Shown here one piece after another: positions 1 to 64,000 of a DNA stretch of 64,000 bases. The notes under the pieces are model-generated. The model saw only the letters and a program-made list of their open reading frames with translations, had not been told where the DNA came from and ran no database searches. Within the stretch, counting starts at the first letter, position 1. Each line of letters begins with the position of its first letter. The stretch comes from Rufibacter sp. LB8 (GTDB taxonomy: Bacteria; Bacteroidota; Bacteroidia; Cytophagales; Hymenobacteraceae): the NCBI RefSeq assembly GCF_014876185.1, contig NZ_JADALJ010000001.1, positions 4,031,001 through 4,095,000 of the forward strand, given 5' to 3'. Made by a program: the position numbers and the translations under genes.

Positions 1-1
1 C

Positions 2-307
2 TCTGGGTATTATGTAGTACCGTTGGGTGCCGCTACCTTAACCGGCGTGCGTACAGACACTGAGGCGCAGCAAGTAGCCGTGTACCCAGTGCCAACCTCC
101 GGAAGCCTGCAGGTGCAATTGCCAGAGTCACTTAGAAAAGGAACCCGCCTGCAGGTAACTGACCTGGCCGGGAAAACCATCTTGGTGAAGGAAACCAAAA
201 CCCACGACGGAGTAACGCTTGATTTAAGCAACCAGGCAGCCGGCGTTTATCTGGTGGTGTTGCACACGCCAAACGGCAAAGTGGTGCGCCGCGTAGTAAA
301 ACAGTAA
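2..307 (+). CDS. C-terminal end of a T9SS-exported protein (partial, 5' end outside window)
   Basis: The reading frame is open from the left edge of the window to a TAA stop, so this is the tail of a larger gene. The last ~75 residues form a type IX secretion (Por) type A sorting domain: a YPVP motif (variant of the usual YPNP), a short beta strand ending VTDLAGKTIL, then DLSNQAAGVYLVVL and a basic end VVRRVVKQ. In this family the domain directs the cargo through the T9SS, where it is cleaved and the protein is anchored or released at the cell surface. What the cargo does cannot be told from this fragment. An internal ATG at 23 exists, but the frame continues upstream of it. A strong terminator follows at 326. 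Confidence 0.85.
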   Translation, partial: SGYYVVPLGAATLTGVRTDTEAQQVAVYPVPTSGSLQVQLPESLRKGTRLQVTDLAGKTILVKETKTHDGVTLDLSNQAAGVYLVVLHTPNGKVVRRVVKQ

Positions 308-325
308 GCTTTATTCATTCCATAC

Positions 326-353
326 AAAAGGGGACCCACAGGGTCCCCTTTTT
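326..353 (+). terminator. Rho-independent terminator after the T9SS cargo gene
   Basis: A perfect 12-bp stem (AAAAGGGGACCC / GGGTCCCCTTTT) with loop ACA is followed by further T residues. It starts 19 nt after the stop of the partial gene. Confidence 0.85.
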
Positions 354-368
354 ATTTTTGCCCAGGTT

Positions 369-407
369 CCGTTTTAGGCTCCATTTCCAGAAATGAAGCC
401 AAAAACG
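369..407. repeat. P-palindrome copy 1 of 30
   Basis: Imperfect copy: arms TTTTAGGCTCCATTT and AAATGAAGCCAAAAA around a CCAG loop. It lies just beyond the terminator of the first gene. Confidence 0.8.
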
Positions 408-456
408 TTTGGCTGAAATCGGGCCATTCCAAACCCATAAAACTTTTGCTACTCTT

Positions 457-500
457 CCCGTTTTCGGGCTCTGTTTTTGAAACGAAGCCCAAAACACGGG
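457..500. repeat. P-palindrome copy 2 of 30 (degenerate)
   Basis: The left arm CCCGTTTTCGGGCTC is well kept, the right arm GAAGCCCAAAACACGGG has drifted and the centre is altered. It lies 50 bp from copy 1. Confidence 0.65.
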
Positions 501-765
501 TACCTATCCTCAGGTAATTTTCCCTTCTGTTCACCTGCCGTCGGCTTCGTTGAAAATATTTGAGCGCGCGCAAGGAACCACTATTCTGAATTCATGGAAA
601 ATTTCGGTTTTAAGCCCTTTTAAAGCCGATGAAGAAGTGACGTTTGGCAACGGGAAGGTTTGGCCAGGAAAGTGCCGTAAAAGTGAGCTAATAGCCTTTT
701 TTGAAAACATATTTCTGTGGGGAAAGAAAGGCCAGCGGTGTTGTGGAGGGAAATGAAGGTAGGGG
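501..765. other. Gene-poor stretch
   Basis: Together with copies 1 and 2 of the palindrome this fills the 308-817 gap. Short open frames exist but none has a credible start, a recognisable domain or Bacteroidota-like codon use. I see nothing else here. Confidence 0.5.
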
Positions 766-796
766 GCATGCAACCTTCGGGCTGTTACAGGACTCT
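766..796 (+). promoter_or_regulatory. Candidate ECF-sigma promoter of the lipoprotein gene
   Basis: GCATGCAACCTT is followed, at the same spacing, by a CTCT box as at 36272-36302 in front of the ECF sigma gene. From the last C of AACC to the CTCT box is 18 nt in both. The AACC block fits the AAC-type -35 element common in ECF promoters. The ATG of the lipoprotein lies 22 nt downstream of CTCT. Confidence 0.55.
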
Positions 797-817
797 ACTG
801 TATAAACCCACGCACCC

Positions 818-1165
818 ATGAAAGTTCACTACGCCCTTTGCTTGTCAGTTCTGCTTCTTTTTTCTGGGTGCGACCTGGACGATGACCAAAAAGTTTGCAA
901 CGTCAGCAATCCTACTGAGAACCTGCCCTGGCTTAAAGCCAAAAAGGAAGAGTTGCAGACGTCTATTAATTGCCATTTCATTGATCAGGGTGAGTGGCGT
1001 GGGATAACCGTTTTCATATTTGGGACCTGTTCGCCCCTCATTAGTTCTGTTCTGCTTGTCTATGACTGTGAAGGCAACCTGCTTTGCCCCAGCTCAAGTG
1101 CTGCTTGCCCTACTTTTCAAAGAAATGTGAGGTCGCGCAAAACCATCTGGCGAAACGGGAAATAG
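818..1165 (+). CDS. Small putative lipoprotein, unknown function
   Basis: A 115-residue protein. The first 17 residues are a hydrophobic signal ending LLLFSGC, with C18 as likely lipidation site, followed by an acidic DLDDDQK stretch. Asp after the lipobox Cys is compatible with surface or periplasmic retention signals, but this is not decisive. Six further cysteines are spread over residues 27-96 and may form disulfides; a VYDCEG-LLCP segment is near residues 80-90. I recognise no domain. It is a single gene with its own candidate ECF-type promoter at 766, and the palindrome at 1181 lies 15 nt beyond the stop. The ATG is preceded by no clear Shine-Dalgarno, as is usual in this phylum. The coding call rests on the signal peptide and promoter. 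Confidence 0.65.
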   Translation: MKVHYALCLSVLLLFSGCDLDDDQKVCNVSNPTENLPWLKAKKEELQTSINCHFIDQGEWRGITVFIFGTCSPLISSVLLVYDCEGNLLCPSSSAACPTFQRNVRSRKTIWRNGK

Positions 1166-1180
1166 CTGGGTCTGGGGCAT

Positions 1181-1223
1181 TCTGTTTTCGGGCTCATTTC
1201 CAGAAACGAGGCCAAAAACAGAA
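1181..1223. repeat. P-palindrome copy 3 of 30
   Basis: Arms TCTGTTTTCGGGCTCATTTC and GAAACGAGGCCAAAAACAGA. The outer TCTG/CAGA pair is complementary although the inner arms are of mixed type. It begins 15 nt after the lipoprotein stop. Confidence 0.85.
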
Positions 1224-1232
1224 AGCCCAACC

Positions 1233-1268
1233 TGTAGAGACACAATGCCTTGCGTCTTGCCTCTATGC
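1233..1268. repeat. GAGACAAGGC hairpin family, diverged copy
   Basis: TGTAGAGACACAATGCCTTGCGTCTTGCCTC resembles the hairpins AGAGAC-AGGC...GCCT-GTCTCT at 62031 and 62302. It is the weakest of the three copies. Confidence 0.4.
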
Positions 1269-1324
1269 AACAATTATTAAAGATGAAGTAACTGCTGCTG
1301 CAAGATGAGGAGTAAACGAAAAAC

Positions 1325-1367
1325 AAAAAAGCCGTGCCCGGAAATGACTCCAGACACGGCTTTTTTT
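1325..1367. terminator. Bidirectional terminator between lipoprotein gene and asd
   Basis: AAAAAAGCCGTG pairs with CACGGCTTTTTTT around an 18-nt loop. A/T tracts on both sides serve both converging genes. The asd stop lies about 17 nt further on. Confidence 0.8.
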
Positions 1368-1383
1368 ATGCGGTTTGAATTGG

Positions 1384-2373
1384 TTACACCAGGTTGTTGG
1401 CCACCAAATACTCGGCAATCTGCACGGCGTTGGTGGCGGCTCCTTTGCGAAGGTTGTCGGCTACAATCCAGAGGTTGAGGGTGTTGGGCTGTGATTCATC
1501 GCGGCGCACGCGGCCTACAAACACCTCGTCGCGGCCGTGGGCGGTCAAAGGCATGGGGTACTGCAGGTTGGCGGTATCATCTACCACCACCACGCCCGGG
1601 GTTTCGTTTAAGATGCGGTACACTTCCTCCATGGTGAAATCTTTGGCAAACTCCACGTTCACGCTTTCAGAGTGGCCGCCCACTACCGGAATGCGCACGG
1701 TGGTAGCCGTTACTTGTATGCCTTCATCGCCCATGATTTTCTTGGTCTCCAGCACCATTTTCATCTCCTCTTTGGTGTACCCGTTCTCAGTGAACACGTC
1801 AATGTGCGGAATCACGTTCAGGTCAATGGTGTAGGCGTAGGCTTTCTCGCCTTCTTTGCCGGCACGCTCGTTCATGAGCTGGTCCACGGCTTTCTTGCCC
1901 GTTCCCGTCACTGACTGGTACGTGCTCACCACAATGCGCTTGATTTTTAACGCCTGGTGCAAGTGGTTGAGTGCCACCACCATTTGTATGGTAGAGCAGT
2001 TGGGGTTGGCAATTATTTTATCTTGTGGGGTCAGTTCTTGGGCGTTTATTTCCGGCACCACCAGTTTTTTGGAAGGGTCCATGCGCCACGCAGAGGAATT
2101 GTCCACCACGGTAGTCCCCACTTCGGCAAACTTGGGCGCCATCTCTTTGCTCACGCTCCCGCCCGCCGAGAAAATAGCGATCTGCGGTTTCTGCGCGATG
2201 GCCTCTTCCATGCTCACCACGGTGTATTCTTTGTTTTTAAACGTCATTTTCTGGCCTACTGAGCGCTCAGAGGCCACCAACAACAGTTCATCTACGGGGA
2301 AGTTGCGTTCCGCCAACACTTTCAGCATTTCACCGCCCACCAGGCCGGTAGCGCCAACAACAGCTACTTTCAT
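1384..2373 (-). CDS. asd: Aspartate-semialdehyde dehydrogenase
   Basis: A 329-residue cytoplasmic enzyme that reduces L-aspartyl-4-phosphate to aspartate-4-semialdehyde with NADPH. This is the shared step toward lysine/diaminopimelate, threonine and methionine. Seen: an N-terminal nucleotide-binding motif VAVVGATGLVGGEML (residues 3-17), the active-site segment NPNCSTIQ with nucleophile Cys126, and GGHSES with the catalytic His at about 234. The length is normal for bacterial Asd. It is transcribed alone, divergently from the lamin-tail gene, with a palindrome in the shared upstream region and a terminator at 1325. The ATG start gives the expected MKVAVVGATG opening. Confidence 0.96.
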   Translation of the reverse strand: MKVAVVGATGLVGGEMLKVLAERNFPVDELLLVASERSVGQKMTFKNKEYTVVSMEEAIAQKPQIAIFSAGGSVSKEMAPKFAEVGTTVVDNSSAWRMDPSKKLVVPEINAQELTPQDKIIANPNCSTIQMVVALNHLHQALKIKRIVVSTYQSVTGTGKKAVDQLMNERAGKEGEKAYAYTIDLNVIPHIDVFTENGYTKEEMKMVLETKKIMGDEGIQVTATTVRIPVVGGHSESVNVEFAKDFTMEEVYRILNETPGVVVVDDTANLQYPMPLTAHGRDEVFVGRVRRDESQPNTLNLWIVADNLRKGAATNAVQIAEYLVANNLV

Positions 2374-2420
2374 TCTAAACAGAAGTAAAAAGGTATTTCT
2401 AAAAAGTACCGCCGCCGCTT

Positions 2421-2460
2421 TCTGTTTTTGGCTTCATTTCTGAAAATGAGCCCGAAAACA
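2421..2460. repeat. P-palindrome copy 4 of 30
   Basis: A mixed-arm copy: left TTTTTGGCTTCATTT (type II), right AAATGAGCCCGAAAA (type I). It lies in the divergent promoter region between asd and the lamin-tail gene, so it cannot be a simple end-of-gene terminator here. Confidence 0.85.
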
Positions 2461-2517
2461 GCGCGGTCGCGTTGCAAATAAACCAACTTTTTGCCACACA
2501 TAAAGTAATCTTGAAAT

Positions 2518-5091
2518 ATGAGGAGCCTTTTTCTTGTAATCTTTCTATGGATGGGCGTCTGTGGCACCGCGTGGGCGCAACTGCAGGAATCATTTTCTGA
2601 CGGTGATTTCACGCAGAATCCTGCCTGGCAAGGCGAAACGTCGTTCTTTCAGGTGAACGCCGCGCGCCAACTGCAGAGCAACGGACCGGCCGTCACGGGC
2701 TCCACCATCCATCTTTCTACCGCCAATCAGTTAGCCCTTGGGGTTCAGTGGGAATATTATGTTCAGTTAGCCTTGGCTACTTCATCCGGAAATTACGCCG
2801 AAGTGCATTTGATTTCTGACATGGCTGATTTGGAAGGAGAGGGCAGAGGCTACTTCGTGCGCATGGGAGGCACCGAGGACGAGGTGAGCCTTTACCGAAA
2901 AGACGGCGGCACCGCCACCAAGATCATCAATGGCCCAGACAAAAGCATAGACGCGGCAGACAACAGATTCTGGGTACGCGTGACCCGAACCGCAGACAAT
3001 GCTTGGACCCTGGAACTGGACGTGACCGGCACCCGCCAAAACTACGTGCTCCAGGGCCAAATCACCGACAGCCGCTATACCAGTTCTGTCTTTGCCGGCG
3101 TAGTATTCCGGTATTCGCAGGCCAACGCCCAGCGCTTCTTTTTTGATGATTTCACCATAAAAGACATAGGCCCGCCTGCTATTTCACGCGTGTCAGTTCT
3201 CAATTCCAGGGAAGTGGAAATCACGTTTTCAGAGCCGGTGCAGGAACAGCAGGCCAGAACACTTGCCAATTACCGGCTCAACAACCAGCATGCGCCGGTA
3301 GCCGTGGACTGGAATTCGAGCCAACCTCAACGCATTAAGTTAACATATGATATAGACTTTGAGACAGGCGCGAATCACTTGTTGATTTCTCGCCTTGTAG
3401 ACGCAGATGGAAACGTAGCGCAGAACCTGACAGCCACGTTCAATTTTACGCCCAGGGCAGCTTCGGGTGACGTGCGAATTACGGAGGTTTACGCCGATGT
3501 GAATCCGTTACAAGACCTACCCGCCGCTGAATTCTTTGAGCTCTACAACACCAGCAGCAAAACCCTGAATTTGCAGGGCTGGACCTACAGAGATGCCACC
3601 ACGTCTACCGGTGTTTTCCCGGCTTTTTTACTTAAACCTAACCAATACGTGATTGTCTGCGCAGCGGCAGATACCAGTCTGTATAAGCCATACGGGCAAG
3701 TGGTGGGTCTGAAAACGTTCCCGTCTCTGAATGATGCCGGCGATGACCTGCACGTGTATGATGACACCGGCCAATTGATTGACATGGTACGGTTTTCTTC
3801 TGCCTGGCATGCCAGCACCGCCAAACGCGAGGGCGGTTGGAGCTTGGAATTAATGGATTTTACGTCTTCTTGCAAGGGCGGCGCGCTTTGGAAATCTTCT
3901 GAAAACCCGCGTGGCGGCACGCCCGGCCAAGCCAATTCCATTCAACAGACAGACCAAACGCCTCCGGCAGTCATGCAAGCCACGGCCCTTGGCGCAGACC
4001 GGGTGGTGGTCCGGTTTTCTGAGCCCCTGGATAGTGCTTTTTCGGCGAACGCCAATTTTTTTACCTTCACGCAGAACCTGCCGGTGCAGCAAGTGACTGT
4101 CAGAAACCCAGATTTCACCGAGGTGGAACTCCGGCTGGCCACGCCCCTGCGGGAGAATGAACGCTACACGCTCACCGTCAAGGGCGTGCGGGACTGCGCC
4201 GGGAACGCGTTGGCCACGCCACAAACCATGGACGTGATTTTACCGGGCGCAGCGGCAGCGGAAGATGTGGTGATCAATGAAATTCTTTTCAACCCCAGAA
4301 CCGGCGGCGTGGACTTTGTGGAACTGGTGAACCGTTCTGGCAAATTCCTGAACCTGCAGAACTGGAAACTGGCCAACAAGGAAAGCAATGCGGTCGCGAA
4401 TGCACGGATTCTCAGCCCGCAGGCGCTGCTCTTGCCGCCGGGTGGTTTTCTGGTTTTGACCACCAACCCAGATTTGCTGTTCGCGCACTACCCAAATGGC
4501 AAGCGGGAAACGTTTTGGGCCATGGCCTCCCTGCCCAGCTTTCCAGATGCGGCCGGAACAGTGGTTTTGTTGCTGCCAGATAATACGGTGGTAGATGAGG
4601 TGGCCTACCGCGAAGAGCAACATTTCAAGCTGCTGAAAAACGTGGAAGGCATCTCGCTGGAGCGGATTTCTGTGGCGGGACCTTCTGTGGAAAGCAATTT
4701 TTATTCGGCGGCATCACAGGTAGGCGCCACGCCGGGCTACGCCAACTCACAGGCCCGTGAGGGGCAAAGCGGCCCAGCCAAACTCACCCTGCAACCAGAG
4801 ACCTTTACCCCTGACCATGACGGGCAAGAAGACGTGCTGCTGCTTCAGTTTAATTTGCCACAGTCGGGTTTTGTGGGAACCGTTTCCATCTTTGACGCCA
4901 ATGGCAGATTGATCCGGCGTCTGGCCAGCAACGCCTTATTGGGTACCGACACGGTGTTGCAGTGGGACGGTCTTACAGAGGCGGGCGCCAAAGCGGCCAT
5001 TGGCTATTACTTGGTGCTGGTGGAACTCTTTGATTTGCAAGGCCGCAAGGAAGTCTTGAAGAAAACTGCCGTGGTAGGAGGTCGTTTTTAG
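2518..5091 (+). CDS. Lamin-tail-domain surface/exported protein
   Basis: An 857-residue protein with a signal peptide (residues 1-20, ending GTAWAQ). An N-terminal lectin-like segment runs to about residue 215. SbsA/Ig-like strands follow near 219 (PPAISRVSVLNSREVEITFSEP). The first lamin-tail domain is at about 318-430 (VRITEVYADVNP, then FFELYNTSSKTLNLQGW). A second Ig-like unit is near 480 (TPPAVMQATALGADRVVVRFSEP), and the second lamin-tail domain is at about 580-690 (VVINEILFNPRTGGVDFVELVNRSG). The C-terminal ~95 residues (FTPDHDGQEDVLLLQFNL..., YYLVLVELFDLQGR) look like a FlgD/CHU-type Ig or T9SS tail. Such proteins are exported in Bacteroidota and often bind or process extracellular polymers; no enzyme domain is visible. 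The stop codon and the last two residues (RF) are encoded by palindrome copy 5. Confidence 0.85.
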   Translation: MRSLFLVIFLWMGVCGTAWAQLQESFSDGDFTQNPAWQGETSFFQVNAARQLQSNGPAVTGSTIHLSTANQLALGVQWEYYVQLALATSSGNYAEVHLISDMADLEGEGRGYFVRMGGTEDEVSLYRKDGGTATKIINGPDKSIDAADNRFWVRVTRTADNAWTLELDVTGTRQNYVLQGQITDSRYTSSVFAGVVFRYSQANAQRFFFDDFTIKDIGPPAISRVSVLNSREVEITFSEPVQEQQARTLANYRLNNQHAPVAVDWNSSQPQRIKLTYDIDFETGANHLLISRLVDADGNVAQNLTATFNFTPRAASGDVRITEVYADVNPLQDLPAAEFFELYNTSSKTLNLQGWTYRDATTSTGVFPAFLLKPNQYVIVCAAADTSLYKPYGQVVGLKTFPSLNDAGDDLHVYDDTGQLIDMVRFSSAWHASTAKREGGWSLELMDFTSSCKGGALWKSSENPRGGTPGQANSIQQTDQTPPAVMQATALGADRVVVRFSEPLDSAFSANANFFTFTQNLPVQQVTVRNPDFTEVELRLATPLRENERYTLTVKGVRDCAGNALATPQTMDVILPGAAAAEDVVINEILFNPRTGGVDFVELVNRSGKFLNLQNWKLANKESNAVANARILSPQALLLPPGGFLVLTTNPDLLFAHYPNGKRETFWAMASLPSFPDAAGTVVLLLPDNTVVDEVAYREEQHFKLLKNVEGISLERISVAGPSVESNFYSAASQVGATPGYANSQAREGQSGPAKLTLQPETFTPDHDGQEDVLLLQFNLPQSGFVGTVSIFDANGRLIRRLASNALLGTDTVLQWDGLTEAGAKAAIGYYLVLVELFDLQGRKEVLKKTAVVGGRF

Positions 5092-5120
5092 CCTCATTTC
5101 TGGAAATGAGGCCAAAAACG
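5083..5120. repeat. P-palindrome copy 5 of 30 (contains a stop codon)
   Basis: CGTTTTTAGCCTCATTT-CTGG-AAATGAGGCCAAAAACG, nearly perfect. The left arm is read as codons CGT TTT TAG, so the element provides the last two codons and the stop of the lamin-tail gene. Confidence 0.9.
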
Positions 5121-5145
5121 GAAGCAGTTAGCGTTCTTGTGGTCA

Positions 5146-5306
5146 AGAGCTTGTTTACATTGTGGTTTTGCAGGCGAAAACTGGAAGCGAGAGGTTCTGG
5201 TGAAGCGTTTTTGAGCTGCATAGCAGCGCTACAATGAGAGTATAAGGCAATGCCTGGTTCTTTCTATGCCTGTTGGTAGCACAAAAGAAAAATGTAACTA
5301 GGCTCT
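5146..5306. repeat. 160-bp inverted-terminus element, copy A
   Basis: It begins AGAGCTTGTTTACATTG and ends with the complement (TACATTTTTC inner, AGAGCC outer). The interior matches copies B (18114) and C (62078) across its length, including GGTTCTGGTGAAGC and a GCATAGCAGCGCTA block. No coding frame is kept between copies, so it is likely a MITE-like or REP-like non-autonomous element. Confidence 0.8.
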
Positions 5307-5349
5307 ACATCACCTTCTAAATTCAAATTCCTTTCATTCGTTTATCCTT

Positions 5350-5389
5350 CCGTTTTCGGCTCCATTTCCAGAAATGAGCCCGAAAACGG
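5350..5389. repeat. P-palindrome copy 6 of 30
   Basis: CCGTTTTCGGCTCCATTT-CCAG-AAATGAGCCCGAAAACGG. The outer stems are perfect, with a one-base slip in the inner arm. It lies between copy A of the 160-bp element and the TSUP promoter. Confidence 0.88.
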
Positions 5390-5406
5390 AAATTTTTGGG
5401 TGCCTG

Positions 5407-5437
5407 TTTGATTAGGCTTCGGTTTTGAGAATCTTTG
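5407..5437 (+). promoter_or_regulatory. Candidate housekeeping promoter of the TSUP gene
   Basis: TTTG at 5407-5410, 19-nt spacer, AATCTTTG at 5430-5437. This fits the Bacteroidota primary-sigma consensus TTTG-N19-21-TAnnTTTG with one mismatch. It overlaps the TTG at 5435, which argues for the later GTG start at 5459. Confidence 0.5.
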
Positions 5438-5458
5438 CATTCTGTTTATAAGAAGACC

Positions 5459-6217
5459 GTGGAGATTCTCTATTTATGCCTGTTCGCTTTTCTGGCGGGC
5501 CTCATTGATTCAGTGGTGGGCGGGGGCGGCCTCATTCAGTTGCCGGCGCTGTTGGTTTTTCTGCCGCAGGTGGCGCTTCCCACGCTCTTCGGGACCGGGA
5601 AGTTGGCGGGCATAGCGGGTACCTCCGTGTCTATGTGGCGGTATGCGCGCAACGTGGAGATCAACTGGCGGGCCTTGTTGCCGGCAGCGGCCACGGCGTT
5701 TGTATTCTCCTTTCTGGGCGCGCGGGCGCTAAGCCATTTCAACGCTGATTTGCTCAAGCCGCTAATTCTGGTGCTGTTGGTTTCGGTGGCCATTTACACG
5801 TTTTTCAGGAAAGACTTCGGGGCTATCCACGCGCCCCGCTTGCCGCAGAGCCGCGAAATCTGGTACGGTATGCTGGTGGGCCTGGTCATTGGGTTTTATG
5901 ACGGATTCTTTGGGCCGGGCACGGGCAGTTTTCTCATTTTCATCTTTGTAGGCGTGTTTGGGTTTAACTTTCTGGCGGCTTCGGCCTCTGCCAAAGTGGT
6001 GAATGTGGCCACCAATTTATCGGCGCTGTTATATTTTGGGTACAAGGGCCACATTCTGTACCACATTGGCATTCCTATGGCCATCAGCAGCGTGCTGGGT
6101 TCTATGGTGGGCACCAGAATTGCGTTGGCCAAGGGCTCAGGCTTTGTCCGGAAGCTGTTTCTGGTGGTGGTCACGGGCATTATCTGCAAGTTTGCCTATG
6201 ACACTTTTCTGAAATAG
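5459..6217 (+). CDS. TSUP-family (TauE/SafE) sulfite/sulfonate exporter-like permease
   Basis: About 252 residues with eight predicted hydrophobic segments. The family moves sulfite, sulfonates or other organic anions across the inner membrane. Diagnostic features are the glycine-rich first segment LAGLIDSVVGGGGLIQLPAL, TLFGTGKLAGIAGT, and the repeat-half signature IGFYDGFFGPGTGSFLIF. The substrate cannot be set from sequence. I start it at the GTG at 5459, because a TTG at 5435 falls inside the predicted -7 promoter box; the longer form would add MHSVYKKT. Palindrome copy 7 follows immediately after the stop. It is a single gene between repeats. Confidence 0.88.
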   Translation: MEILYLCLFAFLAGLIDSVVGGGGLIQLPALLVFLPQVALPTLFGTGKLAGIAGTSVSMWRYARNVEINWRALLPAAATAFVFSFLGARALSHFNADLLKPLILVLLVSVAIYTFFRKDFGAIHAPRLPQSREIWYGMLVGLVIGFYDGFFGPGTGSFLIFIFVGVFGFNFLAASASAKVVNVATNLSALLYFGYKGHILYHIGIPMAISSVLGSMVGTRIALAKGSGFVRKLFLVVVTGIICKFAYDTFLK

Positions 6218-6218
6218 G

Positions 6219-6255
6219 CGTTTTTGGCCTCTGTTTTGGAAATGCGGCCCAAACC
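6219..6255. repeat. P-palindrome copy 7 of 30 (degenerate)
   Basis: CGTTTTTGGCCTC...GCGGCCCAAACC; the centre is changed to TGTTTTGGAAAT. It begins 2 nt after the TSUP stop. Confidence 0.6.
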
Positions 6256-6382
6256 AGTACTCACTTATGAGTATTCTGCCGGGCGCGTATTTGATAGTTG
6301 ATATTTTTTGCAGAAGTTAGCACCTCAATAACCTGCTTGTTCTCAGGCAGAAGAATCGTTTTTAACCCATACACATAGAAAA

Positions 6383-7495
6383 ATGAAGAATTCTTTACGC
6401 AACATGGCCAAGTGGGCTTTACCGGCGCTAGGCTTATTTCTGATGAGCTCAGGTGCGCAGGCCCAGGATGAGGTGGGGGAATTTATACGGGCCGGTAGAA
6501 GCGATGCCAATAAATTGATTCAGGCCTATGCAGAACCGGTAGGAAAATCGTTGGGCCATAGCCTGAACGGCGGTTGGTTTAACTCGGGCAAAGCCATGGG
6601 GTTGGGTAGGTTTGATATTCGGGTGTTTGGGTCTGTCACGTTCGCTCCAAAAGACGCCAAGACCTTTGACCTGGCTGGTTTGGGGCTGCAGCAGGTACGC
6701 GACGCCAACGGTAACAAATTTGCGGGCAGATCTGTTTTAACGCCCACCATTTTTGGCGAGGACAAAGACGGGCCCGGCCTTACAGTATATGCCAGAAACC
6801 CGGTGACCAACCAAGAAGAAAGAATTTCCAGCTTCAATGCACCTCCGGGCACGGGCGTGGACTTTATGCCGTTCCCAGTGGCGCAGTTGAGCGTTGGGCT
6901 TATCAAAGACACCGAGGTGGCCGTGCGGTTTGTGCCGGAAATCAAGATGGATGATTTTGAGATTAGTCTCTGGGGAGTAGGCGTGAAGCACGGCATCAAA
7001 CAATGGATTCCGGTGGTGGCCTCTATTCCTGGGTTTGATATCACCGTTTTTGGCGGGTACACTAACTTAAAAAGTGCTTACAGAGGCATTGACGTAGGGT
7101 TGGCAGATGAAGACCAGGCCTTTGCCTCTGCCCAGCAACGCAGCGCCGGGTATTATGACGGGCAAGCCATAGAACTCACCACCAAAGCCTGGACCGTAAG
7201 TTTGGTAGCTTCCAAAACCTTCAGTGTGATTACCGGCTACGCAGGTCCCAAATACAGCAACGTACAGACAGACTTGGCCGCCATTGGCAAATACCCGGTG
7301 ACCGCCTATAAAACTACGGCGCCTTTCAGATACGTGGAAGACGTGGACACGCCCGTAAATATCAGTATGAAAGACAGCCAATTTGGGTTGACAGCCGGTC
7401 TGCGCCTGAAGCTTTTGTTCTTCTCCATGTACGGTGAGTACACGTTGGCTAAATATCCTACCGCTACCGCTGGCATTGGCTTGGGTTGGAATTAA
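6383..7495 (+). CDS. Outer-membrane beta-barrel-like protein (resembles DUF6588 proteins)
   Basis: A 370-residue protein with a signal peptide (residues 1-27, ending SSGAQAQ). After a short helix (EFIRAGRSDANKLIQAYAEPVGKSLG) come many amphipathic strands rich in aromatic and glycine residues, such as GRFDIRVFGSVTF, VAQLSVGLIKDTEVAVRFVPE, FDITVFGGYTNL and LRLKLLFFSMYGEYTLA. The last residues, GIGLGWN, end on an aromatic followed by Asn rather than Phe. The layout fits a family of Bacteroidota outer-membrane proteins of unknown role; the DUF number is from memory and is not certain. The gene stands alone with a good terminator 20 nt downstream. No partner gene suggests a substrate. Confidence 0.7.
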   Translation: MKNSLRNMAKWALPALGLFLMSSGAQAQDEVGEFIRAGRSDANKLIQAYAEPVGKSLGHSLNGGWFNSGKAMGLGRFDIRVFGSVTFAPKDAKTFDLAGLGLQQVRDANGNKFAGRSVLTPTIFGEDKDGPGLTVYARNPVTNQEERISSFNAPPGTGVDFMPFPVAQLSVGLIKDTEVAVRFVPEIKMDDFEISLWGVGVKHGIKQWIPVVASIPGFDITVFGGYTNLKSAYRGIDVGLADEDQAFASAQQRSAGYYDGQAIELTTKAWTVSLVASKTFSVITGYAGPKYSNVQTDLAAIGKYPVTAYKTTAPFRYVEDVDTPVNISMKDSQFGLTAGLRLKLLFFSMYGEYTLAKYPTATAGIGLGWN

Positions 7496-7512
7496 GCTGC
7501 AACGCACTAAGT

Positions 7513-7556
7513 AAAAAAGAGCGCCCCTGTAGAAATGCAGGGGCGCTCTCTTTTAT
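7513..7556 (+). terminator. Terminator after the barrel protein gene
   Basis: AGAGCGCCCCTG pairs with CAGGGGCGCTCT over 12 bp. A flanking A-run and CTTTTAT follow. The rest of the 7496-7830 gap holds only the SusC promoter region. Confidence 0.88.
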
Positions 7557-7738
7557 GCTTTGCTAGTTAACATAAAAATGTAACTAGTGGCCCTTGTTTT
7601 TTATTACTTGTCTGCAGCACTTAAATGCACCCTATATATAATAGAGTGAGGGCATTCTTAAAAAGTGTTTTTGGGTTTGTTTTAACCTGCGGTACTATAG
7701 CTGGCAGGAGGGAGCACAACGAACCAATAAGTGTTCAT

Positions 7739-7768
7739 ATTGTTTATATTCTTCTAAAAATATATTTG
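7739..7768 (+). promoter_or_regulatory. Candidate promoter of the first susCD pair
   Basis: ATTG at 7739-7742, 18-nt spacer, TATATTTG at 7761-7768, which matches the -7 consensus TAnnTTTG exactly. The predicted start of transcription is about 55 nt before the susC ATG. Confidence 0.5.
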
Positions 7769-7830
7769 AAGTTACTATATAATCAGTATCTTGAGCATTA
7801 AATCCATCTATTAACTAACCAAAAAAACAC

Positions 7831-10800
7831 ATGAAGAAAGCTTTACTATTTAGCTTCGTTCTAATGTTGACACTTGTGGGACGAGTGTGGGCACAGGAAC
7901 GGACGGTTACCGGAAGGGTGACTGATGCACAGACAGGCGAGGGAATGCCTGGTGTGACAGTTCAACTCAAGGGAACCAGCACTGCATCCCCCACAGATGT
8001 GAACGGTAATTATTCTATTGCGGTGCCTTCTGGCAGCGGTACGTTGGTGTTCTCTTTCATTGGGTACAGAAACCAAGAGGCTTCTATTGGCTCACAGTCT
8101 ACCATCAATATTAGAATGGCACTTGATTCTGAAATCTTGAATGAAGTGGTGGTAACGGCCATGGGTATTCAGCGGGACAAAAAAGATCTGGGTTACTCAG
8201 TAGGTACCGTAAGCGCTGAAGACCTCACCATTGGTAGACCCACCAACGTGGTAAACGCCCTTTCTGGTAAAGTGGCGGGTGTAAGAACTTCTAGTGGTAG
8301 CGGTATGGTAGGTGCCTCCGCAGGTATCTTTATCAGGGGCAACACTACTTTCACGGGTAGCAACCAGCCACTGTTTGTAGTGGATGGCGTTCCTATTGAC
8401 AATGGTGGTGGTACAAATGCCCTGCAAAACGGGGTGGCTAACTCTAACCGCGCCATTGACCTTAACCAAGATGACATTGAGTCTATCAACATTTTGAAAG
8501 GACCAGCCGCCGCTGCACTATATGGTTCACGCGCCGCTTCTGGCGCGGTGATTATCACTACCAAAAAAGGCAAGGCAGGTCAGAAAACCAGAGTGGAGTA
8601 CAATACCTCTTACAACTTAGTTGAGGTGAACAGATTCCCAGATTGGCAAAATGAATATGCTCAAGGAAATAATGGTGTCTTTAACCCACGTGGTAACTTG
8701 TCCTGGGGTCCAAGAATCGCCGGTCAACTTGAAACCAATTATTTAGGAGTACAAGAACCCCTTACGGCCTACCCAGATAACATTAAAGATATCTTTAAAA
8801 CGGGCAACAATTTCCAAAACACTATTGCCTTGAGCGGTGGCGGCGAAACTGCTACTTATCGTTTATCTTATGGTAACACCAAAGAAAATGGTGTTCTTGA
8901 TAATAATGAGTTGCAAAGACACAACTTTACCTTTAATGGATCTGCAGACATTACCCCTAAACTTCATTCAGGTGTAAGTGTGCAGTACATTAATTCCACC
9001 TCAAAGCGTTCTCAGCAAGGAAACCAATTGTCTAATCCTTTCTTTAGAGGTTGGTTTATTCCACGCAACATTAATCTAACTGGTAATCCATTTGAAGATG
9101 CAGAAGGAAATTCAGTTTATTTTGATGCGGTAGATAACCCTTACTGGACCATCAAAAACAATACGTATGATGATGAGGTGAACCGTGTCATTGGTAACGT
9201 AAACTTCAGCTATGACATTCTTCCTTGGTTAACTGCCAATTACAGAATTGGTGTGGATACGTACAACCAAGTAGAGCAGGGGTATGACCAAATTGGAGCC
9301 ATTGGTGGTAGCATCAACGCCGGAGGAACTGGTGGTCTCTATGACAGAAGCTATACCAACACCAACATCAACTCCAACTTCATATTGGCAGGCCAACACA
9401 AATTTGGCACTGATTTCACCTTAGGGTATAACTTGGGTAATGAAATAATTTCAGGAAGCTGGAATGATATCAATACCCTTGGTTACTCTTTAGGAATCAG
9501 AGACCTGCGGAACATCTCTAACGCTGCAGAGCAATTTGGTCAGAATTCAAGATCCCAAGGCCGGTTAGTTGGCTTCTTTGGAGATGTGACTATTGGCTAC
9601 AAAAGCTTTGTAACTTTAAACGTAACTGGTAGAAATGATCACTCTTCTACTTTTGGTGAGTCTGAAAACTCTTATTTCTATCCTTCTGCTGCGCTTAGCT
9701 TTGTCCTTACAGAAGCTTTCCCGGTCTTGAAGAATAATGTTGTGGAGTTTGCGAAGGTAAAAGGTAACTATGCCAAAGTAGGAAAAGAGGCCCCAAGGTA
9801 TTCAACCAATACTTATTTCTTGCAGCCTGCCCCGGCAGACGGTTTTGGCCCTGCCATTAGTTTTCCTTATAACGGACTTGGCGGTAGAACTTTAGATGAC
9901 GCTTCAGGAGATCCTAACCTAAGACCAGAGTTTACTACTTCAAAAGAAGTTGGTCTTGAAATGCAATTCTTTAAAAACAGACTTGGGTTTGAATTCAACC
10001 TGTATGAAACCAAATCTGAAGACTTGATCTTTGCCGTTCCAATCGCTTCTTCTTCCGGGTTCTCTTCCCAAGTTAAAAATGCCGGTTCTTTAAGAAACAG
10101 AGGTATTGAGTTAATGGTGAATGTATCTCCTATTAAATCAGCTGATTTTACCTGGGATTTGACGTTCAACTTCAATAAGAACAAATCTGAAGTGTTAGCC
10201 TTGGCAGAAGGTGTTCCAAACATCTTTTTGGCAGGGTTTACCACTCCAAACATTCGGTTAGAGGCTGGCCAGCCTTATGGTGTCATGTATGGAACTGTAT
10301 TTAACAGAAACGCATCAGGTCAATTGTTAATTAACCCAACAACTGGTTTGCCTTCTGTTAGCCCTATTACAGCAAAGATTGGTGATACCAACCCAGATTG
10401 GACAGGTGGTGTGATCAACAACTTCAATTTCAAAGGAATTAATTTGAATTTTGTGGTTGATGTTAGAAAAGGCGGAGATGTTTACTCTAGAAATAACGGT
10501 GACTTGAGAAGAAGTGGTGCCCTTATGGAATCTACAAAGTTTAACAGGTTTAACTCAGACGGAACGTTAGCAACTCCTTACGTGTATGATGGTGTATATG
10601 CTGATGGTACTAGAAACACAAAAGCAATCACCACGCAGCAATACTTTCAATCTCTCCATACGGCAGGTGAAAGTTATGTGTATGATGCCACTTGGGTGCG
10701 TTTGAGAGAAGCTTCCTTAAGCTATGGGTTGCCTGCTAATCTGCTTCAGAAAACGCCATTCGGCCGAATTGAAGTTGGTTTAAATGGAAGAAACCTTCTT

Positions 10801-10932
10801 TTGTGGGCTCCTAACTTCCCAAATTTAGATCCTGAGAATAACACATTAGGTGTTAGCAACGCGCAAGGATTTGAGTTCAATGGTCTTCCACAGACTAGAT
10901 CATACGGGGCATTTTTAAGAATTACCTTATAA
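7831..10932 (+). CDS. SusC/RagA-family TonB-dependent outer-membrane transporter
   Basis: A 1033-residue outer-membrane transporter that, with its SusD lipoprotein, takes up oligosaccharides, peptides or similar nutrients using TonB energy. Seen: a signal peptide (1-22), a carboxypeptidase-D-like plug extension (RTVTGRVTDAQTGEGMPGV... at 24-98), the plug with EVVVTAMGIQRDKKDLG, the family signature QPLFVVDGVPIDN, SINILKGPAAAALYGSRA, and a long barrel ending in ...GAFLRITL. The length is usual for SusC. The gene is followed after 10 nt by its SusD. No degradative enzyme or anti-sigma gene is adjacent, so the substrate is unknown. The first ~90 residues are nearly the same as those of the second SusC at 12948. 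Confidence 0.95.
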   Translation: MKKALLFSFVLMLTLVGRVWAQERTVTGRVTDAQTGEGMPGVTVQLKGTSTASPTDVNGNYSIAVPSGSGTLVFSFIGYRNQEASIGSQSTINIRMALDSEILNEVVVTAMGIQRDKKDLGYSVGTVSAEDLTIGRPTNVVNALSGKVAGVRTSSGSGMVGASAGIFIRGNTTFTGSNQPLFVVDGVPIDNGGGTNALQNGVANSNRAIDLNQDDIESINILKGPAAAALYGSRAASGAVIITTKKGKAGQKTRVEYNTSYNLVEVNRFPDWQNEYAQGNNGVFNPRGNLSWGPRIAGQLETNYLGVQEPLTAYPDNIKDIFKTGNNFQNTIALSGGGETATYRLSYGNTKENGVLDNNELQRHNFTFNGSADITPKLHSGVSVQYINSTSKRSQQGNQLSNPFFRGWFIPRNINLTGNPFEDAEGNSVYFDAVDNPYWTIKNNTYDDEVNRVIGNVNFSYDILPWLTANYRIGVDTYNQVEQGYDQIGAIGGSINAGGTGGLYDRSYTNTNINSNFILAGQHKFGTDFTLGYNLGNEIISGSWNDINTLGYSLGIRDLRNISNAAEQFGQNSRSQGRLVGFFGDVTIGYKSFVTLNVTGRNDHSSTFGESENSYFYPSAALSFVLTEAFPVLKNNVVEFAKVKGNYAKVGKEAPRYSTNTYFLQPAPADGFGPAISFPYNGLGGRTLDDASGDPNLRPEFTTSKEVGLEMQFFKNRLGFEFNLYETKSEDLIFAVPIASSSGFSSQVKNAGSLRNRGIELMVNVSPIKSADFTWDLTFNFNKNKSEVLALAEGVPNIFLAGFTTPNIRLEAGQPYGVMYGTVFNRNASGQLLINPTTGLPSVSPITAKIGDTNPDWTGGVINNFNFKGINLNFVVDVRKGGDVYSRNNGDLRRSGALMESTKFNRFNSDGTLATPYVYDGVYADGTRNTKAITTQQYFQSLHTAGESYVYDATWVRLREASLSYGLPANLLQKTPFGRIEVGLNGRNLLLWAPNFPNLDPENNTLGVSNAQGFEFNGLPQTRSYGAFLRITL

Positions 10933-10942
10933 TCAATTTAAA

Positions 10943-12433
10943 ATGAAGAGATTTAAACATATAACCGCTGGACTTTTGGCTGCTTTTATGCTGTCAGTAA
11001 GTTCTTGTGATGAATTCCTAGATGTTAACCAAGACCCTAATAGCCCCACCAAGGCTCCTATTTCACAGGTCTTGACAAGTGCTACCGTAAGTACTGCGTT
11101 TGTGAATGGCAGTGATTTGCACCGCTATACTTCACTATTGATGCAGCAACTTTCTGGGCAGGCGGGTAATACTGTTCAAACCAGGTTCTACCAGCAATAT
11201 TTGATTCAGCCTTCTGACTTGAACGGAATGTATGATCAATATTATGTTACTGTATTGCCAGATTTGCAGTATGTAATAGATAACAGCGCTGGTAGTCCTC
11301 ATTACACAGGAGTTGCTAAAATTTTGAAAGGATTCGCTTTTTCCCAGGTAGTAGATGTTTGGGGAGACGTGCCTTTTAGTGAGGCTTTGAAAGGTACTGA
11401 AAACTCTACCCCAAAAGTAGATGATGATGCAGCTATTTATACTGCCATTATTAGCTTACTGAATGAAGGCATAGCAGATGTCAAAAATCCCACATCTGTT
11501 TTAACGCCTGGCGATGATGAAACTATTTATGAGGGAGACTTGGTGAAATGGGAGAAATTTGCCAATTCTTTAAAACTGCGTTTGTTCCTTAAATATAGTG
11601 AGGTGAACCCAGCATTTGCAAAAGCGCAAATGGATGCTTTGATTGCCACTGGTGGCCCTTTCATGACATCAAATGCTGATAATTTTGAAATGGATTTTTC
11701 CACTACACAAGGTGCGCAAAACCCAATTCATCAATTTGAAGTGGAACGTCTCAATTATTTGTTTCCTAATAAGTTTCTAGTAGACTTAATGAACAGCAAA
11801 GCTGATCCAAGAAGACAAAGCTTCTTTACAGACTTTCCTTTCAATTCTGGACAGTATAAAGGTGCGGCAGCTGGCGATGAAGAGTCAATCAACTTTTCAA
11901 GGCTACACACTTATTTGAGAGGCGACTTGAATGCAGCCATCACCCCAAATGCAGCAGGAGCTATTGCGGCTAACGCAGCTTACAATAATGCCTACAACGG
12001 TGATGCCCCTATTAGAATGATGACATTTGCTGAGTATAACTTCATAAGAGCTGAGCATGCCTTGCGGTTTGGCGGAGGTTTAGCAACGGCTGTCCCATTT
12101 TATGAAGCTGGTATACGCGCTTCAATGACAGATGCCGGAGTAACTACTGCAGCGCAGACAGCTTATTTATTGGCAAATCCATTATTAGCAACGAACACGC
12201 TCAGACAAATTATTGAGCAGAAGTATATTGCAAATTATGGAGTAGCCCTGGAGCCTTGGAATGATTGGAGAAGAACTGGTTTCCCAGCTATTTCGCCGGT
12301 ACCAGCTTCACTTGCAGCTACAGACTACATTCCTAGAACTCTGTACTACCCAGAGGCAGAAACCCTTACCAACCCTAATGTGAAGCAGAAGCCTGACATG
12401 AAAGTAAGAGTGTTCTGGGATACCAGACCATAG
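10943..12433 (+). CDS. SusD/RagB-family nutrient-binding lipoprotein (SusD-like_2 type)
   Basis: A 496-residue lipoprotein with signal and lipobox SVSSC (C22) followed by DEFLDVNQDPNSPTKAP, the opening typical of the SusD-like_2 subgroup. The middle is helical with TPR-like segments (VAKILKGFAFSQVVDVWGDVPFSEAL), and the C-terminal part carries IIEQKYIANYGVALEPWNDWRRTGFP, the characteristic end region. It would cap the SusC barrel encoded 10 nt upstream and bind the imported ligand at the cell surface. The pair forms a two-gene operon closed by the terminator at 12497. Base composition here looks more AT-rich than in the flanking housekeeping genes. Confidence 0.94.
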   Translation: MKRFKHITAGLLAAFMLSVSSCDEFLDVNQDPNSPTKAPISQVLTSATVSTAFVNGSDLHRYTSLLMQQLSGQAGNTVQTRFYQQYLIQPSDLNGMYDQYYVTVLPDLQYVIDNSAGSPHYTGVAKILKGFAFSQVVDVWGDVPFSEALKGTENSTPKVDDDAAIYTAIISLLNEGIADVKNPTSVLTPGDDETIYEGDLVKWEKFANSLKLRLFLKYSEVNPAFAKAQMDALIATGGPFMTSNADNFEMDFSTTQGAQNPIHQFEVERLNYLFPNKFLVDLMNSKADPRRQSFFTDFPFNSGQYKGAAAGDEESINFSRLHTYLRGDLNAAITPNAAGAIAANAAYNNAYNGDAPIRMMTFAEYNFIRAEHALRFGGGLATAVPFYEAGIRASMTDAGVTTAAQTAYLLANPLLATNTLRQIIEQKYIANYGVALEPWNDWRRTGFPAISPVPASLAATDYIPRTLYYPEAETLTNPNVKQKPDMKVRVFWDTRP

Positions 12434-12496
12434 TAGTTATTGAATCACAACTTTCTGTGTTGTGAGTGGCAAACGCCAGTTATGAGACAGGAGATG

Positions 12497-12527
12497 AAAG
12501 GCCTTCCAGCAATGGAAGGCCTTTTTT
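12497..12527 (+). terminator. Terminator of the first susCD operon
   Basis: AAAGGCCTTCCA-GCAA-TGGAAGGCCTTTTTT, a perfect 12-bp stem plus T-tract. Confidence 0.92.
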
Positions 12528-12574
12528 GTTTACAGGAAGTTAGACGGCAGAATAAATCCTGCGCTTTTCTGGGT

Positions 12575-12612
12575 CGTTTTCGGGCTCATTTCTGAAAATG
12601 AGCCCGAAAACG
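12575..12612. repeat. P-palindrome copy 8 of 30
   Basis: A perfect 17-bp stem CGTTTTCGGGCTCATTT with loop CTGA. It lies 48 bp beyond the susCD terminator, so transcription has already ended here. Confidence 0.92.
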
Positions 12613-12625
12613 GCGGCTTCTGTTT

Positions 12626-12895
12626 ATGTCAAGAAAACAAGCAACGCTGAAATCTGTCAAAAACGGCTGCCAGCTACTATTTGGTAGTACTAAACATAAG
12701 GCAGTCTTGCTAAAAGTTGGTAATAGAAAAGATACCAAAGTATTCATTCTCTGCGATATGGGATCGGGTTTTTGTCAGAATATACAGGAAGAAGGATATT
12801 TGTTTACAGGCAGGGCCTTGTACGAGTTTGCAGCTGTTATGGCTGAATACCCAAATAAAATTTTAGTTAATAATTTGTTAATACCCTTTGGTTGA
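12626..12895 (+). CDS. Doubtful short open frame
   Basis: An 89-residue frame starting at ATG 12626, 13 nt after a palindrome. No domain is recognised; it is basic and lacks a signal peptide. Its 3' end overlaps the -33 box of the next susC promoter (12874-12877) and its stop touches the -7 box. It may be a small regulator, a decayed gene or chance. I keep it because it is the only sizeable frame in the 12434-12947 gap. Confidence 0.3.
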   Translation: MSRKQATLKSVKNGCQLLFGSTKHKAVLLKVGNRKDTKVFILCDMGSGFCQNIQEEGYLFTGRALYEFAAVMAEYPNKILVNNLLIPFG

Positions 12896-12904
12896 TTAAA
12901 TTTG
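12874..12904 (+). promoter_or_regulatory. Candidate promoter of the second susCD operon
   Basis: TTTG at 12874-12877, 19-nt spacer, TAAATTTG at 12897-12904: a full match to the Bacteroidota consensus in both boxes and spacing. The susC ATG lies 44 nt further on. Confidence 0.7.
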
Positions 12905-12947
12905 GTTATCAATCAAAAGTATCTCTACAAACAAACACAAAAACCAC

Positions 12948-15900
12948 ATGAAGAAAGCTTTACTTTTCAGCTTCGTTTTTGTACTAGCGCTTGTGACACA
13001 AGCCTGGGCACAAAGCCGGACTGTAACAGGACGAGTGACTGACGCAACCACAGGAGAGGGAATGCCTGGCGTTACAGTTCAACTCAAAGGTACCAGCACT
13101 GCCGCACCAACCGGCATTGATGGCAGTTACTCCATCAGTGTGCCCAGTGCGGGCGGAACATTGGTGTTCTCTTTCATTGGCTATACCAGCCAGGAAATTG
13201 CGCTGGGAAGCCAGTCAACCGTTAATGCACGCTTAGCAACTGACGCTCGTCAGATTTCTGAGATTGTGGTAACGGGTTATGGCGTTCAGCAAAAGCGAGA
13301 GGTTACCGGTGCAATTGCTCAGGTAAACGGCGCCTCTATCCAAAACCAGCCAATTCCATCACTTGACAAAGCGCTACAAGGTAGAGCTGCGGGTGTGGTT
13401 GTTCAGTCTGCCTCTGGTATACCAGGTGGTGCCGTGAACGTGCAAATTAGAGGGGTTGGTTCAGTAAATGCCAACAGTTCACCGCTTTACATTATTGACG
13501 GTGTGCAAATTAACACTACCACTGGTAGAGTTGCCTACACATCGGCCAACCCATTGGCGTCTATCAACACCAATGATATTGAGTCTATTGAGGTAATCAA
13601 AGATGCGGCAACTGCTGCGGTTTATGGTTCTCAGGCAGCTAACGGTGTAGTAATCATTACTACTAAAAGAGGTAAGGCTGGAAGAACTCAGTTCACGGCT
13701 AACTATTACACAGGTGTTTCTGAAGCATTGAAGAAGTTTGATGTATTGAACACTCAGCAATACTATGCATTGAGAACAGAGGCATTCAGAAATGCCAATA
13801 ACCCTGCTGGTGCAAGAGCAAACGTGCTATCTGAGATGGGCCTTGATCCAAATACCACAGATGCACAAATTGCCGCGTTGCCAACGTATGACTGGCAAGA
13901 TATTGCTTTCAGAACTGGCGTAGTTAATAACTACGAGCTTTCTGCCCGTGGTGGTACAGACAAAACTACCTTCTATATCTCTGGTGGTTTTAACAAGCAA
14001 GAGGCTATCATGACTGCGGCTGACTTTACCAGAGCGTCTATGAAATTGAACCTTGACCACGCTGCAACAGATAAATTAGGTTTTGAAATGTCTGTGAACT
14101 TGGGTAGAGTAAGCCAAGTGGCTCCTTTCTCAACTTCTGGATCTTCATTGGGTAGCCCATCTTTTGCGAGCAGCTTAATCTTGCCTAATAACCCTGTTAG
14201 AAAAGAAGATGGCACGTACTTTGGTTTAGCTGGTGCAACTCCAAGATTTGCCGGTATTTTGAACCAGAACATTGCTTCTGTAAACGAATACTCTACTGGT
14301 AACCAAGAGAATAACTCTTTATTGGGGTCATTTGCTGCTACTTATAAAATTTTGCCAGGCTTATCTTTCAGATCTAGCTACAGCATTGACTACAGCAACA
14401 TCAACGCTGACTTCTATTATGACCCAAGAACTCCAGACGGGTTTGCTAACAGAGGTGATGCCTACAAAGCTTCTGACTGGAACACTAACTTCCAGACAGT
14501 ACAGTTGCTTTCTTTTGGAAAGACGTTTGCCGATGTGCACAAAGTAGATGCTCAGGCTGGTTTTGAATACAGAACTGATGAGCGTTCTTCTTTCTCAGCT
14601 AACTCCCGTGGTTTTGCCACGCCAGAGTTCCGTACCCTTGGTGCTGGTAGTACGCCTGTTTCAACCGGTGAAGGCTACACAGGTTACAAGAGAACTGGTG
14701 GTTTCGGTTCTGTTAACTACTCTTTCAAAGGTAAGTATACCTTGAGAGGTATCTTGTCTTATAACGGTTCTTCCCGCTTTGGTCAGAATTACCAGTTTGG
14801 TTTCTTCCCAGGTGTAGCCGCTGGTTGGAATATCTCAGAAGAGAATTTCATGAAAGGCATGACATGGTTAAACTCTCTGAAATTGAGAGCAAGCTGGGGA
14901 CAGAATGGTCGTGATGGTATTGGTGACTTTACTGCACGTGCCCTTTATGCTAACGCCGGTGTTTACAATGGTAACCCAGCTATTGCTCCTGCAGGTTTGC
15001 CAAACACAGAGTTGAAGTGGGAAGTACGTACCATGCTTGACATGGGTATTGATTTCGCCTTGTTCGGTAACAGAGTTTCTGGTACTATCGGTGGTTTCAT
15101 AGAAAAGAATGATGACTTGTTGTTTTCTTTGCCTCTGCAACAAACTACTGGTTTCGGATCAGTATTAGTGAACATTGGTGCCTTGGAGCAAAAAGGTCTT
15201 GAGTTTGAATTGAATACTGTAAACTTAGATTTCTCTGGGTTCCAATGGAGATCAAACTTCAACATCACGTACATCAAAAATGAAGTAACCAAACTTTACA
15301 ACGGTCTTAAGAACTTGCCAGATTATTCACTGATTGTAGGTGAAGACTTGGGTGTTATCTATTCTTACGAGTATGCCGGCGTTAACCCAGCTACTGGTAG
15401 ACCAATGTGGTACAACGGTGCCGGTGATCCTACTTACGTTGTAGCAGCTGCTACCGACCGTAAATTAATTGGTTCTACCTTGCCTAAAGTTACTGGTGGT
15501 TTTGAGAATACCTTCAGCTACAAAGGCTTAGATCTTGCTATCATGTTCCAGTACCAGTATGGAAGAACACAGTTTGATGGTCAGTACGGGTTCTTGATGG
15601 AGAACGGTAACCGTGGTTTTAACACGTTACTTGATTTGTATGAGAGAAGATGGACAACTCCTGGTCAGATTACTGATGTTCCTAGAGCATATAATGGTGG
15701 TGCTGAGACAGGTGGTAACAACCATGCTATTGCTTCTACCCGCAATTATTTCAAAACTGACTATGTCAGATTGAAAAACGTGCAATTAGGTTATAACCTT
15801 CCAGCAGGTTTGCTTTCTAGAACTAGAGTATTGAATACTGCCAGAGTATATGTACAAGGAACCAACTTGTTCACCTATGATGACTTCCCTGGTTATGACC

Positions 15901-15977
15901 CTGAGTTCTTCGGAACTGCCACTGGTATCATACCACAGTCTAAGAATGTGACGTTTGGTGTACAATTAGGATTTTAA
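12948..15977 (+). CDS. SusC/RagA-family TonB-dependent outer-membrane transporter
   Basis: 1009 residues. Signal peptide 1-22, CNA-like extension RTVTGRVTDATTGEGMPGV (24-98), then SEIVVTGYGVQQKREVTGAI, the usual start of a SusC plug. The plug carries SSPLYIIDGVQINTTTGR and SIEVIKDAATAAVYGSQAANG, and a barrel follows to the C-terminus ...SKNVTFGVQLGF with terminal Phe. It is TonB-powered import through the outer membrane, paired with the SusD 11 nt downstream. The operon also holds a surface lipoprotein, and an S9 peptidase follows, which hints at peptide substrates; this is inference from neighbourhood only. The N-terminal ~90 residues closely match the SusC at 7831 while the barrels differ. 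Confidence 0.95.
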   Translation: MKKALLFSFVFVLALVTQAWAQSRTVTGRVTDATTGEGMPGVTVQLKGTSTAAPTGIDGSYSISVPSAGGTLVFSFIGYTSQEIALGSQSTVNARLATDARQISEIVVTGYGVQQKREVTGAIAQVNGASIQNQPIPSLDKALQGRAAGVVVQSASGIPGGAVNVQIRGVGSVNANSSPLYIIDGVQINTTTGRVAYTSANPLASINTNDIESIEVIKDAATAAVYGSQAANGVVIITTKRGKAGRTQFTANYYTGVSEALKKFDVLNTQQYYALRTEAFRNANNPAGARANVLSEMGLDPNTTDAQIAALPTYDWQDIAFRTGVVNNYELSARGGTDKTTFYISGGFNKQEAIMTAADFTRASMKLNLDHAATDKLGFEMSVNLGRVSQVAPFSTSGSSLGSPSFASSLILPNNPVRKEDGTYFGLAGATPRFAGILNQNIASVNEYSTGNQENNSLLGSFAATYKILPGLSFRSSYSIDYSNINADFYYDPRTPDGFANRGDAYKASDWNTNFQTVQLLSFGKTFADVHKVDAQAGFEYRTDERSSFSANSRGFATPEFRTLGAGSTPVSTGEGYTGYKRTGGFGSVNYSFKGKYTLRGILSYNGSSRFGQNYQFGFFPGVAAGWNISEENFMKGMTWLNSLKLRASWGQNGRDGIGDFTARALYANAGVYNGNPAIAPAGLPNTELKWEVRTMLDMGIDFALFGNRVSGTIGGFIEKNDDLLFSLPLQQTTGFGSVLVNIGALEQKGLEFELNTVNLDFSGFQWRSNFNITYIKNEVTKLYNGLKNLPDYSLIVGEDLGVIYSYEYAGVNPATGRPMWYNGAGDPTYVVAAATDRKLIGSTLPKVTGGFENTFSYKGLDLAIMFQYQYGRTQFDGQYGFLMENGNRGFNTLLDLYERRWTTPGQITDVPRAYNGGAETGGNNHAIASTRNYFKTDYVRLKNVQLGYNLPAGLLSRTRVLNTARVYVQGTNLFTYDDFPGYDPEFFGTATGIIPQSKNVTFGVQLGF

Positions 15978-15988
15978 TTAGCTCCAAA

Positions 15989-17488
15989 ATGAAAAATAGA
16001 TTTTTATATAGAATAAGTACGGTTGCACTGGCAGCCGGGATGGTATTCTCTACCTTTTCCTGCGAAGAACTGTTAGATATACAACCTAAAACGTCAATTG
16101 ACGGTGGTACGGCATTAACATCTAGATCTGCTGTTGAAGCTGCTATCAATGCAGCCTACACACCACTTAAAGCATTGACTTTGTATGGTAACAGAATGAT
16201 CACATTGCCTGAGGCTCTTTCAGACAATGGATTGGCTACAAACAAGTCAGGTCGTTTAGTTACAGAAGCACGTAATGCCGTAGGTGCGCATTTTACCCAT
16301 TGGGCTACCTCTTATAATGCCATTCAGCGCATCAATCTAGTGTTAGATGCACTGCCTGGTTTAAGTGACCCATCTGTGACAGCTGCAGACAAAGATGCTT
16401 TTATTGGTGAGTTGAAGTTTTTGAGAGCATTGTATCACTTTGATTTGGTACGTTCTTACGCCTATATCCCAGGTGCAATAGTTGATTCTAAAAACTTTGG
16501 CGGTGTTCCGGTAATCACGCAAACCTTTAAGTCTGGGCCAGAAGCAGCTGCCTTTTTGCCTTCCAGACCAACTATTGATGCTACGTATGCAGCCATTTAT
16601 GCAGACTTAGATGAAGCAGTTGCCAAATTGGGAGCCTTTACCACCGCAGGTAAAGCCTCTAAAGTAGCAGCCCAAGCACTTTATTCTAGAGTAGCTCTTT
16701 ATAAAAGAGACTATCCTAAAGTGATTGAGATGTCAAATGCTGTTATTACAGCTAGAGGTGCCTCTTTGGTGAATGCCGCTAACTATTTGAAGAGCTGGAC
16801 AGATCCTACTAACCCAGAAACTATTTTCCATGTTGCCTTTTCAACGCCTGCAGAAAGCCAAGGTGTGAATGAGTCTCTGCAGACTGCCTTCACTACATTG
16901 GTAACTCGTGGTAACCGTGCGCAAACAGGTGGATTTGGTGACTTGGTTCCTACCACTACATTGTTAAATGAGGTGGGTATCACTGTCACTGGTAACGGAA
17001 CTTCTACCGCGGCCATTACTGCTAGAACTGGTGATGTGCGTAACCTGCTATTTGAGGTTGGTACTGCTGGTAGAGGTAACCCTTATGTAGAGTCTACTAA
17101 GTTCATTGGTAAGAGCGGAGCTATCAACTTAGATAACGTGCCTGTTTTGCGTATTTCTGAGATGTACTTGAACCGCGCTGAGGCTTATGCTAACACCGCT
17201 GGTGGTGAAGTAAGTTCTTTGGCAGATGTGAACACTATTCGTACAAATAGAGGGTTAACTGCTTCTGCAGCCACAGGTACAGCATTAATGGCTGAGATTA
17301 TGTTGCAACGCAGATTGGAGTTTGCTTTTGAAGGTCACAGATTCTTTGACCTGAAGCGTTTAGGCATGGATATCTCTAAGCCAGCACTAGGTACCACCCT
17401 GTTGTTTTCAGATAACGTTATTTTAGCTGGTCTGCCTGCTAATGAGGTAGCTGGTAACCCTAATCTGAAGCAAAACCTGGGCTATTAA
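15989..17488 (+). CDS. SusD/RagB-family nutrient-binding lipoprotein
   Basis: 499 residues. Lipobox FSTFSC (C25) is followed by EELLDIQPKTSIDGGTALTS, the usual SusD opening. The TPR-like helical core includes FLRALYHFDLVRSYAYIPG, and the C-terminal RagB signature region reads LNRAEAYANTAGG ... LMAEIMLQRRLEFAFEGHRFFDLKRLG. It is the surface partner of the SusC encoded 11 nt upstream. The next gene begins 12 nt after the stop, so these are co-transcribed. Confidence 0.95.
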   Translation: MKNRFLYRISTVALAAGMVFSTFSCEELLDIQPKTSIDGGTALTSRSAVEAAINAAYTPLKALTLYGNRMITLPEALSDNGLATNKSGRLVTEARNAVGAHFTHWATSYNAIQRINLVLDALPGLSDPSVTAADKDAFIGELKFLRALYHFDLVRSYAYIPGAIVDSKNFGGVPVITQTFKSGPEAAAFLPSRPTIDATYAAIYADLDEAVAKLGAFTTAGKASKVAAQALYSRVALYKRDYPKVIEMSNAVITARGASLVNAANYLKSWTDPTNPETIFHVAFSTPAESQGVNESLQTAFTTLVTRGNRAQTGGFGDLVPTTTLLNEVGITVTGNGTSTAAITARTGDVRNLLFEVGTAGRGNPYVESTKFIGKSGAINLDNVPVLRISEMYLNRAEAYANTAGGEVSSLADVNTIRTNRGLTASAATGTALMAEIMLQRRLEFAFEGHRFFDLKRLGMDISKPALGTTLLFSDNVILAGLPANEVAGNPNLKQNLGY

Positions 17489-17500
17489 TTTTAACTAGAC

Positions 17501-18055
17501 ATGAAGAAATTATTATATTTATTTGCGTTTATAGCGTTAACGCTAAACTCGTGTATAGAAAACGAGGAGATTCTTTGGGAACAACCAATGGTTGAGTTTG
17601 ATGCAGCCGCCTACCATGGGTATTCAACCATAGGGGGTGTTTCAAAGGACTATACCTTGTTGACTCGTCGTCCGCAGTATGGTAGAACTACGTTGACTAC
17701 TGCTACTGCAAGTTTCCCAGCCGACACAGTAATCACTAGAAACTGGGCTGCTACCAATGGTGTTTTCAGATTACGTGTTAATTTGGTTGGGCCACAAAGG
17801 CCAGATGCTACGGAGGTTACGTATGTTGTGGTAGCTGCAGAAACCAATGCAGTAGCTGGTACGCATTACGGTACGCTTTCTGGTAGAGTGACCATTCCTG
17901 CTAACTCTAGCTTTGGCTACGTGGAGATTCCAATTCTGAACTCAGGCGTTTCTTCTGCCACGGCAGCTGACCTTGTGCTGGAATTACGTGGAAACGATAG
18001 TGTGAAGCCTAGCCCTAAATATGACCGAATAGGAATTAGAATAAGCCAGTTATAA
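17501..18055 (+). CDS. Surface lipoprotein of a susCD operon
   Basis: 184 residues. The signal peptide ends TLNSC (lipidation at C18) and is followed by acidic IENEEILWEQP. Beta-rich segments such as FRLRVNLVGPQRPDATEVTYVVV and AGTHYGTLSGRVTIPANSS resemble the Calx-beta/DUF4843-like domains found in lipoproteins encoded after SusD. Such accessory lipoproteins (SusE/F analogues) sit at the cell surface and assist ligand capture. The gene starts 12 nt after susD and ends the operon at the terminator at 18073. The exact family is uncertain. Confidence 0.7.
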   Translation: MKKLLYLFAFIALTLNSCIENEEILWEQPMVEFDAAAYHGYSTIGGVSKDYTLLTRRPQYGRTTLTTATASFPADTVITRNWAATNGVFRLRVNLVGPQRPDATEVTYVVVAAETNAVAGTHYGTLSGRVTIPANSSFGYVEIPILNSGVSSATAADLVLELRGNDSVKPSPKYDRIGIRISQL

Positions 18056-18072
18056 ATAACTGCTAAGAAGTT

Positions 18073-18107
18073 GAAGCCCTAGAAGATTTTCTAGGGCTTC
18101 TTTTTTT
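18073..18107 (+). terminator. Terminator of the second susCD operon
   Basis: GAAGCCCTAGAA-GATT-TTCTAGGGCTTC followed by seven T residues. Confidence 0.93.
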
Positions 18108-18113
18108 ATATTT

Positions 18114-18275
18114 AGAGCTTGTTTAAATTTTGATTTTGCAGGCGAAAGATGGGAGCGAAAGGTTCTGGCGAAGCCGTTTTTGAGCAGCATAGCAGCGCTA
18201 TGGTGAGAAAAAATGGTGAAGTCAGGTTCTTTTGATACCATTTTGCAGCGCAAAAGAAAAATTTAAACAAGCTCT
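18114..18275. repeat. 160-bp inverted-terminus element, copy B
   Basis: Left end AGAGCTTGTTTAAATTTTG, right end AAATTTAAACAAGCTCT: a perfect 17-bp inverted repeat. The interior matches copies A and C (GGTTCTGGCGAAGC, GAGCAGCATAGCAGCGCTA). TATATT occurs on both flanks (18107 and 18276) and could be a target duplication, though the region is low in complexity. It fills nearly the whole gap before the S9 peptidase. Confidence 0.88.
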
Positions 18276-18298
18276 TATATTCCAATTAACCTAGCAAA

Positions 18299-20671
18299 AT
18301 GAAGACAACACTTATTTGTCTACCTGTCGGGCTATTTTTGTGGCTTTCTTCTATAGTCGCAGTTGCTCAAACCAAACCGGTCCTTACCGTTGATAAAATC
18401 ATGCAAGACCCTGCCCAATGGGTAGGCACGTCCGCGTCGGCTATCTTTTGGTCAGAAGATGGAAAAAAAGTCTATTTCCAGTGGAACCCTGAGAAAGCCA
18501 AACGTGACTCTTTGTATGCCGCCACTGTGCGTGATGGAAAAATATACAAAGTTGCTAGCGCAGAACGGCAAAGTATCCAGAATACGGGAGGCACCTTCAA
18601 TCAGAGTAAAACCCTAAGGGTATATGAACGCAGCGGTGATCTTTTCCTGGTGAATGTAAAAGCTGGCACCACAACCCAAATCACCAATACCGTTGACCGG
18701 GAAAGCGCTCCTTCCTTCACCTTTGATGGCAAAAGTGTTTCCTTTTTGAAAGACAACAATTTATTTATTTGGGATATTGGCACCGGGCAATTAAAGCAAA
18801 TCACTGACTTTAGAAGAGGAAGAAAACCTGCTGACCCAGATAACATCAAAGACAAGCAGGAACTGGCTCTCCGTAATGAACAAGGGAAACTCCTCCAGAT
18901 TATTCAAAAAAGAGAGGAAGAACGCGTGCTACAGCGAACTTCCCAGAAGGCCGCGGCTAAAAACCGCCCGAAGGAAATCTACCTGGAAGATAAGACAGTT
19001 GACAATGTAGTGCTGAGCCCAGACAATAGGTTTGTCACTTATAGGTTGGTGTCCAGGCCAGCCGGCAGCAAAATAGCCCAGGTCCCAAATTATGTCACGG
19101 CATCTGGGTATACCGAAGATATTCCAACCCGCACCAAAGTAGGGGCGGCTCAGGCCACCTATGAGATGGCCGTCTATGACAGACAATTAGATACTACCTT
19201 TCAGGTTGCTTTCAAGGCATTGCCAGGTATAACTCAAAAGCCGACCTTTTTAAAAGCAACAAAGGCAGACTCTTTGAATGCTGGTGCAGCCTCTGCTAAA
19301 AAGGTCATGTTGTTTGGCCCCTATTACGCCCCAGACGGAAAACGTGCTGTAGTGATTGCCCGGTCACAAGACAATAAAGACAAATGGATCATAGGTTTTA
19401 ACCCGGCCACGCGCGCGATTAATGTACTGAACTATTTACATGATGAAGCCTGGGTAAACGGTTTTGGTCCCGGGGAATTTGGCTGGATGCCAGACAATGA
19501 AAGATTCTGGTTCGTTTCTGAGGAAAGCGGCTATGCGCACCTGTATACCGTTCATGCGCAGACAGGGGAGAAAAAAGCCTTAACCTCCGGTGCGTTTGAA
19601 GTGCAGAATGTAAAAATGTCGGGTAATCAGAGATACTGGTATTTTACGGCTAACAAAACCCATCCGGGGGAGCAACATTTTTATAGAATGCCCGTGGTGG
19701 GTGGTGCCATGGAACAAATCACCACCGCGCCTGGTGCCCATGAAGTCACCATGTCTCCTAAAGAAGATATGCTGGCCATTAGGTACTCGTATTCAAACAA
19801 GCCTTGGGAATTGTATCTCATGCCGAATAAGCCCGGTGCCAAACCCGTAAAGATTACCCAGTCCACTACCGCGGAGTTTAACAGTTACCCGTGGCGGGAA
19901 CCCGAGGTGATTTCTTACAAGGCGGTCGACGGCGCTAACGTATATGCCCGTTTGTACAGGCCAGAAAAGCAAGATCCCAACAAGCCCGCAGTAATTTTTG
20001 TGCATGGCGCTGGTTATTTACAGAACGCCCATAAATGGTGGAGTACCTATTTCAGGGAATACATGTTTCATAACCTGCTTGCAGACCTGGGGTACACCGT
20101 ACTGGACATTGACTACCGGGGCAGTGCCGGCTACGGCCGCGATTGGCGGACTGGTATTTACCGGCACATGGGCGGTAAAGATTTAAGTGACCATGTAGAC
20201 GGCGCCAAACTGTTAGTGGAGAAATACGGCGTGAACCCAAAGAATATAGGCATTTACGGTGGTTCCTACGGGGGCTTCATTACGTTAATGGCCATGTTCA
20301 CCCAACCAGATGTCTTCGCAGCGGGAGCTGCCTTACGGTCTGTGACAGACTGGGCACATTACAACCATGGCTACACGTCCAATATCCTCAATGAGCCGCA
20401 GACAGACACGTTGGCCTATACCCGTAGTTCCCCAATTTACTTCGCGGAAGGGCTGAAAGGGGCATTGCTCATGTGCCACGGCATGGTAGACACAAATGTG
20501 CATTTCCAGGATATTGTGCGCTTGTCACAGCGCTTGATTGAGCTGAAGAAGGAGAATTGGGAACTGGCCGTGTATCCAGTAGAAGACCATGGCTTTACAG
20601 AACCCTCTAGCTGGACCGATGAATACAAACGGATTCTGAAACTGTTTGAGACCAATCTCCGGAAACCCTAA
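18299..20671 (+). CDS. S9-family prolyl oligopeptidase / dipeptidyl-peptidase IV-like
   Basis: 790 residues with a signal peptide (1-23, ending IVAVAQ), so probably periplasmic. An N-terminal beta-propeller occupies roughly 40-520, with WD-like strands such as FTFDGKSVSFLKDNNLF and WIIGFNPATRAINVLN. The alpha/beta hydrolase domain follows with PAVIFVHGAG, DYRGSAGYGRDWR and the nucleophile elbow GGSYGGF (Ser656). The likely catalytic Asp731 is in GMVDTNVHF and His764 in EDHGF. The family removes dipeptides or short peptides from N-termini, usually after proline. It follows the susCD-lipoprotein operon but has a terminator and copy B of the 160-bp element between, so it may be transcribed separately, perhaps from within or beside that element. 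Confidence 0.92.
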   Translation: MKTTLICLPVGLFLWLSSIVAVAQTKPVLTVDKIMQDPAQWVGTSASAIFWSEDGKKVYFQWNPEKAKRDSLYAATVRDGKIYKVASAERQSIQNTGGTFNQSKTLRVYERSGDLFLVNVKAGTTTQITNTVDRESAPSFTFDGKSVSFLKDNNLFIWDIGTGQLKQITDFRRGRKPADPDNIKDKQELALRNEQGKLLQIIQKREEERVLQRTSQKAAAKNRPKEIYLEDKTVDNVVLSPDNRFVTYRLVSRPAGSKIAQVPNYVTASGYTEDIPTRTKVGAAQATYEMAVYDRQLDTTFQVAFKALPGITQKPTFLKATKADSLNAGAASAKKVMLFGPYYAPDGKRAVVIARSQDNKDKWIIGFNPATRAINVLNYLHDEAWVNGFGPGEFGWMPDNERFWFVSEESGYAHLYTVHAQTGEKKALTSGAFEVQNVKMSGNQRYWYFTANKTHPGEQHFYRMPVVGGAMEQITTAPGAHEVTMSPKEDMLAIRYSYSNKPWELYLMPNKPGAKPVKITQSTTAEFNSYPWREPEVISYKAVDGANVYARLYRPEKQDPNKPAVIFVHGAGYLQNAHKWWSTYFREYMFHNLLADLGYTVLDIDYRGSAGYGRDWRTGIYRHMGGKDLSDHVDGAKLLVEKYGVNPKNIGIYGGSYGGFITLMAMFTQPDVFAAGAALRSVTDWAHYNHGYTSNILNEPQTDTLAYTRSSPIYFAEGLKGALLMCHGMVDTNVHFQDIVRLSQRLIELKKENWELAVYPVEDHGFTEPSSWTDEYKRILKLFETNLRKP

Positions 20672-20695
20672 GTTTCCGGCAAAGGTGAAAATATT

Positions 20696-20739
20696 TTCCG
20701 TTTTCGGGCTCATTTCCAGAAATGAGCCCGAAAACGGAA
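20696..20739. repeat. P-palindrome copy 9 of 30 (perfect)
   Basis: A perfect 20-bp stem: TTCCGTTTTCGGGCTCATTT, loop CCAG, then its complement. It is the reference copy for the family and starts 24 nt after the S9 peptidase stop. Confidence 0.95.
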
Positions 20740-20829
20740 AGTACAGATTGGTGCTTCCAATTCAAGACTACTTTCAGCGCAAGTTTATAGGAAACCTTTG
20801 ATGCGGTACCCAAAGCCGTACAATCTTAA

Positions 20830-20870
20830 AACAGCAGAGCCGACTACATTTGGAGTCGGCTCTGCTGTTT
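20830..20870. terminator. Bidirectional terminator, S9 peptidase / PAP2 genes
   Basis: AACAGCAGAGCCGACT pairs with AGTCGGCTCTGCTGTT (16 bp). The trailing T-run is shared with the left end of palindrome copy 10. Confidence 0.85.
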
Positions 20871-20902
20871 TTGGCTTCATTTCCAGAAATGAGGTCAAAA
20901 AC
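20867..20902. repeat. P-palindrome copy 10 of 30 (contains a stop codon)
   Basis: GTTTTTGGCTTCATTT-CCAG-AAATGAGGTCAAAAAC, type II arms. Read on the minus strand, its right arm gives CGT TTT TGA, the last two codons and stop of the PAP2 gene. The same R-F-stop end occurs at copy 5. Confidence 0.9.
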
Positions 20903-21722
20903 GCCTCAAAAGGGCAAGCCCTGAAAAATATGAGCCCGCTGCTTGCTCAGTGGAAGGGAGCAAATGCCATGCTCTTTGGTGGTGGTTCTTATGCAGTTCT
21001 GGGACCAAAATGCCAATGGTGGCGCCAATGCCGTAGCCTAGCAAATTATCAGATAGAAAATGCTTTCCGGCCTTAAGTCTTAAATAGGCCACGGTGGCTG
21101 GTACGGCGGCGGCGGTTCCCCAGACCACAGGGCGCCAGGGAGAGTCAGGGTATAAATCATGAAAGACCTTGGCCGTGAAGAAAGTAGCGGTGGCGGTAGC
21201 GGCGGCATGCCCCCCGAAGAAGGAATTGTTGGCATACTTGTGTAGCCGCTCTTCCGCCGGGTTGTCAACGCCATAGACGTTCGGCCTGGTTCGGTTCACC
21301 AATCCGGCGGTTAAGGCATACAAGCCACCTGTCAGGGAAATAGCCTCGGCATACAGAAAGTAAATCTGTGGCGCCTGTGAACGTGCCTTGGCGTCACTTA
21401 AAAATACGAGCGGCAACGCAAATGACGTATAGAAAGGAATATCACTTAAGTTCTGTGCGCTTTTGCTGTAATTACCGGCGGCAAACCTGTCAAACCGGTT
21501 GACCTGGCGCTTGTCTAGTTTCTGGAGGTCAGCAGCGGTGATTTGAGGCTTGTTCAACATCAGCAAGGAGCCTGTCACGGCCATGCCTATGCCACCAGCG
21601 GTGATGGCACCATCTTTCCAAACATCAATCTTGTACACCCCAGCATCTGATTGAGAGAAGGCCGGAGTGGTCAGGTTACATGCCCAGAAGATGGCAAGAA
21701 AAAATGCTACACCTTTGTTCAC
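20895..21722 (-). CDS. PAP2-family phosphatase (first of two tandem paralogues)
   Basis: 275 residues, signal peptide 1-23 (ending PAFSQ), then several membrane or hydrophobic segments. The three phosphatase motifs are visible: NRTRPNVYG (the RP of motif 1), SFFGGHAAATA (SGH-like motif 2 with GGH) and RLKAGKHFLSDNLLG (motif 3, His and Asp). PAP2 enzymes remove phosphate from lipid substrates such as undecaprenyl diphosphate, phosphatidate or LPS lipid A; which one is unknown. Its C-terminal residues LLRRF and stop run into palindrome copy 10. It lies 12 nt after the stop of the second PAP2 gene (21735) and is probably co-transcribed with it. Confidence 0.88.
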   Translation of the reverse strand: MNKGVAFFLAIFWACNLTTPAFSQSDAGVYKIDVWKDGAITAGGIGMAVTGSLLMLNKPQITAADLQKLDKRQVNRFDRFAAGNYSKSAQNLSDIPFYTSFALPLVFLSDAKARSQAPQIYFLYAEAISLTGGLYALTAGLVNRTRPNVYGVDNPAEERLHKYANNSFFGGHAAATATATFFTAKVFHDLYPDSPWRPVVWGTAAAVPATVAYLRLKAGKHFLSDNLLGYGIGATIGILVPELHKNHHQRAWHLLPSTEQAAGSYFSGLALLRRF

Positions 21723-21734
21723 CCTTCGGTCTGC

Positions 21735-22559
21735 TTAAAATTTATATGACAGGCTCACCCCATCTACTGGCTGGCCTTGCACCTGAATGACCGCGGGTTT
21801 CAAAGAGATACCGCTATCCATGCCTTTTTTGTGAAGCTGTGGCACCAAAATACCCACCGCGGCCCCAACGGTATAACCTACAATGTTATCACTCAGAAAG
21901 TGTTTTCCGGCATCTAAGCGCAGGTAACCCACCGCAGCTGGTACAACCGCAGCCCCGGCCCACACAAAATGACGCGCTGGTGAATCTGGGTTGTAATCAT
22001 GGAATACTTTGGCGGTAAAGAAGGTCATAGTAGAGACTGCAGCCGTGTGCCCGGCAAAAAATGAATTCTGCGCGTTGGCTCTGGTAATTTCACCAAGTGG
22101 TACCAAGTTCCGATCTTTACTATACGTCAGCGGTCTTGCCCTAGGAAAGGCGGCCGAAGACAGGGTGAACAAGGCACCAGTCACAGACATGGTCTCTATG
22201 TAGAGCGCGAACATCTGGCCTGCGTTTCCTTTAATTTTAGAATCAAACAAAAGCAAGGCCGGCGCAGCAATGGAGCTGTAAAGCATGACATCGCTTACTT
22301 TCTTGGAACTAAGGCTGGCGTTACCGGCGGCAAAGCGGTCAAACCCGTTCACATCCCGCTTGTCTAGATTATTAGCTTCGGCGTCTGTGAAAGGTGTTTT
22401 CTCCTGCATCAGATACAAGCCCAAGCCGCTCAGACCTACCCCTACCGCGGTAATGGGGCCATCTACTTTAAACGAGGTCTTATACGGTGACGAGTTTTGG
22501 GCAACAGAAGAAGTAAGCGTCGCGAGGCTAAGGAGTAAACTGTAGAAATATTTTTTCAT
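21735..22559 (-). CDS. PAP2-family phosphatase (second tandem paralogue)
   Basis: 275 residues from the chosen start MKKYFYSLLLSL; the frame opens 29 residues earlier at 22646, but only this Met gives a proper signal peptide (ending SSVAQ). Motifs: FPRARPLTY, SFFAGHTAAVST, RLDAGKHFLSDNIVG, the same layout as its neighbour at 20895 (about the same length, shared DKRDVNGFDRFAAGN). The pair arose by tandem duplication. Predicted role is dephosphorylation of a lipid or lipid-linked phosphate at the periplasmic face. Opposite strand to metK; the 248-bp gap before metK holds the metK promoter. Confidence 0.88.
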   Translation of the reverse strand: MKKYFYSLLLSLATLTSSVAQNSSPYKTSFKVDGPITAVGVGLSGLGLYLMQEKTPFTDAEANNLDKRDVNGFDRFAAGNASLSSKKVSDVMLYSSIAAPALLLFDSKIKGNAGQMFALYIETMSVTGALFTLSSAAFPRARPLTYSKDRNLVPLGEITRANAQNSFFAGHTAAVSTMTFFTAKVFHDYNPDSPARHFVWAGAAVVPAAVGYLRLDAGKHFLSDNIVGYTVGAAVGILVPQLHKKGMDSGISLKPAVIQVQGQPVDGVSLSYKF

Positions 22560-22720
22560 GCTAGTAAGTAATTTTAGGCTTTGGTGTAAAAGCTGCTTCT
22601 GAAACGGCGTGTAGTTTAAAAGGTTTCTACCGTTTATAAGCCGCATGTTTTATTGAATACGTCTTACTGGCGGTTTGTAGGCAGAATATCTGGGATTTAA
22701 AATGGTTTTTGGTAGTAAGT

Positions 22721-22751
22721 TTTCACATCTCCCTCAATTAGACTAATTTTG
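22721..22751 (+). promoter_or_regulatory. Candidate promoter of metK
   Basis: TTTC at 22721-22724 (one mismatch to TTTG), 19-nt spacer, TAATTTTG at 22744-22751, an exact -7 match. I see no SAM riboswitch fold in the 55 nt leader. Confidence 0.5.
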
Positions 22752-22807
22752 CCCCGCAAGGTTCTGCTAGCCAGCGCCCGTTCACGTTGTATATAATCCT
22801 TTTCTAA

Positions 22808-24112
22808 ATGCCTTATCTTTTTACATCAGAGTCTGTGTCTGAGGGTCACCCAGATAAAGTTGCAGATCAAATATCAGATGCGCTTCTAGATGAATTCTTA
22901 AAGCAGGATCCTCAGTCAAAAGTAGCTTGTGAGACGCTGGTGACCACCGGGTTGGTAGTACTCAGCGGCGAAGTGAAATCACAGGCCTACGTTGATGTGC
23001 AGAAAGTGGCCCGTGAGGTCATCAAGCGCATTGGCTATACCAAATCTGAGTATAAGTTTGATGCTGAGGCCTGCGGCGTGATTTCTACCATCCATGAGCA
23101 GTCCGGTGACATAAACCAGGGCGTGGAGCGCGAGAACCCGGAAGACCAGGGTGCCGGTGATCAGGGCATGATGTTTGGCTATGCCACCAGTGAGACAGAC
23201 AGCTATATGCCCTTGGCACTGGAGATTTCCCACATTCTCCTGAAGGAATTAGCCGCCATCAGAAAAGAATGCAAGGAAATGACCTACCTGCGTCCAGACG
23301 CTAAGTCTCAGGTGACCATCAGGTATTCAGACACCCACGTGCCAGAGAAGATTGACACCATTGTCATCTCTACCCAGCATGATGAGTTTGAGACTTCAGA
23401 TGCTAATGATGCCGCTTCCTCTAAAGCTGCCGAAGCCAAGATGGTGGCCCGCATCAAGGAAGACGTTTTGAACATTCTGTTGCCTCGCGTGAAAAGCAAA
23501 TTGCCGCAGCGTACCGTTGATTTGTTTGGCGATGATATCACCTACCACATCAACCCGACCGGTAAGTTTGTGATTGGTGGCCCGCATGGTGACACCGGCT
23601 TAACTGGCCGTAAAATTATTGTAGATACGTACGGTGGAAAAGGAGCCCATGGTGGCGGTGCTTTCTCCGGGAAAGACTCTTCCAAGGTTGACCGCTCAGC
23701 GGCCTATGCTGCCCGTCACATTGCTAAGAACTTGGTGGCGGCCGGTGTAGCAGATCAAGTATTGGTGCAAGTGGCGTATGCTATTGGCGTGGCAGAACCG
23801 GTAGGCTTGTATGTAACCACCTACGGTACTACCAAGGTGAAAGGCGCCAACGGCCAGGTCATGACAGACGGCGAAATTGCAGACAAGGTGAACGAACTGT
23901 TTGAGATGCGCCCATATGATATTGTCACCCGTTTTGGCTTACAGAACCCTATCTTCTCTGAGACGGCTGCTTATGGCCACATGGGCCGCGAGTCTGGCAC
24001 CAAGAAAGTGCAGTACACCGTTAACGGTAAAACAGAGGAGCGCGAGTTTGAAACCTTTACCTGGGAAAAACTAGATTACGTAGAGAAAATCAAAGCTGCT
24101 TTTGCTTTATAA
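22808..24112 (+). CDS. metK: S-adenosylmethionine synthetase
   Basis: 434 residues, cytoplasmic. It makes S-adenosylmethionine from methionine and ATP with release of phosphate and diphosphate. Seen: the start [21 protein letters not shown] with the His of the ATP site, [11 protein letters not shown] (adenine-site signature), and the P-loop-like [19 protein letters not shown]. The middle domain has a roughly 25-residue insertion with [14 protein letters not shown], common in Bacteroidota forms and the reason the protein is longer than the ~385-residue E. coli enzyme. Single gene with its own promoter and terminator. Confidence 0.97.
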
Positions 24113-24117
24113 GCCTT

Positions 24118-24156
24118 GCGTTTTCGACCTCATTTCATAAAAAGAGCCCCAAAACG
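24118..24156. repeat. P-palindrome copy 11 of 30 (strongly diverged)
   Basis: GCGTTTTCGACCTCATTTC is a good left arm; the right arm (AAGAGCCCCAAAACG) is merged into the metK terminator. Probably an old copy. Confidence 0.5.
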
Positions 24157-24170
24157 GGGCTCTTTTGTTT
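24139..24170. terminator. Terminator between metK and hpf
   Basis: AAAAGAGCCCC-AAAAC-GGGGCTCTTTT with further T residues; usable from both sides. Confidence 0.88.
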
Positions 24171-24197
24171 TATTGCAGTAAGTGTAGGTGCTAGCTG

Positions 24198-24500
24198 TTA
24201 ATGATGCGCCGTCGCCTTCTCTTTGTATTTTATCAGTTGTCTCTTCATATCCTCTAGGGCCATGTCTGTGGCAATCTCAAAGGTGCTGGCTTCTTCCTTG
24301 CAGAACAAAGTAGCGCCCGGGACAAACAATTTTACTTCTACCAATTTATTGTCATGAGTTTCTGGCTTTACAACGCGCAGAATTACCTCGCCGCTCACAA
24401 TTCGGTCAAAGAAGGTATCTAGCTTGTCTAATTTTCTTTGGAGAAAGTCCAGAAGGCTTTGGTCGGCGGTGAAGTGCACAGATTGGATTTGCAGTTTCAT
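24198..24500 (-). CDS. hpf: Ribosome hibernation-promoting factor, short form
   Basis: 100 residues. The family binds in the 30S decoding region and stabilises inactive ribosomes in stationary phase or stress. The beta-alpha-beta core is clear: LQIQSVHFTADQSLLDFLQRKLDKL (the usual VHF...D..L opening), then VKLFVPGATLFCKEEASTFEIATDMALEDMKRQL. It lacks the C-terminal dimerisation domain of long HPF. It is 25 nt downstream of the Xer recombinase and in the same direction, a common Bacteroidota order (rpsU-xerC-hpf). Confidence 0.92.
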   Translation of the reverse strand: MKLQIQSVHFTADQSLLDFLQRKLDKLDTFFDRIVSGEVILRVVKPETHDNKLVEVKLFVPGATLFCKEEASTFEIATDMALEDMKRQLIKYKEKATAHH

Positions 24501-24525
24501 AGATGACTTCGTTAGGTGTTAAGAA

Positions 24526-25404
24526 CTAGGCTTTTGGGTGAGCTTTCTCAAAGACGGCCTTGAGTTGCTCAATGGAATTATGGGTATAGACCTGGGTGGC
24601 CGCCAAACTGGCGTGACCCAGCAGGTCTTTGATGGCCCCTAAATCTGCCCCTCTGTTCAATAAATGCGTGGCAAAGGAGTGTCTCAGCACATGTGGGCTG
24701 TTTTTAGCCGACGTGGATACCGTGCCAATGTACTTTTTTACCACCCGGTACACAAACTTGGGGTAGAGCGGCGCTCCTTTATCAGTAACGAGTAGAAATG
24801 CAGAATTGTTATCGGGGAAATGGTGGTTTCTACTGACCAGGTAGCGTTCCAACTCCGCCTTTACAGAGGTGTTCAAAGGTAGAATTCGCTCTTTGTTTCC
24901 TTTGCCTAACACTTTCAAGGTGCTGGCGATTAGGTTAATGTCAGAAAGACGTAAGTTCAGAAGTTCTGCCAGACGCATGCCGGTGCCGTACAGCAGTTCC
25001 AGAATTACTTTCTCCCGGTGCCCTTTAAAATCTTCTGAAAAAGCAGAGTGGTCCAGCAGTTGAGAGAAGGCGTCTTCTGTGATGAAGGCCGGAAGTTTCT
25101 TGGCAAGTTTTGGGGCTTTGATCCTGACCGTAGGGTTTTTGTCAATGTCGCCGCGCTGCAGCTTAAACCGGAAGAAGGATCTGAGGGAGGCAATTTTTCT
25201 ATGTATGGTACGGCTGTCCAACTCTTTCTGCACCAGTGACACAATCCAGGACCTGATGATGCCGTGGTCGGCCGCAATAATGTCTTCTAGCTGATAGGTT
25301 TCCAGCAGGTATTCCTTGAACTGTTGTAAATCAGTCTTGTAGGAGAGAATAGTGTGCGGGCTGAAGCGCTTCTCAAACTCAAGGTATTTAAAAAATAATT
25401 CCAT
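24526..25404 (-). CDS. xerC: Tyrosine recombinase XerC/XerD-like
   Basis: 292 residues, the usual length for chromosomal Xer proteins. The N-terminal SAM-like core-binding domain (LEFEKRFSPHTILSYKTDLQQF) is followed by the catalytic domain: Arg in YGTGMRLAELLNLR, Lys in KGNKERILPL, HVLRHSFATHLLNRG (His-x-x-Arg), LGHASLAATQVYTH (second His and nucleophile Tyr). The role is resolution of chromosome dimers at dif with its partner. Its place between rpsU and hpf and lack of phage genes argue for the housekeeping enzyme rather than an integrase. XerC versus XerD is not certain. Confidence 0.9.
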   Translation of the reverse strand: MELFFKYLEFEKRFSPHTILSYKTDLQQFKEYLLETYQLEDIIAADHGIIRSWIVSLVQKELDSRTIHRKIASLRSFFRFKLQRGDIDKNPTVRIKAPKLAKKLPAFITEDAFSQLLDHSAFSEDFKGHREKVILELLYGTGMRLAELLNLRLSDINLIASTLKVLGKGNKERILPLNTSVKAELERYLVSRNHHFPDNNSAFLLVTDKGAPLYPKFVYRVVKKYIGTVSTSAKNSPHVLRHSFATHLLNRGADLGAIKDLLGHASLAATQVYTHNSIEQLKAVFEKAHPKA

Positions 25405-25480
25405 AAACTAGTGGAGGAGAACAAAAGCGTTTCCTATTCACTAATTTATGGAATTAGAACGTAAGTTCTAGCGATAACGA

Positions 25481-25675
25481 CTAGTAGTTGTCGTTTGCGA
25501 ACAATTGTTGCTTATAGATAGCTCTTTCTTTCTGCTTTCTTTTTGACACAGAAGGCTTCTGGAAGAACGTTCTGGCGCGCAATTGCTTCAGAACACCGGT
25601 TCTCTCAAATTTCTTTTTGAATCTTTTTAGGGCTTTGTCTACAGACTCGTTATCCTTTACGTTAATGATAATCAT
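25481..25675 (-). CDS. rpsU: 30S ribosomal protein S21
   Basis: 64 residues, basic: MIIINVKDNESVDKALKRF, then KKKFERTGVLKQLRARTFFQKPS and a KRKQKERAIYKQQ helix. This is the typical bacterial S21. It lies 76 nt upstream of the xer gene in the same direction, and no other ribosomal genes are near, which is normal for rpsU in this phylum. Confidence 0.95.
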   Translation of the reverse strand: MIIINVKDNESVDKALKRFKKKFERTGVLKQLRARTFFQKPSVSKRKQKERAIYKQQLFANDNY

Positions 25676-25758
25676 ATAATAGGTTAATTTTAACTCTTAG
25701 GTTTAAAGGATTGCAAAGATATTGACTAATCCTGTCAGAGTCAATACCTGCTCCCCAA

Positions 25759-26898
25759 TTATTTTAAAATGGACCTTGAAATTACCAGTTTCTGTATTTC
25801 AGAGGTGCCTTCGCCAATGGTGCAAAGCTTAGAATCACGGTAATACTTCTCTGCCGGGTAATCTTTGGTGTAGCCGTAGCCTCCAAAAATCTGCACACCC
25901 TCATTGGCGGCACGCACGCAAACCTCAGAGGCATACAGCTTAGCCATGGCAGATTCCTTGGTTACATTCTCGCCTCGGTCTTTCATGGCGGCTGACCGGT
26001 AGGTAAGCAAAGCGGCAGCTTCAATCTCAGTGGCCATGTCTGCCAATTTAAACGCAATGCCTTGGAACTGAGAGATAGGCTTGTTGAACTGGTGACGTTC
26101 TTTGGAGTAAGCCAACGCGGCTTCATAGGCTCCTTGGGCAATGCCCAAGCTCAAGGCGGCAATGGAAATACGCCCGCCGTCCAATACTTTCATAGACTGA
26201 ATAAAGCCTTCGCCCACCTCGCCTAAGATATTTTTATGTGGTACGCGGCAATCTTCAAAAATCAATTCTGTGGTTTCAGAGGCGCGCATGCCCAGTTTGT
26301 CTTCTTTGCGTCCGGCAGAAAAGCCATCGGTAGGTTTCTCAATCACGAAAGCCGTCATGGCATGGGAATCACCTACCTCGCCGGTTCTGGCAATTACTAC
26401 TGCAATGTTGCTGGATTTGCCGTGTGTGATGAAGTTTTTGGCACCGTTCAATACCCAATGGTCGCCGTCTCTAACAGCCACCGTGCGCATGTTGCCCGCA
26501 TCAGAACCTGTGTTGGGTTCGGTTAATCCCCAGGCGCCAATCCACTCTGCAGAGGCCAACTTCGGGAGCCACTTGCGTTTCTGTTCTTCGTTGCCAAACT
26601 GCAGGATATGACCCGTGCACAAGGAGTTATGGGCTGCCATGGAAAGACCAATGGAACCGTCAATCTTAGATAGCTCGGCAATGGCCGTCACATATTCTAC
26701 ATACCCAAAACCCGAGCCGCCGTATTCCTGCGGAACCAAGACGCCCATGAGCCCTAATTCACCTAGTTGCTTAAAGATATGAACCGGGAACTCCTGAGAC
26801 TCGTCCCATTTCATCATGTCTGGTTTAATAGACTTAGCGCCGAAGTCACGGATCATTTCAGCAATCATCTGCTGATTCTCATTATAGGTAAGTTGCAT
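25759..26898 (-). CDS. Acyl-CoA dehydrogenase
   Basis: 379 residues from the chosen ATG ([20 protein letters not shown]); the frame opens 11 residues earlier, but that stretch does not look like the family's start. An FAD enzyme that puts a trans-2,3 double bond into acyl-CoA during fatty-acid or branched-chain degradation. Signatures: [63 protein letters not shown], and the catalytic region [34 protein letters not shown] with the Glu in YRDSKL...EGTSEI context. It resembles short/medium-chain (BCAD-type) enzymes. Single gene. Confidence 0.93.
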
Positions 26899-27028
26899 GG
26901 GGTATAATTTTTGTAGTCTGCTACTAATCAAGGTGGAAAGTTACACATTTTCCTAACACCAAGCTAACGTATGTTAGCCTACAATGTTCTTGGATTGCTT
27001 GAGCAATAGTAGGGATTGGCTAATAATT

Positions 27029-27072
27029 TTCTGTTTTCGGGCTCATTTCCAGAAATGGACCCGAAAACAGAA
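27029..27072. repeat. P-palindrome copy 12 of 30
   Basis: TTCTGTTTTCGGGCTCATTT-CCAG-AAATGGACCCGAAAACAGAA. The outer pair TTCTG/CAGAA differs from copy 9 (TTCCG/CGGAA) but stays complementary. It is in a divergent promoter region. Confidence 0.9.
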
Positions 27073-27232
27073 ATGTCTCCATTTACGTGTTCGCCTACTA
27101 CCTGTAATATGTGGTGCTCTCTATTGATGGTTTATTTCCGTTGGGTCCATTAATAAATATATGAGGCAAGGAGCATAGGTAAATGCTTCTGCGAATGCAT
27201 AGGAATAACTTTCTATGGAATTATGAGTAATC

Positions 27233-27256
27233 ATGGCAAATTGGTTGGTTTGCCAT
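27233..27256. promoter_or_regulatory. Inverted repeat upstream of the EPS operon
   Basis: ATGGCAAA-TTGGTTGG-TTTGCCAT, a perfect 8-bp stem. A related TTGCCATGCC follows at 27289. It is about 80 nt before the first gene and could be an operator or leader hairpin; no factor is known. Confidence 0.4.
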
Positions 27257-27336
27257 ACCCATTACTTTTGACTTACTTTGTATTTGGCTTGCCATGCCTT
27301 ACAGGCTTTCTCTGACCCACTAGAATCTGTTCCTTT

Positions 27337-28164
27337 ATGCCCCGTTCCTTAATTAGATTGGCTTTTCGGTATTTATGCCTTCTTCTTTTGCTTGTGCAGT
27401 TGAGTTCCTGTGAAGTATATCGGCAGAACATTATGTTCCGGACAAATGGAGATGTAAACGCTGACCTGCTAAGGGCCTCCGCCACAGAGGCTGGGCGCAA
27501 TTACAGAATCCAGCCGAACGATGTTTTGGATATTAAAATCTTCACCAACAAAGGGGAGATATTGGTTGACCCAAACAATTTCCTTCGGCAGGAATTAATG
27601 CAAGGGAATACTGGCGGAGGGGGTGGTGCCAACCAAAGGATACAAGTAGAGGACCCTACTTACGTCGTTCAGCCCAACGGTGACGTTAAGGTTCCTATGA
27701 TAGGATTCGTGAATGTGCTGGGAATGACTGTGGCGCAGGCAGACAGTATGTTCCAAAGTAGGTTTGAAACTTATTACAGAGAGACCTATGTTTACACACA
27801 GGTTGCGAGTAGAAGGGTTGTGGTCTTAGGTGCTTCCGGTGGAAAAGTGATTCCGTTACCCCATGAGAACATGCATTTGGTGGAAGTACTTGCCTTGGCT
27901 GGTGGAATTTCAACTGATGGCAAAGCACATAATATCAGATTGATCAGAGATGTTTCCACCAGTAAGCCAATTGTACATCTGATAGACCTTTCCACCGTAG
28001 AAGGCATGCAACGGGCGAACCTAAGAGTTATGCCCAATGATGTGGTCTATATTGAACCAGTGAGAAGGGTATTCAATGAATCATTACGCGACGCGCTTTT
28101 GGTTTTGGGAGCTGTCAGCAATGTTCTGACTTCATACTTGGTAATTAAAAATGTTATACAGTAA
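27337..28164 (+). CDS. Polysaccharide export lipoprotein (Wza/BexD family)
   Basis: 275 residues. The signal and lipobox end LSSC (C25). The polysaccharide export (Poly_export) domain opens with NYRIQPNDVLDIKIFTNKGEI, followed by a short glycine-rich insertion, then YVVQPNGDVKVPMIGFVNVLGMTVAQAD. SLBB-type strands follow (VVVLGASGGKVIPLPHENMHLVEVLALAGGI), and a hydrophobic C-terminal helix (ALLVLGAVSNVLTSYLVI). In the family it forms the outer-membrane pore for exopolysaccharide or capsule. It is the first gene of an operon with the BY-kinase 15 nt downstream and the PHP phosphatase. No glycosyltransferases follow in this window, so the polymer is unknown. Confidence 0.9.
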   Translation: MPRSLIRLAFRYLCLLLLLVQLSSCEVYRQNIMFRTNGDVNADLLRASATEAGRNYRIQPNDVLDIKIFTNKGEILVDPNNFLRQELMQGNTGGGGGANQRIQVEDPTYVVQPNGDVKVPMIGFVNVLGMTVAQADSMFQSRFETYYRETYVYTQVASRRVVVLGASGGKVIPLPHENMHLVEVLALAGGISTDGKAHNIRLIRDVSTSKPIVHLIDLSTVEGMQRANLRVMPNDVVYIEPVRRVFNESLRDALLVLGAVSNVLTSYLVIKNVIQ

Positions 28165-28179
28165 TAAGCAATAGATTTA

Positions 28180-30615
28180 ATGAGTGTGAAAACAGCAAAT
28201 GATCTTGAAGAACTTGATCATCGCTTAGGAAATACTGAACTGGAGGAAGAGGATAGTGGCGCCAGCATTGATTTTGTCACGCTTTGGCATGTTGTCAGAA
28301 AAAGTATTCCTTGGGTCTTATTATTGATATTGCTAGGCCTTTCTGCGTCTTACCTATTTCTTAGATATACCAAAAAAGTTTACGAGTCCTCCTCTACAAT
28401 CAAATTAGATGAGCAATCAGAAGCAGGCGTATTAGGACTTGGACAGCAGCAAATGATGGATCCTGGCGTTGGAAAGCTCCAAGGTGAGGTGGATCTTATC
28501 AAATCTGATTTGGTCTATGATCAATTAAAGAAGAGTATGCCACTACAGGTAAGTTACCATGTTGAGGCTAGGGTGTTAGATGTAGAGCTTTACAAGGAAA
28601 GCCCATTTACGGTTGTCTATGAGCCAGGTAAGTTTTCACTTCTAGATGAAAAGATTTATCTGAAGTTTATCTCAAACACTAAATACTCGCTTTGGATTGG
28701 GGAAGGAAGTGGGTCAACTCACTTATTGGGTGAGCCTGTGACGATTGATGGAAATGAGCTATTGGTGAATAGAACTGCTGCTTTGGATAAAAATGACTTG
28801 GGGCAAACATATTTTTTTATTGTGCATAGTGACCAAGCACTTAAGAAATACCTGAATACCAACATCAATGCGGCTATCTTAAACCCAGAGGCAAAAACCA
28901 TTTCTATCTCTTTCAAAGACTTTAACCGGTACAAAGCCCGCGACATAGTTAATAAGTTAGATACGGTTTATCTGCAGCAGAAACTTGCCCGTAGCAACCA
29001 GGCCAACAGGCAAACGGTTGAATTTCTAAACGAACAGCTTCAGGAAACTCAGGACAACCTCCGGAAGGCGGAGTTTGACATGGAATACTTTGTGAAGGAG
29101 AATAAGTCATATGATGTTAAGTCCACTCTTGACGCAGCAATGAGTCAACTTCAAGATCTGGAGAAGCAAAAGCTTGACTTACGTTTCAAGACAACAGTGT
29201 TAAGTGATATTCAGCAAAGAATCCAGAGAGACGAAGACTTATCTGGCACTTTATTGGGTTTACAGGTTCATTTACAGCAAGATCCTCAGTTACTTCAGCA
29301 ATTGACACTTCATAATGATTTGTTATCAAGACGCAGGAGGTCCTTAGCAACAAGTAGAGGAAATACTTTATCTGACAAAATGGTTGAGGACCAGATTGAA
29401 CTTTCGGAGAGGAAGATATCTGGGTTAATTACAGAATCTCGCAGATTTATTCAAAGCCAAATTGCAAATCTTGATAGAAACCAGGCTCGGTTGACCGGCG
29501 AGATTGTACAGGCTCCGTCCAAAGAAACCGAAAGAGCGCGTCTTGCCAGGATTTTGGGAATCTACGAGAAGTTTTACCTGATGATCATGGACAAACGGGT
29601 GGAATATGGCATCTCCATGGCCGGGACTACGGCAGATTTTCAAATTTTGTCTCCTGCAAGCCTGCCCAACGAAGGGAATCCGGTATACCCCAATGCTTTT
29701 TTGATTTATGCAATTGGCTTAGCAGGCGGATTATTCCTTGGTGTCGGTTTAATTGGTGCACGTTACTTGATGCATAACACCGTCACCAACGTTCGGGAAT
29801 TAGAGCGGAATACGACTGCCCCTGTCCTTGGAATCGTTCCTTCTTATAACAAGGAGAAAATGCCGGTTTCAAAACTGGTGGTGAACCAGAACCCGAAGTC
29901 GGCACTGAGCGAATCTATCAGATCTATCAGAACAAACCTGGATTTCCTGAGTTCTTCCAAAAAGAAACGGATTATCTCCATCACCTCCACTATCAGCGGC
30001 GAGGGAAAAACCTTTGTGGCGGTAAATTTGGGTGGTATCATTGCCATGTCGGGCCAACGGGTAGCGTTATTGGATTTGGATATGCGAAAGCCAAAGGTGC
30101 ACATTGCCTTGGATGGTGATAATATCAAAGGTATGAGCACCATTCTGATTGATAAACATACAGTACAGGAAGGATTACAACATACTTCTATCCCTGGCCT
30201 GGATTTTATCTCTGCAGGACCCACGCCTCCCAACCCATCAGAGTTGATTATGTCCCAACGGTTTGATGAAGTTCTTCAAGAGTTACATCAGGAATATGAC
30301 GTAGTCATTGTGGACAGCCCGCCGGTAGGTCTTGTGACAGATGGGGTGTTGATCATGCGCAAGGCTGATATCCCGCTGTTTATTGTGAGGGCTAATTATT
30401 CTAAGAAAGCTTTCCTAAAGGGAATAGACCGCCTAATACGGGCGAATCAGTTAACCAACATGGCTACTATCCTGAATGATTCGCAAAGCGTAAACATGTA
30501 TGGGTACTCTTATGGGTATGGGTACGGCTATGGATACGGTTATGGGTATGGGTATTATGACGAGGAAGTGAAGCCCACCATGGGTGATAAGTTGAAGTCA
30601 ATCTTTAAGAAATAG
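28180..30615 (+). CDS. Wzc-like polysaccharide co-polymerase / BY-kinase
   Basis: 811 residues, inner membrane. A Wzz domain with first membrane segment at about 45-65 (WVLLLILLGLSASYLFL), long periplasmic coiled coil (about 265-460), GNVR-type segment, second membrane segment near 506-525 (FLIYAIGLAGGLFLGVGLIGA). The cytoplasmic bacterial tyrosine kinase follows: Walker A in STISGEGKTFVAVNLGG, Walker A' LLDLDMRKPK, Walker B VVIVDSPPVG. The C-terminus is a Tyr-Gly repeat (YGYGYGYG, from about 30496) with at least nine tyrosines, the expected autophosphorylation cluster. It controls chain length and export of the polysaccharide together with the Wza-like pore and the phosphatase encoded 2 nt after its stop. 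Confidence 0.93.
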   Translation: MSVKTANDLEELDHRLGNTELEEEDSGASIDFVTLWHVVRKSIPWVLLLILLGLSASYLFLRYTKKVYESSSTIKLDEQSEAGVLGLGQQQMMDPGVGKLQGEVDLIKSDLVYDQLKKSMPLQVSYHVEARVLDVELYKESPFTVVYEPGKFSLLDEKIYLKFISNTKYSLWIGEGSGSTHLLGEPVTIDGNELLVNRTAALDKNDLGQTYFFIVHSDQALKKYLNTNINAAILNPEAKTISISFKDFNRYKARDIVNKLDTVYLQQKLARSNQANRQTVEFLNEQLQETQDNLRKAEFDMEYFVKENKSYDVKSTLDAAMSQLQDLEKQKLDLRFKTTVLSDIQQRIQRDEDLSGTLLGLQVHLQQDPQLLQQLTLHNDLLSRRRRSLATSRGNTLSDKMVEDQIELSERKISGLITESRRFIQSQIANLDRNQARLTGEIVQAPSKETERARLARILGIYEKFYLMIMDKRVEYGISMAGTTADFQILSPASLPNEGNPVYPNAFLIYAIGLAGGLFLGVGLIGARYLMHNTVTNVRELERNTTAPVLGIVPSYNKEKMPVSKLVVNQNPKSALSESIRSIRTNLDFLSSSKKKRIISITSTISGEGKTFVAVNLGGIIAMSGQRVALLDLDMRKPKVHIALDGDNIKGMSTILIDKHTVQEGLQHTSIPGLDFISAGPTPPNPSELIMSQRFDEVLQELHQEYDVVIVDSPPVGLVTDGVLIMRKADIPLFIVRANYSKKAFLKGIDRLIRANQLTNMATILNDSQSVNMYGYSYGYGYGYGYGYGYGYYDEEVKPTMGDKLKSIFKK

Positions 30616-30617
30616 AT

Positions 30618-31370
30618 ATGTGGCCGATTTTAAGGCGGCTATTCGAGAAAAAAGACGAGCCCATTCAGTCGTATGAAGGGCTGGTGACAGACATGCACTC
30701 ACACGTGCTGCCTGGGTTAGATGACGGGGCTGTTTCTATAGAGGAATCCTTGCAACTGCTGCAAGCCTTGCAGGCACTGGGGTTCAAAAAGGTGTGTATG
30801 ACGCCCCATATAATGGGTGATTTTTACAAAAACACGCCTTCTATGATTCTGGGGAAACTGGAGGAGGTAAGAGTAGCAGCAAGGGATTCCGGGATCGACT
30901 TAGAACTCAGTTGCGCCGCCGAATATTACCTTGACGAATGGTTTATGGCCAAGCTGGAAGGGGAGGAGCCGCTTCTTTCTTTTGGCGGAGATCGGAAGTT
31001 TCTTTTGATAGAAACTTCTTATATGAATGAACCGTCTCTCTTGCACCAGGCTATCTTTTCCATTAAAGCGGCAGGATATACTCCCGTTCTGGCGCACCCA
31101 GAACGCTATACGTATTTCTATGGCCGGTTGGAGAAGCTGCTCCAGTTGCGGGAGTTGGGAGTATTGTTTCAGATTAACACTAATTCCATCACGGGCTATT
31201 ACTCCAAAATGGCCCAGGAGGTAGCAAAACAGTTAATTCAACAAAAGGCTGTGGAGTTCTTGGGGACAGATACCCATTCTTTGCGTCATATTCGATCTTT
31301 GGAGAGGTCCTTAAAAGAACCGTTACTGGCAGAAGCCTTAAAATTACCGTTGTTGAACGCAACCCTTTGA
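30618..31370 (+). CDS. PHP-family tyrosine-protein phosphatase (CpsB/YwqE-like)
   Basis: 250 residues. A metal-dependent PHP phosphatase: TDMHSHVLPGLDDGAVSIEES (metal-binding His pair and Asp), MTPHIMGDFYKNT, AAEYYLDEWF, PVLAHPERYTYFYG and LGTDTHSLRHI. In Gram-positive and Bacteroidota systems this enzyme removes phosphate from the tyrosine tail of the BY-kinase and so regulates polysaccharide output. It starts 2 nt after the kinase gene, which strongly supports that pairing. Confidence 0.92.
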   Translation: MWPILRRLFEKKDEPIQSYEGLVTDMHSHVLPGLDDGAVSIEESLQLLQALQALGFKKVCMTPHIMGDFYKNTPSMILGKLEEVRVAARDSGIDLELSCAAEYYLDEWFMAKLEGEEPLLSFGGDRKFLLIETSYMNEPSLLHQAIFSIKAAGYTPVLAHPERYTYFYGRLEKLLQLRELGVLFQINTNSITGYYSKMAQEVAKQLIQQKAVEFLGTDTHSLRHIRSLERSLKEPLLAEALKLPLLNATL

Positions 31371-31380
31371 TCAGAGCCCT

Positions 31381-32355
31381 TTGAGAAAGATTTTAGTCAC
31401 TGGCGGAACCGGCTTAATTGGTGATTTTCTGCTGAAGCGTCTGCTGGAGGAGCCCTGTGAGATAGTCGCGCTTTATAGAAATACAGAACCGCAACTAAAA
31501 CATGACCGTCTTTCTTGGGAAAAGGGAGATGTGTTGGATGTACTTTTGCTGCGGGGGCTAATTGAAGGAGTAGAGGAAGTATACCACAGTGCGGGTTTTG
31601 TGTCATATGCTCCGCAGGATGAAGAACTGTTAGAACAAATCAACGTAAAGGGCACCGCCAATGTAGTGGATGTCTGTCTGGAAAACCCAGGCGTTAAGCT
31701 TTGCCATATAAGCTCCATTGCGGCCATTAACCGGGCCAAAGGGCAGGAAGTAATTGACGAGACAGCCAAATGGAACCCGTCAGAAGAAAGATCCGCGTAT
31801 GCCACCTCTAAGTTCTTTGGCGAAATGGAAGTATGGCGCGGCATCTCTGAAGGGCTGAAAGCGGTGATCGTGAATCCATCCATTGTATTAGGGCCCGGTG
31901 ACGTAAACAGAAGTAGCACACAGTTGTTTAAGTATGTGCAGGAGGAGCGTTCTTTTTACAGCCACGGCTACGCCAACTTTGTAGATGTTCGTGATGTGGT
32001 GTTGGCGGCGGTCACGTTAATGGAAAAGGAAGCATGGGGCGAGCGGTTTATCCTGAATGCCCATCAGGTCACGTACCTTTCCTTTTTCCAGCAGGTGGCG
32101 GCCATCTTGCAGAAGAAGGCGCCCAGTACCAAAGTGCCGGCTTGGCTGGCAGAAGTCTTATGGCGGGTAGAAGCGGTAAGAGGCAAATTGACCGGGAAAA
32201 GACCTTTAATCACCAAGGAAACTGCCCGCATTGCCCAGGAAAAACATTTTTACAGCAATGCAAAAGTGAAAAAGGCAACAGGCATGGAGTTTCGGCCGTT
32301 GGAAGAGACCTTGCAGTGGTGCTGTCAGCAACTTTCCCCCAAAGGGCTGGCGTAA
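31381..32355 (+). CDS. NAD(P)-dependent epimerase/dehydratase-family protein
   Basis: 324 residues, extended short-chain dehydrogenase fold: ILVTGGTGLIGDFLLKRL nucleotide site at the N-terminus, HISSIAAINRA, active-site SAYATSKFFGE (Tyr-x3-Lys), VNPSIVLGPGD. It resembles the dihydroflavonol reductase/sugar epimerase-like subgroup common in Bacteroidota; the substrate is unknown. The start is a TTG 10 nt after the phosphatase stop; it gives the canonical RKILVTGG opening and no ATG fits. It is probably the last gene of the export operon, but its role there is unclear. Confidence 0.87.
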   Translation: MRKILVTGGTGLIGDFLLKRLLEEPCEIVALYRNTEPQLKHDRLSWEKGDVLDVLLLRGLIEGVEEVYHSAGFVSYAPQDEELLEQINVKGTANVVDVCLENPGVKLCHISSIAAINRAKGQEVIDETAKWNPSEERSAYATSKFFGEMEVWRGISEGLKAVIVNPSIVLGPGDVNRSSTQLFKYVQEERSFYSHGYANFVDVRDVVLAAVTLMEKEAWGERFILNAHQVTYLSFFQQVAAILQKKAPSTKVPAWLAEVLWRVEAVRGKLTGKRPLITKETARIAQEKHFYSNAKVKKATGMEFRPLEETLQWCCQQLSPKGLA

Positions 32356-32421
32356 TTAAGTTTAAGAGAATCGTGTAATGGGGAGGGTTTCACCTGAACC
32401 CTTGTTGTGAATAGCTTGTAG

Positions 32422-33822
32422 ATGGACGATAATTTTGAGGATTTTTCCAGCGAGGACTTGGACCTGGTCCAACGGTTTGAAAGCATGCTGGAAACCAATG
32501 TTTCTGTTTTTTTTGACCTGTCAGATTTTGAGGTAATCATTGATTACTATGCTAATACCTTCAACTACAGCCAGGCACTGAAAGCCTGTGATGTGGGCAT
32601 TGCGCAATATCCGTTTTCCACCGAACTCTTGATTGACAAAGCCCAGGTGCTAGCCATGCTGGGGGCCTTTGACGAGGCGTTGGTGCTGGTGGACGAGGTG
32701 GCCGAACTGGACCCGGAAAACGAAGACATCCCCTTGACCAAAGGCATCATCTTCAACCAGAAAGGCGATTTTGCGCTGGCCATTGACCACTTTAAGCAAG
32801 CCATTGAAAAGGCAGAGGTAAAAGATGACATCCTGTTCAACATAGGGTTGTCTTACCAAAGCTGGGGCAAGTTCAAGGCGGCCATGAAGTACTACAAGAA
32901 GAGCCTCAGAATGAACAGTGAGAACGAGCTGGCCCTGCAGGAATTGCTTTATTGCCTTGAAATAACCGGCGAAGGGGAATCTGTGGTCAGTTTCTTCCAG
33001 GAATTTGTGGACGAAGACCCTTATTCGGCCCCTGCTTGGTTTAATTTGGGCCTGGCGCATAGCCGACTGGGCAATTACGAGAAAGCTGTGGGCGCCTATG
33101 AATACGCTACGCTAATCAAACCTGAGTTTGCGGCAGCCTATGTAAACCTGGCCAACAACTTTGTGTACCTGGGCGAGTTCTCCAAAGCCATTGAGGCCTT
33201 TCTGGCGGCCGCAGAGCAAACCGGTCCTAATGCCGATATCCTGTGCAATATTGGTGAATGTTATGAAAAACTGTCGCAGTGGGACCTGTCACATAAATAC
33301 TACCAAAAAGCCATTGACCTCTCGCCAGACATGGACGAGGCCTGGTTTGGCATTGGCGTGATCCTGGACCTGCAGGAAAAATGGTTAGAGGCGGTACACC
33401 ATTACCGCAAGGCCATTTCGTTTTTCTCAGACAACGCAGAATACTGGATGGCCCTGGCCGCGGCGGAATACCAAATGGGGAACATTATCTCCAGCGTGGA
33501 AGCCTATGAACACGCCAGTACCCTGGCACCGGAGAACAAAGACATCTGGTTGAACTGGTCCATTATCTTGTATGAACAGGGTAATTTTGACGGGGCTATT
33601 GACCTTCTCTTGAATGCCCTGGAACTGCAGCCAGACGAAGCAGAGCTGCAATACCGGCTCTGCGCTTACAGTTTGGCGGCAGGAAAGTACAAACAGGCAT
33701 ATAATTATCTGGAAAATGCCTTAATTTTGGACTTCGACAAGCACAAGCTTCTCTTTGAATTCTTTCCTGAGCTGGAATCTCAGCGGGCTTTGGCCCGGCT
33801 TATTGACCAGTATCGTAAATAA
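32422..33822 (+). CDS. Tetratricopeptide repeat protein
   Basis: 466 residues without signal peptide, built of about 11-12 TPR units, e.g. APAWFNLGLAHSRLGNYEKAVGAYEYATL, AAYVNLANNFVYLGEFSKAIEAF and DEAWFGIGVILDLQEKWLEAVHHYRKA. The N-terminus is acidic (DDNFEDFSSEDLD). TPR proteins serve as scaffolds; no enzymatic part is seen. It is the first gene of a tight set with phosphosulfolactate synthase (6 nt gap), DedA and AroE. The partner is unknown. Confidence 0.9.
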   Translation: MDDNFEDFSSEDLDLVQRFESMLETNVSVFFDLSDFEVIIDYYANTFNYSQALKACDVGIAQYPFSTELLIDKAQVLAMLGAFDEALVLVDEVAELDPENEDIPLTKGIIFNQKGDFALAIDHFKQAIEKAEVKDDILFNIGLSYQSWGKFKAAMKYYKKSLRMNSENELALQELLYCLEITGEGESVVSFFQEFVDEDPYSAPAWFNLGLAHSRLGNYEKAVGAYEYATLIKPEFAAAYVNLANNFVYLGEFSKAIEAFLAAAEQTGPNADILCNIGECYEKLSQWDLSHKYYQKAIDLSPDMDEAWFGIGVILDLQEKWLEAVHHYRKAISFFSDNAEYWMALAAAEYQMGNIISSVEAYEHASTLAPENKDIWLNWSIILYEQGNFDGAIDLLLNALELQPDEAELQYRLCAYSLAAGKYKQAYNYLENALILDFDKHKLLFEFFPELESQRALARLIDQYRK

Positions 33823-33828
33823 ACCTGC

Positions 33829-34611
33829 ATGAATTACCACTTATCCCACTTACCAGAGCGCACCTCCAAACCTAGAGAGAGCGGTTTCACCATGGCCATG
33901 GACAAAGGCCTGAGCCTGAGAGAAGCCGAAGATTTCATTGAGGCATCTGGAGAATATGTAGATATTGTAAAGTTGGGTTGGGCCACTTCCTATGTCACTA
34001 AAAACCTGGACAAGAAGATAGAACTGTACCAGGCGGCGGGCATTCCGGTGTACTTGGGCGGAACCTTGTTTGAAGCCTTTGTGGTGCGGAATCAGTTTGA
34101 CGACTACCGCCGCACGCTGGACAAATACAAACTTACCTACGCCGAAGTATCTGACGGGTCCATTGAAATGAACCATGACGTGAAGTGTGAATACATTAGA
34201 ACGCTGGCCAAAGATGTGACCGTTTTGTCTGAAGTAGGCTCAAAAGACGCCGAGAAAATCATTCCGCCCTACAAATGGATCAGCCTCATGAAGGCCGAGC
34301 TGGAAGCTGGGGCCTGGAAGGTGATCGGTGAGTCCAGGGAAGCAGGTAACGTGGGTTTGTTCAGGTCTACCGGCGAAGTGAGGAGCGGTCTGGTGGAAGA
34401 GATCCTGACCCAGATTCCGTTTGAGAAAATTATCTGGGAGGCGCCACAGAAATCACAGCAGGTGTTCTTTATCAAGTTGTTAGGCACCAACGTGAATCTG
34501 GGCAACATTGCTCCCAACGAGATTATTCCCCTGGAAACCATAAGACTTGGCTTGCGCGGCGACACGTTTGGGCAGTTCCTGGACAAAGACATGATAAACG
34601 CCTGGCTCTAG
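33829..34611 (+). CDS. comA: Phosphosulfolactate synthase (ComA family)
   Basis: 260 residues. The family adds sulfite to phosphoenolpyruvate to give (2R)-phospho-3-sulfolactate, the first step of coenzyme M synthesis in methanogens. Seen are the typical TIM-barrel segments: SGFTMAMDKGLSL, VDIVKLGWATSYV, YLGGTLFEAFVVRNQFDDY, EVSDGSIEM, VLSEVGSKD, WKVIGESREAGNVGLF and GLRGDTFGQFL. Bacteria with this gene do not make coenzyme M by the archaeal route. In Bacteroidota a likely use is sulfolactate or cysteate for sulfonolipids (capnoids), but that is inference. Next to TPR and DedA genes. The 3' end is 38 nt from dedA. Confidence 0.88.
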   Translation: MNYHLSHLPERTSKPRESGFTMAMDKGLSLREAEDFIEASGEYVDIVKLGWATSYVTKNLDKKIELYQAAGIPVYLGGTLFEAFVVRNQFDDYRRTLDKYKLTYAEVSDGSIEMNHDVKCEYIRTLAKDVTVLSEVGSKDAEKIIPPYKWISLMKAELEAGAWKVIGESREAGNVGLFRSTGEVRSGLVEEILTQIPFEKIIWEAPQKSQQVFFIKLLGTNVNLGNIAPNEIIPLETIRLGLRGDTFGQFLDKDMINAWL

Positions 34612-34648
34612 GGCCCCTAAAATTACAATACCTCTATCCCTTTTTAAT

Positions 34649-35293
34649 ATGGAGTTACTCCGCCAGTTCATTGACCTTTTCCTGCATTTAGACCAGCACC
34701 TGAGTCAGATTATCTCAGATTACGGCACCTGGACCTATATCATCCTGTTCCTTATCATTTTTGTGGAGACAGGCGTGGTGGTGATGCCATTTTTGCCTGG
34801 TGACTCTTTGCTGTTTGCCGCCGGGGCCTTTGCGGCCACCGGGGTGCTCAACGTATGGATTCTGCTGGTGCTGTTGTTTGTGGCAGCCTTTCTGGGAGAT
34901 ACTCTGAATTATACTATAGGCAATTATTTTGGACCCAAGGTGTTCAAGCGAGACTATCGTTTCCTGAAAAGGGAGTACTTGCTCAAGACCCAGGCGTTTT
35001 ATGAGAAGCACGGGGGCAAGACCATCATCTTCGCGAGGTTCATCCCCATCATCCGGACGTTTGCGCCGTTTGTGGCTGGGGTGGGCACCATGAAATACAG
35101 CAAATTCCTGTCCTATAACGTAATTGGGGGCTTTATCTGGGTAGTGGGCTTTGTGGCGGCGGGCTTTCTGTTCGGGAACATTCCAGCGGTCAAGAAAAAC
35201 TTCACGCTGGTAATTTTCGCCATTATCCTGCTTTCTATTTTGCCACCCGTTATTGAGTTACTCAAGCATAAGTTCAAGTCAAACAAAGCGTAA
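34649..35293 (+). CDS. DedA-family membrane protein
   Basis: 214 residues with about five hydrophobic segments. The family signatures are present: VETGVVVMPFLPGDSLLFAAGAFA, GDTLNYTIGNYFG and FARFIPIIRTFAPFVAGVG. DedA proteins include flippases for undecaprenyl phosphate or other lipids and maintain membrane homeostasis. It sits between phosphosulfolactate synthase and aroE and is transcribed with them (24 nt to aroE). A lipid-related role with the sulfonate enzyme is possible but not shown. Confidence 0.92.
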   Translation: MELLRQFIDLFLHLDQHLSQIISDYGTWTYIILFLIIFVETGVVVMPFLPGDSLLFAAGAFAATGVLNVWILLVLLFVAAFLGDTLNYTIGNYFGPKVFKRDYRFLKREYLLKTQAFYEKHGGKTIIFARFIPIIRTFAPFVAGVGTMKYSKFLSYNVIGGFIWVVGFVAAGFLFGNIPAVKKNFTLVIFAIILLSILPPVIELLKHKFKSNKA

Positions 35294-35316
35294 CTCCAAC
35301 GCCTAGCGGTTATTGC

Positions 35317-36054
35317 ATGGAACAAGTATACGGGTTAGTAGGCCAAAAACTAAACCACTCCTTCTCCCAAAGCTATTTCACTGAGAAATTCAGGTCTGAG
35401 GGGATCACTAACAGCGTGTACCAGTTGTTTGAGCTGGAGTCAATTCTTGATTTCCCGAAGTTGATTGCCGCGCAGCCTAATTTGAAGGGGCTGAACGTGA
35501 CTATTCCGTACAAAGAAACCATCATTCCGTTTTTAGACGGCTTGGAGTCTGCCGCGGCCCGTATTGGCGCGGTGAACGTGGTTAAGTTTGAAGACGGAAA
35601 GTTGATTGGCCATAACTCAGACTACCAGGGCTTCATGCAGTCTTTGCAGAATTTCTACCATTGCTATTCCCAGAGCCAGGCCTTGATCTTGGGCACGGGT
35701 GGCGCGGCAAAAGCGGTGCAAGCGGCCTTGGAATACCTGAACATCTCGTACCGCACGGTTTCCAGGACCCGGCAGGGAGACAACCTGACTTATGAGGACC
35801 TGACCCAGAGCCTGATGTCGTCGGTGTCGTTGATTATCAATGCCTCGCCGGTGGGCACATTTCCCAAGGCAGAGGAGGCGCCTCAGATACCGTATGAGCT
35901 GTTGTCAAGCCACCATTACCTGTTTGATTTGGTGTACAATCCCGCAGAGACGCTGTTCCTGAAAAAAGGAAAAGCCATGGGCGCCAAAACCATCAACGGG
36001 TTTGAGATGCTGTGCCTGCAGGCCGAGGTAGCCTGGCAAATATGGCATAGCTAA
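35317..36054 (+). CDS. aroE: Shikimate dehydrogenase
   Basis: 245 residues. It reduces 3-dehydroshikimate to shikimate with NADPH in aromatic amino-acid synthesis. Motifs: NHSFSQSYFTEKF (substrate Ser residues), LNVTIPYKETIIPFLD with the catalytic Lys, GAVNVV, NSDYQGF with the catalytic Asp, ILGTGGAAKAVQAAL (NADP loop) and NGFEMLCLQAEVAWQIW near the end. It is slightly shorter than the E. coli enzyme (272), as in other Bacteroidota. Last gene of the TPR-comA-dedA-aroE set; palindrome copy 13 follows. Confidence 0.94.
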   Translation: MEQVYGLVGQKLNHSFSQSYFTEKFRSEGITNSVYQLFELESILDFPKLIAAQPNLKGLNVTIPYKETIIPFLDGLESAAARIGAVNVVKFEDGKLIGHNSDYQGFMQSLQNFYHCYSQSQALILGTGGAAKAVQAALEYLNISYRTVSRTRQGDNLTYEDLTQSLMSSVSLIINASPVGTFPKAEEAPQIPYELLSSHHYLFDLVYNPAETLFLKKGKAMGAKTINGFEMLCLQAEVAWQIWHS

Positions 36055-36105
36055 TCAGTATCCCTTCTTCAGAACTGTAACTCCTAATTAAGTTGCCCTT
36101 TCGTT

Positions 36106-36149
36106 TTCCGTTTTCGGGCTCATTTTCAGAAATGAGCCCGAAAACGGAA
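36106..36149. repeat. P-palindrome copy 13 of 30 (perfect)
   Basis: A perfect 20-bp stem TTCCGTTTTCGGGCTCATTT with loop TCAG, followed by TTTTTG, so here it could end aroE transcription. 51 nt after the stop. Confidence 0.95.
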
Positions 36150-36271
36150 TTTTTGTTTTAAGGCCCTACTTTAGCTTTGCCTGTCTGGGGGTTGCCACGT
36201 GGTTGGCTGTCTGTAAAAGGAAACTCGCCTTAAGGGGCTTCAATAAAAAAAAAGGAAGGTTCGCTCTAACC

Positions 36272-36302
36272 GCATGCAACCTTTGGGCCAGGCCAGGGCT
36301 CT
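36272..36302 (+). promoter_or_regulatory. Candidate autoregulated ECF promoter
   Basis: GCATGCAACCTTTGGGC, then CAGGGCTCT. The AACC-to-CTCT spacing is the same as at 766-796, and 11 of the first 12 to 17 bases are shared. It is 34 nt before the sigma start codon. Confidence 0.55.
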
Positions 36303-36335
36303 TACCAATAAGACACATCTCTCAGTTGCGCATAC

Positions 36336-36908
36336 TTGAAGATTCTACCAGAACAAGCTGTACATGAAGCCGACCTGATCAAGGGTGTGGTGGCGGGCAA
36401 AAGAGAGGCCCAACACCTGCTGTACCAGGCGTACGCCGGCAAAATGCTGGCTGTGAGCCGAAGGTATGCCCATACAGATTTTGAGGCCGAGGACATTCTG
36501 CAAGACGCGTTCCTGAAGGTGTTCCAGCACGTGGGCAAGTTCAAGCAGGAGTGCCCGCTGGAGTTCTGGATCAAACGCATTGTCATCAACACGGCTTTAA
36601 AACACCAGCGCGCCAACCGCCACCTCACCGTCACGGAGCAGGAAGAGGAAACCTGGGAAGACGCCGGGGACCAAGGCCTGGAGAATCAATACGGCTATGA
36701 GGAACTGCTGCAGTTGGTGCGGTCCTTGCCGCCCCGCTACCAGGCGGTGTTCAATTTGTACGCCATTGAAGGATTCTCGCACAAAGAGATTGGGGTCATG
36801 CTGGACATCACGGAGAGTACGTCAAAGTCACAATATTCCCGCGCCCGCGCCAGTTTGCGGCAGGCGCTCATGCGATTAGAGCAACCATATGAAAAAGTCA
36901 TCAAATGA
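36336..36908 (+). CDS. ECF-type RNA polymerase sigma factor
   Basis: 190 residues. Sigma region 2 at about 25-95 (LLYQAYAGKMLAVSRRYAHTDFEAEDILQDAFLKVF) and region 4 at about 122-180 (LPPRYQAVFNLYAIEGFSHKEIGVMLDITESTSKSQYSRARASLR). It directs RNA polymerase to a small set of promoters, likely including its own. The start is a TTG; no ATG lies before region 2. The stop overlaps the next gene by 20 nt, so both are translationally coupled. The partner is a one-TM protein with a barrel-like outer part, the usual arrangement in Bacteroidota, and may act as its regulator. Confidence 0.92.
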   Translation: MKILPEQAVHEADLIKGVVAGKREAQHLLYQAYAGKMLAVSRRYAHTDFEAEDILQDAFLKVFQHVGKFKQECPLEFWIKRIVINTALKHQRANRHLTVTEQEEETWEDAGDQGLENQYGYEELLQLVRSLPPRYQAVFNLYAIEGFSHKEIGVMLDITESTSKSQYSRARASLRQALMRLEQPYEKVIK

Positions 36909-38505
36909 GGAAAATCAGCGCCATTCTGTGGAGGATGTCTTCCGGAATGGCTTTGAGGGAGCCCAAACGCCCCCTTCGGCCCGCCTCTGGGAAAACCTGG
37001 ACCGGGAACTGGAGAACCAGGAGCTTCGCCGCTACCGCCGGCAGGTAATCTGGTATAGGGCCGCCGCGTGTCTGTTGTTTCTGTGCCTGGCCGGCGGCCT
37101 GATCTGGAAATACCAAACCGCGTCCCTCCAACCGTTTGCCGGGGAAGTAGCGGTGCGCCCAGCTTCGGCTGCCCCAGAAACGGGTGCGGTGGCACCGGGC
37201 GAATCTGCGCCTGCGCCAGAGCAATCCATAGCAGCCAGCCAAACCCAAGACCAGAATCCCGTTTTTGGCTCCGTTTCCAGAAATGAGCCCGAAAACGCAA
37301 CTATTCTTGATAAATCCTTTCCATCTATTGCCAGTGCGCCAGGCAATACAACCAAGGCCAGCAATTTGGCAGGGAATAAGCCGCGTTCCAAGGTTACAGA
37401 GCAGGTAGCCAGTTTAGCACAGCACCGTGCGCTACCGGTTCAGGAAACTTCAAATGAAACTAAAGCTGCCCAATCTGAGGAAGTGATTTCAACGCTTTCA
37501 AACGAAACCCAAACCCTGGCGGTGGCCACTAGCGCAGTACCTGCCGTTACCACCGCCCCGGAATTGCAAACCAGAGCAAATATTGTTGACAGCTTGGCCC
37601 CAGCGGGAAAATCACTCCTATTACTGGACAAACCTCAGAAAGTGGCGGTAGAATCATCTGAAAAGAAAGCCATCATTGACGGCTCGGTGAATATGGTTTC
37701 CAAATGGAGTGTTTCACTGGCCTATGTGCCGCAGTATGCTTATTCGCCCATCAAAATTCAGCCGGAGGGCAACACCCTTGCCGCCACTAGCGCCATGGCC
37801 CAGCCCCAGATGTACCAGAGTTACCAGAAAGCCGTAGAGGAATACAACACCACCTACAAGCCTGGTTTCTCTTACCGCGCCGTGGTGGGGGCCAGTTACA
37901 GCATCAACAGCCATTGGCAGGTGGAGAGTGGCCTGTTGTACGCCCAGAATGAGGCCTCCACGCAGCATTCTTATTTAATCATGGAGGCTAGCCCAGCCGC
38001 TGCCGGGGCTTCTATAGTGGTGTCTGAGCCGGTGTTCATGAATTACACCAACATCAACGCTGCGCGCGCTAACAATCTTTCCACTTCCAATGCTGCCAGC
38101 CGGGTCACGGTGGCGCCTACGGCGCCTTACAGCACGCATTACAAGTACCAACAAGTAGGCGTGCCGCTTAAGGTTTCTTACCGGCATGCGTTCCAGAAGC
38201 TGTTCGCTTACGTGTCTGGCGGGGTGAACCTGAGTTTGCTCTTGCGCAATTCCATCACCCCAGAGAACAACCAGGCGCCGCCTCAGCACTTTGGGTACAA
38301 TGACCCGCATTCGCCGTTCAGGAAATGGCAGTGGTCCACGGTCACCTCGGCGGGCGTGGGTTATGAAGTGAACCGGCAATTGAGTTTCATGGTGGGGCCA
38401 GATGCCATGTACGCCCTTTCATCGGTGCTCAAGGAGGAACAGAACCAGCCAGAGACTATTCAGGTGGGAGTGAGTCTGTCGGCGCGGTGGAAGGTTTTTA
38501 AATAA
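36889..38505 (+). CDS. Membrane-anchored protein with barrel-like C-terminal domain, ECF partner; contains an in-frame palindrome
   Basis: 538 residues. An N-terminal cytoplasmic helix (about 1-55), one membrane segment (WYRAAACLLFLCLAGGLIW, about 55-73), a long Ala/Pro/Thr/Gln-rich linker (75-265), and a C-terminal domain with PorT/outer-membrane-barrel-like strands (KWSVSLAYVPQYAYSPI, YRAVVGASYSINSHWQVESGLLYAQ, YQQVGVPLKVSYR, LFAYVSGGVNLSLLL, VGYEVNRQLSFMVGPDA). It is the usual companion of Bacteroidota ECF sigma factors and a candidate anti-sigma or sensor, though no zinc anti-sigma motif is seen. The linker holds palindrome copy 14, read as VFGSVSRNEPENA at about residues 125-137. It overlaps the sigma gene by 20 nt and ends before a terminator. 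Confidence 0.85.
   Translation: MKKSSNEENQRHSVEDVFRNGFEGAQTPPSARLWENLDRELENQELRRYRRQVIWYRAAACLLFLCLAGGLIWKYQTASLQPFAGEVAVRPASAAPETGAVAPGESAPAPEQSIAASQTQDQNPVFGSVSRNEPENATILDKSFPSIASAPGNTTKASNLAGNKPRSKVTEQVASLAQHRALPVQETSNETKAAQSEEVISTLSNETQTLAVATSAVPAVTTAPELQTRANIVDSLAPAGKSLLLLDKPQKVAVESSEKKAIIDGSVNMVSKWSVSLAYVPQYAYSPIKIQPEGNTLAATSAMAQPQMYQSYQKAVEEYNTTYKPGFSYRAVVGASYSINSHWQVESGLLYAQNEASTQHSYLIMEASPAAAGASIVVSEPVFMNYTNINAARANNLSTSNAASRVTVAPTAPYSTHYKYQQVGVPLKVSYRHAFQKLFAYVSGGVNLSLLLRNSITPENNQAPPQHFGYNDPHSPFRKWQWSTVTSAGVGYEVNRQLSFMVGPDAMYALSSVLKEEQNQPETIQVGVSLSARWKVFK
37260..37297. repeat. P-palindrome copy 14 of 30, inside a coding sequence
   Basis: CGTTTTTGGCTCCGTTT-CCAG-AAATGAGCCCGAAAACG lies within the gene at 36889, in frame and without a stop. 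It encodes VFGSVSRNEPEN in the linker after the membrane segment. Confidence 0.92.
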
Positions 38506-38509
38506 TATA

Positions 38510-38537
38510 AAAAAGATTCGCAGAAAAGCGTCTTTTT
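38510..38537 (+). terminator. Terminator of the sigma/barrel operon
   Basis: AAAAAGATTCGC pairs with GCGTCTTTTT (short CGC/GCG core plus A-T pairs), followed by T-rich sequence. It is a weaker stem than the others. Confidence 0.6.
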
Positions 38538-38626
38538 CATTTTCCTTTTTGATTAGAAATGTTAGATTTGCTTTTAGTGAATGCTCTCCTGATTTGGAAC
38601 AGTTTTATTTAGAGATCTACTAACAC

Positions 38627-38869
38627 ATGAATAAAACTTACTCAACCCCCAAAGTGGTAAGAACCTGGGTCCTCCTGTTCTCCGTGCCGCTGTACATTGG
38701 GGGAGCGGCGCTCTGGATGAAAGAGGAAATAAAGCTGGTGCTGGGCGAAAAAGACACAAATCACCTGCTGGTGACCGAGCAACCAAAACCCAAAGAGGCG
38801 CCTACTCCCAAATCCACTATCTTTGCGCTCCCCGCGCAAGTATCTTTCATGTACGCGGCCGTTAAATAG
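38627..38869 (+). CDS. Small putative membrane protein
   Basis: 80 residues. It has one hydrophobic segment (VVRTWVLLFSVPLYIGGAALWM) followed by charged, proline-rich sequence (EQPKPKEAPTPK). No domain recognised. ATG at 38627, 121 nt after the barrel gene and beyond its terminator; 47 nt before the lipoprotein gene at 38917, with which it may be co-transcribed. The absence of a typical signal cleavage site suggests a membrane-anchored peptide. Confidence 0.5.
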   Translation: MNKTYSTPKVVRTWVLLFSVPLYIGGAALWMKEEIKLVLGEKDTNHLLVTEQPKPKEAPTPKSTIFALPAQVSFMYAAVK

Positions 38870-38916
38870 CCACAACCCACTTCAGATTCCCTTTCACTTA
38901 TTACCAGTATTCTTGT

Positions 38917-39282
38917 ATGCGTAAACTGACTTCTCTCTGGCTGATGGCCTTGCCGTTGTGCCTGTTGGCCTGCAAAGATGACGAAGAGGTAAGCAGTGAC
39001 TGCTATGAGGCTGTGGTGGTAGACCAGGGCTGCGGTACGGTACTGGCCGTGGTTGACAAAAACAGCCGCATTGCCACCCTGCTGGACACCAGGCCTTCCA
39101 GCGGCGACACAGTGCTGGTGAACACCCTCAACCTGGCGCGTTACTACCAGGTGCCGGGCAAGCGTATTTACATTACCATGGCCCCCGTGCCCGAGAGCGA
39201 GACGCCAGAATGTCCCACGTTCATACCGGTGATTTACCCGCACGTAAAAATCCTCACCACCCAGGAAACACCCTGCCCATAA
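38917..39282 (+). CDS. Small putative lipoprotein
   Basis: 121 residues, signal with lipobox LCLLAC (C19) then KDDEEVSSD, an acidic stretch. Residues 28-120 have strands VVVDQGCGTVLAVVDKN and KRIYITMAPVPES and four cysteines besides the lipobox one. Unknown function. It ends against palindrome copy 15 (2 nt after the stop) and precedes uvrB. Confidence 0.65.
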   Translation: MRKLTSLWLMALPLCLLACKDDEEVSSDCYEAVVVDQGCGTVLAVVDKNSRIATLLDTRPSSGDTVLVNTLNLARYYQVPGKRIYITMAPVPESETPECPTFIPVIYPHVKILTTQETPCP

Positions 39283-39283
39283 C

Positions 39284-39322
39284 CTGGTTTTAGCTTCATT
39301 TCCAAAACAGAGCCCAAAAACG
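39284..39322. repeat. P-palindrome copy 15 of 30 (degenerate)
   Basis: CTGGTTTTAGCTTCATTTCC...AGAGCCCAAAAACG. The right arm is changed. It abuts the lipoprotein stop. Confidence 0.6.
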
Positions 39323-39387
39323 CTACTTTCTTTAGCAATCTTTGCCGCCGGCTAAACTCTCTTGCTCTTTCTGCTGTTATAATACGT

Positions 39388-39395
39388 TATCTTTG
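39388..39395 (+). promoter_or_regulatory. Candidate -7 box of uvrB
   Basis: TATCTTTG matches TAnnTTTG; the upstream box is weak (CTTG at 39361, spacer 23). The uvrB ATG follows after 17 nt. I see no LexA-type palindrome. Confidence 0.4.
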
Positions 39396-39412
39396 ACCGT
39401 ATTCTTTCCGCT

Positions 39413-41446
39413 ATGGATTTTCAATTAACGTCAGAATTTAAGCCTACCGGTGACCAGCCCAAGGCTATTAAGGAACTGGTGAAAGGCATCAGAACTGGTG
39501 AGCACGCGCAGGTCTTGCTGGGCGCTACCGGTACCGGTAAAACGTTCACCGTGGCCAACGTGATTCAGGAAGTGAAGAAGCCCACACTGGTGCTTTGCCA
39601 CAACAAAACGCTGGCCGCGCAGCTGTACGGCGAGTTCAAGCAGTTCTTCCCCAACAACGCCGTAGAATACTTCATTTCCTACTATGACTATTATCAGCCC
39701 GAGGCCTACATTGCTTCCTCTGACGTGTTCATTGAAAAGGACTTGGCCATCAACGAGGAGATTGAGAAACTGCGCCTACACGCCACTTCGGCTTTGTTGT
39801 CTGGTAGGCGAGATGTGATTGTGGTGGCGTCGGTGTCTTGTATTTACGGTATTGGTAACCCAGAGGAATTCGGAAAGAACGTGATTCCGCTGGCACCGGG
39901 CATGAAAGTGAGCCGCAACAACCTTTTGTACCAATTCGTGTCAATTCTCTACAGCCGCACCGAGGTGGAGTTCACACGTGGAACATTTAGGGTGAAGGGC
40001 GATACCGTGGATATTTACCCCGCCTACGCCGATTTTGCTTACCGCATCTATTTCTGGGGCGACGAGATTGAATCCATTCAGCGCATTGACCCAGAATCTG
40101 GCAAGAAGATAGCCGACGAGGAAGGTATTTCGCTATTCCCGGCCAACTTGTTCGTGACTGGCAAAGACACGCTGAACCAAGCCATACAAGAGATTCAGTT
40201 TGACATGGTGGCGCAGCACGCCTATTTTGAGAAAGAAGGCCGCGACCAGGAAGCCAAACGCATTAAAGAACGCACCGAGTTTGACTTGGAGATGATTCGG
40301 GAATTGGGGTATTGCTCCGGTATTGAGAACTATTCCCGCTACTTTGACCGTCGGGAGCCCGGCGCGCGGCCCTTCTGTTTGCTGGACTATTTTCCGGATG
40401 ATTTCCTGATGGTGATTGACGAGAGCCACGCTACGCTTCCGCAGGTGAAAGCCATGTGGGGCGGCGACCGCTCGCGCAAAACCGCGCTGGTAGAATACGG
40501 CTTCCGGCTGCCCGCCGCTATGGACAACCGCCCGCTTACGTTCAATGAATTTGAAAGCGTGATGCACCAGGTGTTGTTCGTGAGCGCGACGCCCGGCGAC
40601 TATGAAATCCAGAAATCTGAGGGCGTGATTGTGGAGCAGATTATCAGACCAACCGGTTTGCTGGACCCTGAAATTGAAGTTCGGCCCAGCCAAAACCAGA
40701 TTGATGATTTGTTGGACGAAGTGGACAACCGCATCAAACGCGGCGACCGCGTGCTGGTGACCACGCTCACTAAACGCATGGCCGAAGAACTCAGCAAGTA
40801 CATGGAACGCCTCAACATCAAGGTAAAATACATTCACTCTGAAGTGAAGACGCTGGAGCGCGTGGAGATTCTGCGCGAACTGCGCCTAGGAACCATTGAC
40901 GTGTTGATTGGCGTGAACCTACTCCGTGAAGGTCTGGATTTACCCGAGGTAAGTTTGGTGACTATTCTGGATGCCGATAAAGAAGGCTTCCTGCGGGACC
41001 AGCGCTCCTTGATTCAGACCATTGGTCGGGCGGCGCGTAATGAAAACGGGAAAGTGATTATGTACGCAGACCGCATGACCGGTTCCATGCAACGCGCCAT
41101 TGACGAGACCAACCGCCGCCGCGCCACCCAGATGGAATACAACATGGAGCACGGCATCACGCCCAAAACCATCTATAAATCCAAGGAAGCCATTATGGAA
41201 CAGACCTCGGTGGCAGACAGCAACAAGCGCGAGGCCAAGGCTTATGCTGGACCGGACGAAAGCCTGCTCTCCATCGCCGCTGACCCGGTGGTGCAGTACA
41301 TGAAGCGCGACGAGCTGGAGAAAGTCATCAAGAAAACCGAGAAGCAGATGGAAGCCGCCGCCAAGGAACTGGACTTTTTGCAAGCCGCTAAATTCAGAGA
41401 TGAACTGGCTGAGCTGAGAAAACTACTCAAGAACAAACGCGACTAA
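39413..41446 (+). CDS. uvrB: Excinuclease ABC subunit B
   Basis: 677 residues. The damage-verifying helicase-like subunit of nucleotide excision repair, loaded by UvrA and partnered by UvrC. Walker A GATGTGKTFTVANV (about 38-51), beta-hairpin SYYDYYQPEAYIASSDVFIEKD (about 90-112), DESH box (VIDESHATLPQV), helicase motif VI (QTIGRAARNENGKVIMYAD) and the C-terminal UVR motif (KQMEAAAKELDFLQAAKFRDEL). Full length and intact. Single gene. Confidence 0.97.
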   Translation: MDFQLTSEFKPTGDQPKAIKELVKGIRTGEHAQVLLGATGTGKTFTVANVIQEVKKPTLVLCHNKTLAAQLYGEFKQFFPNNAVEYFISYYDYYQPEAYIASSDVFIEKDLAINEEIEKLRLHATSALLSGRRDVIVVASVSCIYGIGNPEEFGKNVIPLAPGMKVSRNNLLYQFVSILYSRTEVEFTRGTFRVKGDTVDIYPAYADFAYRIYFWGDEIESIQRIDPESGKKIADEEGISLFPANLFVTGKDTLNQAIQEIQFDMVAQHAYFEKEGRDQEAKRIKERTEFDLEMIRELGYCSGIENYSRYFDRREPGARPFCLLDYFPDDFLMVIDESHATLPQVKAMWGGDRSRKTALVEYGFRLPAAMDNRPLTFNEFESVMHQVLFVSATPGDYEIQKSEGVIVEQIIRPTGLLDPEIEVRPSQNQIDDLLDEVDNRIKRGDRVLVTTLTKRMAEELSKYMERLNIKVKYIHSEVKTLERVEILRELRLGTIDVLIGVNLLREGLDLPEVSLVTILDADKEGFLRDQRSLIQTIGRAARNENGKVIMYADRMTGSMQRAIDETNRRRATQMEYNMEHGITPKTIYKSKEAIMEQTSVADSNKREAKAYAGPDESLLSIAADPVVQYMKRDELEKVIKKTEKQMEAAAKELDFLQAAKFRDELAELRKLLKNKRD

Positions 41447-41470
41447 TTCTGCGGTTTATACTTTTGAAAT

Positions 41471-41512
41471 CCTGTTTTCGGCTCCATTTCCAGAAATGAA
41501 GCCGAAAACGCA
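41471..41512. repeat. P-palindrome copy 16 of 30
   Basis: CCTGTTTTCGGCTCCATTT-CCAG-AAATGAAGCCGAAAACGC; 25 nt after the uvrB stop. Confidence 0.85.
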
Positions 41513-41520
41513 GTTGGCAT

Positions 41521-41568
41521 AGACACTCGTAGGAGCTTCGCACACTACGAGGTCATTTGAGCAAGCGA
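41521..41568 (-). repeat. RAYT-type REP, copy R1
   Basis: Minus-strand reading: CTTGCTCAAATGACCTCGTA, then GTGTGCGAAGCTCCTACGAG. It is the same sequence family as the REPs flanking the transposase gene at 46566. The stem CTCGTAG/CTACGAG is kept. Inverted relative to R2. Confidence 0.8.
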
Positions 41569-41691
41569 TAACAGATAGTAAGCTGAAAACTATGTGTAAG
41601 TTCTGCTGTCTTTCCGGTAAAACTGAAAAGTGTGTTTCCTTTTCCCTCCAGGAGAAGGGCAGGTCTGGAGAAAGTTGGAACAATAATTACT

Positions 41692-41738
41692 GTTACTCAA
41701 AAGACCTCGTAGTGTGCGCAGCTCCTACGAGTGTCTCT
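41692..41738 (+). repeat. RAYT-type REP, copy R2
   Basis: ACTCAAAAGACCTCGTAG, then CTCCTACGAGTGTCTCT. It forms an inverted pair with R1, 123 bp apart, without a transposase between. The 405-bp gap 41447-41851 is made up of these two REPs, two palindromes and a terminator. Confidence 0.8.
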
Positions 41739-41757
41739 ACTAGTGAATTGACCTCAT

Positions 41758-41798
41758 CCGTTTTCGGGCTCATTTCTGAAAACGAAGCCAAAAACAGA
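41758..41798. repeat. P-palindrome copy 17 of 30
   Basis: Mixed arms: CCGTTTTCGGGCTCATTT (type I) with AAACGAAGCCAAAAACAG (type II). Confidence 0.85.
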
Positions 41799-41833
41799 AA
41801 AGCCGCTCTACAAAATTAGTAGAGCGGCTTTTT
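41798..41833. terminator. Terminator of the molybdenum dehydrogenase operon
   Basis: AAAAGCCGCTCTAC-AAAATTA-GTAGAGCGGCTTTTT. Located 19 nt from the stop of the large-subunit gene; it works in the minus direction and perhaps both. Confidence 0.9.
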
Positions 41834-41851
41834 CGTTTCAATCGAATAAAT

Positions 41852-44101
41852 TTAAATCAATTTGTCTGGCGTGATGGGTAATTCCCTGATTCTTCTGCCA
41901 GTGGCATTGAAGATGGCGTTGGCAATGGCTGGTGCCACGCCAATAATGGCGATCTCTCCGATGCCTTTGGTGCCGTTAGGGTTGTTAATCAAATCTGGCT
42001 TGTTGACAAAAGCCGCGGTAATGTTAGGCGCATCGGCATGAACCGGTACGTGGTAATCGGCAAAATCTTTGGTCACGTACCGCCCAAACCGGTGATCCAT
42101 CACGCCGCCCTCGGTTAAGGCCATGCCAATGCCGCCCACGGCGCCGCCAATCATCTGGTTGCCGGCGGTTTTGGAATTGATGATGGTGCCCGCATCGGCG
42201 CAGGCTACCATGTTGGTCACTTTAATCTGACCGGTCAAGGCATGCACTTGCACCTCGGCGAAGTGCACGGAGAAAGAATACATGGAGTATTTACCTCTCA
42301 AGCTTCCGTCTGGCGATGATTCCTCACTTACCTCCAACTCGGGCAAATTCTGTTGTTTCAGGATCTCAGCGAAAGAAAGCCGGGTAGTAGGGGAGGCCGT
42401 CAACGAAACGTAGCCGTCTTTAAAGGTCAGGTTTTCCACCGTAGCACCCTTGAAACTGGTGTCTGCGTTACCAGCTACCATGGTGGTCAAGCGCTTCTTC
42501 AACACTTGGCAAACCGCATGCACCGCGGAGCCCACCGTAGCCACCGTGGCAGACCCGCCTTGGCTGGGCGACGGCGGAAACAGGGAACTCCCTAACTCAA
42601 ACACTATTTTCTCCGGAGCCAGCCCTAAGTTCTGCGCCGCAATCTGCACCATGGCAGTTCCGGTGCCGGGGCCGATGTCTGTGGTGGCGCTTTGCATGAC
42701 CAAGGTGCCGTCACTGTGCAGAGTGGCTCTGACTTTGGCTCTGCCGCGGTTAGCACCAAACGTACCTACGCCCATACCATAGCCCACCAGCCAATCGCCG
42801 TTTTTTATAGAGCGAGGTTCTAGTTTCCGTTTGTTCCAGCCAATGCGTTCAGCGCCCATTTGCATGGCTTCTTTCAGGTATTTGGTAGACCAGGGCAGGT
42901 TCTTCTCAGGGTCTTTGTCGGTGTGGTTCAGCATCCTGAATTCCAGCGGGTCAATGCCTAACACATACGCCATCTCGTCCAGCGCACTCTCCAAAGCGAA
43001 CGCGCCGGTGGCCTCGCCGGGGCCGCGCATCCAGATGGGTGTGCTCACGTTCAAGGGCAGAATGCGGTAGCGCGTGGTCACGTTGGGGCTAGTGTACATC
43101 ATGCGCGTCTGCTGCAAGGTGCTCTCGGTGAATTCCTCGTAAGAAGACGTCTGGCCAGTGGCCTCGTGTGTGATGGCGGTGATTTTTCCGTCTTTGGTGG
43201 CGCTCATGCCCACTTTCTGCCAGGCGTGCGGCCGGTAGCCCACCATGGTGAACATCTGCTCACGCGTAAGCATCAGTTTTACCGGACGTTTCACCTGTTT
43301 GGCGGCAATGATGGCGGCTGTCTCATGCGGCCACGTATGCAACCCATTCCCGAAAGCGCCACCCACATACGTAGCGATCACTTTCACGTTCTCCTCCGGA
43401 ATCTTCCAGTCTTTGGCGAAAGCTTTCTGCGTGCCTATCACCGCCTGCGTTTTGTCATAGACCGTCAGTTTGTTATCAGCCTCCCAATGCGCGATGATGG
43501 CCTGCAATTCCATGGGGTTATGAAACTCCACGGGCATCACGTATTCGCTTTCAATTTTCAGAGACTCGGTTTTATAGGCGTCTTCTTTGCCGCGCACATA
43601 GTCATTGAGGCCGTGCTTGGGGTTGCGCTTGGCCACGGTGGGCAAGACGGCCTTGTCCATGTTTTGATCGAAATCTGTGACGTGTTTGTCTTCCTGGTAA
43701 GTAGCTTTCACCAGTTTGGCTGCGTACAGGGCCCGCTCCAGGGTATCAGCCACTACCACCGCAATGGGCTGGTCATTGAAGTGAATCTTATTGTCAATGA
43801 AAATTTGAAGCGGTTGGCCAGCGGGTTTGGGCTCTGTGGGGTGCGCCTCTTGGGCATAGCCGGGAACTTTGATGGCGTTCTGATAATGCAGAACGGCCAG
43901 TACGCCCGGCGCATTTTCGGCGCGTTTGGTGTCCAGGCTTTTGATGCTGCCTTTGGCGATGGTGCTGCCGACAAGCACCGCGTGCGCCATATTAGGCAGT
44001 TCATATTCAGCGGAGTATTTGGCGGCACCCGTTACTTTCTGGCGGCCATCTACCCGGTCCATCGGTTTACCGACTGTATCTTGGAAGAAATAATCTTTCA
44101 T
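41852..44101 (-). CDS. Molybdopterin-binding subunit of a xanthine/aldehyde dehydrogenase
   Basis: 749 residues. The large subunit of a xanthine oxidase-family enzyme that hydroxylates an aldehyde or N-heterocycle using molybdopterin-cytosine or similar cofactor. Seen: N-terminal AKYSAEYELPNMAHAVLVGS, YVGGAFGNGLHTWPHETAAIIAA (GGFG-like cofactor site), MRGPGEATGAFALESALDEMAY, and the C-terminal catalytic-Glu segment GTKGIGEIAIIGVAPAIANA. It resembles the large subunit of periplasmic aldehyde oxidoreductase (PaoC). Starts 11 nt after the FAD-subunit stop; co-transcribed. Confidence 0.93.
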   Translation of the reverse strand: MKDYFFQDTVGKPMDRVDGRQKVTGAAKYSAEYELPNMAHAVLVGSTIAKGSIKSLDTKRAENAPGVLAVLHYQNAIKVPGYAQEAHPTEPKPAGQPLQIFIDNKIHFNDQPIAVVVADTLERALYAAKLVKATYQEDKHVTDFDQNMDKAVLPTVAKRNPKHGLNDYVRGKEDAYKTESLKIESEYVMPVEFHNPMELQAIIAHWEADNKLTVYDKTQAVIGTQKAFAKDWKIPEENVKVIATYVGGAFGNGLHTWPHETAAIIAAKQVKRPVKLMLTREQMFTMVGYRPHAWQKVGMSATKDGKITAITHEATGQTSSYEEFTESTLQQTRMMYTSPNVTTRYRILPLNVSTPIWMRGPGEATGAFALESALDEMAYVLGIDPLEFRMLNHTDKDPEKNLPWSTKYLKEAMQMGAERIGWNKRKLEPRSIKNGDWLVGYGMGVGTFGANRGRAKVRATLHSDGTLVMQSATTDIGPGTGTAMVQIAAQNLGLAPEKIVFELGSSLFPPSPSQGGSATVATVGSAVHAVCQVLKKRLTTMVAGNADTSFKGATVENLTFKDGYVSLTASPTTRLSFAEILKQQNLPELEVSEESSPDGSLRGKYSMYSFSVHFAEVQVHALTGQIKVTNMVACADAGTIINSKTAGNQMIGGAVGGIGMALTEGGVMDHRFGRYVTKDFADYHVPVHADAPNITAAFVNKPDLINNPNGTKGIGEIAIIGVAPAIANAIFNATGRRIRELPITPDKLI

Positions 44102-44112
44102 AAAGGAATGGG

Positions 44113-45096
44113 TTAAACGGCGGCCGCCGCATTTTTCAAGGCCTGCACTAGGGTGTTGGGGCCGAGCTTCAGTTTAAATTGGTTGTGTTCAAACGCCTTC
44201 GCGCCGCGCATGGCAATCTCTGCCGCTTGCTGAAAAGTTGCCTCCGTAGCCGGTTTGCCAGCCAGGAACTGCTCAGCTTCAGATAAGCGCCAGGGTTTAT
44301 GCGCCACGCCGCCCATGGCCAACCTAGCCGATTTGATGGTGCTGCCGTTTAAATCCAGCGCCGCCGCCACAGAAACCAGCGCGAAGGCATAGGAGTTACG
44401 GTCGCGCACTTTGAGGTAATGGACGTTTTTGGTGTAGGGGTTTTCCGGGATGTCTACGGCTGTAATCAATTCGCCTTTATGTAAATTTGTGTGAATGTGC
44501 GGCATGTCGCCGGGCAGGCGGTGGAAGTCCTGGAACGGTATTTTTCTATCGCCCTTGGGGCCAGACACCAACACCACGGCATCTAAGGCCACCAAGGCCA
44601 CATTCATATCTGACGGATTCACCGCGATGCATTTGTCACTGTGCCCGAAGATGGCGTGCATGCGATTGTAGCCTTCCAGCGCGCTGCAACCCGTGCCCGG
44701 CTCCCGTTTGTTGCAGGGCATGGCCGTGTCATAGAAATAAGGGCAACGTACTTGCTGCATCAAATTTCCGCCCACGGTAGCCATGTTTCTGAGTTGGGCA
44801 GAGGCACCGGCATTCAACGCTTGCGCCAGCAAAGGATGCTTTTCCAGAATCAGTTTATCCTCAGACACCGTGCTGTTCAGTGCCAGTGCCCCAATGCGCA
44901 CGTTGTTTTTCTCTTTTTCAATCTTCCGGAGCGGGAGTTTGTTGATGTCCACCAGTCTTTCCGGGTTCAGGACACCGCGCTTCATCAGGTCAATCAGGTT
45001 GGTGCCGCCGGCAATGAACATGGCCGTCTGGTCTTTGTTCACGGTGTCAATGGCCGCTTTCTGCTTGCTGGGCTTTACGTATTGGAACGGTATCAT
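44113..45096 (-). CDS. FAD-binding subunit of a xanthine/aldehyde dehydrogenase
   Basis: 327 residues. An FAD domain of the CO-dehydrogenase flavoprotein type (AMFIAGGTNLIDLMKRGV, ATVGGNLMQQVRCPYFYD). After this comes a cysteine cluster (CPYFYDTAMPCNKREPGTGC) like the [4Fe-4S]-binding loop of PaoB and 4-hydroxybenzoyl-CoA reductase, and later RNSYAFALVSVAAALDL. It passes electrons between the 2Fe-2S subunit and its acceptor. It overlaps the small-subunit gene by 4 nt (ATGA type), so translation is coupled. Confidence 0.92.
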   Translation of the reverse strand: MIPFQYVKPSKQKAAIDTVNKDQTAMFIAGGTNLIDLMKRGVLNPERLVDINKLPLRKIEKEKNNVRIGALALNSTVSEDKLILEKHPLLAQALNAGASAQLRNMATVGGNLMQQVRCPYFYDTAMPCNKREPGTGCSALEGYNRMHAIFGHSDKCIAVNPSDMNVALVALDAVVLVSGPKGDRKIPFQDFHRLPGDMPHIHTNLHKGELITAVDIPENPYTKNVHYLKVRDRNSYAFALVSVAAALDLNGSTIKSARLAMGGVAHKPWRLSEAEQFLAGKPATEATFQQAAEIAMRGAKAFEHNQFKLKLGPNTLVQALKNAAAAV

Positions 45097-45749
45097 AGGT
45101 TCTGCCCTCCGCTTTTAACTTCCTTGATGGCATTGACAATGTTGGGGTAGGCGCCGCACCGGCAGATGTTGCCGCTCATGTATTCGCGTATCTCGTCATC
45201 AGAATTGGCATGGCCTTCTTTAATACAAGCCACCGCAGACATGATTTGCCCCGGTGTGCAGTAGCCGCACTGGAAACCGTCATGCTTGATGAACGCTTCC
45301 TGCATGGGATGGAGTTTGTCGCCATCAGCCAGGCCTTCAATGGTGGTGATTTTTTTCTCGTCCTGCATCACCACTAAAGAAAGGCAAGACAACACGCGCT
45401 CCCCGTCAATGTGCACGGTGCAGGCGCCGCATTGGCCGTAGTCGCAGCCTTTTTTGGTGCCGGTGAGGTTGAGTTGCTCGCGCAGTAAATCCAACACGGT
45501 GGTGCGGGGCTCCACAGAAAGTTTCCGTTTTTTGCCGTTGATGTCCAATGTGATGTTCACTTTCTCAAAAACCGCGGCGACTTTTTCTTCCAACTTCAGG
45601 TCTGCGGCTTTCACGGCCACGCTGGGCGTGAGCGCGAAGGCGGTTAAGATGGAAGATTGCTTTAAAAACAGGCGGCGGGCGTCTGAGAGTTTGGGTTTAT
45701 TTTCTTCGTCCTCTGGCAAAAAGGAATCAGGCGATTGGTTTTGTGGCAT
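45093..45749 (-). CDS. Tat-exported [2Fe-2S] subunit of a xanthine/aldehyde dehydrogenase
   Basis: 218 residues. A twin-arginine motif (ARRLFLKQSSILTAFALTPS at about 25-44) marks Tat export, so the complex is periplasmic as for PaoABC. Then a plant-type ferredoxin domain (CDYGQCGACTVHIDGERVLSC) and a helical [2Fe-2S] domain (CGYCTPGQIMSAVACI ... CRCGAYPNIV). The other two subunits have no signals of their own and would ride out with this one. First gene of the three-gene operon; the start is chosen by the Tat signal. Divergent from the GNAT gene. Confidence 0.92.
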   Translation of the reverse strand: MPQNQSPDSFLPEDEENKPKLSDARRLFLKQSSILTAFALTPSVAVKAADLKLEEKVAAVFEKVNITLDINGKKRKLSVEPRTTVLDLLREQLNLTGTKKGCDYGQCGACTVHIDGERVLSCLSLVVMQDEKKITTIEGLADGDKLHPMQEAFIKHDGFQCGYCTPGQIMSAVACIKEGHANSDDEIREYMSGNICRCGAYPNIVNAIKEVKSGGQNL

Positions 45750-45859
45750 ATTTATAGATTACGCTAAGTGCAATAGGTGCAATGGTAAGTATACGCAAGC
45801 GGCGAATTAGATGCAGTCTAAATTAAGGCATTCAGCCCGAAAATAGATGTACGTACAAA

Positions 45860-45901
45860 CCCGTTTTCAGGCTCATTTCCAGAAATGAAGCCAAAAACAG
45901 G
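45860..45901. repeat. P-palindrome copy 18 of 30
   Basis: CCCGTTTTCAGGCTCATTT-CCAG-AAATGAAGCCAAAAACAGG, mixed arms, in a divergent promoter region. Confidence 0.85.
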
Positions 45902-45974
45902 AATCACGTTCGCAGAGGCATACAAATTCTTATAAACGTCTACCGTATCTTTGGCATCGCTTAAAAAGAAAATC

Positions 45975-46508
45975 ATGCCCGCTTTCCCTGCTGAGAACGT
46001 CACTTTCAGAATCGCCACCGCCCAAGACGCCAACCTGTTAGCTGACCTGGGTTGGCGCACGTTTGAGGAAACCTTCGCGCCGCACAACACCAATGAAGAC
46101 ATGGATGCCTTTCACCCCACCATGTACGCACCCGCACGGCAAGCCGAAGAACTGGCAGATCCCAAGACTCAGTTCATCATTGCGGAAAGTAATAATGAAG
46201 CCGTTGCCTACGTGAAATGGAACTGGGACGAAGCCCCGAATGAGATTTCCGGCGAAAGACCGTTCCAGATAAGCCGACTGTATCTGCTGCAGGCCTTTAC
46301 CGGCAAAGGATTGGGCGATGCTCTGATGCAAAAAAGCCTGGACAAAGCCCGCGAGAACGGCCATGACGTGATCTGGCTCACCGTCTGGGAAAGCAACCAC
46401 CGCGCCATCCGGTTCTACCAGAAATATGGGTTTGCGTTTGCCGGGGAATTGACCTTTGTCTTGGGCCAGGACGTGCAGCGTGATTTATACATGCAGCGGG
46501 CGGTGTAG
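45975..46508 (+). CDS. GNAT-family N-acetyltransferase
   Basis: 177 residues from the chosen ATG (MPAFPAENVTFRIATAQDANLLADLG); an upstream Met would add eight residues. The GNAT fold is clear: ISRLYLLQAFTGKGLGDALMQKSLDKARENGHDVIWLTVWESNHRAIRFYQKYGF, with the acetyl-CoA loop (Q/F-TGKGLG) and NHRAIRFYQK motif B. The substrate is unknown; such enzymes acetylate amino groups of small molecules or proteins. REP R3 follows 3 nt after the stop. Confidence 0.92.
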   Translation: MPAFPAENVTFRIATAQDANLLADLGWRTFEETFAPHNTNEDMDAFHPTMYAPARQAEELADPKTQFIIAESNNEAVAYVKWNWDEAPNEISGERPFQISRLYLLQAFTGKGLGDALMQKSLDKARENGHDVIWLTVWESNHRAIRFYQKYGFAFAGELTFVLGQDVQRDLYMQRAV

Positions 46509-46511
46509 TTG

Positions 46512-46562
46512 GCGCAGACGCTCGCAGGTCTTGCAGACGCTACGAGGTCTTTTGAGCGGGCG
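46512..46562 (-). repeat. RAYT-type REP, copy R3 (left flank of transposase)
   Basis: Reads on the minus strand CGCTCAAAAGACCTCGTAGC, then GTCTGCAAGACCTGCGAGCG; equal to R4 in opposite orientation. It lies 3 nt from the transposase stop. Confidence 0.9.
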
Positions 46563-46565
46563 TCA

Positions 46566-47177
46566 TTACAGTTCGTCTTCTTCTATTAAAGGGGTAATGG
46601 AGCGAAAGTCAGTAAGTTCTTGGTGGAATCTTTCCAATTGATTTTTTCCTCCAAACCATTCAAGAACTGTGTCTCGCTCAAGGGTAGTTTGTTTTTTAGA
46701 TAAGAGGCTATGGTAAGAGGAGTAAGGCCATTCTTTGAAGTCTTGGATTAGCCCGTGATGCTGCGGGTTGAAATGAATGTAGAAAATCAGTCTGGTGAAA
46801 TATGCTTCAGAAGTGACCTCTTTTCTTCTGAAGCGCTTTTGAAACAGACTGTCTGCTCGGCCATAGCGGGTATTCAATGCTTTGGTAAATGCATTTAGCA
46901 AATGTCCCCATTGCCTATGAATGTTAACTGGTAAGAGTTCTTGATTCTGTTCACTTTGTTTAAATAGGTTTTCTGCTCCCTTTACCTGAATCAGGAAATG
47001 CACATGATTTGGTAATAGACAATAGCAATACGTATGTACAAACGGCGCAACATATTTTCGGTATAATTGCAGAAAGTAATAATAGCTTTCCTGATTCACG
47101 AAAACAGTTTCGCTGTTATTGCCCCTTGTATAGACATGATAGAACTTACAAGGCACTAACTCATTTGTCTTCTGCAT
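46566..47177 (-). mobile_element. REP-associated tyrosine transposase (RAYT, TnpA_REP/Y1_Tnp)
   Basis: A 203-residue coding gene of the HUH Y1 superfamily. Seen: YHVYTRGNNSETVF near the start, the metal-binding HUH motif LLPNHVHFLIQV (HVH at 58-60), KRFRRKEV, and LIFYIHFNPQHHGLIQ with the probable catalytic Tyr133, then WPYSSYHSLL. RAYTs are single-copy domesticated or semi-mobile enzymes that cut and spread REP sequences; they are not classical IS transposases. It sits between two REPs in inverted orientation (R3, R4), the expected RAYT locus structure. The gene is intact. The small host range of such genes means the REPs here are its likely substrates. Confidence 0.92.
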
Positions 47178-47200
47178 CTACACTTATACGAAAAGCAAAA

Positions 47201-47252
47201 GCGCTAGCTCAAAAGACCTCGTAGCGTCTGCAAGACCTGCGAGCGTCTGTGC
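47201..47252 (+). repeat. RAYT-type REP, copy R4 (right flank of transposase)
   Basis: GCGCTAGCTCAAAAGACCTC, then GTAGCGTCTGCAAGACCTGC, then GAGCGTCTGTG. It starts 24 nt upstream of the transposase start codon and is the mirror of R3. Stem CTCGTAG...CTGCGAG has one wobble. Confidence 0.9.
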
Positions 47253-47260
47253 CAACATCG

Positions 47261-49513
47261 TTATACCACCAACAGCCCTCGTTCCCTTAACTCCAGCCAG
47301 GTATCGGTAATCAGGAATTCCTGGAAGGTGAATTGCTGGTCTTCGGGGTAATCTGCGGCTAGGTCTTTCAAGAGAAACTTGGTGCCGTAATCTTCTGACA
47401 ACCGTTTGAGCCAGGTGTGCAACCATTGGCCAATTTCGGGCGAGGTTTTGATTTCGTATTCCTCGGTTTTTTCGGTGAAGGTGAGCAGGGCATTGTGAAA
47501 CGTGCGGCCTTTCTTCGTTTTCATTTCCACCGATAGCTCCGGGGCATTTCCCAACCACAGCACGCGCAGATTCAGCTTCTCGGAATCTGGTTTACCAATG
47601 GCTTCTACCGCCTGGGCAATCATGTTCTTGGGAAGCGAAACACGCGGCACCTTGAAATCAAACCAGAAGGAAAGCGGTTCCTCCAACCCGATGCCGTGCA
47701 TGTAATTGTACAGCGCTTTTGCCAAACCTGCGCCGTAAAGTTCATGATCAGCGCCCTGCGGGTCTTCGTGCCAAAGGTCATTATCGGCGAACAAGCCGGG
47801 CTCGGGGCCAACTTTCACCACGCCGTATTTCTCAGGGTTCTTGCCGACGGGGCTGTGCGCGGTCATGGAGAAGCGGTGCCAGTAACCACTCTGAATCACG
47901 TTCTGGGCAAACAACTGCCGCACCACTTCCAAGGAGTCAATGGTCTCTTGCGCGGTTTGCGTAGGGAAACCGTACATCAGATACGCGTGTACCATAATGC
48001 CGGCGGCGGTGAAATCTCGGGTCACTCTGGCCACCTGCGCAATGCTCACGCCTTTCTCCATCTTCGCCAATAATCTGTCTGAGGCCACTTCCAATCCACC
48101 AGACACAGCAATGCAACCACTTTCAGCCAGCAGGCGGCACAGGTCAGCGGAGAAGGTTTTTTCAAACCGAATGTTTCCCCACCAGGTTATTTTCACGCCG
48201 CGGCGAAGCAATTCAATGGCTAAATCACGCAGGGCCAGCGGCGGCGCGGCTTCATCCACAAAATGGAAACCGGTCTGGCCAGTCTGCCCGATAATCTGCT
48301 CAATGCGGTCTACCAGCAAGGCTGCCGGAGCCGTTTCGTAGCGCGAAATATAGTCTAGCGTGATGTCACAGAAGGAGCAGCGTTTCCAGTAGCAGCCGTG
48401 CGCAATAGTCAGTTTGTTCCAGCGGCCGTCAGACCAGAGGCGGTGCATGGGGTTGAGCACTTCCACCACGCTCAGGTACTCGTGGATTTTCAGATCAGAA
48501 TAATCAGGGGTGCCTACTTCTATGTGCGGAATATCTGGGTCGGTGGCGCCGTTGATGTACTGGACTTCGCCGTTCTGCAGCAGGAAGGTGCGCTGCAATT
48601 GTTCCACGTGACGCTGGCCCTGGAAGTATTCCAGCAGCTTGAGCCACGGGCCTTCGCCGTCATCCAAAGTGATAAAATCGATGTACTTGAAAATGCGGGG
48701 CTCGCGCAGACTCCGGAGTTCTGTATTTGGGTAGCCGCCGCCCATCAGCGTTTTCACCAACGGGTATTTCTGTTTAATCAACTGCGCCAATCGTAACGCG
48801 CCGTACAGGTTGCCGGGGAACGGAACCGAGAAACCCACTACATCGGGCCCAACTTCCTGCATGCGCTCGTCCAAAATATCCAACAGCAGTTGGTCTACTA
48901 GGTTGGGCGGGGTTTGCAGCTCGTTTTCCAGTGGGTCAAAGGAAGTGGCGCTCATGGCCAATTTATCGGCGTAGCGACTAAAGCCGAAGTGCGGGCAGAC
49001 GGTTTCTTTGATTAAATCAGCGAGGTCTTCTAAGTACAGCGTGGCCAAATGGCGGGCTTTGTCAGAGATTCCCATCGTCCCGAAGGCTTCCTCCAAATCT
49101 GCCAATTGCAGGAATCTACTCGCCTCCGGCAGAAAGGAGCCCATGGCGATGGGATGGGCCAAGGTGCTGTCTTTTCCCTGCAAAAACTTAATGACTGGCT
49201 CAATAGTGTCCAGATACGACTTCCGCAGCCGTACCATGCGTTGGCTGTTGTCTGACAGTTCATAGGTGCCATCCAGAATAGCCTGAAAAACCTGACTTAA
49301 ACCGCGTCTGGAGAACAAACGCAACACCAATTCCAACCCGAAATCTGCCTGCGTTACGTCAAACCCGCGCCCGCGCAGAAAGCCTTTGATATAGGCCGTA
49401 GCGGGGTAAGGCGTGTTGAGCTGCGTAAGCGGCGGCGTGATCAGCAGGATTTTGGGCGAAGCAGTCAAAGGAAAGAAGTTTGGGCAAAGATACGACAAAC
49501 AGTGCTGAATCAT
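47261..49513 (-). CDS. B12-binding radical SAM protein
   Basis: About 750 residues from the chosen ATG (MIQHCLSYLCP); an upstream Met at 49573 lies inside palindrome copy 19, so it is not used. N-terminal KILLITPPLTQLNTPYPATAYIKGFL begins a B12-binding-like domain, continuing with VVGFSVPFPGNLYGALRLAQLI and TLMGGGYPNTELR. The radical SAM domain has the cluster motif GCYWKRCSFCD (Cys-x4-Cys-x2-Cys spacing, longer than the common Cys-x3-Cys-x2-Cys), HFVDEAAPP and SGGLEVASDRLLAKMEKG. Such proteins perform methylations or rearrangements on unknown substrates; no product or peptide gene is near. The C-terminal ~150 residues are family-specific. Confidence 0.85.
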   Translation of the reverse strand: MIQHCLSYLCPNFFPLTASPKILLITPPLTQLNTPYPATAYIKGFLRGRGFDVTQADFGLELVLRLFSRRGLSQVFQAILDGTYELSDNSQRMVRLRKSYLDTIEPVIKFLQGKDSTLAHPIAMGSFLPEASRFLQLADLEEAFGTMGISDKARHLATLYLEDLADLIKETVCPHFGFSRYADKLAMSATSFDPLENELQTPPNLVDQLLLDILDERMQEVGPDVVGFSVPFPGNLYGALRLAQLIKQKYPLVKTLMGGGYPNTELRSLREPRIFKYIDFITLDDGEGPWLKLLEYFQGQRHVEQLQRTFLLQNGEVQYINGATDPDIPHIEVGTPDYSDLKIHEYLSVVEVLNPMHRLWSDGRWNKLTIAHGCYWKRCSFCDITLDYISRYETAPAALLVDRIEQIIGQTGQTGFHFVDEAAPPLALRDLAIELLRRGVKITWWGNIRFEKTFSADLCRLLAESGCIAVSGGLEVASDRLLAKMEKGVSIAQVARVTRDFTAAGIMVHAYLMYGFPTQTAQETIDSLEVVRQLFAQNVIQSGYWHRFSMTAHSPVGKNPEKYGVVKVGPEPGLFADNDLWHEDPQGADHELYGAGLAKALYNYMHGIGLEEPLSFWFDFKVPRVSLPKNMIAQAVEAIGKPDSEKLNLRVLWLGNAPELSVEMKTKKGRTFHNALLTFTEKTEEYEIKTSPEIGQWLHTWLKRLSEDYGTKFLLKDLAADYPEDQQFTFQEFLITDTWLELRERGLLVV

Positions 49514-49540
49514 GCGTCCAGCGTCTTTGTTTAGGATAAG

Positions 49541-49578
49541 CGTTTTCGGGCTCGTTTCCGGAAATGAAGCCAAAAACG
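49541..49578. repeat. P-palindrome copy 19 of 30
   Basis: CGTTTTCGGGCTCGTTT-CCGG-AAATGAAGCCAAAAACG, mixed arms, just before the radical SAM gene start. Its complement on the minus strand opens a frame that runs into the gene. Confidence 0.85.
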
Positions 49579-49670
49579 GAAAGTAGACGCACGCAAAATA
49601 GAAACAGTGGGGCGCTGCTTTGAGTTCTCCTCCTTTGAAATGGAATTTTCATCTGTTTTTCCTCTGGATA

Positions 49671-49720
49671 GCGCTTGATCATAAGACCTCGTAGCGTGCG
49701 CAGCTCCTACGAGTGTCTCT
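49671..49720 (+). repeat. RAYT-type REP, copy R5 (single)
   Basis: GCGCTTGATCATAAGACCTC, then GTAGCGTGCGCAGCTCCTAC, then GAGTGTCTCT, close to R2. No inverted partner nearby. Confidence 0.8.
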
Positions 49721-49746
49721 GTCAGGAACCGCTGAAATATTAGAAT

Positions 49747-49768
49747 GACCTCACAGGTTTCTGCAACC
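49747..49768 (+). repeat. GACCTCACAGGTTT hairpin family, half copy
   Basis: GACCTCACAGGTTTCTGCAACC is the left half of the hairpin at 51260, without a right arm. Confidence 0.5.
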
Positions 49769-49789
49769 AGATAGGTCTAGCCCATCTTT

Positions 49790-49830
49790 CCTGTTTTCGC
49801 CTTCATTTCTGGAAACGAAGCCAAAAACGC
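49790..49830. repeat. P-palindrome copy 20 of 30
   Basis: CCTGTTTTCGCCTTCATTT-CTGG-AAACGAAGCCAAAAACGC. The 49514-50125 gap (612 bp) holds copies 19 and 20, R5, the half hairpin and the inverted repeat at 50037; the rest shows nothing. Confidence 0.8.
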
Positions 49831-50036
49831 AAGCGGCTCTTTCCTAAGAACTGAAAGACTTAAGGAAGTTGATTGGAATTTTTTTAGAAAACGGCAGGTC
49901 TGGCGGCATTGGGAGAATAAATAGCGGGAAGATAAGTTCTTGAAATTGAGTAAAAAACCTTTAGTTATAGGGAAGGAGATTCTACTGCGTTAACAGGAAT
50001 TACAGTATTTAAACGGGAACAAAGGTCAGTAGAAGT

Positions 50037-50095
50037 CGTTTTAAATCATCAATACAAACGCTTTCATACCTCTAGTTTAGAATGATTTAAAAGCG
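50037..50095. promoter_or_regulatory. Inverted repeat upstream of the manganese catalase
   Basis: CGTTTTAAATCAT at 50037-50049 and ATGATTTAAAAGCG at 50082-50095 are complementary except for one inserted base, with a 32-nt spacer. It is 30 nt before the ATG. Could be a two-site operator for a stress regulator; no factor can be named. Confidence 0.4.
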
Positions 50096-50125
50096 CTTAA
50101 GTTTAATCCCCCTAAAGCTACCAAC

Positions 50126-51100
50126 ATGTTCCATCACGTTAAAGACCTTCAGTTTAATGCCCGGGTTTCTAAGCCAGACCCACGCTTCGCCACATTGCTG
50201 CTAGAGCAGTTTGGCGGCGAGAACGGCGAATTGGCGGCAGCCATGCAGTATTTCAGTCAGGCATTTGCCGCGAAGCAGCCTTTCCCAGACAAGTATGACC
50301 TGCTAATGGACATCGCCACGGAGGAGTTCAGTCACCTGGAGATTGTGGGCGCCACCATCCAAATGCTTCTGAAAGGCGTGAACGGCGAGTTGAAAGACGC
50401 CGCTGACCAATCTGAAATCATGGGCGTGCTAGACGGAAAAGCGGCCAAGGAGAACATCATCCACCAAGCCATGTCCAACCCGCAGTTTGGGGTGCTGAGC
50501 GGTGGCGGCCCCAGGTTGACCAACAGCCAGGGCGTTCCGTGGTGTGCTTCTTATATCCATTCCAACGGTGATTTAACGGTAGATTTGCGCTCCAACATTG
50601 CGTCTGAGTCACGCGCCAAACTGGTGTATGAATACCTGATGCAGTTCACCGATGACCCGTATGTGAAAGAAACGCTGTCATTTTTGATGACCCGCGAGGT
50701 GGCGCACTTTGAGATGTTCCAGGCGGCCTTGTCTACCATTGAACCCAACTATCCGCCGGGCGTGTTGCAGGCCGACCCGCGTTTCACGAACCAATACTTC
50801 AACCTATCTCAACCCGACAGTGCCCGCGGCCCGTGGAACGAAGGCGAAATGCCGATCAGCCCTAAAAGCTGGGATTACATTGAAGAGCCACTGGCCCACG
50901 TAAAAGAAACCCAAGGTTTGCAGGAGCGCGACAAAGCCATTGAAAAGGAAATGAAGCTTACTGAGAAACTGAACAAAGAACTCAGCAAAGTTAAAAGCGC
51001 TGAAATCACCACCGCTGAGCCGAAAGGCGTTGCCCAATGGAGCAGCTACGGCGCTACAGAAGACGGTGAGAAGAAAGGAAAAGACAGCAGTAAGTCTTAG
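50126..51100 (+). CDS. Manganese catalase
   Basis: 324 residues. Removes H2O2 with a di-manganese centre instead of heme. The ferritin-like helices carry the metal ligands: LEQFGGENGELAAAMQYFSQAF, LLMDIATEEFSHLEIVGATIQML and LMTREVAHFEMFQAALS. The N-terminus MFHHVKDLQFNARV is typical. The C-terminus is an extra Lys/Glu-rich tail of about 50 residues. No secretion signal. It stands alone with a terminator at 51123 and an inverted repeat in its promoter region. Confidence 0.94.
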   Translation: MFHHVKDLQFNARVSKPDPRFATLLLEQFGGENGELAAAMQYFSQAFAAKQPFPDKYDLLMDIATEEFSHLEIVGATIQMLLKGVNGELKDAADQSEIMGVLDGKAAKENIIHQAMSNPQFGVLSGGGPRLTNSQGVPWCASYIHSNGDLTVDLRSNIASESRAKLVYEYLMQFTDDPYVKETLSFLMTREVAHFEMFQAALSTIEPNYPPGVLQADPRFTNQYFNLSQPDSARGPWNEGEMPISPKSWDYIEEPLAHVKETQGLQERDKAIEKEMKLTEKLNKELSKVKSAEITTAEPKGVAQWSSYGATEDGEKKGKDSSKS

Positions 51101-51122
51101 ATTCTTTACAATAAATAAGGTG

Positions 51123-51164
51123 AAAATCGGCTGTCAGGTGTTAAATCTGGCAGCCGATTTTTTG
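51123..51164 (+). terminator. Terminator of the catalase gene
   Basis: AAAATCGGCTG-CAG...CTG-CAGCCGATTTTTT, stem of 11 bp with an added inner CAG/CTG. Confidence 0.88.
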
Positions 51165-51259
51165 TTTGTTCCTTAGAGTAGGAAATGAAGAAGCCGAATA
51201 AATTCCCAAGCCTATTATCATTTATAAAACGGCAAGCATCTAGGTGCGCCACAAAAAAA

Positions 51260-51291
51260 GTCCTCACAGGTTTCTAAAACCTGTGAGGACT
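51260..51291. repeat. CCTCACAGGTTT hairpin
   Basis: GTCCTCACAGGTTT-CTAA-AACCTGTGAGGAC, a perfect 13-bp stem. A related hairpin is, from memory, found in many Bacteroidota genomes; a half copy is at 49747. It may be a second REP family. Confidence 0.7.
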
Positions 51292-51300
51292 GCATCATCT

Positions 51301-51346
51301 TTTCCGTTTTTGGCTTCATTTCTGAAAACGAGCCCGAAAACGGAAA
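51301..51346. repeat. P-palindrome copy 21 of 30
   Basis: TTTCCGTTTTTGGCTTCATTT with ...AACGAGCCCGAAAACGGAAA. The outer stem is extended to TTTCCG/CGGAAA, inner arms mixed. It directly abuts the TAA of the barrel gene at 51347. Confidence 0.9.
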
Positions 51347-53131
51347 TTAATGCTGGTACTGCATGCCGTTGCCGGCAGTGGTTTTCTTGGAGTTTCCGCC
51401 ACTCATCATCAAGCCAGGGTTCAGCCGTAAATAGATTTCCCCGGAAACCGGCGTCTTGCCATATAACGGCTTCAATAATTTATCTGGTGCAAAAACGGTA
51501 GCCTGCACGCCCAGCGTCAAATACGTGTTCGCAAAGTTGGCTACGCGCTGACTAGTGCCCAGGGTAATGGCGTGCACGTCAAAAATTTCGTGGTGGTCAA
51601 ATTGGTCCGATAAATCCAGTTCGCCGGGCGTTTTCTGCACGTACTCGTAGCGGCTGTAGACCGCGGTTTTGTTCATTTGTAAATTGGCTTCGGCAATGGC
51701 CGAATGCTCCTGGTGGTGGCCGCCGCCGTTGTAGCCCCAAATCAGCGCCGAGGTGAAAAACCGTCCCTCGCCCCCGGCCAGAGCGCGGCTATACAACGCC
51801 GAAGCCGTGGTTCTCACCACATTTTCGTCGGGCTCCAGCGGCTCGGGGCTTTTGAGCCAGCCTCTGGAGACTTGCAGGGCCCAGTTCTCGGTGGGGTTGT
51901 ATGACAATCGTGCGGCGTACGAGTCAAAACGGGGGTTGTCAAAGTCATATCGGTTCTCGTCGGGCTCGCGGCCAATGAAATTGGAGCCTTCTATTTTGAA
52001 ATCTTTGTACCGGAAACCCAGCGTAGCCACCCCAAACGTGATGTGCGTGGCGTCCTGCCAATGGTGCCCCAACGGCGACTCGGGGTTGTTGAACGCCGAG
52101 ATGCGGTGCATGAACACGGGCGGACCAATCACCGGCTCGGCGGGGTAGCCCACAAAGCCGTACACATCCACGTCTTCATTGACCATGTGGGTGTAACCGA
52201 TGCTAATCTCTGAAAACAAATCATGCGGGTGCTGGCGGTCTACCAGTCTTTTTCCGCCGCCGTAGGTCTCGCCGCTCTGGAAAAGTAAAGGATATCCGCG
52301 GTCGCCCATGGTGAGGTCATCTAAACTCATCATCACACTCAGGCGCAGCAAACCGCGTTTGCCTACCTCGCGCTGCGCCATGCCCATAAACCAGTTGGGC
52401 GCGTCTAACTGCGAAGCCCCACGCGAGCCTTTGTCAAAAATATCTTGCCGGTTATAGCGGAGCCAGAGTTGCCCGTGGAACATAAGCATCCAAGGCCCAG
52501 CGTGTTTCATATAGCCGTACATGGGGGTGGCGTCTGGGTGCCAAGAGGAGCCAGAACCGTTTCTATTCATGGGCAGGTTTCGCGAAAACGCGTGGCTCAT
52601 GCCGCCCATTTCCATGCTGTGGTTCATAGCTGAATGCGGAGCGGTGGTGTCTGCCATAGCACCGTCGTGGTTCATGTTCATGCCAGGGTGGTGCTGGTGT
52701 TTTTTAGCCGTGTCCTGGGGCATAACGTGGCCTTCGTGGCCGGAAGGTTGGACTTTTTTCACGCTGTCAGCAGGCATTATTTTAGGTTCCTGGTGGGTCA
52801 CCGAATCAGCGGGCATTACATGCTGCGAGTGGTCTTGCGCCGTGGTCTTCGTTTTAGGAGCCGTCTGGGTTTTCGGCGCAGCCGATGGTTTAGATTTTTG
52901 GTTGACCTTCGCCGGAGGCGGGGCCGGTTTGTCTTTGATGGGCTGCAATTTAGACGGCTTGGCTTTTGGCTTGGCGGCGGGCGTTGGGGCCACGGTTTTC
53001 TTCTTTGGGGCCGGGGCCACTACCTTTTTGGTTTCTTTCTTGGCGGGCGGTGGTGTGTGGTGTTCGTGCTGCGCCTTCGCGGCTCCAAAACCAAGCGAAA
53101 GGGCTATAAGTAGTGAGAAGATTCGTTTCAT
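51347..53131 (-). CDS. His/Met-rich outer-membrane barrel protein, probably metal-linked
   Basis: 594 residues, signal peptide 1-20 (ending AAKAQ). Residues 21-120 are Lys/Pro/Ala-rich (KKVVAPAPKKKTVAPTPAAKPKAK), then 100-190 have repeated MPADSV/VMP-D units with HEGH, HHPGMNMNHDGAM and MNHSMEMGGMSH: many His and Met, as in copper- or silver-binding regions. The rest (from about 195) is a beta-barrel-like outer-membrane domain (GQLWLRYNRQ, RHQHPHDLFSEISIGYTH as RQHPHDLF). I infer copper or other soft-metal handling, given the CopA/Csp genes 5-12 kb away. No enzyme domain. The family has no clear name to me. Ends at palindrome copy 21. Confidence 0.75.
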   Translation of the reverse strand: MKRIFSLLIALSLGFGAAKAQHEHHTPPPAKKETKKVVAPAPKKKTVAPTPAAKPKAKPSKLQPIKDKPAPPPAKVNQKSKPSAAPKTQTAPKTKTTAQDHSQHVMPADSVTHQEPKIMPADSVKKVQPSGHEGHVMPQDTAKKHQHHPGMNMNHDGAMADTTAPHSAMNHSMEMGGMSHAFSRNLPMNRNGSGSSWHPDATPMYGYMKHAGPWMLMFHGQLWLRYNRQDIFDKGSRGASQLDAPNWFMGMAQREVGKRGLLRLSVMMSLDDLTMGDRGYPLLFQSGETYGGGKRLVDRQHPHDLFSEISIGYTHMVNEDVDVYGFVGYPAEPVIGPPVFMHRISAFNNPESPLGHHWQDATHITFGVATLGFRYKDFKIEGSNFIGREPDENRYDFDNPRFDSYAARLSYNPTENWALQVSRGWLKSPEPLEPDENVVRTTASALYSRALAGGEGRFFTSALIWGYNGGGHHQEHSAIAEANLQMNKTAVYSRYEYVQKTPGELDLSDQFDHHEIFDVHAITLGTSQRVANFANTYLTLGVQATVFAPDKLLKPLYGKTPVSGEIYLRLNPGLMMSGGNSKKTTAGNGMQYQH

Positions 53132-53258
53132 ATAAGCTTGAATTATGAATAATAATTTACTGCTACAAAGAAAACGGCTAGCGGCGGTCAGAGTTTAACA
53201 CCATTCGGTAAGACTTGTATAGAATTCAAAGCGTGGGCGGGAAACCGCAAGTGTTGAG

Positions 53259-53301
53259 TCTGTTTTCGGCCTCATTTCCAGAAATGGGCCCCAAAACGGA
53301 A
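53259..53301. repeat. P-palindrome copy 22 of 30
   Basis: TCTGTTTTCGGCCTCATTT-CCAG-AAATGGGCCCCAAAACGGA. It lies in the divergent promoter region of the barrel and YciI genes. Confidence 0.85.
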
Positions 53302-53337
53302 AGAACCCGTAGCTTTACCCGCACCAACTTTTGCGCC

Positions 53338-53625
53338 ATGTTTCTGATAGAACTCACCTACAAAGTCCCTTTCACAGAATTAGAACCGTTCATGGCCGAG
53401 CACCTGGCGTTTGTGGAGAAAGGCTACGCCAGCGGACATTTCGTGGCCTCGGGGCGCAAGGTTCCACGTGACGGCGGCCTTATTTTCAGCCAAGCCTCCG
53501 GCAAAGCCGAACTGGAAGAACTCATGCAATCTGACCCCTTCGTGTCCCAGAATCTGGTGGACTTACGCATTATTGAGTTTGTGGCTTCCCGCGTCGAAGA
53601 AGGCTTCAAAGGTTTTCTATCCTAA
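53338..53625 (+). CDS. YciI-family protein
   Basis: 95 residues from ATG 53338 (MFLIELTYKVPFTELEPFMAEHLAFVEKGYASG). An upstream in-frame Met at 53215 would read through palindrome copy 22, so it is rejected. The ferredoxin-like YCII fold shows HFVASGRKVPRDGGLIF with the conserved basic residues. YciI proteins have mixed or unknown roles, one described as a dehalogenase-like enzyme. A palindrome follows 2 nt after the stop. Confidence 0.85.
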   Translation: MFLIELTYKVPFTELEPFMAEHLAFVEKGYASGHFVASGRKVPRDGGLIFSQASGKAELEELMQSDPFVSQNLVDLRIIEFVASRVEEGFKGFLS

Positions 53626-53627
53626 AG

Positions 53628-53665
53628 CTGTTTTCGGCCTGTTTTTAGAAAAACAGGCCGAAAAC
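53628..53665. repeat. P-palindrome copy 23 of 30 (variant core)
   Basis: CTGTTTTCGGCCTGTTTTT-AGA-AAAACAGGCCGAAAAC. Same outer GTTTTCGG.C but the inner ATTT is changed to GTTTTT. The inner arms changed together, so pairing is kept. Confidence 0.85.
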
Positions 53666-53756
53666 AAAAGTCTTACTGCTTCAGGTTCAAAACAAATGGA
53701 AAAGATTTCGTTTTATCCGTAGAAGCAGAAAACAGATTCAACCCACTTACCTACTC

Positions 53757-56411
53757 ATGCAGCATTTCCAGCGGCCCATACCAGATGTGTTACAGGACCT
53801 GACGTCCACCCCAGAGGGACTCACCAGCCAGGAGGCGCAGGCGCGGCTCCAGACGCACGGCTACAATGAACTGCAGGAAGCCGAGCGCGACTCGGTGTTC
53901 AAGCTGCTGCTGGAGACCTTCAAAGACCCCATGGTGATTGTGCTGTTGCTAGCCGCCGGCGTGCAGTTGGTGCTGGGCGAGGTGGTGGAGGCCGCCATCA
54001 TCTTCGCGGTGCTGGTGCTCAACGCCATTGTGAGCGTGGTGCAGACCAAAAAGGCCGAAGGTGCCCTGGATGCCCTCCGCAAAATGTCGGCGCCGTCGGC
54101 CAAGGTCATGCGCGACGGTGTGACCCAGACCATGGCCGCCCGCGAGCTGGTGCCCGGCGATGTGGTGGTGCTGGAGGCCGGTGATTTCGTCTCCGCCGAT
54201 GGCCGGATTCTGGAAAGCGGTTCCCTGAAAGTGGACGAAGGTATGCTCACCGGCGAGTCAGAAGCCGTGGAGAAACACATTGAACCCATCTCAGACGAGG
54301 CCCCGCTGGGCGACCGCAAGAACATGGTCTACAGCGGTGCGCTGGTGGTGTATGGCCGCGGCAGGTTTGTGGTCACGGGTACTGCTGAGAAAACCGAGAT
54401 TGGGAAGATTGCCGGGCTTTTGGCATCGGCGCAAGCCAAACAAACGCCTTTGCAGCGCAAACTGGCAGATTTCAGCAAGAAACTGGGTTGGGTGATTCTG
54501 GCGCTTTGCGTGGTCATTTTTGGCGTGGAAGCGCTGCGCGTGTGGCTGGAGCCCAAAGGCCAGGACATGACCAACGCGTTGCTCAAAGCCTTTATGTTTG
54601 CCGTGGCGGTGGCGGTGGCGGCTATTCCAGAGGCGCTTTCTTCCATCGTCACCATCGTCTTGGCGGTGGGCACCAACAAAATGGCCAAGCGCCACGCCAT
54701 TATCAGAAAGCTTCCGGCGGTAGAAACCCTGGGCTCCACCAGCGTGATTTGCACCGATAAAACGGGCACGCTCACCCAGAACAAAATGACGGTAGTAGAT
54801 TATTTTGTGCCGGGCCGGCCCGATGAAGAACTCCCCGATAACCCCGAGAAATGGGGCGAAGCCGAGCGGCGGCTCATGCAAGTAGCCGTGCTTTGCAATG
54901 ACTCCCAAATCAACGAAGACGGCGCCGAAGTAGGCGACCCCACCGAGGTGGCCCTGGTGGCCTTCAGCAACCTGAAAAATCAATCGGTGCGGGAGCTCAA
55001 GAAAAAGTGGCCCCGTGAAGCCGAATTGCCCTTTGACTCAGCCCGCAAGCTTATGTCTACCGTGCACACCATTGACGGACAACCGTTCTTAATGACCAAA
55101 GGAGGCCCGGACGTGGTGATTTCACGGTGTACCCGCATTTTCATTGACGGCGAGGAAAAAGAATTCACCCCAGAACTGCGCGAGCAAGTGCAGGACCAGA
55201 ACGAGGAATTCTCTGACCGGGCGCTGCGCGTGCTGGCCTTCGCCTACAAACCGCTGGCTAACGGCACGCAGGTCAATTTTGAAGACGAGCATGATTTGGT
55301 GCTGATTGGCTTGATTGCCATGATTGACCCGCCGCGCGAAGCCGTGTACGGGGCCATTGAAGACGCCAAGAAAGCGGGCATACGCACCGTCATGATTACC
55401 GGCGACCACAAAACCACCGCCCGCGCCATTGGTAAACAGATTGGTTTGATGGACGGCAACGACATTGCCGTGACCGGCCAGGAGCTGGACCGTCTTTCTG
55501 ACGAGGAACTGGACCGCCAACTGGAAGACATTGCCGTGTACGCCCGCGTGTCGCCGGAAAATAAAATCAGGATTGTGCGCGCCTGGCAAAAAAAAGGTAA
55601 AATAACCGCCATGACCGGCGATGGCGTGAACGATGCCCCCGCCCTCAAACAAGCCGACATTGGCATTGCCATGGGCAGCGGCACCGATGTGGCCAAAGAT
55701 GCCTCGGCGATGATTTTGACCGATGATAATTTTGTCTCTATTGTGAGTGCCGTGGCCGTGGGCCGCACCGTGTTTGACAACATCAAGAAAGCCATCGCCT
55801 ACCTTTTTGCCGGGAATTTGGGGGCCATCATCGCCATTCTCTTCGCGCTGGCGCTGGACTGGATAAACCCGTTCACGCCCATTCAGCTGCTGTTCATCAA
55901 CCTGCTAAATGACTCCTTGCCCGCCATTGCTTTGGGTGTAGAGAAAGCTGAACCTAATGTGATGCGCCGCAAACCCCGTGACATTAACGAGGGCATTTTT
56001 GCCGGTGGCACCATGAAATCGGTGATTATGCGCGGGCTTTTGATTGGGGTGGCCGTGATTTTTTCGCAATGGCTGGGGCTGCAGCACTCGCCGGAGATGA
56101 GCGTAGCCATGGCCTTTACCACGCTTATTCTGGCGCGTACGCTGCAAACCTTCGCGGCGCGGTCTAACACGCAGACGGTTTTTGGCGCGGGCTTCTTTGA
56201 GAACAAATACGTGCTGGGTGCGGTTTTGCTGTGCTTCGGGTTGTATGGCCTCACGGTGCTGCCCGGCGTGCGCGGCATTTTCTCCATCCCCGCAGAATTT
56301 GGGTTTGAGGAGTGGAAATGGGCCGCTGGTCTGGCAGTGCTGTCCGTGACATTTATGGAAGTCTGGAAACTGACGCCCTGGGCGAGCGGGAATAGGGTAG
56401 GGAAGGAGTAG
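53757..56411 (+). CDS. P2A-type calcium/cation-transporting ATPase
   Basis: 884 residues. A P-type pump with N-terminal cation-ATPase domain (LTSQEAQARLQTHGYNEL), ten hydrophobic segments, the phosphorylation site CTDKTGTLTQNKM with Asp, PEALSSIVTIVLAVGTNKMA on M4 (PEAL, as in bacterial P2A pumps), KGGPDVV and MTGDGVNDAPALKQADIGIAM. It exports Ca2+ or a related cation using ATP. No regulatory gene adjoins. The C-terminal membrane domain includes FINLLNDSLPAIALGVEKAEPNVM, typical of the P2A class. A palindrome lies just after the stop. Confidence 0.93.
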   Translation: MQHFQRPIPDVLQDLTSTPEGLTSQEAQARLQTHGYNELQEAERDSVFKLLLETFKDPMVIVLLLAAGVQLVLGEVVEAAIIFAVLVLNAIVSVVQTKKAEGALDALRKMSAPSAKVMRDGVTQTMAARELVPGDVVVLEAGDFVSADGRILESGSLKVDEGMLTGESEAVEKHIEPISDEAPLGDRKNMVYSGALVVYGRGRFVVTGTAEKTEIGKIAGLLASAQAKQTPLQRKLADFSKKLGWVILALCVVIFGVEALRVWLEPKGQDMTNALLKAFMFAVAVAVAAIPEALSSIVTIVLAVGTNKMAKRHAIIRKLPAVETLGSTSVICTDKTGTLTQNKMTVVDYFVPGRPDEELPDNPEKWGEAERRLMQVAVLCNDSQINEDGAEVGDPTEVALVAFSNLKNQSVRELKKKWPREAELPFDSARKLMSTVHTIDGQPFLMTKGGPDVVISRCTRIFIDGEEKEFTPELREQVQDQNEEFSDRALRVLAFAYKPLANGTQVNFEDEHDLVLIGLIAMIDPPREAVYGAIEDAKKAGIRTVMITGDHKTTARAIGKQIGLMDGNDIAVTGQELDRLSDEELDRQLEDIAVYARVSPENKIRIVRAWQKKGKITAMTGDGVNDAPALKQADIGIAMGSGTDVAKDASAMILTDDNFVSIVSAVAVGRTVFDNIKKAIAYLFAGNLGAIIAILFALALDWINPFTPIQLLFINLLNDSLPAIALGVEKAEPNVMRRKPRDINEGIFAGGTMKSVIMRGLLIGVAVIFSQWLGLQHSPEMSVAMAFTTLILARTLQTFAARSNTQTVFGAGFFENKYVLGAVLLCFGLYGLTVLPGVRGIFSIPAEFGFEEWKWAAGLAVLSVTFMEVWKLTPWASGNRVGKE

Positions 56412-56416
56412 GGCTT

Positions 56417-56460
56417 TTCCGTTTTCGGGCTCATTTTAGGAAATGAGCCCGGAAACGGGG
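56417..56460. repeat. P-palindrome copy 24 of 30
   Basis: TTCCGTTTTCGGGCTCATTT-TAGG-AAATGAGCCCGGAAACGGGG; 5 nt after the pump stop, convergent region. Confidence 0.9.
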
Positions 56461-56467
56461 AATAACT

Positions 56468-57127
56468 TTAGGGCGTAGAAAGCTTGTCTATTTGATTTAG
56501 CAGATAAGCCACCACATCCTTATATTTCCTGAAGCCTCGTTGGTTGTCTAATTCTTCTAAATGGTCTGCTAGGTCTAATTTGTTCAAAGTCTTCCAGGCA
56601 AGCACTTTGTTAACCTTTCCGCAAAGGTCAAAACAGCTGTGCCTGATACTAATGTAAATGGCACGGTGAAAAGTTTTGTCTGGTAAAAGTTTCTGGTGTA
56701 ATTGATGCTTCAAATTATAAGGCACCGGTCCTGAATTTGCCAGCAGAGTCCGGATGAAGTGTTCACTGGGATTTTGAGACAGAAAGTATTGCCACGCTTC
56801 CCTGTTGAGTTTAGGCTCCTCTAGAATGTGAAAGTACAATGAGCTTTCAAAGGCAAATTCATGCTCTGAATCACTTGTTGGAACGGATAAGTTTGTTAAA
56901 TAAAAAGAGAAGATACGTTCGTTGTATTCCTTAATCGGCTTTTGAGTGGAACCATATTCAATCCACAATCTTGATAAAGCAGCATAAGTAGGTTCTAGAC
57001 TAATTAGCTGTAAGGATAGATTGATTTTTTTTAAGGCAGCTTCTTCGGTTTGCCATATTGCAGAGACCAAATCCTCTTTGTACTCCCCTTGGTCTTTATT
57101 TTCCTTTAAAAAATCTTCTAAGTCCAT
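56468..57127 (-). CDS. Hypothetical helical protein
   Basis: 219 residues, no signal, rich in helices (SLQLISLEPTYAALSRLW, EEPKLNREAWQYFLSQNP, HQKLLPDKTFHRAIYISIRHSC). No domain recognised; codon use and the conserved-looking Leu/Trp pattern suggest a real protein. It lies 22 nt after the next gene in the same direction, so the two may share a transcript. Function unknown. Confidence 0.65.
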   Translation of the reverse strand: MDLEDFLKENKDQGEYKEDLVSAIWQTEEAALKKINLSLQLISLEPTYAALSRLWIEYGSTQKPIKEYNERIFSFYLTNLSVPTSDSEHEFAFESSLYFHILEEPKLNREAWQYFLSQNPSEHFIRTLLANSGPVPYNLKHQLHQKLLPDKTFHRAIYISIRHSCFDLCGKVNKVLAWKTLNKLDLADHLEELDNQRGFRKYKDVVAYLLNQIDKLSTP

Positions 57128-57148
57128 TTTTTACAAAACAAATACGTC

Positions 57149-57694
57149 TCAATACATCTCCACTACCTTCAACTGCCACTTGTCGCCAATTTTAAACGTG
57201 TGGCTCGCCAGTTTCCGGAAACCGTAGCCCACCCCAAAACCAACCGCCGAGGCGCCCATGGTGATAAAGCCTTCTTTGCGGTCTTCCTTGTCTTTGAGGT
57301 TGGTAACCACGTTCACCGCACCCACCAACACAAACAGACTTCCCGCCGACTGCAAGGCATAGCCCAGGAAGTTAGAGGTCTTTCTGAGGCCTGTGTGGTT
57401 GCGCAGTTTAATAGATGTGACCTTGGCCAGCGGAATCTCTGTGTTCTGGAAATAAAACGAGTTTTTTCTGATGCCCTGGATTACGCCGGAGTACCGGATT
57501 TTGCCGTCGGCCAGCTGGAATGTAATCTGCTCACCGGCATACAACCGGAAACGCTTGACAGAACTGGTGCTGGACAGAAGCAGGTATCTGTGGGAACTCT
57601 CCTGGGTAGTGACCACACTGTCTGGCGTCTGCGCCTGACTAGAGCCCCAAAACAGTATAGAAAGCAGCGAAACGACCAGTAAAAATCTCACCAT
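57149..57694 (-). CDS. Hypothetical protein with signal peptide
   Basis: 181 residues from the chosen start MVRFLLVVSLLSILF; an upstream Met would add 14 residues without improving the signal. The signal ends SSQAQ. Later parts include an SH3-like strand set (FRLYAGEQITFQLADGKIRYSGVIQGI, FYFQNTEIPLAKVTSIKL) and hydrophobic segments (NFLGYALQSAGSLFVLVGAV, ITMGASAVGFGVGYGF) that may be membrane-inserted. A type common in Bacteroidota, without known role. Co-directional with the gene at 56468. Confidence 0.65.
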   Translation of the reverse strand: MVRFLLVVSLLSILFWGSSQAQTPDSVVTTQESSHRYLLLSSTSSVKRFRLYAGEQITFQLADGKIRYSGVIQGIRKNSFYFQNTEIPLAKVTSIKLRNHTGLRKTSNFLGYALQSAGSLFVLVGAVNVVTNLKDKEDRKEGFITMGASAVGFGVGYGFRKLASHTFKIGDKWQLKVVEMY

Positions 57695-57789
57695 GCGCAG
57701 AAAGGGGTTTGTTGGGAAACGATGAAGCAAGGGCAATTATTGGCAAAGAAAGCACAAAGCCCCGGCAATGCCCAACAGCCATGGGTGTA

Positions 57790-57835
57790 TTCCTGTTTTC
57801 GGGCTCCATTTCCCAAACGCAGGCAAAAACAGGAA
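57790..57835. repeat. P-palindrome copy 25 of 30
   Basis: TTCCTGTTTTCGGGCTCCATTT...GCAGGCAAAAACAGGAA. The right arm core has drifted but TTCCTGTTTT/AAAACAGGAA pair fully. Confidence 0.8.
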
Positions 57836-57869
57836 ATCATAGCCTCTAAATCAACTGCGCATGGCGTGC

Positions 57870-57909
57870 AATAAAAAAGGCCGCTTTTGGTAAAGTGGCC
57901 TTTTTTATT
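57870..57909 (-). terminator. Terminator of the copper chaperone gene
   Basis: AATAAAAAAGGCC pairs with GGCCTTTTTTATT, loop 14 nt; A/T tracts on both sides. About 10 nt from the HMA gene stop. Confidence 0.85.
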
Positions 57910-57919
57910 GCTGAGTAAC

Positions 57920-58132
57920 TTACTCCTGCACCGTCGTAGCTACGTAGCCTGCTTTGGTCACGGCCTCCACCACTTTCTCTGCGGAGATATCGCCCTGCAC
58001 GGTCAGGATTTTCTCGGGGTTTTCGGTGTCTACCGCCCAGTTGTCAATGCCTTGGGTGGCGTCTAAGGTTGGCGTTACAGCGGCAATGCAGCCGCCGCAT
58101 TTTATGTTGGTTTTGAATTTTAACGTCTCCAT
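57920..58132 (-). CDS. Heavy-metal-associated (CopZ-like) protein
   Basis: 70 residues, a single HMA domain: METLKFKTNIKCGGCIAAV with a CGGC metal site (positions 12-15, a CxxC), then VDTENPEKILTVQGDISAEKVVEAVTKAGY. It likely carries Cu(I) to CopA, encoded upstream (stop at 58272). GG in the CxxC loop differs from the CxxC loops of many chaperones but still has both cysteines. The 55-bp heptamer repeat ends 5 bp before its ATG, so its leader and promoter must include or lie beyond that tract. Confidence 0.85.
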   Translation of the reverse strand: METLKFKTNIKCGGCIAAVTPTLDATQGIDNWAVDTENPEKILTVQGDISAEKVVEAVTKAGYVATTVQE

Positions 58133-58136
58133 TTTT

Positions 58137-58191
58137 AATTAGGAATTAGGAATTAGGAATTAGGAATTAGGAATTAGGAATTAGGAATTAG
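58137..58191. repeat. Heptanucleotide tandem repeat (AATTAGG)n
   Basis: Seven full AATTAGG units plus AATTAG, no mismatches, 55 bp. It lies directly upstream (5 bp) of the copper chaperone start on the minus strand. Confidence 0.95.
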
Positions 58192-58201
58192 TTTTTCCTT
58201 G

Positions 58202-58242
58202 GCTGTTTTCGGCTCCATTTTCAGAAACGAGGCCGAAAACGC
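58202..58242. repeat. P-palindrome copy 26 of 30
   Basis: GCTGTTTTCGGCTCCATTT-TCAG-AAACGAGGCCGAAAACGC, 30 nt after the copA stop. Confidence 0.85.
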
Positions 58243-58271
58243 AAGATTTAAAAACAATCAGCCATCAACAA

Positions 58272-60512
58272 TCAATCAAGTTTTAACGAACGAAGCCGCA
58301 AACTGTTCATCACCACCGATACCGAACTCAACGCCATGGCCGCGCCCGCCAGCATAGGATCCAGCAGGAAACCCCAGATAGGGTAGAGCAGACCAGCCGC
58401 CACCGGTATCCCGATCAGGTTGTAAATGAACGCCCAAAACAAGTTCTGGTGAATGGTGCGCACGGTGGCTTTGCTCAGTTTAATGGCTTTGCCGATGGCG
58501 CGTAAATCGGAATGCATCAGCGTCACTTTGGCCACATCCATGGCGATGTCGGTGCCGCGGCCCATGGCGATGCCCACGTCTGCGAGGGCCAGGGCCTGGG
58601 AATCGTTGATGCCATCGCCTACCATGCCCACCACGTGGCCCTGAGCCTGTAATTCCTGAATAAAATCGGCTTTGTCCTGGGGCATCACCTCGGCTTTAAA
58701 ATGCTGCAAACCCACCTGCTGCGCCACCGCCGAGGCCGTTTGCGCGTTGTCGCCGGTGAGCATGTAGACTTGGAGGCCCAGGTTTTGCAGGTCTTTAATG
58801 GCTTGCGCCGATGTTTCCTTGATGGCATCGGCAATGGCCATCAGCGCGACCACCTGCCCCTGCGTTCCGGCGAAGATGACGGTTTTGGCTTCGGATTTGA
58901 GTTTTCGGGCTGTTTTTTCCAAATCAGGGCCAAACTGGAGATTGTTCTCGTGCATCAGCTGCTCGTTGCCCAACCAGAATTTCTGGCCTTGGTGCATGGC
59001 CTGTACGCCGCGTCCGGTCACGCTTTCAAACTGCTCCAGCGTGGTGGCTTTTACGCCTTCAGATGTCAGATACGTAGAAACGGCTTCGGCCAACGGGTGC
59101 TCGCTTTGGTTTTCCATGGCAAGCAACACTTGCGCCAGTTCCTTTCTCTGTTCATCGGGCGACGTCCAAATCAATTCGGTGACTTCGGGTTTGCCTTTGG
59201 TGATGGTGCCGGTTTTGTCCAGCACCACGGCGGTGAGTTTGTGGGAAGTTTCCAGAGATTCAGCGTCCTTGATTAAGATGCCGTTTTCGGCGCCTCGGCC
59301 CACGCCTACCATAATGGCCGTAGGTGTGGCCAGACCCAACGCACACGGACAAGCAATAATTAAGACGGTAATCAAGGCTAGCAGCGCGTGCGTGGTGCTG
59401 TTGTCGCCGCCCAGAAAATACCAGGCCGCAAAACTCAGAAGCGCAATGCCCATGACCACGGGCACGAAGATGCCGGCAATTTTATCCGTCAGTTTCTGCA
59501 CGGGCGCTTTGGAGCCCTGCGCCAGTTGCACCATCTTGATAATCTGGGCCAAAAGCGTCTCGGAGCCCACTTTCTCGGCGGCAATCTGCAGACTGCCTTT
59601 CTGGTTGATGGTGCCCGTGAAGACCTGGTCGCCGGTGTTTTTCTCCACGGCCATCGGCTCGCCGCTGATCATACTTTCGTCTAAATATGAAGTACCGCTG
59701 ACCACGCGCCCATCCACCGGAATTTTCTCGCCGGGGCGAATAATCAGAATATCTCCCACTAATACCTGTTCAATGGGCAGTTCCATTTCCTGGCCGTTGC
59801 GGAGCGCTTTCACAGATTTGGGTTGCAGGCCCATCAGTTTTTTAATGGCCCCGGATGTGCGAGATTTGGCGCGTTCCTCCAGCAGTTTTCCTAAAAGAAT
59901 AAAGGCGATGATGACGGTGGCGGCCTCGTAATAGACGTGCGGCTCCAGCCCTCGGCTCAGGAAAAACTCTGGGTAGAACGTATTGAAGGCGCTGAACAGA
60001 AACGCGATGCCGGTGCTCAGGGCCACCAACGTGTCCATGTTGGCCTTGCCGTGGCGAGCCTGCTTGAACGCGGTTACGTAAAAATTGCGCCCGAACCAGA
60101 ACACCACCGGCACCGTGAACGCCAGCATAGTCCAGTTGCCGTAGGGCATGCCGTGGAAGAACATACCAATCACCGCCACGGGCACCGACAGCAAAACGGC
60201 CCAAATGGTTTTGGCTTTTATCTGGGCGTAGGCTTCGTGTTCGCGGGCGTCCTGGGCTTCTTGCGTGGCTTCTTCCTGCTGAATGAACAGGTCATAACCG
60301 CCGCTCTGCACCGCTTTCTGCAGTTGGGTGAGGTCGGTACCCGGGGCGTATTCCACCTGTACAGATTTATTGGCGAAGTTCACGGCCGCGCTCTGCACAC
60401 CGGGCTGGGCCTGCAGCAGCGACTCCACGCTCACGGCGCAGGCCGCGCAAGACATGCCGTCTACCGGGAAGCTATTTTTTATTGGGGATTTTTCTTTGGT
60501 CTGGGTAGCCAT
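58272..60512 (-). CDS. copA: Copper-exporting P1B-type ATPase
   Basis: 746 residues. One N-terminal HMA domain ([24 protein letters not shown] with CAAC), eight hydrophobic segments, the ion motif [18 protein letters not shown] on the sixth, phosphorylation site [16 protein letters not shown], and [22 protein letters not shown]. It exports Cu(I) from cytoplasm to periplasm. The SQAL in the [10 protein letters not shown] motif is normal for the class. Next to the HMA chaperone and the Csp-like proteins in this region. No CueR or CsoR regulator is encoded here. Confidence 0.94.
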
Positions 60513-60621
60513 AATAGGTCAGGCTTAAGGTTTATTTTCAATTTCTACCACAAAGGTACGGTGACCCCAGGCCGATGGCGTTACAGCTTTTGCGGAAGGA
60601 GTTACATAATTTTAAGGATGG

Positions 60622-60664
60622 GCTGTTTTAGGCGTGTTTCGGCAAAAACAGGTCAAAAACGGGT
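60622..60664. repeat. P-palindrome copy 27 of 30 (degenerate)
   Basis: CTGTTTTAGGCGTGTTTCGG-CAAAAACAGGTCAAAAACGGG; an altered centre, weak pairing. Confidence 0.5.
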
Positions 60665-60679
60665 TTTGCTTACTCAAAG

Positions 60680-60823
60680 AAACCCACCCCTGCCCCTCCG
60701 AGGAGGGGAGTATCAGATAAAGTAATGGAGTTGTGGTTAGGGTAAGCATTTGTAAGGCGGTAAGTCAAAATGAAGGCGCTGGAAAGCTGGATTCCACTCC
60801 TCGGAGGGATAGGGGTGGTTTTC
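60680..60823. repeat. Inverted pair of CCCCTCCGAGGAGGGG-type repeats
   Basis: AAACCCACCCCTGCCCCTCC at 60680 (continuing GAGGAGGGG to 60708) and its complement at 60794-60823 (CCACTCCTCGGAGGGATAGG, then GGTGGTTTTC). About 85 bp of unrelated sequence lies between. Looks like a BIME-like REP pair; this fills most of the 60513-60824 gap. Confidence 0.7.
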
Positions 60824-60824
60824 A

Positions 60825-61922
60825 TCAGTCAAATACGCTGGAAGTATTTTCTCCCAGTAACCGCTGCGCGATAAACTGCGCATCGCGGCCGGCGCCCAGC
60901 AACAAGGCCGAACTTCGGCTGCGCTGCCAGGATAAGCCCACATAAAATAATCCAGTTACAGGACTCACACCGTTTTGGTGCACCGGCGAACCGTTCTCTG
61001 CCAGCGCTCCGTCTACCCGCAACCATCCATACTCTGGCCTGAAACCGGTGGCCCAAACAATAGCCTGGAACTGGCTTTTGCCTCCGTCTTTGAACTGCAC
61101 GGTGTCACCCATAAAACATTCTATCTCTGCTCTAAGCGCGATTTCTTTTTGCTCCAGCAGTTGCGCCAGTTCAAGGCCGTAAATGACATCCTGTTGGCGC
61201 AGCATTTTCCGGCCTAAAAACGTGGACGGCGGCGCAAAGAGGGCACCAGTTTTGGTGCCCCACCAGAACACGCTTTTCCCCAGCAGCCGCAATCCCGAGA
61301 ACCGGGGCTTTTTCTTGACCGAGAGCGTTACCTGGTGCGTTTTGGCCAATTCCACGGCAATCTGCGCCCCAGAGTTTCCGGCACCCACCACCAACACGTT
61401 GCCCGCCGGAAACTGCGCCGGATTTCTGTACTGCGCGCTGTGCACCTGTACCACAATTTCTGACGGTTCGGTGGCAAACTCCGGAATAAATGGCGTTTGG
61501 AACGGCCCCGTGGCCACCACTACATTTTTAGCGAGATAGGTTTTTGAAGCTGTGGAAAGCGTGAAAAAACCGTTGGCCTTGGTCACCGAAAGAACTGGCT
61601 GTCCCAACGCTACGGGAAGCTGAAAATGGGCGGCATAGTCTTGCAGGTAACCGGCGATCTGGTCTTTGGTGGGGTAATGGGCTTTGGGCAGGTTCAGGGC
61701 ATAGCCGGGTAGTTGGGAATATTCAGCGGGAGTGAACAGTGTCAAAGAGTCATAGCGGTTTCGCCAGGGTTGGCCTATCTGCATGGCTGCCTCCAGCAGC
61801 AGGAAACGCTGGTTCTGCTGTTGCAAGTAATAGCCCAGCGCCAGCCCAGCCTGCCCGGCACCAATAATGATGGTGTCAAAATTTTCTGCATCGCCGGAAA
61901 TAGATTTAGCTGCTGAAAACAT
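60825..61922 (-). CDS. FAD/NAD(P)-dependent oxidoreductase (CzcO/flavin monooxygenase-like)
   Basis: 365 residues. N-terminal FAD loop IIIGAGQAGLALGYYLQQ, then LEAAMQIGQPWRNRYDSLTLFTPAEYSQLPGY, a typical segment of CzcO-like and flavin-containing monooxygenases, the NADPH loop VLVVGAGNSGAQIAVEL, and ATGFRPEYGWL. Probable role is oxidation of an unidentified small molecule or redox cycling. No metal-transport domain; the CzcO name is only a family label. Single gene next to copA. Confidence 0.85.
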   Translation of the reverse strand: MFSAAKSISGDAENFDTIIIGAGQAGLALGYYLQQQNQRFLLLEAAMQIGQPWRNRYDSLTLFTPAEYSQLPGYALNLPKAHYPTKDQIAGYLQDYAAHFQLPVALGQPVLSVTKANGFFTLSTASKTYLAKNVVVATGPFQTPFIPEFATEPSEIVVQVHSAQYRNPAQFPAGNVLVVGAGNSGAQIAVELAKTHQVTLSVKKKPRFSGLRLLGKSVFWWGTKTGALFAPPSTFLGRKMLRQQDVIYGLELAQLLEQKEIALRAEIECFMGDTVQFKDGGKSQFQAIVWATGFRPEYGWLRVDGALAENGSPVHQNGVSPVTGLFYVGLSWQRSRSSALLLGAGRDAQFIAQRLLGENTSSVFD

Positions 61923-62030
61923 TTCTTAGGTGAATGATATATCGCAAAACTAGGCTTCGGCGCAGCCGATGTGTTTACAGAATTTGGAAAAAGATATACA
62001 GGATTTTGCTTTGACTGGTGAAATTACTGG

Positions 62031-62060
62031 TAGAGACCAGGCACCGCCTTGTCTCCCACG
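62031..62060. repeat. GAGAC-AGGC hairpin, copy before the 160-bp element
   Basis: TAGAGACCAGGCACCGCCTTGTCTC: AGAGAC-AGGC pairs with GCCT-GTCTC. Its partner is at 62302, on the far side of element copy C. Confidence 0.55.
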
Positions 62061-62077
62061 CATAGCTGATTAAGTTT

Positions 62078-62237
62078 AGAGCATGTTTAAATTTGTCTTT
62101 CGCGCTACAAACAGGCATCGCAAGAACCTGACTTTACCTTTTTATCGCACCTAGCGCTGCTATGCTGCTCAAAAAACGCTTCGTCAGAACCTTCCGCTCC
62201 CTGTTTTCGCTTGCAAAATCAAAATTTAAACAAGCTC
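62078..62237. repeat. 160-bp inverted-terminus element, copy C
   Basis: Reverse orientation relative to A and B: ends AGAGCATGTTTAAATTT and AAATTTAAACAAGCTCT, interior GCGCTGCTATGCTGCTC and GTCAGAACCTTCCGC match B complemented. Part of the 519-bp gap 61923-62441, which otherwise holds the two flanking hairpins and a terminator. Confidence 0.87.
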
Positions 62238-62301
62238 TTATTTCTTTATTCTGCTGCAGGAAATATTCTTCAGCAGAGGCCAACCATGTTACCAGGGCAA
62301 C

Positions 62302-62331
62302 CAGAGACGAGGCGGTGCCTTGTCTCTACAG
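62302..62331. repeat. GAGAC-AGGC hairpin, copy after the 160-bp element
   Basis: AGAGACGAGGC-GGT-GCCTTGTCTCT: near-perfect stem. With the copy at 62031 it brackets element copy C. Confidence 0.6.
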
Positions 62332-62362
62332 CTGGAATAAGGAAGATACTTTTAAAAGGAAA

Positions 62363-62392
62363 CTCCCTCACTAGCGGTAGCCAATGAGGGAG
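62363..62392 (-). terminator. Probable terminator of the Csp-like gene at 62442
   Basis: CTCCCTCA/TGAGGGAG stem of 8 bp; on the minus strand it is followed by TTTCCTTTT. Weak to moderate. Confidence 0.5.
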
Positions 62393-62401
62393 CGTTAGGT
62401 T

Positions 62402-62441
62402 GCGTTTTTGGCCTCGTTTTCAGAAATGAAGCCGAAAACGG
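62402..62441. repeat. P-palindrome copy 28 of 30
   Basis: GCGTTTTTGGCCTCGTTTTCAG-AAATGAAGCCGAAAACG; it touches the stop codon of the Csp-like gene. Confidence 0.85.
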
Positions 62442-62822
62442 TTAAGACAAATGCGGGGTATGGACGGCCGCCATAATTTCGTCTACCGGGTCGGTTTTGG
62501 GTATGAGTTCCTGGCAAACTTCAATGCAATGGCGGCAGGCGGCGGCGCAGGCCTGGCAATGGTCATGGGCGTGGCGTTCACATTCAATGGCGCAGGCTTC
62601 GCAGATTTCAATGCATTGGCGCAAGACCAGCCGCGCGTGCTCAGACCCTTTTGACAGAAACGAAGCCGACAATCGGCAATAGTCGGCGCAATCTAAATCA
62701 AGGTGGATGCAGCGGGCCATCTTTTTCACTTCTTCTTCTTGCAGGCAGGCGGTGGCGCAGTGGTCGCAGGCGGCAATACAGGCCAGTAACGCATCAATGG
62801 CCGGTTTATATTCGGTACGCAT
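62442..62822 (-). CDS. Four-helix-bundle copper-binding protein (Csp-like, DUF326)
   Basis: 126 residues. Cys-rich helices: LLACIAACDHCATACLQEEE, CIHLDLDCADYCRL, LRQCIEICEACAIECERHAHDHCQACAAACRHCIEVC. The spacing of Cys pairs (CxxxC, CxxCxxxC) is that of the cytosolic copper-storage proteins that bind many Cu(I) ions within the bundle. No signal peptide. The copA and HMA genes are 2-4 kb away, and a second copy begins at 63840, so it is part of a copper-handling group. Confidence 0.9.
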   Translation of the reverse strand: MRTEYKPAIDALLACIAACDHCATACLQEEEVKKMARCIHLDLDCADYCRLSASFLSKGSEHARLVLRQCIEICEACAIECERHAHDHCQACAAACRHCIEVCQELIPKTDPVDEIMAAVHTPHLS

Positions 62823-62873
62823 AGGCTTGAAGGTTGGTGAACCTTTTTATACGCGCCCGGCAAAAGCGGGATG

Positions 62874-62914
62874 GCGTTTTTGGCTTCGTTTTCAGAAATG
62901 AGCCCGAAAACGGG
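62874..62914. repeat. P-palindrome copy 29 of 30
   Basis: GCGTTTTTGGCTTCGTTTTCAG-AAATGAGCCCGAAAACGGG, between the Csp-like gene and the membrane protein gene. Confidence 0.85.
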
Positions 62915-62940
62915 TGCTGACGGAAAAGTGTTACGAGCTG

Positions 62941-63585
62941 TTAACTTTCTCCTTCGCCTACCATGCCAGCTACACCTGCTAGACCATAAAGTACCCAATT
63001 CCACGCGGCAGAAGAATTTTTCATGATCTCAGCTGCTCTAGTGCTGGACATTTTTCCGAGGGTTACCAGCTGTTGGAGAAAAGGGAAAAGTTGCTGGACA
63101 TGGTCTTTGCTGGTTAATTGGAAATAGTAGATGAACTCTCCAGAATGGATGGTTTTGATAGAGATGAAATTTCCTGTTCCCTGACTTAAAGCTGGTTCTA
63201 GCCGCATTCTAGACGGAGAACCCAAACGGCGGCCTTTGTAGTCGGTCACGTGGAAATCTACTTTACTGATGTCTGCGAAAGAAAGGAGCTTATTTTTTAC
63301 GCTAATACCGTGGTCATTCAGTTCTACCGTGCCATTGAATCGGCCTAAGAGCGGTTCATAAGAACTAAAACTTGTCAATGAAAAAAAGAGATAGGTTATA
63401 ACTGTGACTGCTATGTACGCAAACCTTAAAAAGGTGTAAAGCCTGCTTTCATGTTCCAACACCACATCAAACACTATGTAGCCACTCAGCCCAATAAACA
63501 CTAACAGCAGCACAAGCACACTTGGGGTAAACCGGTAGGAGTCAACATCTCTTGACTCAAATTGCCGAAAGCAAACAGGTTCCAT
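62941..63585 (-). CDS. Hypothetical membrane protein
   Basis: 214 residues with two hydrophobic segments (VLVLLLVFIGLSGYIVF and FLRFAYIAVTVITYLFFSLT) after a short polar start MEPVCFRQFESRDVDSYRF. The rest is beta-rich soluble (RFNGTVELNDHGISVKNKLLSFADISKVDFHVTDYKGRRLG, YYFQLTSKDHVQQLFPFLQQL), reminiscent of PH-like membrane-anchored domains. Unknown role. Not obviously linked to the copper genes around it. Confidence 0.7.
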   Translation of the reverse strand: MEPVCFRQFESRDVDSYRFTPSVLVLLLVFIGLSGYIVFDVVLEHESRLYTFLRFAYIAVTVITYLFFSLTSFSSYEPLLGRFNGTVELNDHGISVKNKLLSFADISKVDFHVTDYKGRRLGSPSRMRLEPALSQGTGNFISIKTIHSGEFIYYFQLTSKDHVQQLFPFLQQLVTLGKMSSTRAAEIMKNSSAAWNWVLYGLAGVAGMVGEGES

Positions 63586-63730
63586 CTCTTAAAGATACAT
63601 GAGATTGCTGAAATTAGCCACCAACGGTTTACTCCCGTCTGCTACTAAGGCTAGTCTTAAAATAATTTATCTGTTGCTCGGTCACTTGGAGAAAGCCGTG
63701 AGGTTAGGCTAGTTCTGATCTAATATCAAA

Positions 63731-63776
63731 CTCCCGTTTTCGGGCTCATTTCCAGAAATGAGCCCCAAAACGGGAG
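63731..63776. repeat. P-palindrome copy 30 of 30
   Basis: CTCCCGTTTTCGGGCTCATTT-CCAG-AAATGAGCCCCAAAACGGGAG. The outer stem CTCCCG/CGGGAG is unique to this copy and fully paired; one inner mismatch. Confidence 0.93.
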
Positions 63777-63785
63777 ATGGTAGGC

Positions 63786-63822
63786 GCAAAAAAAACAGCC
63801 AAGGTGTATTTGGCTGTTCCTT
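63786..63822 (-). terminator. Terminator of the right-edge Csp-like gene
   Basis: AACAGCCAA-GGTGTA-TTTGGCTGTT with an A-run on its left, i.e. T-run on the minus strand. Confidence 0.85.
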
Positions 63823-63839
63823 GTTGAATAGTCTGTTGC

Positions 63840-64000
63840 TTAAGCGGCCAGAGACCGGCAGGCCTCGGCACATTTGCGGCAGGCTTCAGCGCAGGCTTGG
63901 CAGTGGTCGTGGTCATGTTTTCCGCACTCGGCGGCACAGGCTTCGCAGACTTCTATGCATTCTTTGAGCAGATGCTTGCCGTGCTCAGAGCCACGGGCCA
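63840..64000 (-). CDS. Second Csp-like copper-binding protein (partial, start outside window)
   Basis: The minus-strand frame is open from the right edge to a TAA at 63840-63842, 53 codons. It reads ARGSEHGKHLLKECIEVCEA, then CAAECGKHDHDHCQACAEAC, RKCAEACRSLAA. The Cys/His spacing matches the C-terminal half of the four-helix copper protein at 62442, so this is a paralogue. The partial length is only because the window ends. Confidence 0.85.
   Translation of the reverse strand, partial: ARGSEHGKHLLKECIEVCEACAAECGKHDHDHCQACAEACRKCAEACRSLAA

Follow-up and report, generated by a model that had tools for sequence, protein, structure and literature searches.

REPs are short extragenic palindromes that lie mostly in convergent and tandem gaps near 3′ ends, according to parts of one report (PMC3733652). 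Sections of another describe REP classes with more than 1,000 perfect copies per genome, classes specific to a clade, and a switch at orthologous RAYTs that may have led to older REPs being partly replaced (PMC3686654). Palindromes also lie near Y1 genes in the TnpA_Y1 subclass 2.6 structures of Bacteroidetes (PMC6006769, in part), and the DNA uptake sequences of the Neisseriaceae come in dialects (PMC3630211, in part). How REPs evolve, as selfish DNA, as RAYT cargo or by gene conversion, is an old question, and a very dense family with no shown RAYT link bears on it.

Here we describe such a family in Rufibacter sp. LB8, based on a 64-kb stretch of its DNA (the window), further stretches of the same genome and related genomes. 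The palindromes are best read, from their sequence, as one genus-specific family of REP-like repeats, and this family is an unusual relative of the known REPs. An Rfam search of the window gave no match, and no report of a Rufibacter palindrome family was found in the open-licence literature; PMC12306157, PMC6006769 and PMC13155455 do not mention Rufibacter in their main texts.

Extent, anatomy and spelling of the palindrome family

In the window, 30 palindrome sites differ from GTTTTCGGGCTCATTT-N4-AAATGAGCCCGAAAAC at no more than 9 of 32 positions, the same number of sites that a sequence-only reading had counted. That reading had also placed perfect 20-bp inner stems at 20696 and 36106, which we verified, and at least five copies in divergent regions, of which the five it named lie at 2424, 27033, 45863, 49542 and 53262. 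The sites are listed below, with mismatches out of 32; strand is unassigned for all of them.

371-406: copy, 7 mismatches
460-495: copy, 6 mismatches
1184-1219: copy, 3 mismatches, in an extended imperfect hairpin (1175-1228)
2424-2459: copy, 3 mismatches, divergent gap
5084-5119: copy, 5 mismatches, overlapping the stop codon of ORF 2518-5091
5352-5387: copy, 3 mismatches
6220-6255: copy, 8 mismatches, 2 nt past the stop of ORF 5435-6217
12576-12611: copy, 0 mismatches
20700-20735: copy, 0 mismatches, 28 nt past the stop of ORF 18299-20671, in hairpin 20692-20743, whose RNA fold is predicted at -37.1 kcal/mol
20867-20902: copy, 6 mismatches, overlapping the end of a terminator-like hairpin (20828-20871)
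24120-24155: copy, 4 mismatches, convergent gap
27033-27068: copy, 2 mismatches, divergent gap
36110-36145: copy, 0 mismatches, 55 nt past the stop of ORF 35317-36054, an end occupied in 14/15 congeners
37261-37296: copy, 5 mismatches, within the 5′ part of ORF 36889-38505 as called; the real start of this ORF probably lies further downstream
39286-39321: copy, weak, 8 mismatches, 3 nt past the stop of ORF 38917-39282, upstream of uvrB
41474-41509: copy, 5 mismatches, 27 nt past the uvrB stop
41760-41795: copy, 4 mismatches, 3′ end of the xdh operon, adjoining an intrinsic terminator
45863-45898: copy, 4 mismatches, divergent promoter region
49542-49577: copy, 4 mismatches, divergent gap
49793-49828: copy, 7 mismatches
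51306-51341: copy, 4 mismatches, convergent gap
53262-53297: copy, 3 mismatches, divergent gap
53630-53665: copy, 6 mismatches; its 18-bp stem is perfect and its arm, GGCCTG, is congener-like
56421-56456: copy, 1 mismatch, 9 nt past the stop of ORF 53757-56411
57795-57830: copy, 8 mismatches
58205-58240: copy, 5 mismatches
58901-58936: weak match with 8 mismatches that lies within ORF 58272-60512 (a P-type ATPase gene) and perhaps outside the family
62404-62439: copy, 5 mismatches
62876-62911: copy, 4 mismatches
63736-63771: copy, 1 mismatch

In a sample of 864 kb of the LB8 genome, made up of the window plus 40 further 20-kb stretches, 345 copies have at most 9 mismatches, and the reversed pattern gave 10 matches only, all at 12 mismatches. 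The sequence-only reading was to fall if the genome held no more than a few dozen copies. It holds more, since a degenerate pattern (GTTTTNGGNYTNNTTT-N4-mirror, up to 2 mismatches) has 1,737 sites in the whole genome (4.75 Mb, two contigs) and 0 for the backwards control. The density, which that reading had called far beyond an ordinary terminator family, is high, but there is a precedent in the REP classes with more than 1,000 perfect copies per genome that parts of PMC3686654 report.

All 15 Rufibacter congeners tested carry the element, in 40 to 1,619 degenerate-pattern copies each; congener G007, for example, has 1,054 elements. Outside the genus, 42 of 43 genomes have no match and one has a single match.

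On contig C2, each of two stretches read (40 kb in all) has a single copy, compared with about 8 per 20 kb elsewhere. Two stretches of contig C1 are perhaps acquired islands: L058 (G000:C1:120001-140000, G000 being the LB8 genome) is low in GC (36%) and has one element, and L072 (G000:C1:3480001-3500000) has normal GC and no element despite 8 called gaps of at least 60 bp.

The window holds other repeats as well. A second intergenic family (GACCTCGTAGTGTGCGCAGCTCCTACGAG...) occurs at 41688-41742, 47200-47254 and 49670-49724, with 18 matches in the 864 kb of LB8, 19 in 300 kb of congeners and 2 in 400 kb of sister genera. A recurring terminator-like hairpin, CCTCACAGGTTT...AAACCTGTGAGG, lies at 51257-51293 and 49744-49780 (18 matches in the LB8 sample, 14 in congeners, 0 in the sister-genus regions read), and a repeat of about 160 bp, at 5146-5306 and 18114-18275, has 6 matches in the LB8 sample and 0 in the congener regions read.

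The unit of the palindrome family is 36 bp long, GTTTT...AAAAC, with a weaker symmetric extension TTTCC/GGAAA. Its outer GTTTT and central TTT/AAA are near-invariant and the middle of each arm is variable; most copies have a YCAG-like centre of four bases or its complement (138 in one sense, 111 in the opposite sense, 96 neither). With at most one mismatch at the ends, spans of 36, 35, 34 and 37 bp number 309, 23, 2 and 0 in LB8; for the other Rufibacter sequence read the corresponding numbers are 94, 21, 0 and 5. Part of the 35-bp class may be a register slide. Short-spaced forms (24-25) look like register artefacts in which an inner T run was taken as the outer one (15 examples, by eye), and we discarded them.

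Solo arms with at most one mismatch number 0, against 311 arms within elements; at 2 mismatches there are 6, against 429. Close pairs are rare, with spacing below 100 bp in 2 of 302 neighbour intervals of the LB8 sample where 14 are expected. An unpaired GTAG or CGTC end tag was not seen in the flank profile, which shows the symmetric TTTCC/GGAAA.

The LB8 spelling TCGGGCTCATTT (at most 3 mismatches) has 1,113 forward and 1,075 reverse matches in its own genome; per congener, forward matches number 0 to 11 and reverse matches 0 to 12. The commonest LB8 arm, GTTTTCGGGCTCATTT, accounts for 174 of 664 arms, against 6 of 72 and 10 of 70 for the commonest arm of G013 and G007 (GTTTTTGGCCTGTTTT) and 9 of 74 for that of G006 (GTTTTGGGCCTGTTTT). 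A strong shared spelling is thus clear for the LB8 genome and found there only. Among the arms printed for G009 none is repeated, and a looser GGCCTG-type spelling is common to the congeners read.

Arms are linked in whole-unit subfamilies: one symmetric arm pair occurs 17 times versus 2.6 expected, and one asymmetric pair 23 times versus 12.4. Whole units were therefore copied by some means. Independent shuffling of arms, which per-position pairing had suggested, was dropped once this linkage appeared.

LB8 and G013 are, by eye, near-identical upstream of a thioredoxin-like gene, element included (L034 about 1950-2450, L133 about 2600-3100; the element differs by one letter), although the two genomes are otherwise unlike in spelling.

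Placement and retention at operon ends

Placement was scored with our own rough gene caller (648 genes in the 864 kb), which misses genes (10943-12433 is one example, and many are lost in low-GC stretches like L058) and may place some starts too early. Among gaps of at least 60 bp, these calls put the element in 67 of the 77 convergent ones, 156 of the 282 tandem ones and 19 of the 81 divergent ones (convergent versus divergent, Fisher p = 1.5e-16), so the earlier statement that it occupies nearly every intergenic gap was too strong. Element density is 3.13 per kb in convergent, 1.61 in tandem and 0.69 in divergent gaps. For tandem and convergent copies, taking the nearer stop for the latter, the median distance past the stop codon is 35 nt and the commonest bin is 0-10. 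The centres of 22 of 342 copies fall in called genes, some of these probably with miscalled starts. The loop has no orientation bias relative to transcription (77 against 61, p = 0.20).

The element marks the ends of transcription units, and can serve as a sequence marker of operon ends in Rufibacter.

We read 20 kb around uvrB in each of 15 congeners. Four LB8 gene ends in this region bear the element, and 54 of 58 corresponding congener ends have one within 200 nt: 15/15 at uvrB, 14/15 at gene 35317-36054, 14/15 at xdh and 11/13 at gene 38917-39282. The last of these, upstream of uvrB, is a weak case because the left arm is partly the T run of a terminator. At the xdh end the element sits at the same spot in 12/15 congeners. 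For eleven LB8 ends without an element, 15 of 155 congener ends have one, nine of them at gene 47261-49513. The background of the same detector is 267 of 3,000 random congener windows, 9 of 3,000 with the reversed pattern and 1 of 3,000 sister-genus windows. The palindrome is absent from all 20 sister-genus uvrB regions, and in one sister genus (genome G017) it is found at 0/6 ends, where four of the matching LB8 ends have one.

With random stretches added, the comparison of G013, G007 and G006 with LB8 covers 64 ends (17 with the element in both, 3 + 2 discordant, 42 with neither), which are non-independent because the uvrB region is counted in all three. Outside that region there are 26 ends (7 both, 0 + 2 discordant, 17 neither). 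G009, which has few elements, agrees poorly with LB8 (the element is in both at 1 end and in neither at 8, and 5 ends are discordant).

Among nearer species, eight pairs, which are not independent, gave a partner in 48 of 58 element comparisons, with inner bases 67% identical. In the 27 cases where one flank is at least 75% identical, the inner bases are 71% identical versus 88% for the better flank, a comparison in which choosing the better flank favours the flank. In congeners, orthologous ends keep the element and its inner letters change.

Retention extends to a divergent gap: at 45863, between the 5′ ends of two genes, all 15 congeners have an element (16/16 species), by a tighter detector that matched 0 of 3,000 sister windows. 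With many operon-end places kept in 16 species and a spelling that differs in LB8, homogenisation of a dispersed repeat can be tested site by site.

Between uvrB and xdh, tracts in G001, G011 and G005 (L089, L078, L088) reach 93-94% identity beside about 76%, which looks like recent exchange between species.

Possible roles: RNA hairpin, DNA site or terminator

Eight window copies have predicted RNA hairpins of -17.2 to -37.1 kcal/mol. Across the LB8 sample the predicted means are -21.5 kcal/mol for convergent copies (n = 93), -20.5 for tandem copies near a 3′ end (n = 122), -18.2 for far tandem copies (n = 76) and -13.9 for divergent ones (n = 26); the two 3′ classes pooled are stronger than the divergent class (p = 1.8e-4). 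In other Rufibacter, convergent (-17.5, n = 52) and near-tandem copies (-15.9, n = 81) both exceed divergent ones (-14.9, n = 25), and far tandem copies are weakest (-13.0, n = 29). Of the roles that the sequence-only reading had put forward, a REP-like one linked to 3′ ends agrees with these stronger predicted hairpins, with the order convergent over tandem over divergent, and with operon-end positions kept across the genus.

Within LB8 copies, the outer bases (-5 to -1) pair above the level of shuffled arms (z = 6.4), and the inner 11 bases pair no better than shuffled arms (z = 0.8, or 2.7 with G-U pairs). At the uvrB end, inner pairs (z = 4.5) covary among the 16 species and so do outer pairs (z = 5.7; 0 of 2,000 shuffles). 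Inner pairing gives z = 0.4 at gene 35317-36054, 2.2 at xdh (13 species) and 2.3 at the divergent gap. These shuffles leave the relatedness of the species in place, and some rows may be misplaced because the detector is loose (32 to 157 of 3,000 sister-genus windows of 45 to 190 nt match). Pairing thus appears to be clearly kept only at the uvrB end, and weak or absent at the three other sites.

We read the palindromes as a genus-specific, REP-like family of operon-end RNA hairpins, rewritten in this lineage by some copying process, and hold this reading with evenly balanced confidence. Copies would have been established at transcription-unit ends early in the history of Rufibacter and kept there since. 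Transcribed at mRNA 3′ ends, the element would fold into predicted hairpins of 16 to 25 bp, which may block 3′-to-5′ exonucleases, thereby setting and stabilising the 3′ end of the mRNA; in some cases it would form the upper part of an intrinsic terminator hairpin. The LB8 copies have in common a spelling absent from congeners, so a copying process, gene-conversion-like or dependent on some mobiliser, may have rewritten or re-amplified them. The strongest facts are the genus limit, the private spelling, the operon-end placement and the positional retention; from sequence we infer the protection of RNA 3′ ends and the copying mechanism.

Several observations go against this reading. The near-fixed length of 36 is not demanded by hairpin function alone, and the divergent-promoter copy kept in 16/16 species is unlikely to lie in an mRNA 3′ end. 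Further points are the inner-arm z of 0.8, the weak or absent cross-species pairing at sites other than the uvrB end, the unoriented loop, the disagreement of G009, and a shared spelling that is strong only in LB8. It is possible, and we put it forward tentatively, that the genus keeps hundreds to more than 1,000 operon-end palindromes in fixed places, most of them rewritten in this lineage to a private spelling by a transposase-independent process. This would be a concerted evolution of dispersed 36-bp sites, perhaps with an RNA- or DNA-binding reader that follows the spelling.

The main rival to the RNA-hairpin reading is a DNA site, because of the near-fixed length, the weak pairing at three of four sites and the divergent copy of 16 species. 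The cruciform or protein-binding site that the sequence-only reading had considered may likewise draw on this length and on the divergent copy at 45863. Two inverted half-sites (GTTTT.GG..TC or TG.TTT) between transcription units would serve a genus-specific nucleoid or boundary protein, or gyrase-type topology, and the spelling would follow changes in the bound protein. A near-fixed spacing fits such a site, as do a motif kept without clear pairing at three of the four orthologous sites, arms that never occur alone, the absence of orientation with transcription and the divergent-promoter copy kept throughout the 16 species. The preference for convergent gaps fits too, for positive supercoils meet there. 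Against this rival stands the greater strength of predicted RNA hairpins at 3′ ends compared with divergent gaps. It has no candidate protein so far, and more than 1,000 sites would be hard to rewrite after a single protein. We consider it doubtful.

That the element is simply the intrinsic terminator hairpin of Rufibacter is unlikely. The placement at operon ends would suit a terminator, but the ends GTTTT...AAAAC are the reverse of an A-stem-T order, and the excess of T-tracts is modest at best. In the direction of transcription, 49 of 183 tandem copies have a T-tract after them. The corresponding numbers are 32 of 183 for the antisense side of these copies, 38 of 174 for convergent sides and 373 of 1,980 for random intergenic places in LB8. 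The share after the element is 27%, versus a background of 18-19%. Most copies have no terminator T-tract, and the element is not a general terminator. The earlier view that this is no ordinary terminator family therefore largely stands, with the modest T-tract excess left over.

Counts of classical terminators depend on the detector. A first, stricter count at LB8 convergent ends gave 45/119 with the element and 6/35 without, in favour of a terminator; a second gave equal shares, 39/104 and 12/32, and the two disagree on whether the element goes with terminators. LB8 tandem ends have terminators at 27/105 with the element and 19/73 without, and sister genera at 16/38 convergent and 18/64 tandem ends. 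The idea that the element replaced terminators is unsupported by the sister-genus convergent share of 16/38 set beside the LB8 shares of the second count. At element ends the reversed terminator control is inflated, since the palindrome read backwards is itself a stem with T's after it. A promoter and terminator scan of 1-20000 found 26 terminator-like sites, near the shuffled mean of 22.8.

In other Rufibacter the terminator share at convergent ends is 35/68 with the element and 7/46 without, in line with copies built into terminator hairpins. Indeed, at the uvrB end of several congeners (e.g. G003, G004, G008, G013 and G014) the element makes up, by eye, the upper part of a hairpin with T-rich sequence after it, and many of the 20 sister-genus uvrB regions, where the palindrome is absent, show an ordinary terminator by eye. 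These observations favour the terminator reading; the T-tract counts and the equal shares in LB8 weigh against it.

Y1 transposases and comparison with known repeats

The sequence-only reading had also considered mobile DNA with a cognate transposase. A miniature element mobilised by a transposase (RAYT/REP or MITE) and recently spread in this lineage would explain the high copy number and private spelling, as well as the linked whole-unit subfamilies (17 versus 2.6 expected for one arm pair). There are six Y1 (RAYT-type) transposase hits in the LB8 genome, and 0 to 6 in congeners. However, G007 has 0 Y1 hits despite its 1,054 elements, Y1 number and element copy number show no correlation (rho = 0.27, p = 0.31), and copies stay at orthologous places.

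The 26 Y1 loci read (14/16 species, two loci overlapping) have 0.51 elements per kb versus 0.40 in the LB8 genome. Elements lie on both sides within 450 nt at 3/26 (L032, L135, L139), and L139 has seven elements; these two-sided loci speak a little for a RAYT link. At 8/26 (two overlapping) a different, GTTCGGGATTGGTAAATCCCGAAC-like palindrome lies near the Y1 gene. Similar flanks exist somewhere for 145 of 329 elements, with no peak of similarity next to the element. Overall, the Y1 hits of 16 species and these loci do not establish a RAYT link, and RAYT as the mobiliser is unsupported by the element-bearing genome without Y1, the rho and the densities. We judge this explanation quite improbable.

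In several Rufibacter species, Y1 genes flanked by palindromes of their own (GTTCGGGATTGGTAAATCCCGAAC and relatives) are found, at L034 400-1250, L035, L133, L136, L141, L144, L146 and L150. Palindromes of this type are perhaps the RAYT-linked REP set of Rufibacter.

A DNA uptake sequence with species dialects would account for the private spelling and high copy number, but with 0 solo half-sites at up to one mismatch and 22 of 342 copies centred in called genes, some probably miscalled, it has next to no likelihood.

Among known systems, the GTAG/CGTC-tagged, RAYT-linked REPs of Pseudomonas, Stenotrophomonas and E. coli, as far as the cited sections cover them, resemble the Rufibacter element in being short extragenic palindromes with up to more than 1,000 copies, convergent and tandem placement near 3′ ends, and clade-specific classes. 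The Rufibacter element, in contrast, shows neither a GTAG/CGTC tag nor a RAYT association. Its units are single where REPINs and BIMEs are dimers, and its dyad is longer, near-fixed at 36 bp, with positions kept across 16 species. We keep the two apart because an end tag, a consistent link to a cognate RAYT and frequent close pairs were looked for in Rufibacter and not found.

The TnpA_Y1 subclass 2.6 structures, in the portions consulted, share the phylum and the palindromes near Y1 genes. Here, however, the palindromes at 8/26 Y1 loci are GTTCGGGATTGGTAAATCCCGAAC-like and not the 36-bp element. The Neisseriaceae dialects, on the same partial basis, are likewise a genome-wide repeat that differs between related species, whereas the Rufibacter element is palindromic, extragenic and without solo half-sites.

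Intrinsic terminators share the hairpin at operon ends, but the element mostly lacks a T-tract and is found at ends with and without classical terminators. Finally, Higgins et al. (1988), as cited in PMC12306157 and PMC2267715, reportedly saw REPs as mRNA stabilisers that evolve by gene conversion. The Rufibacter family would resemble REPs of that kind in both its proposed 3′-end role and its homogenisation, each of which its sequence suggests.
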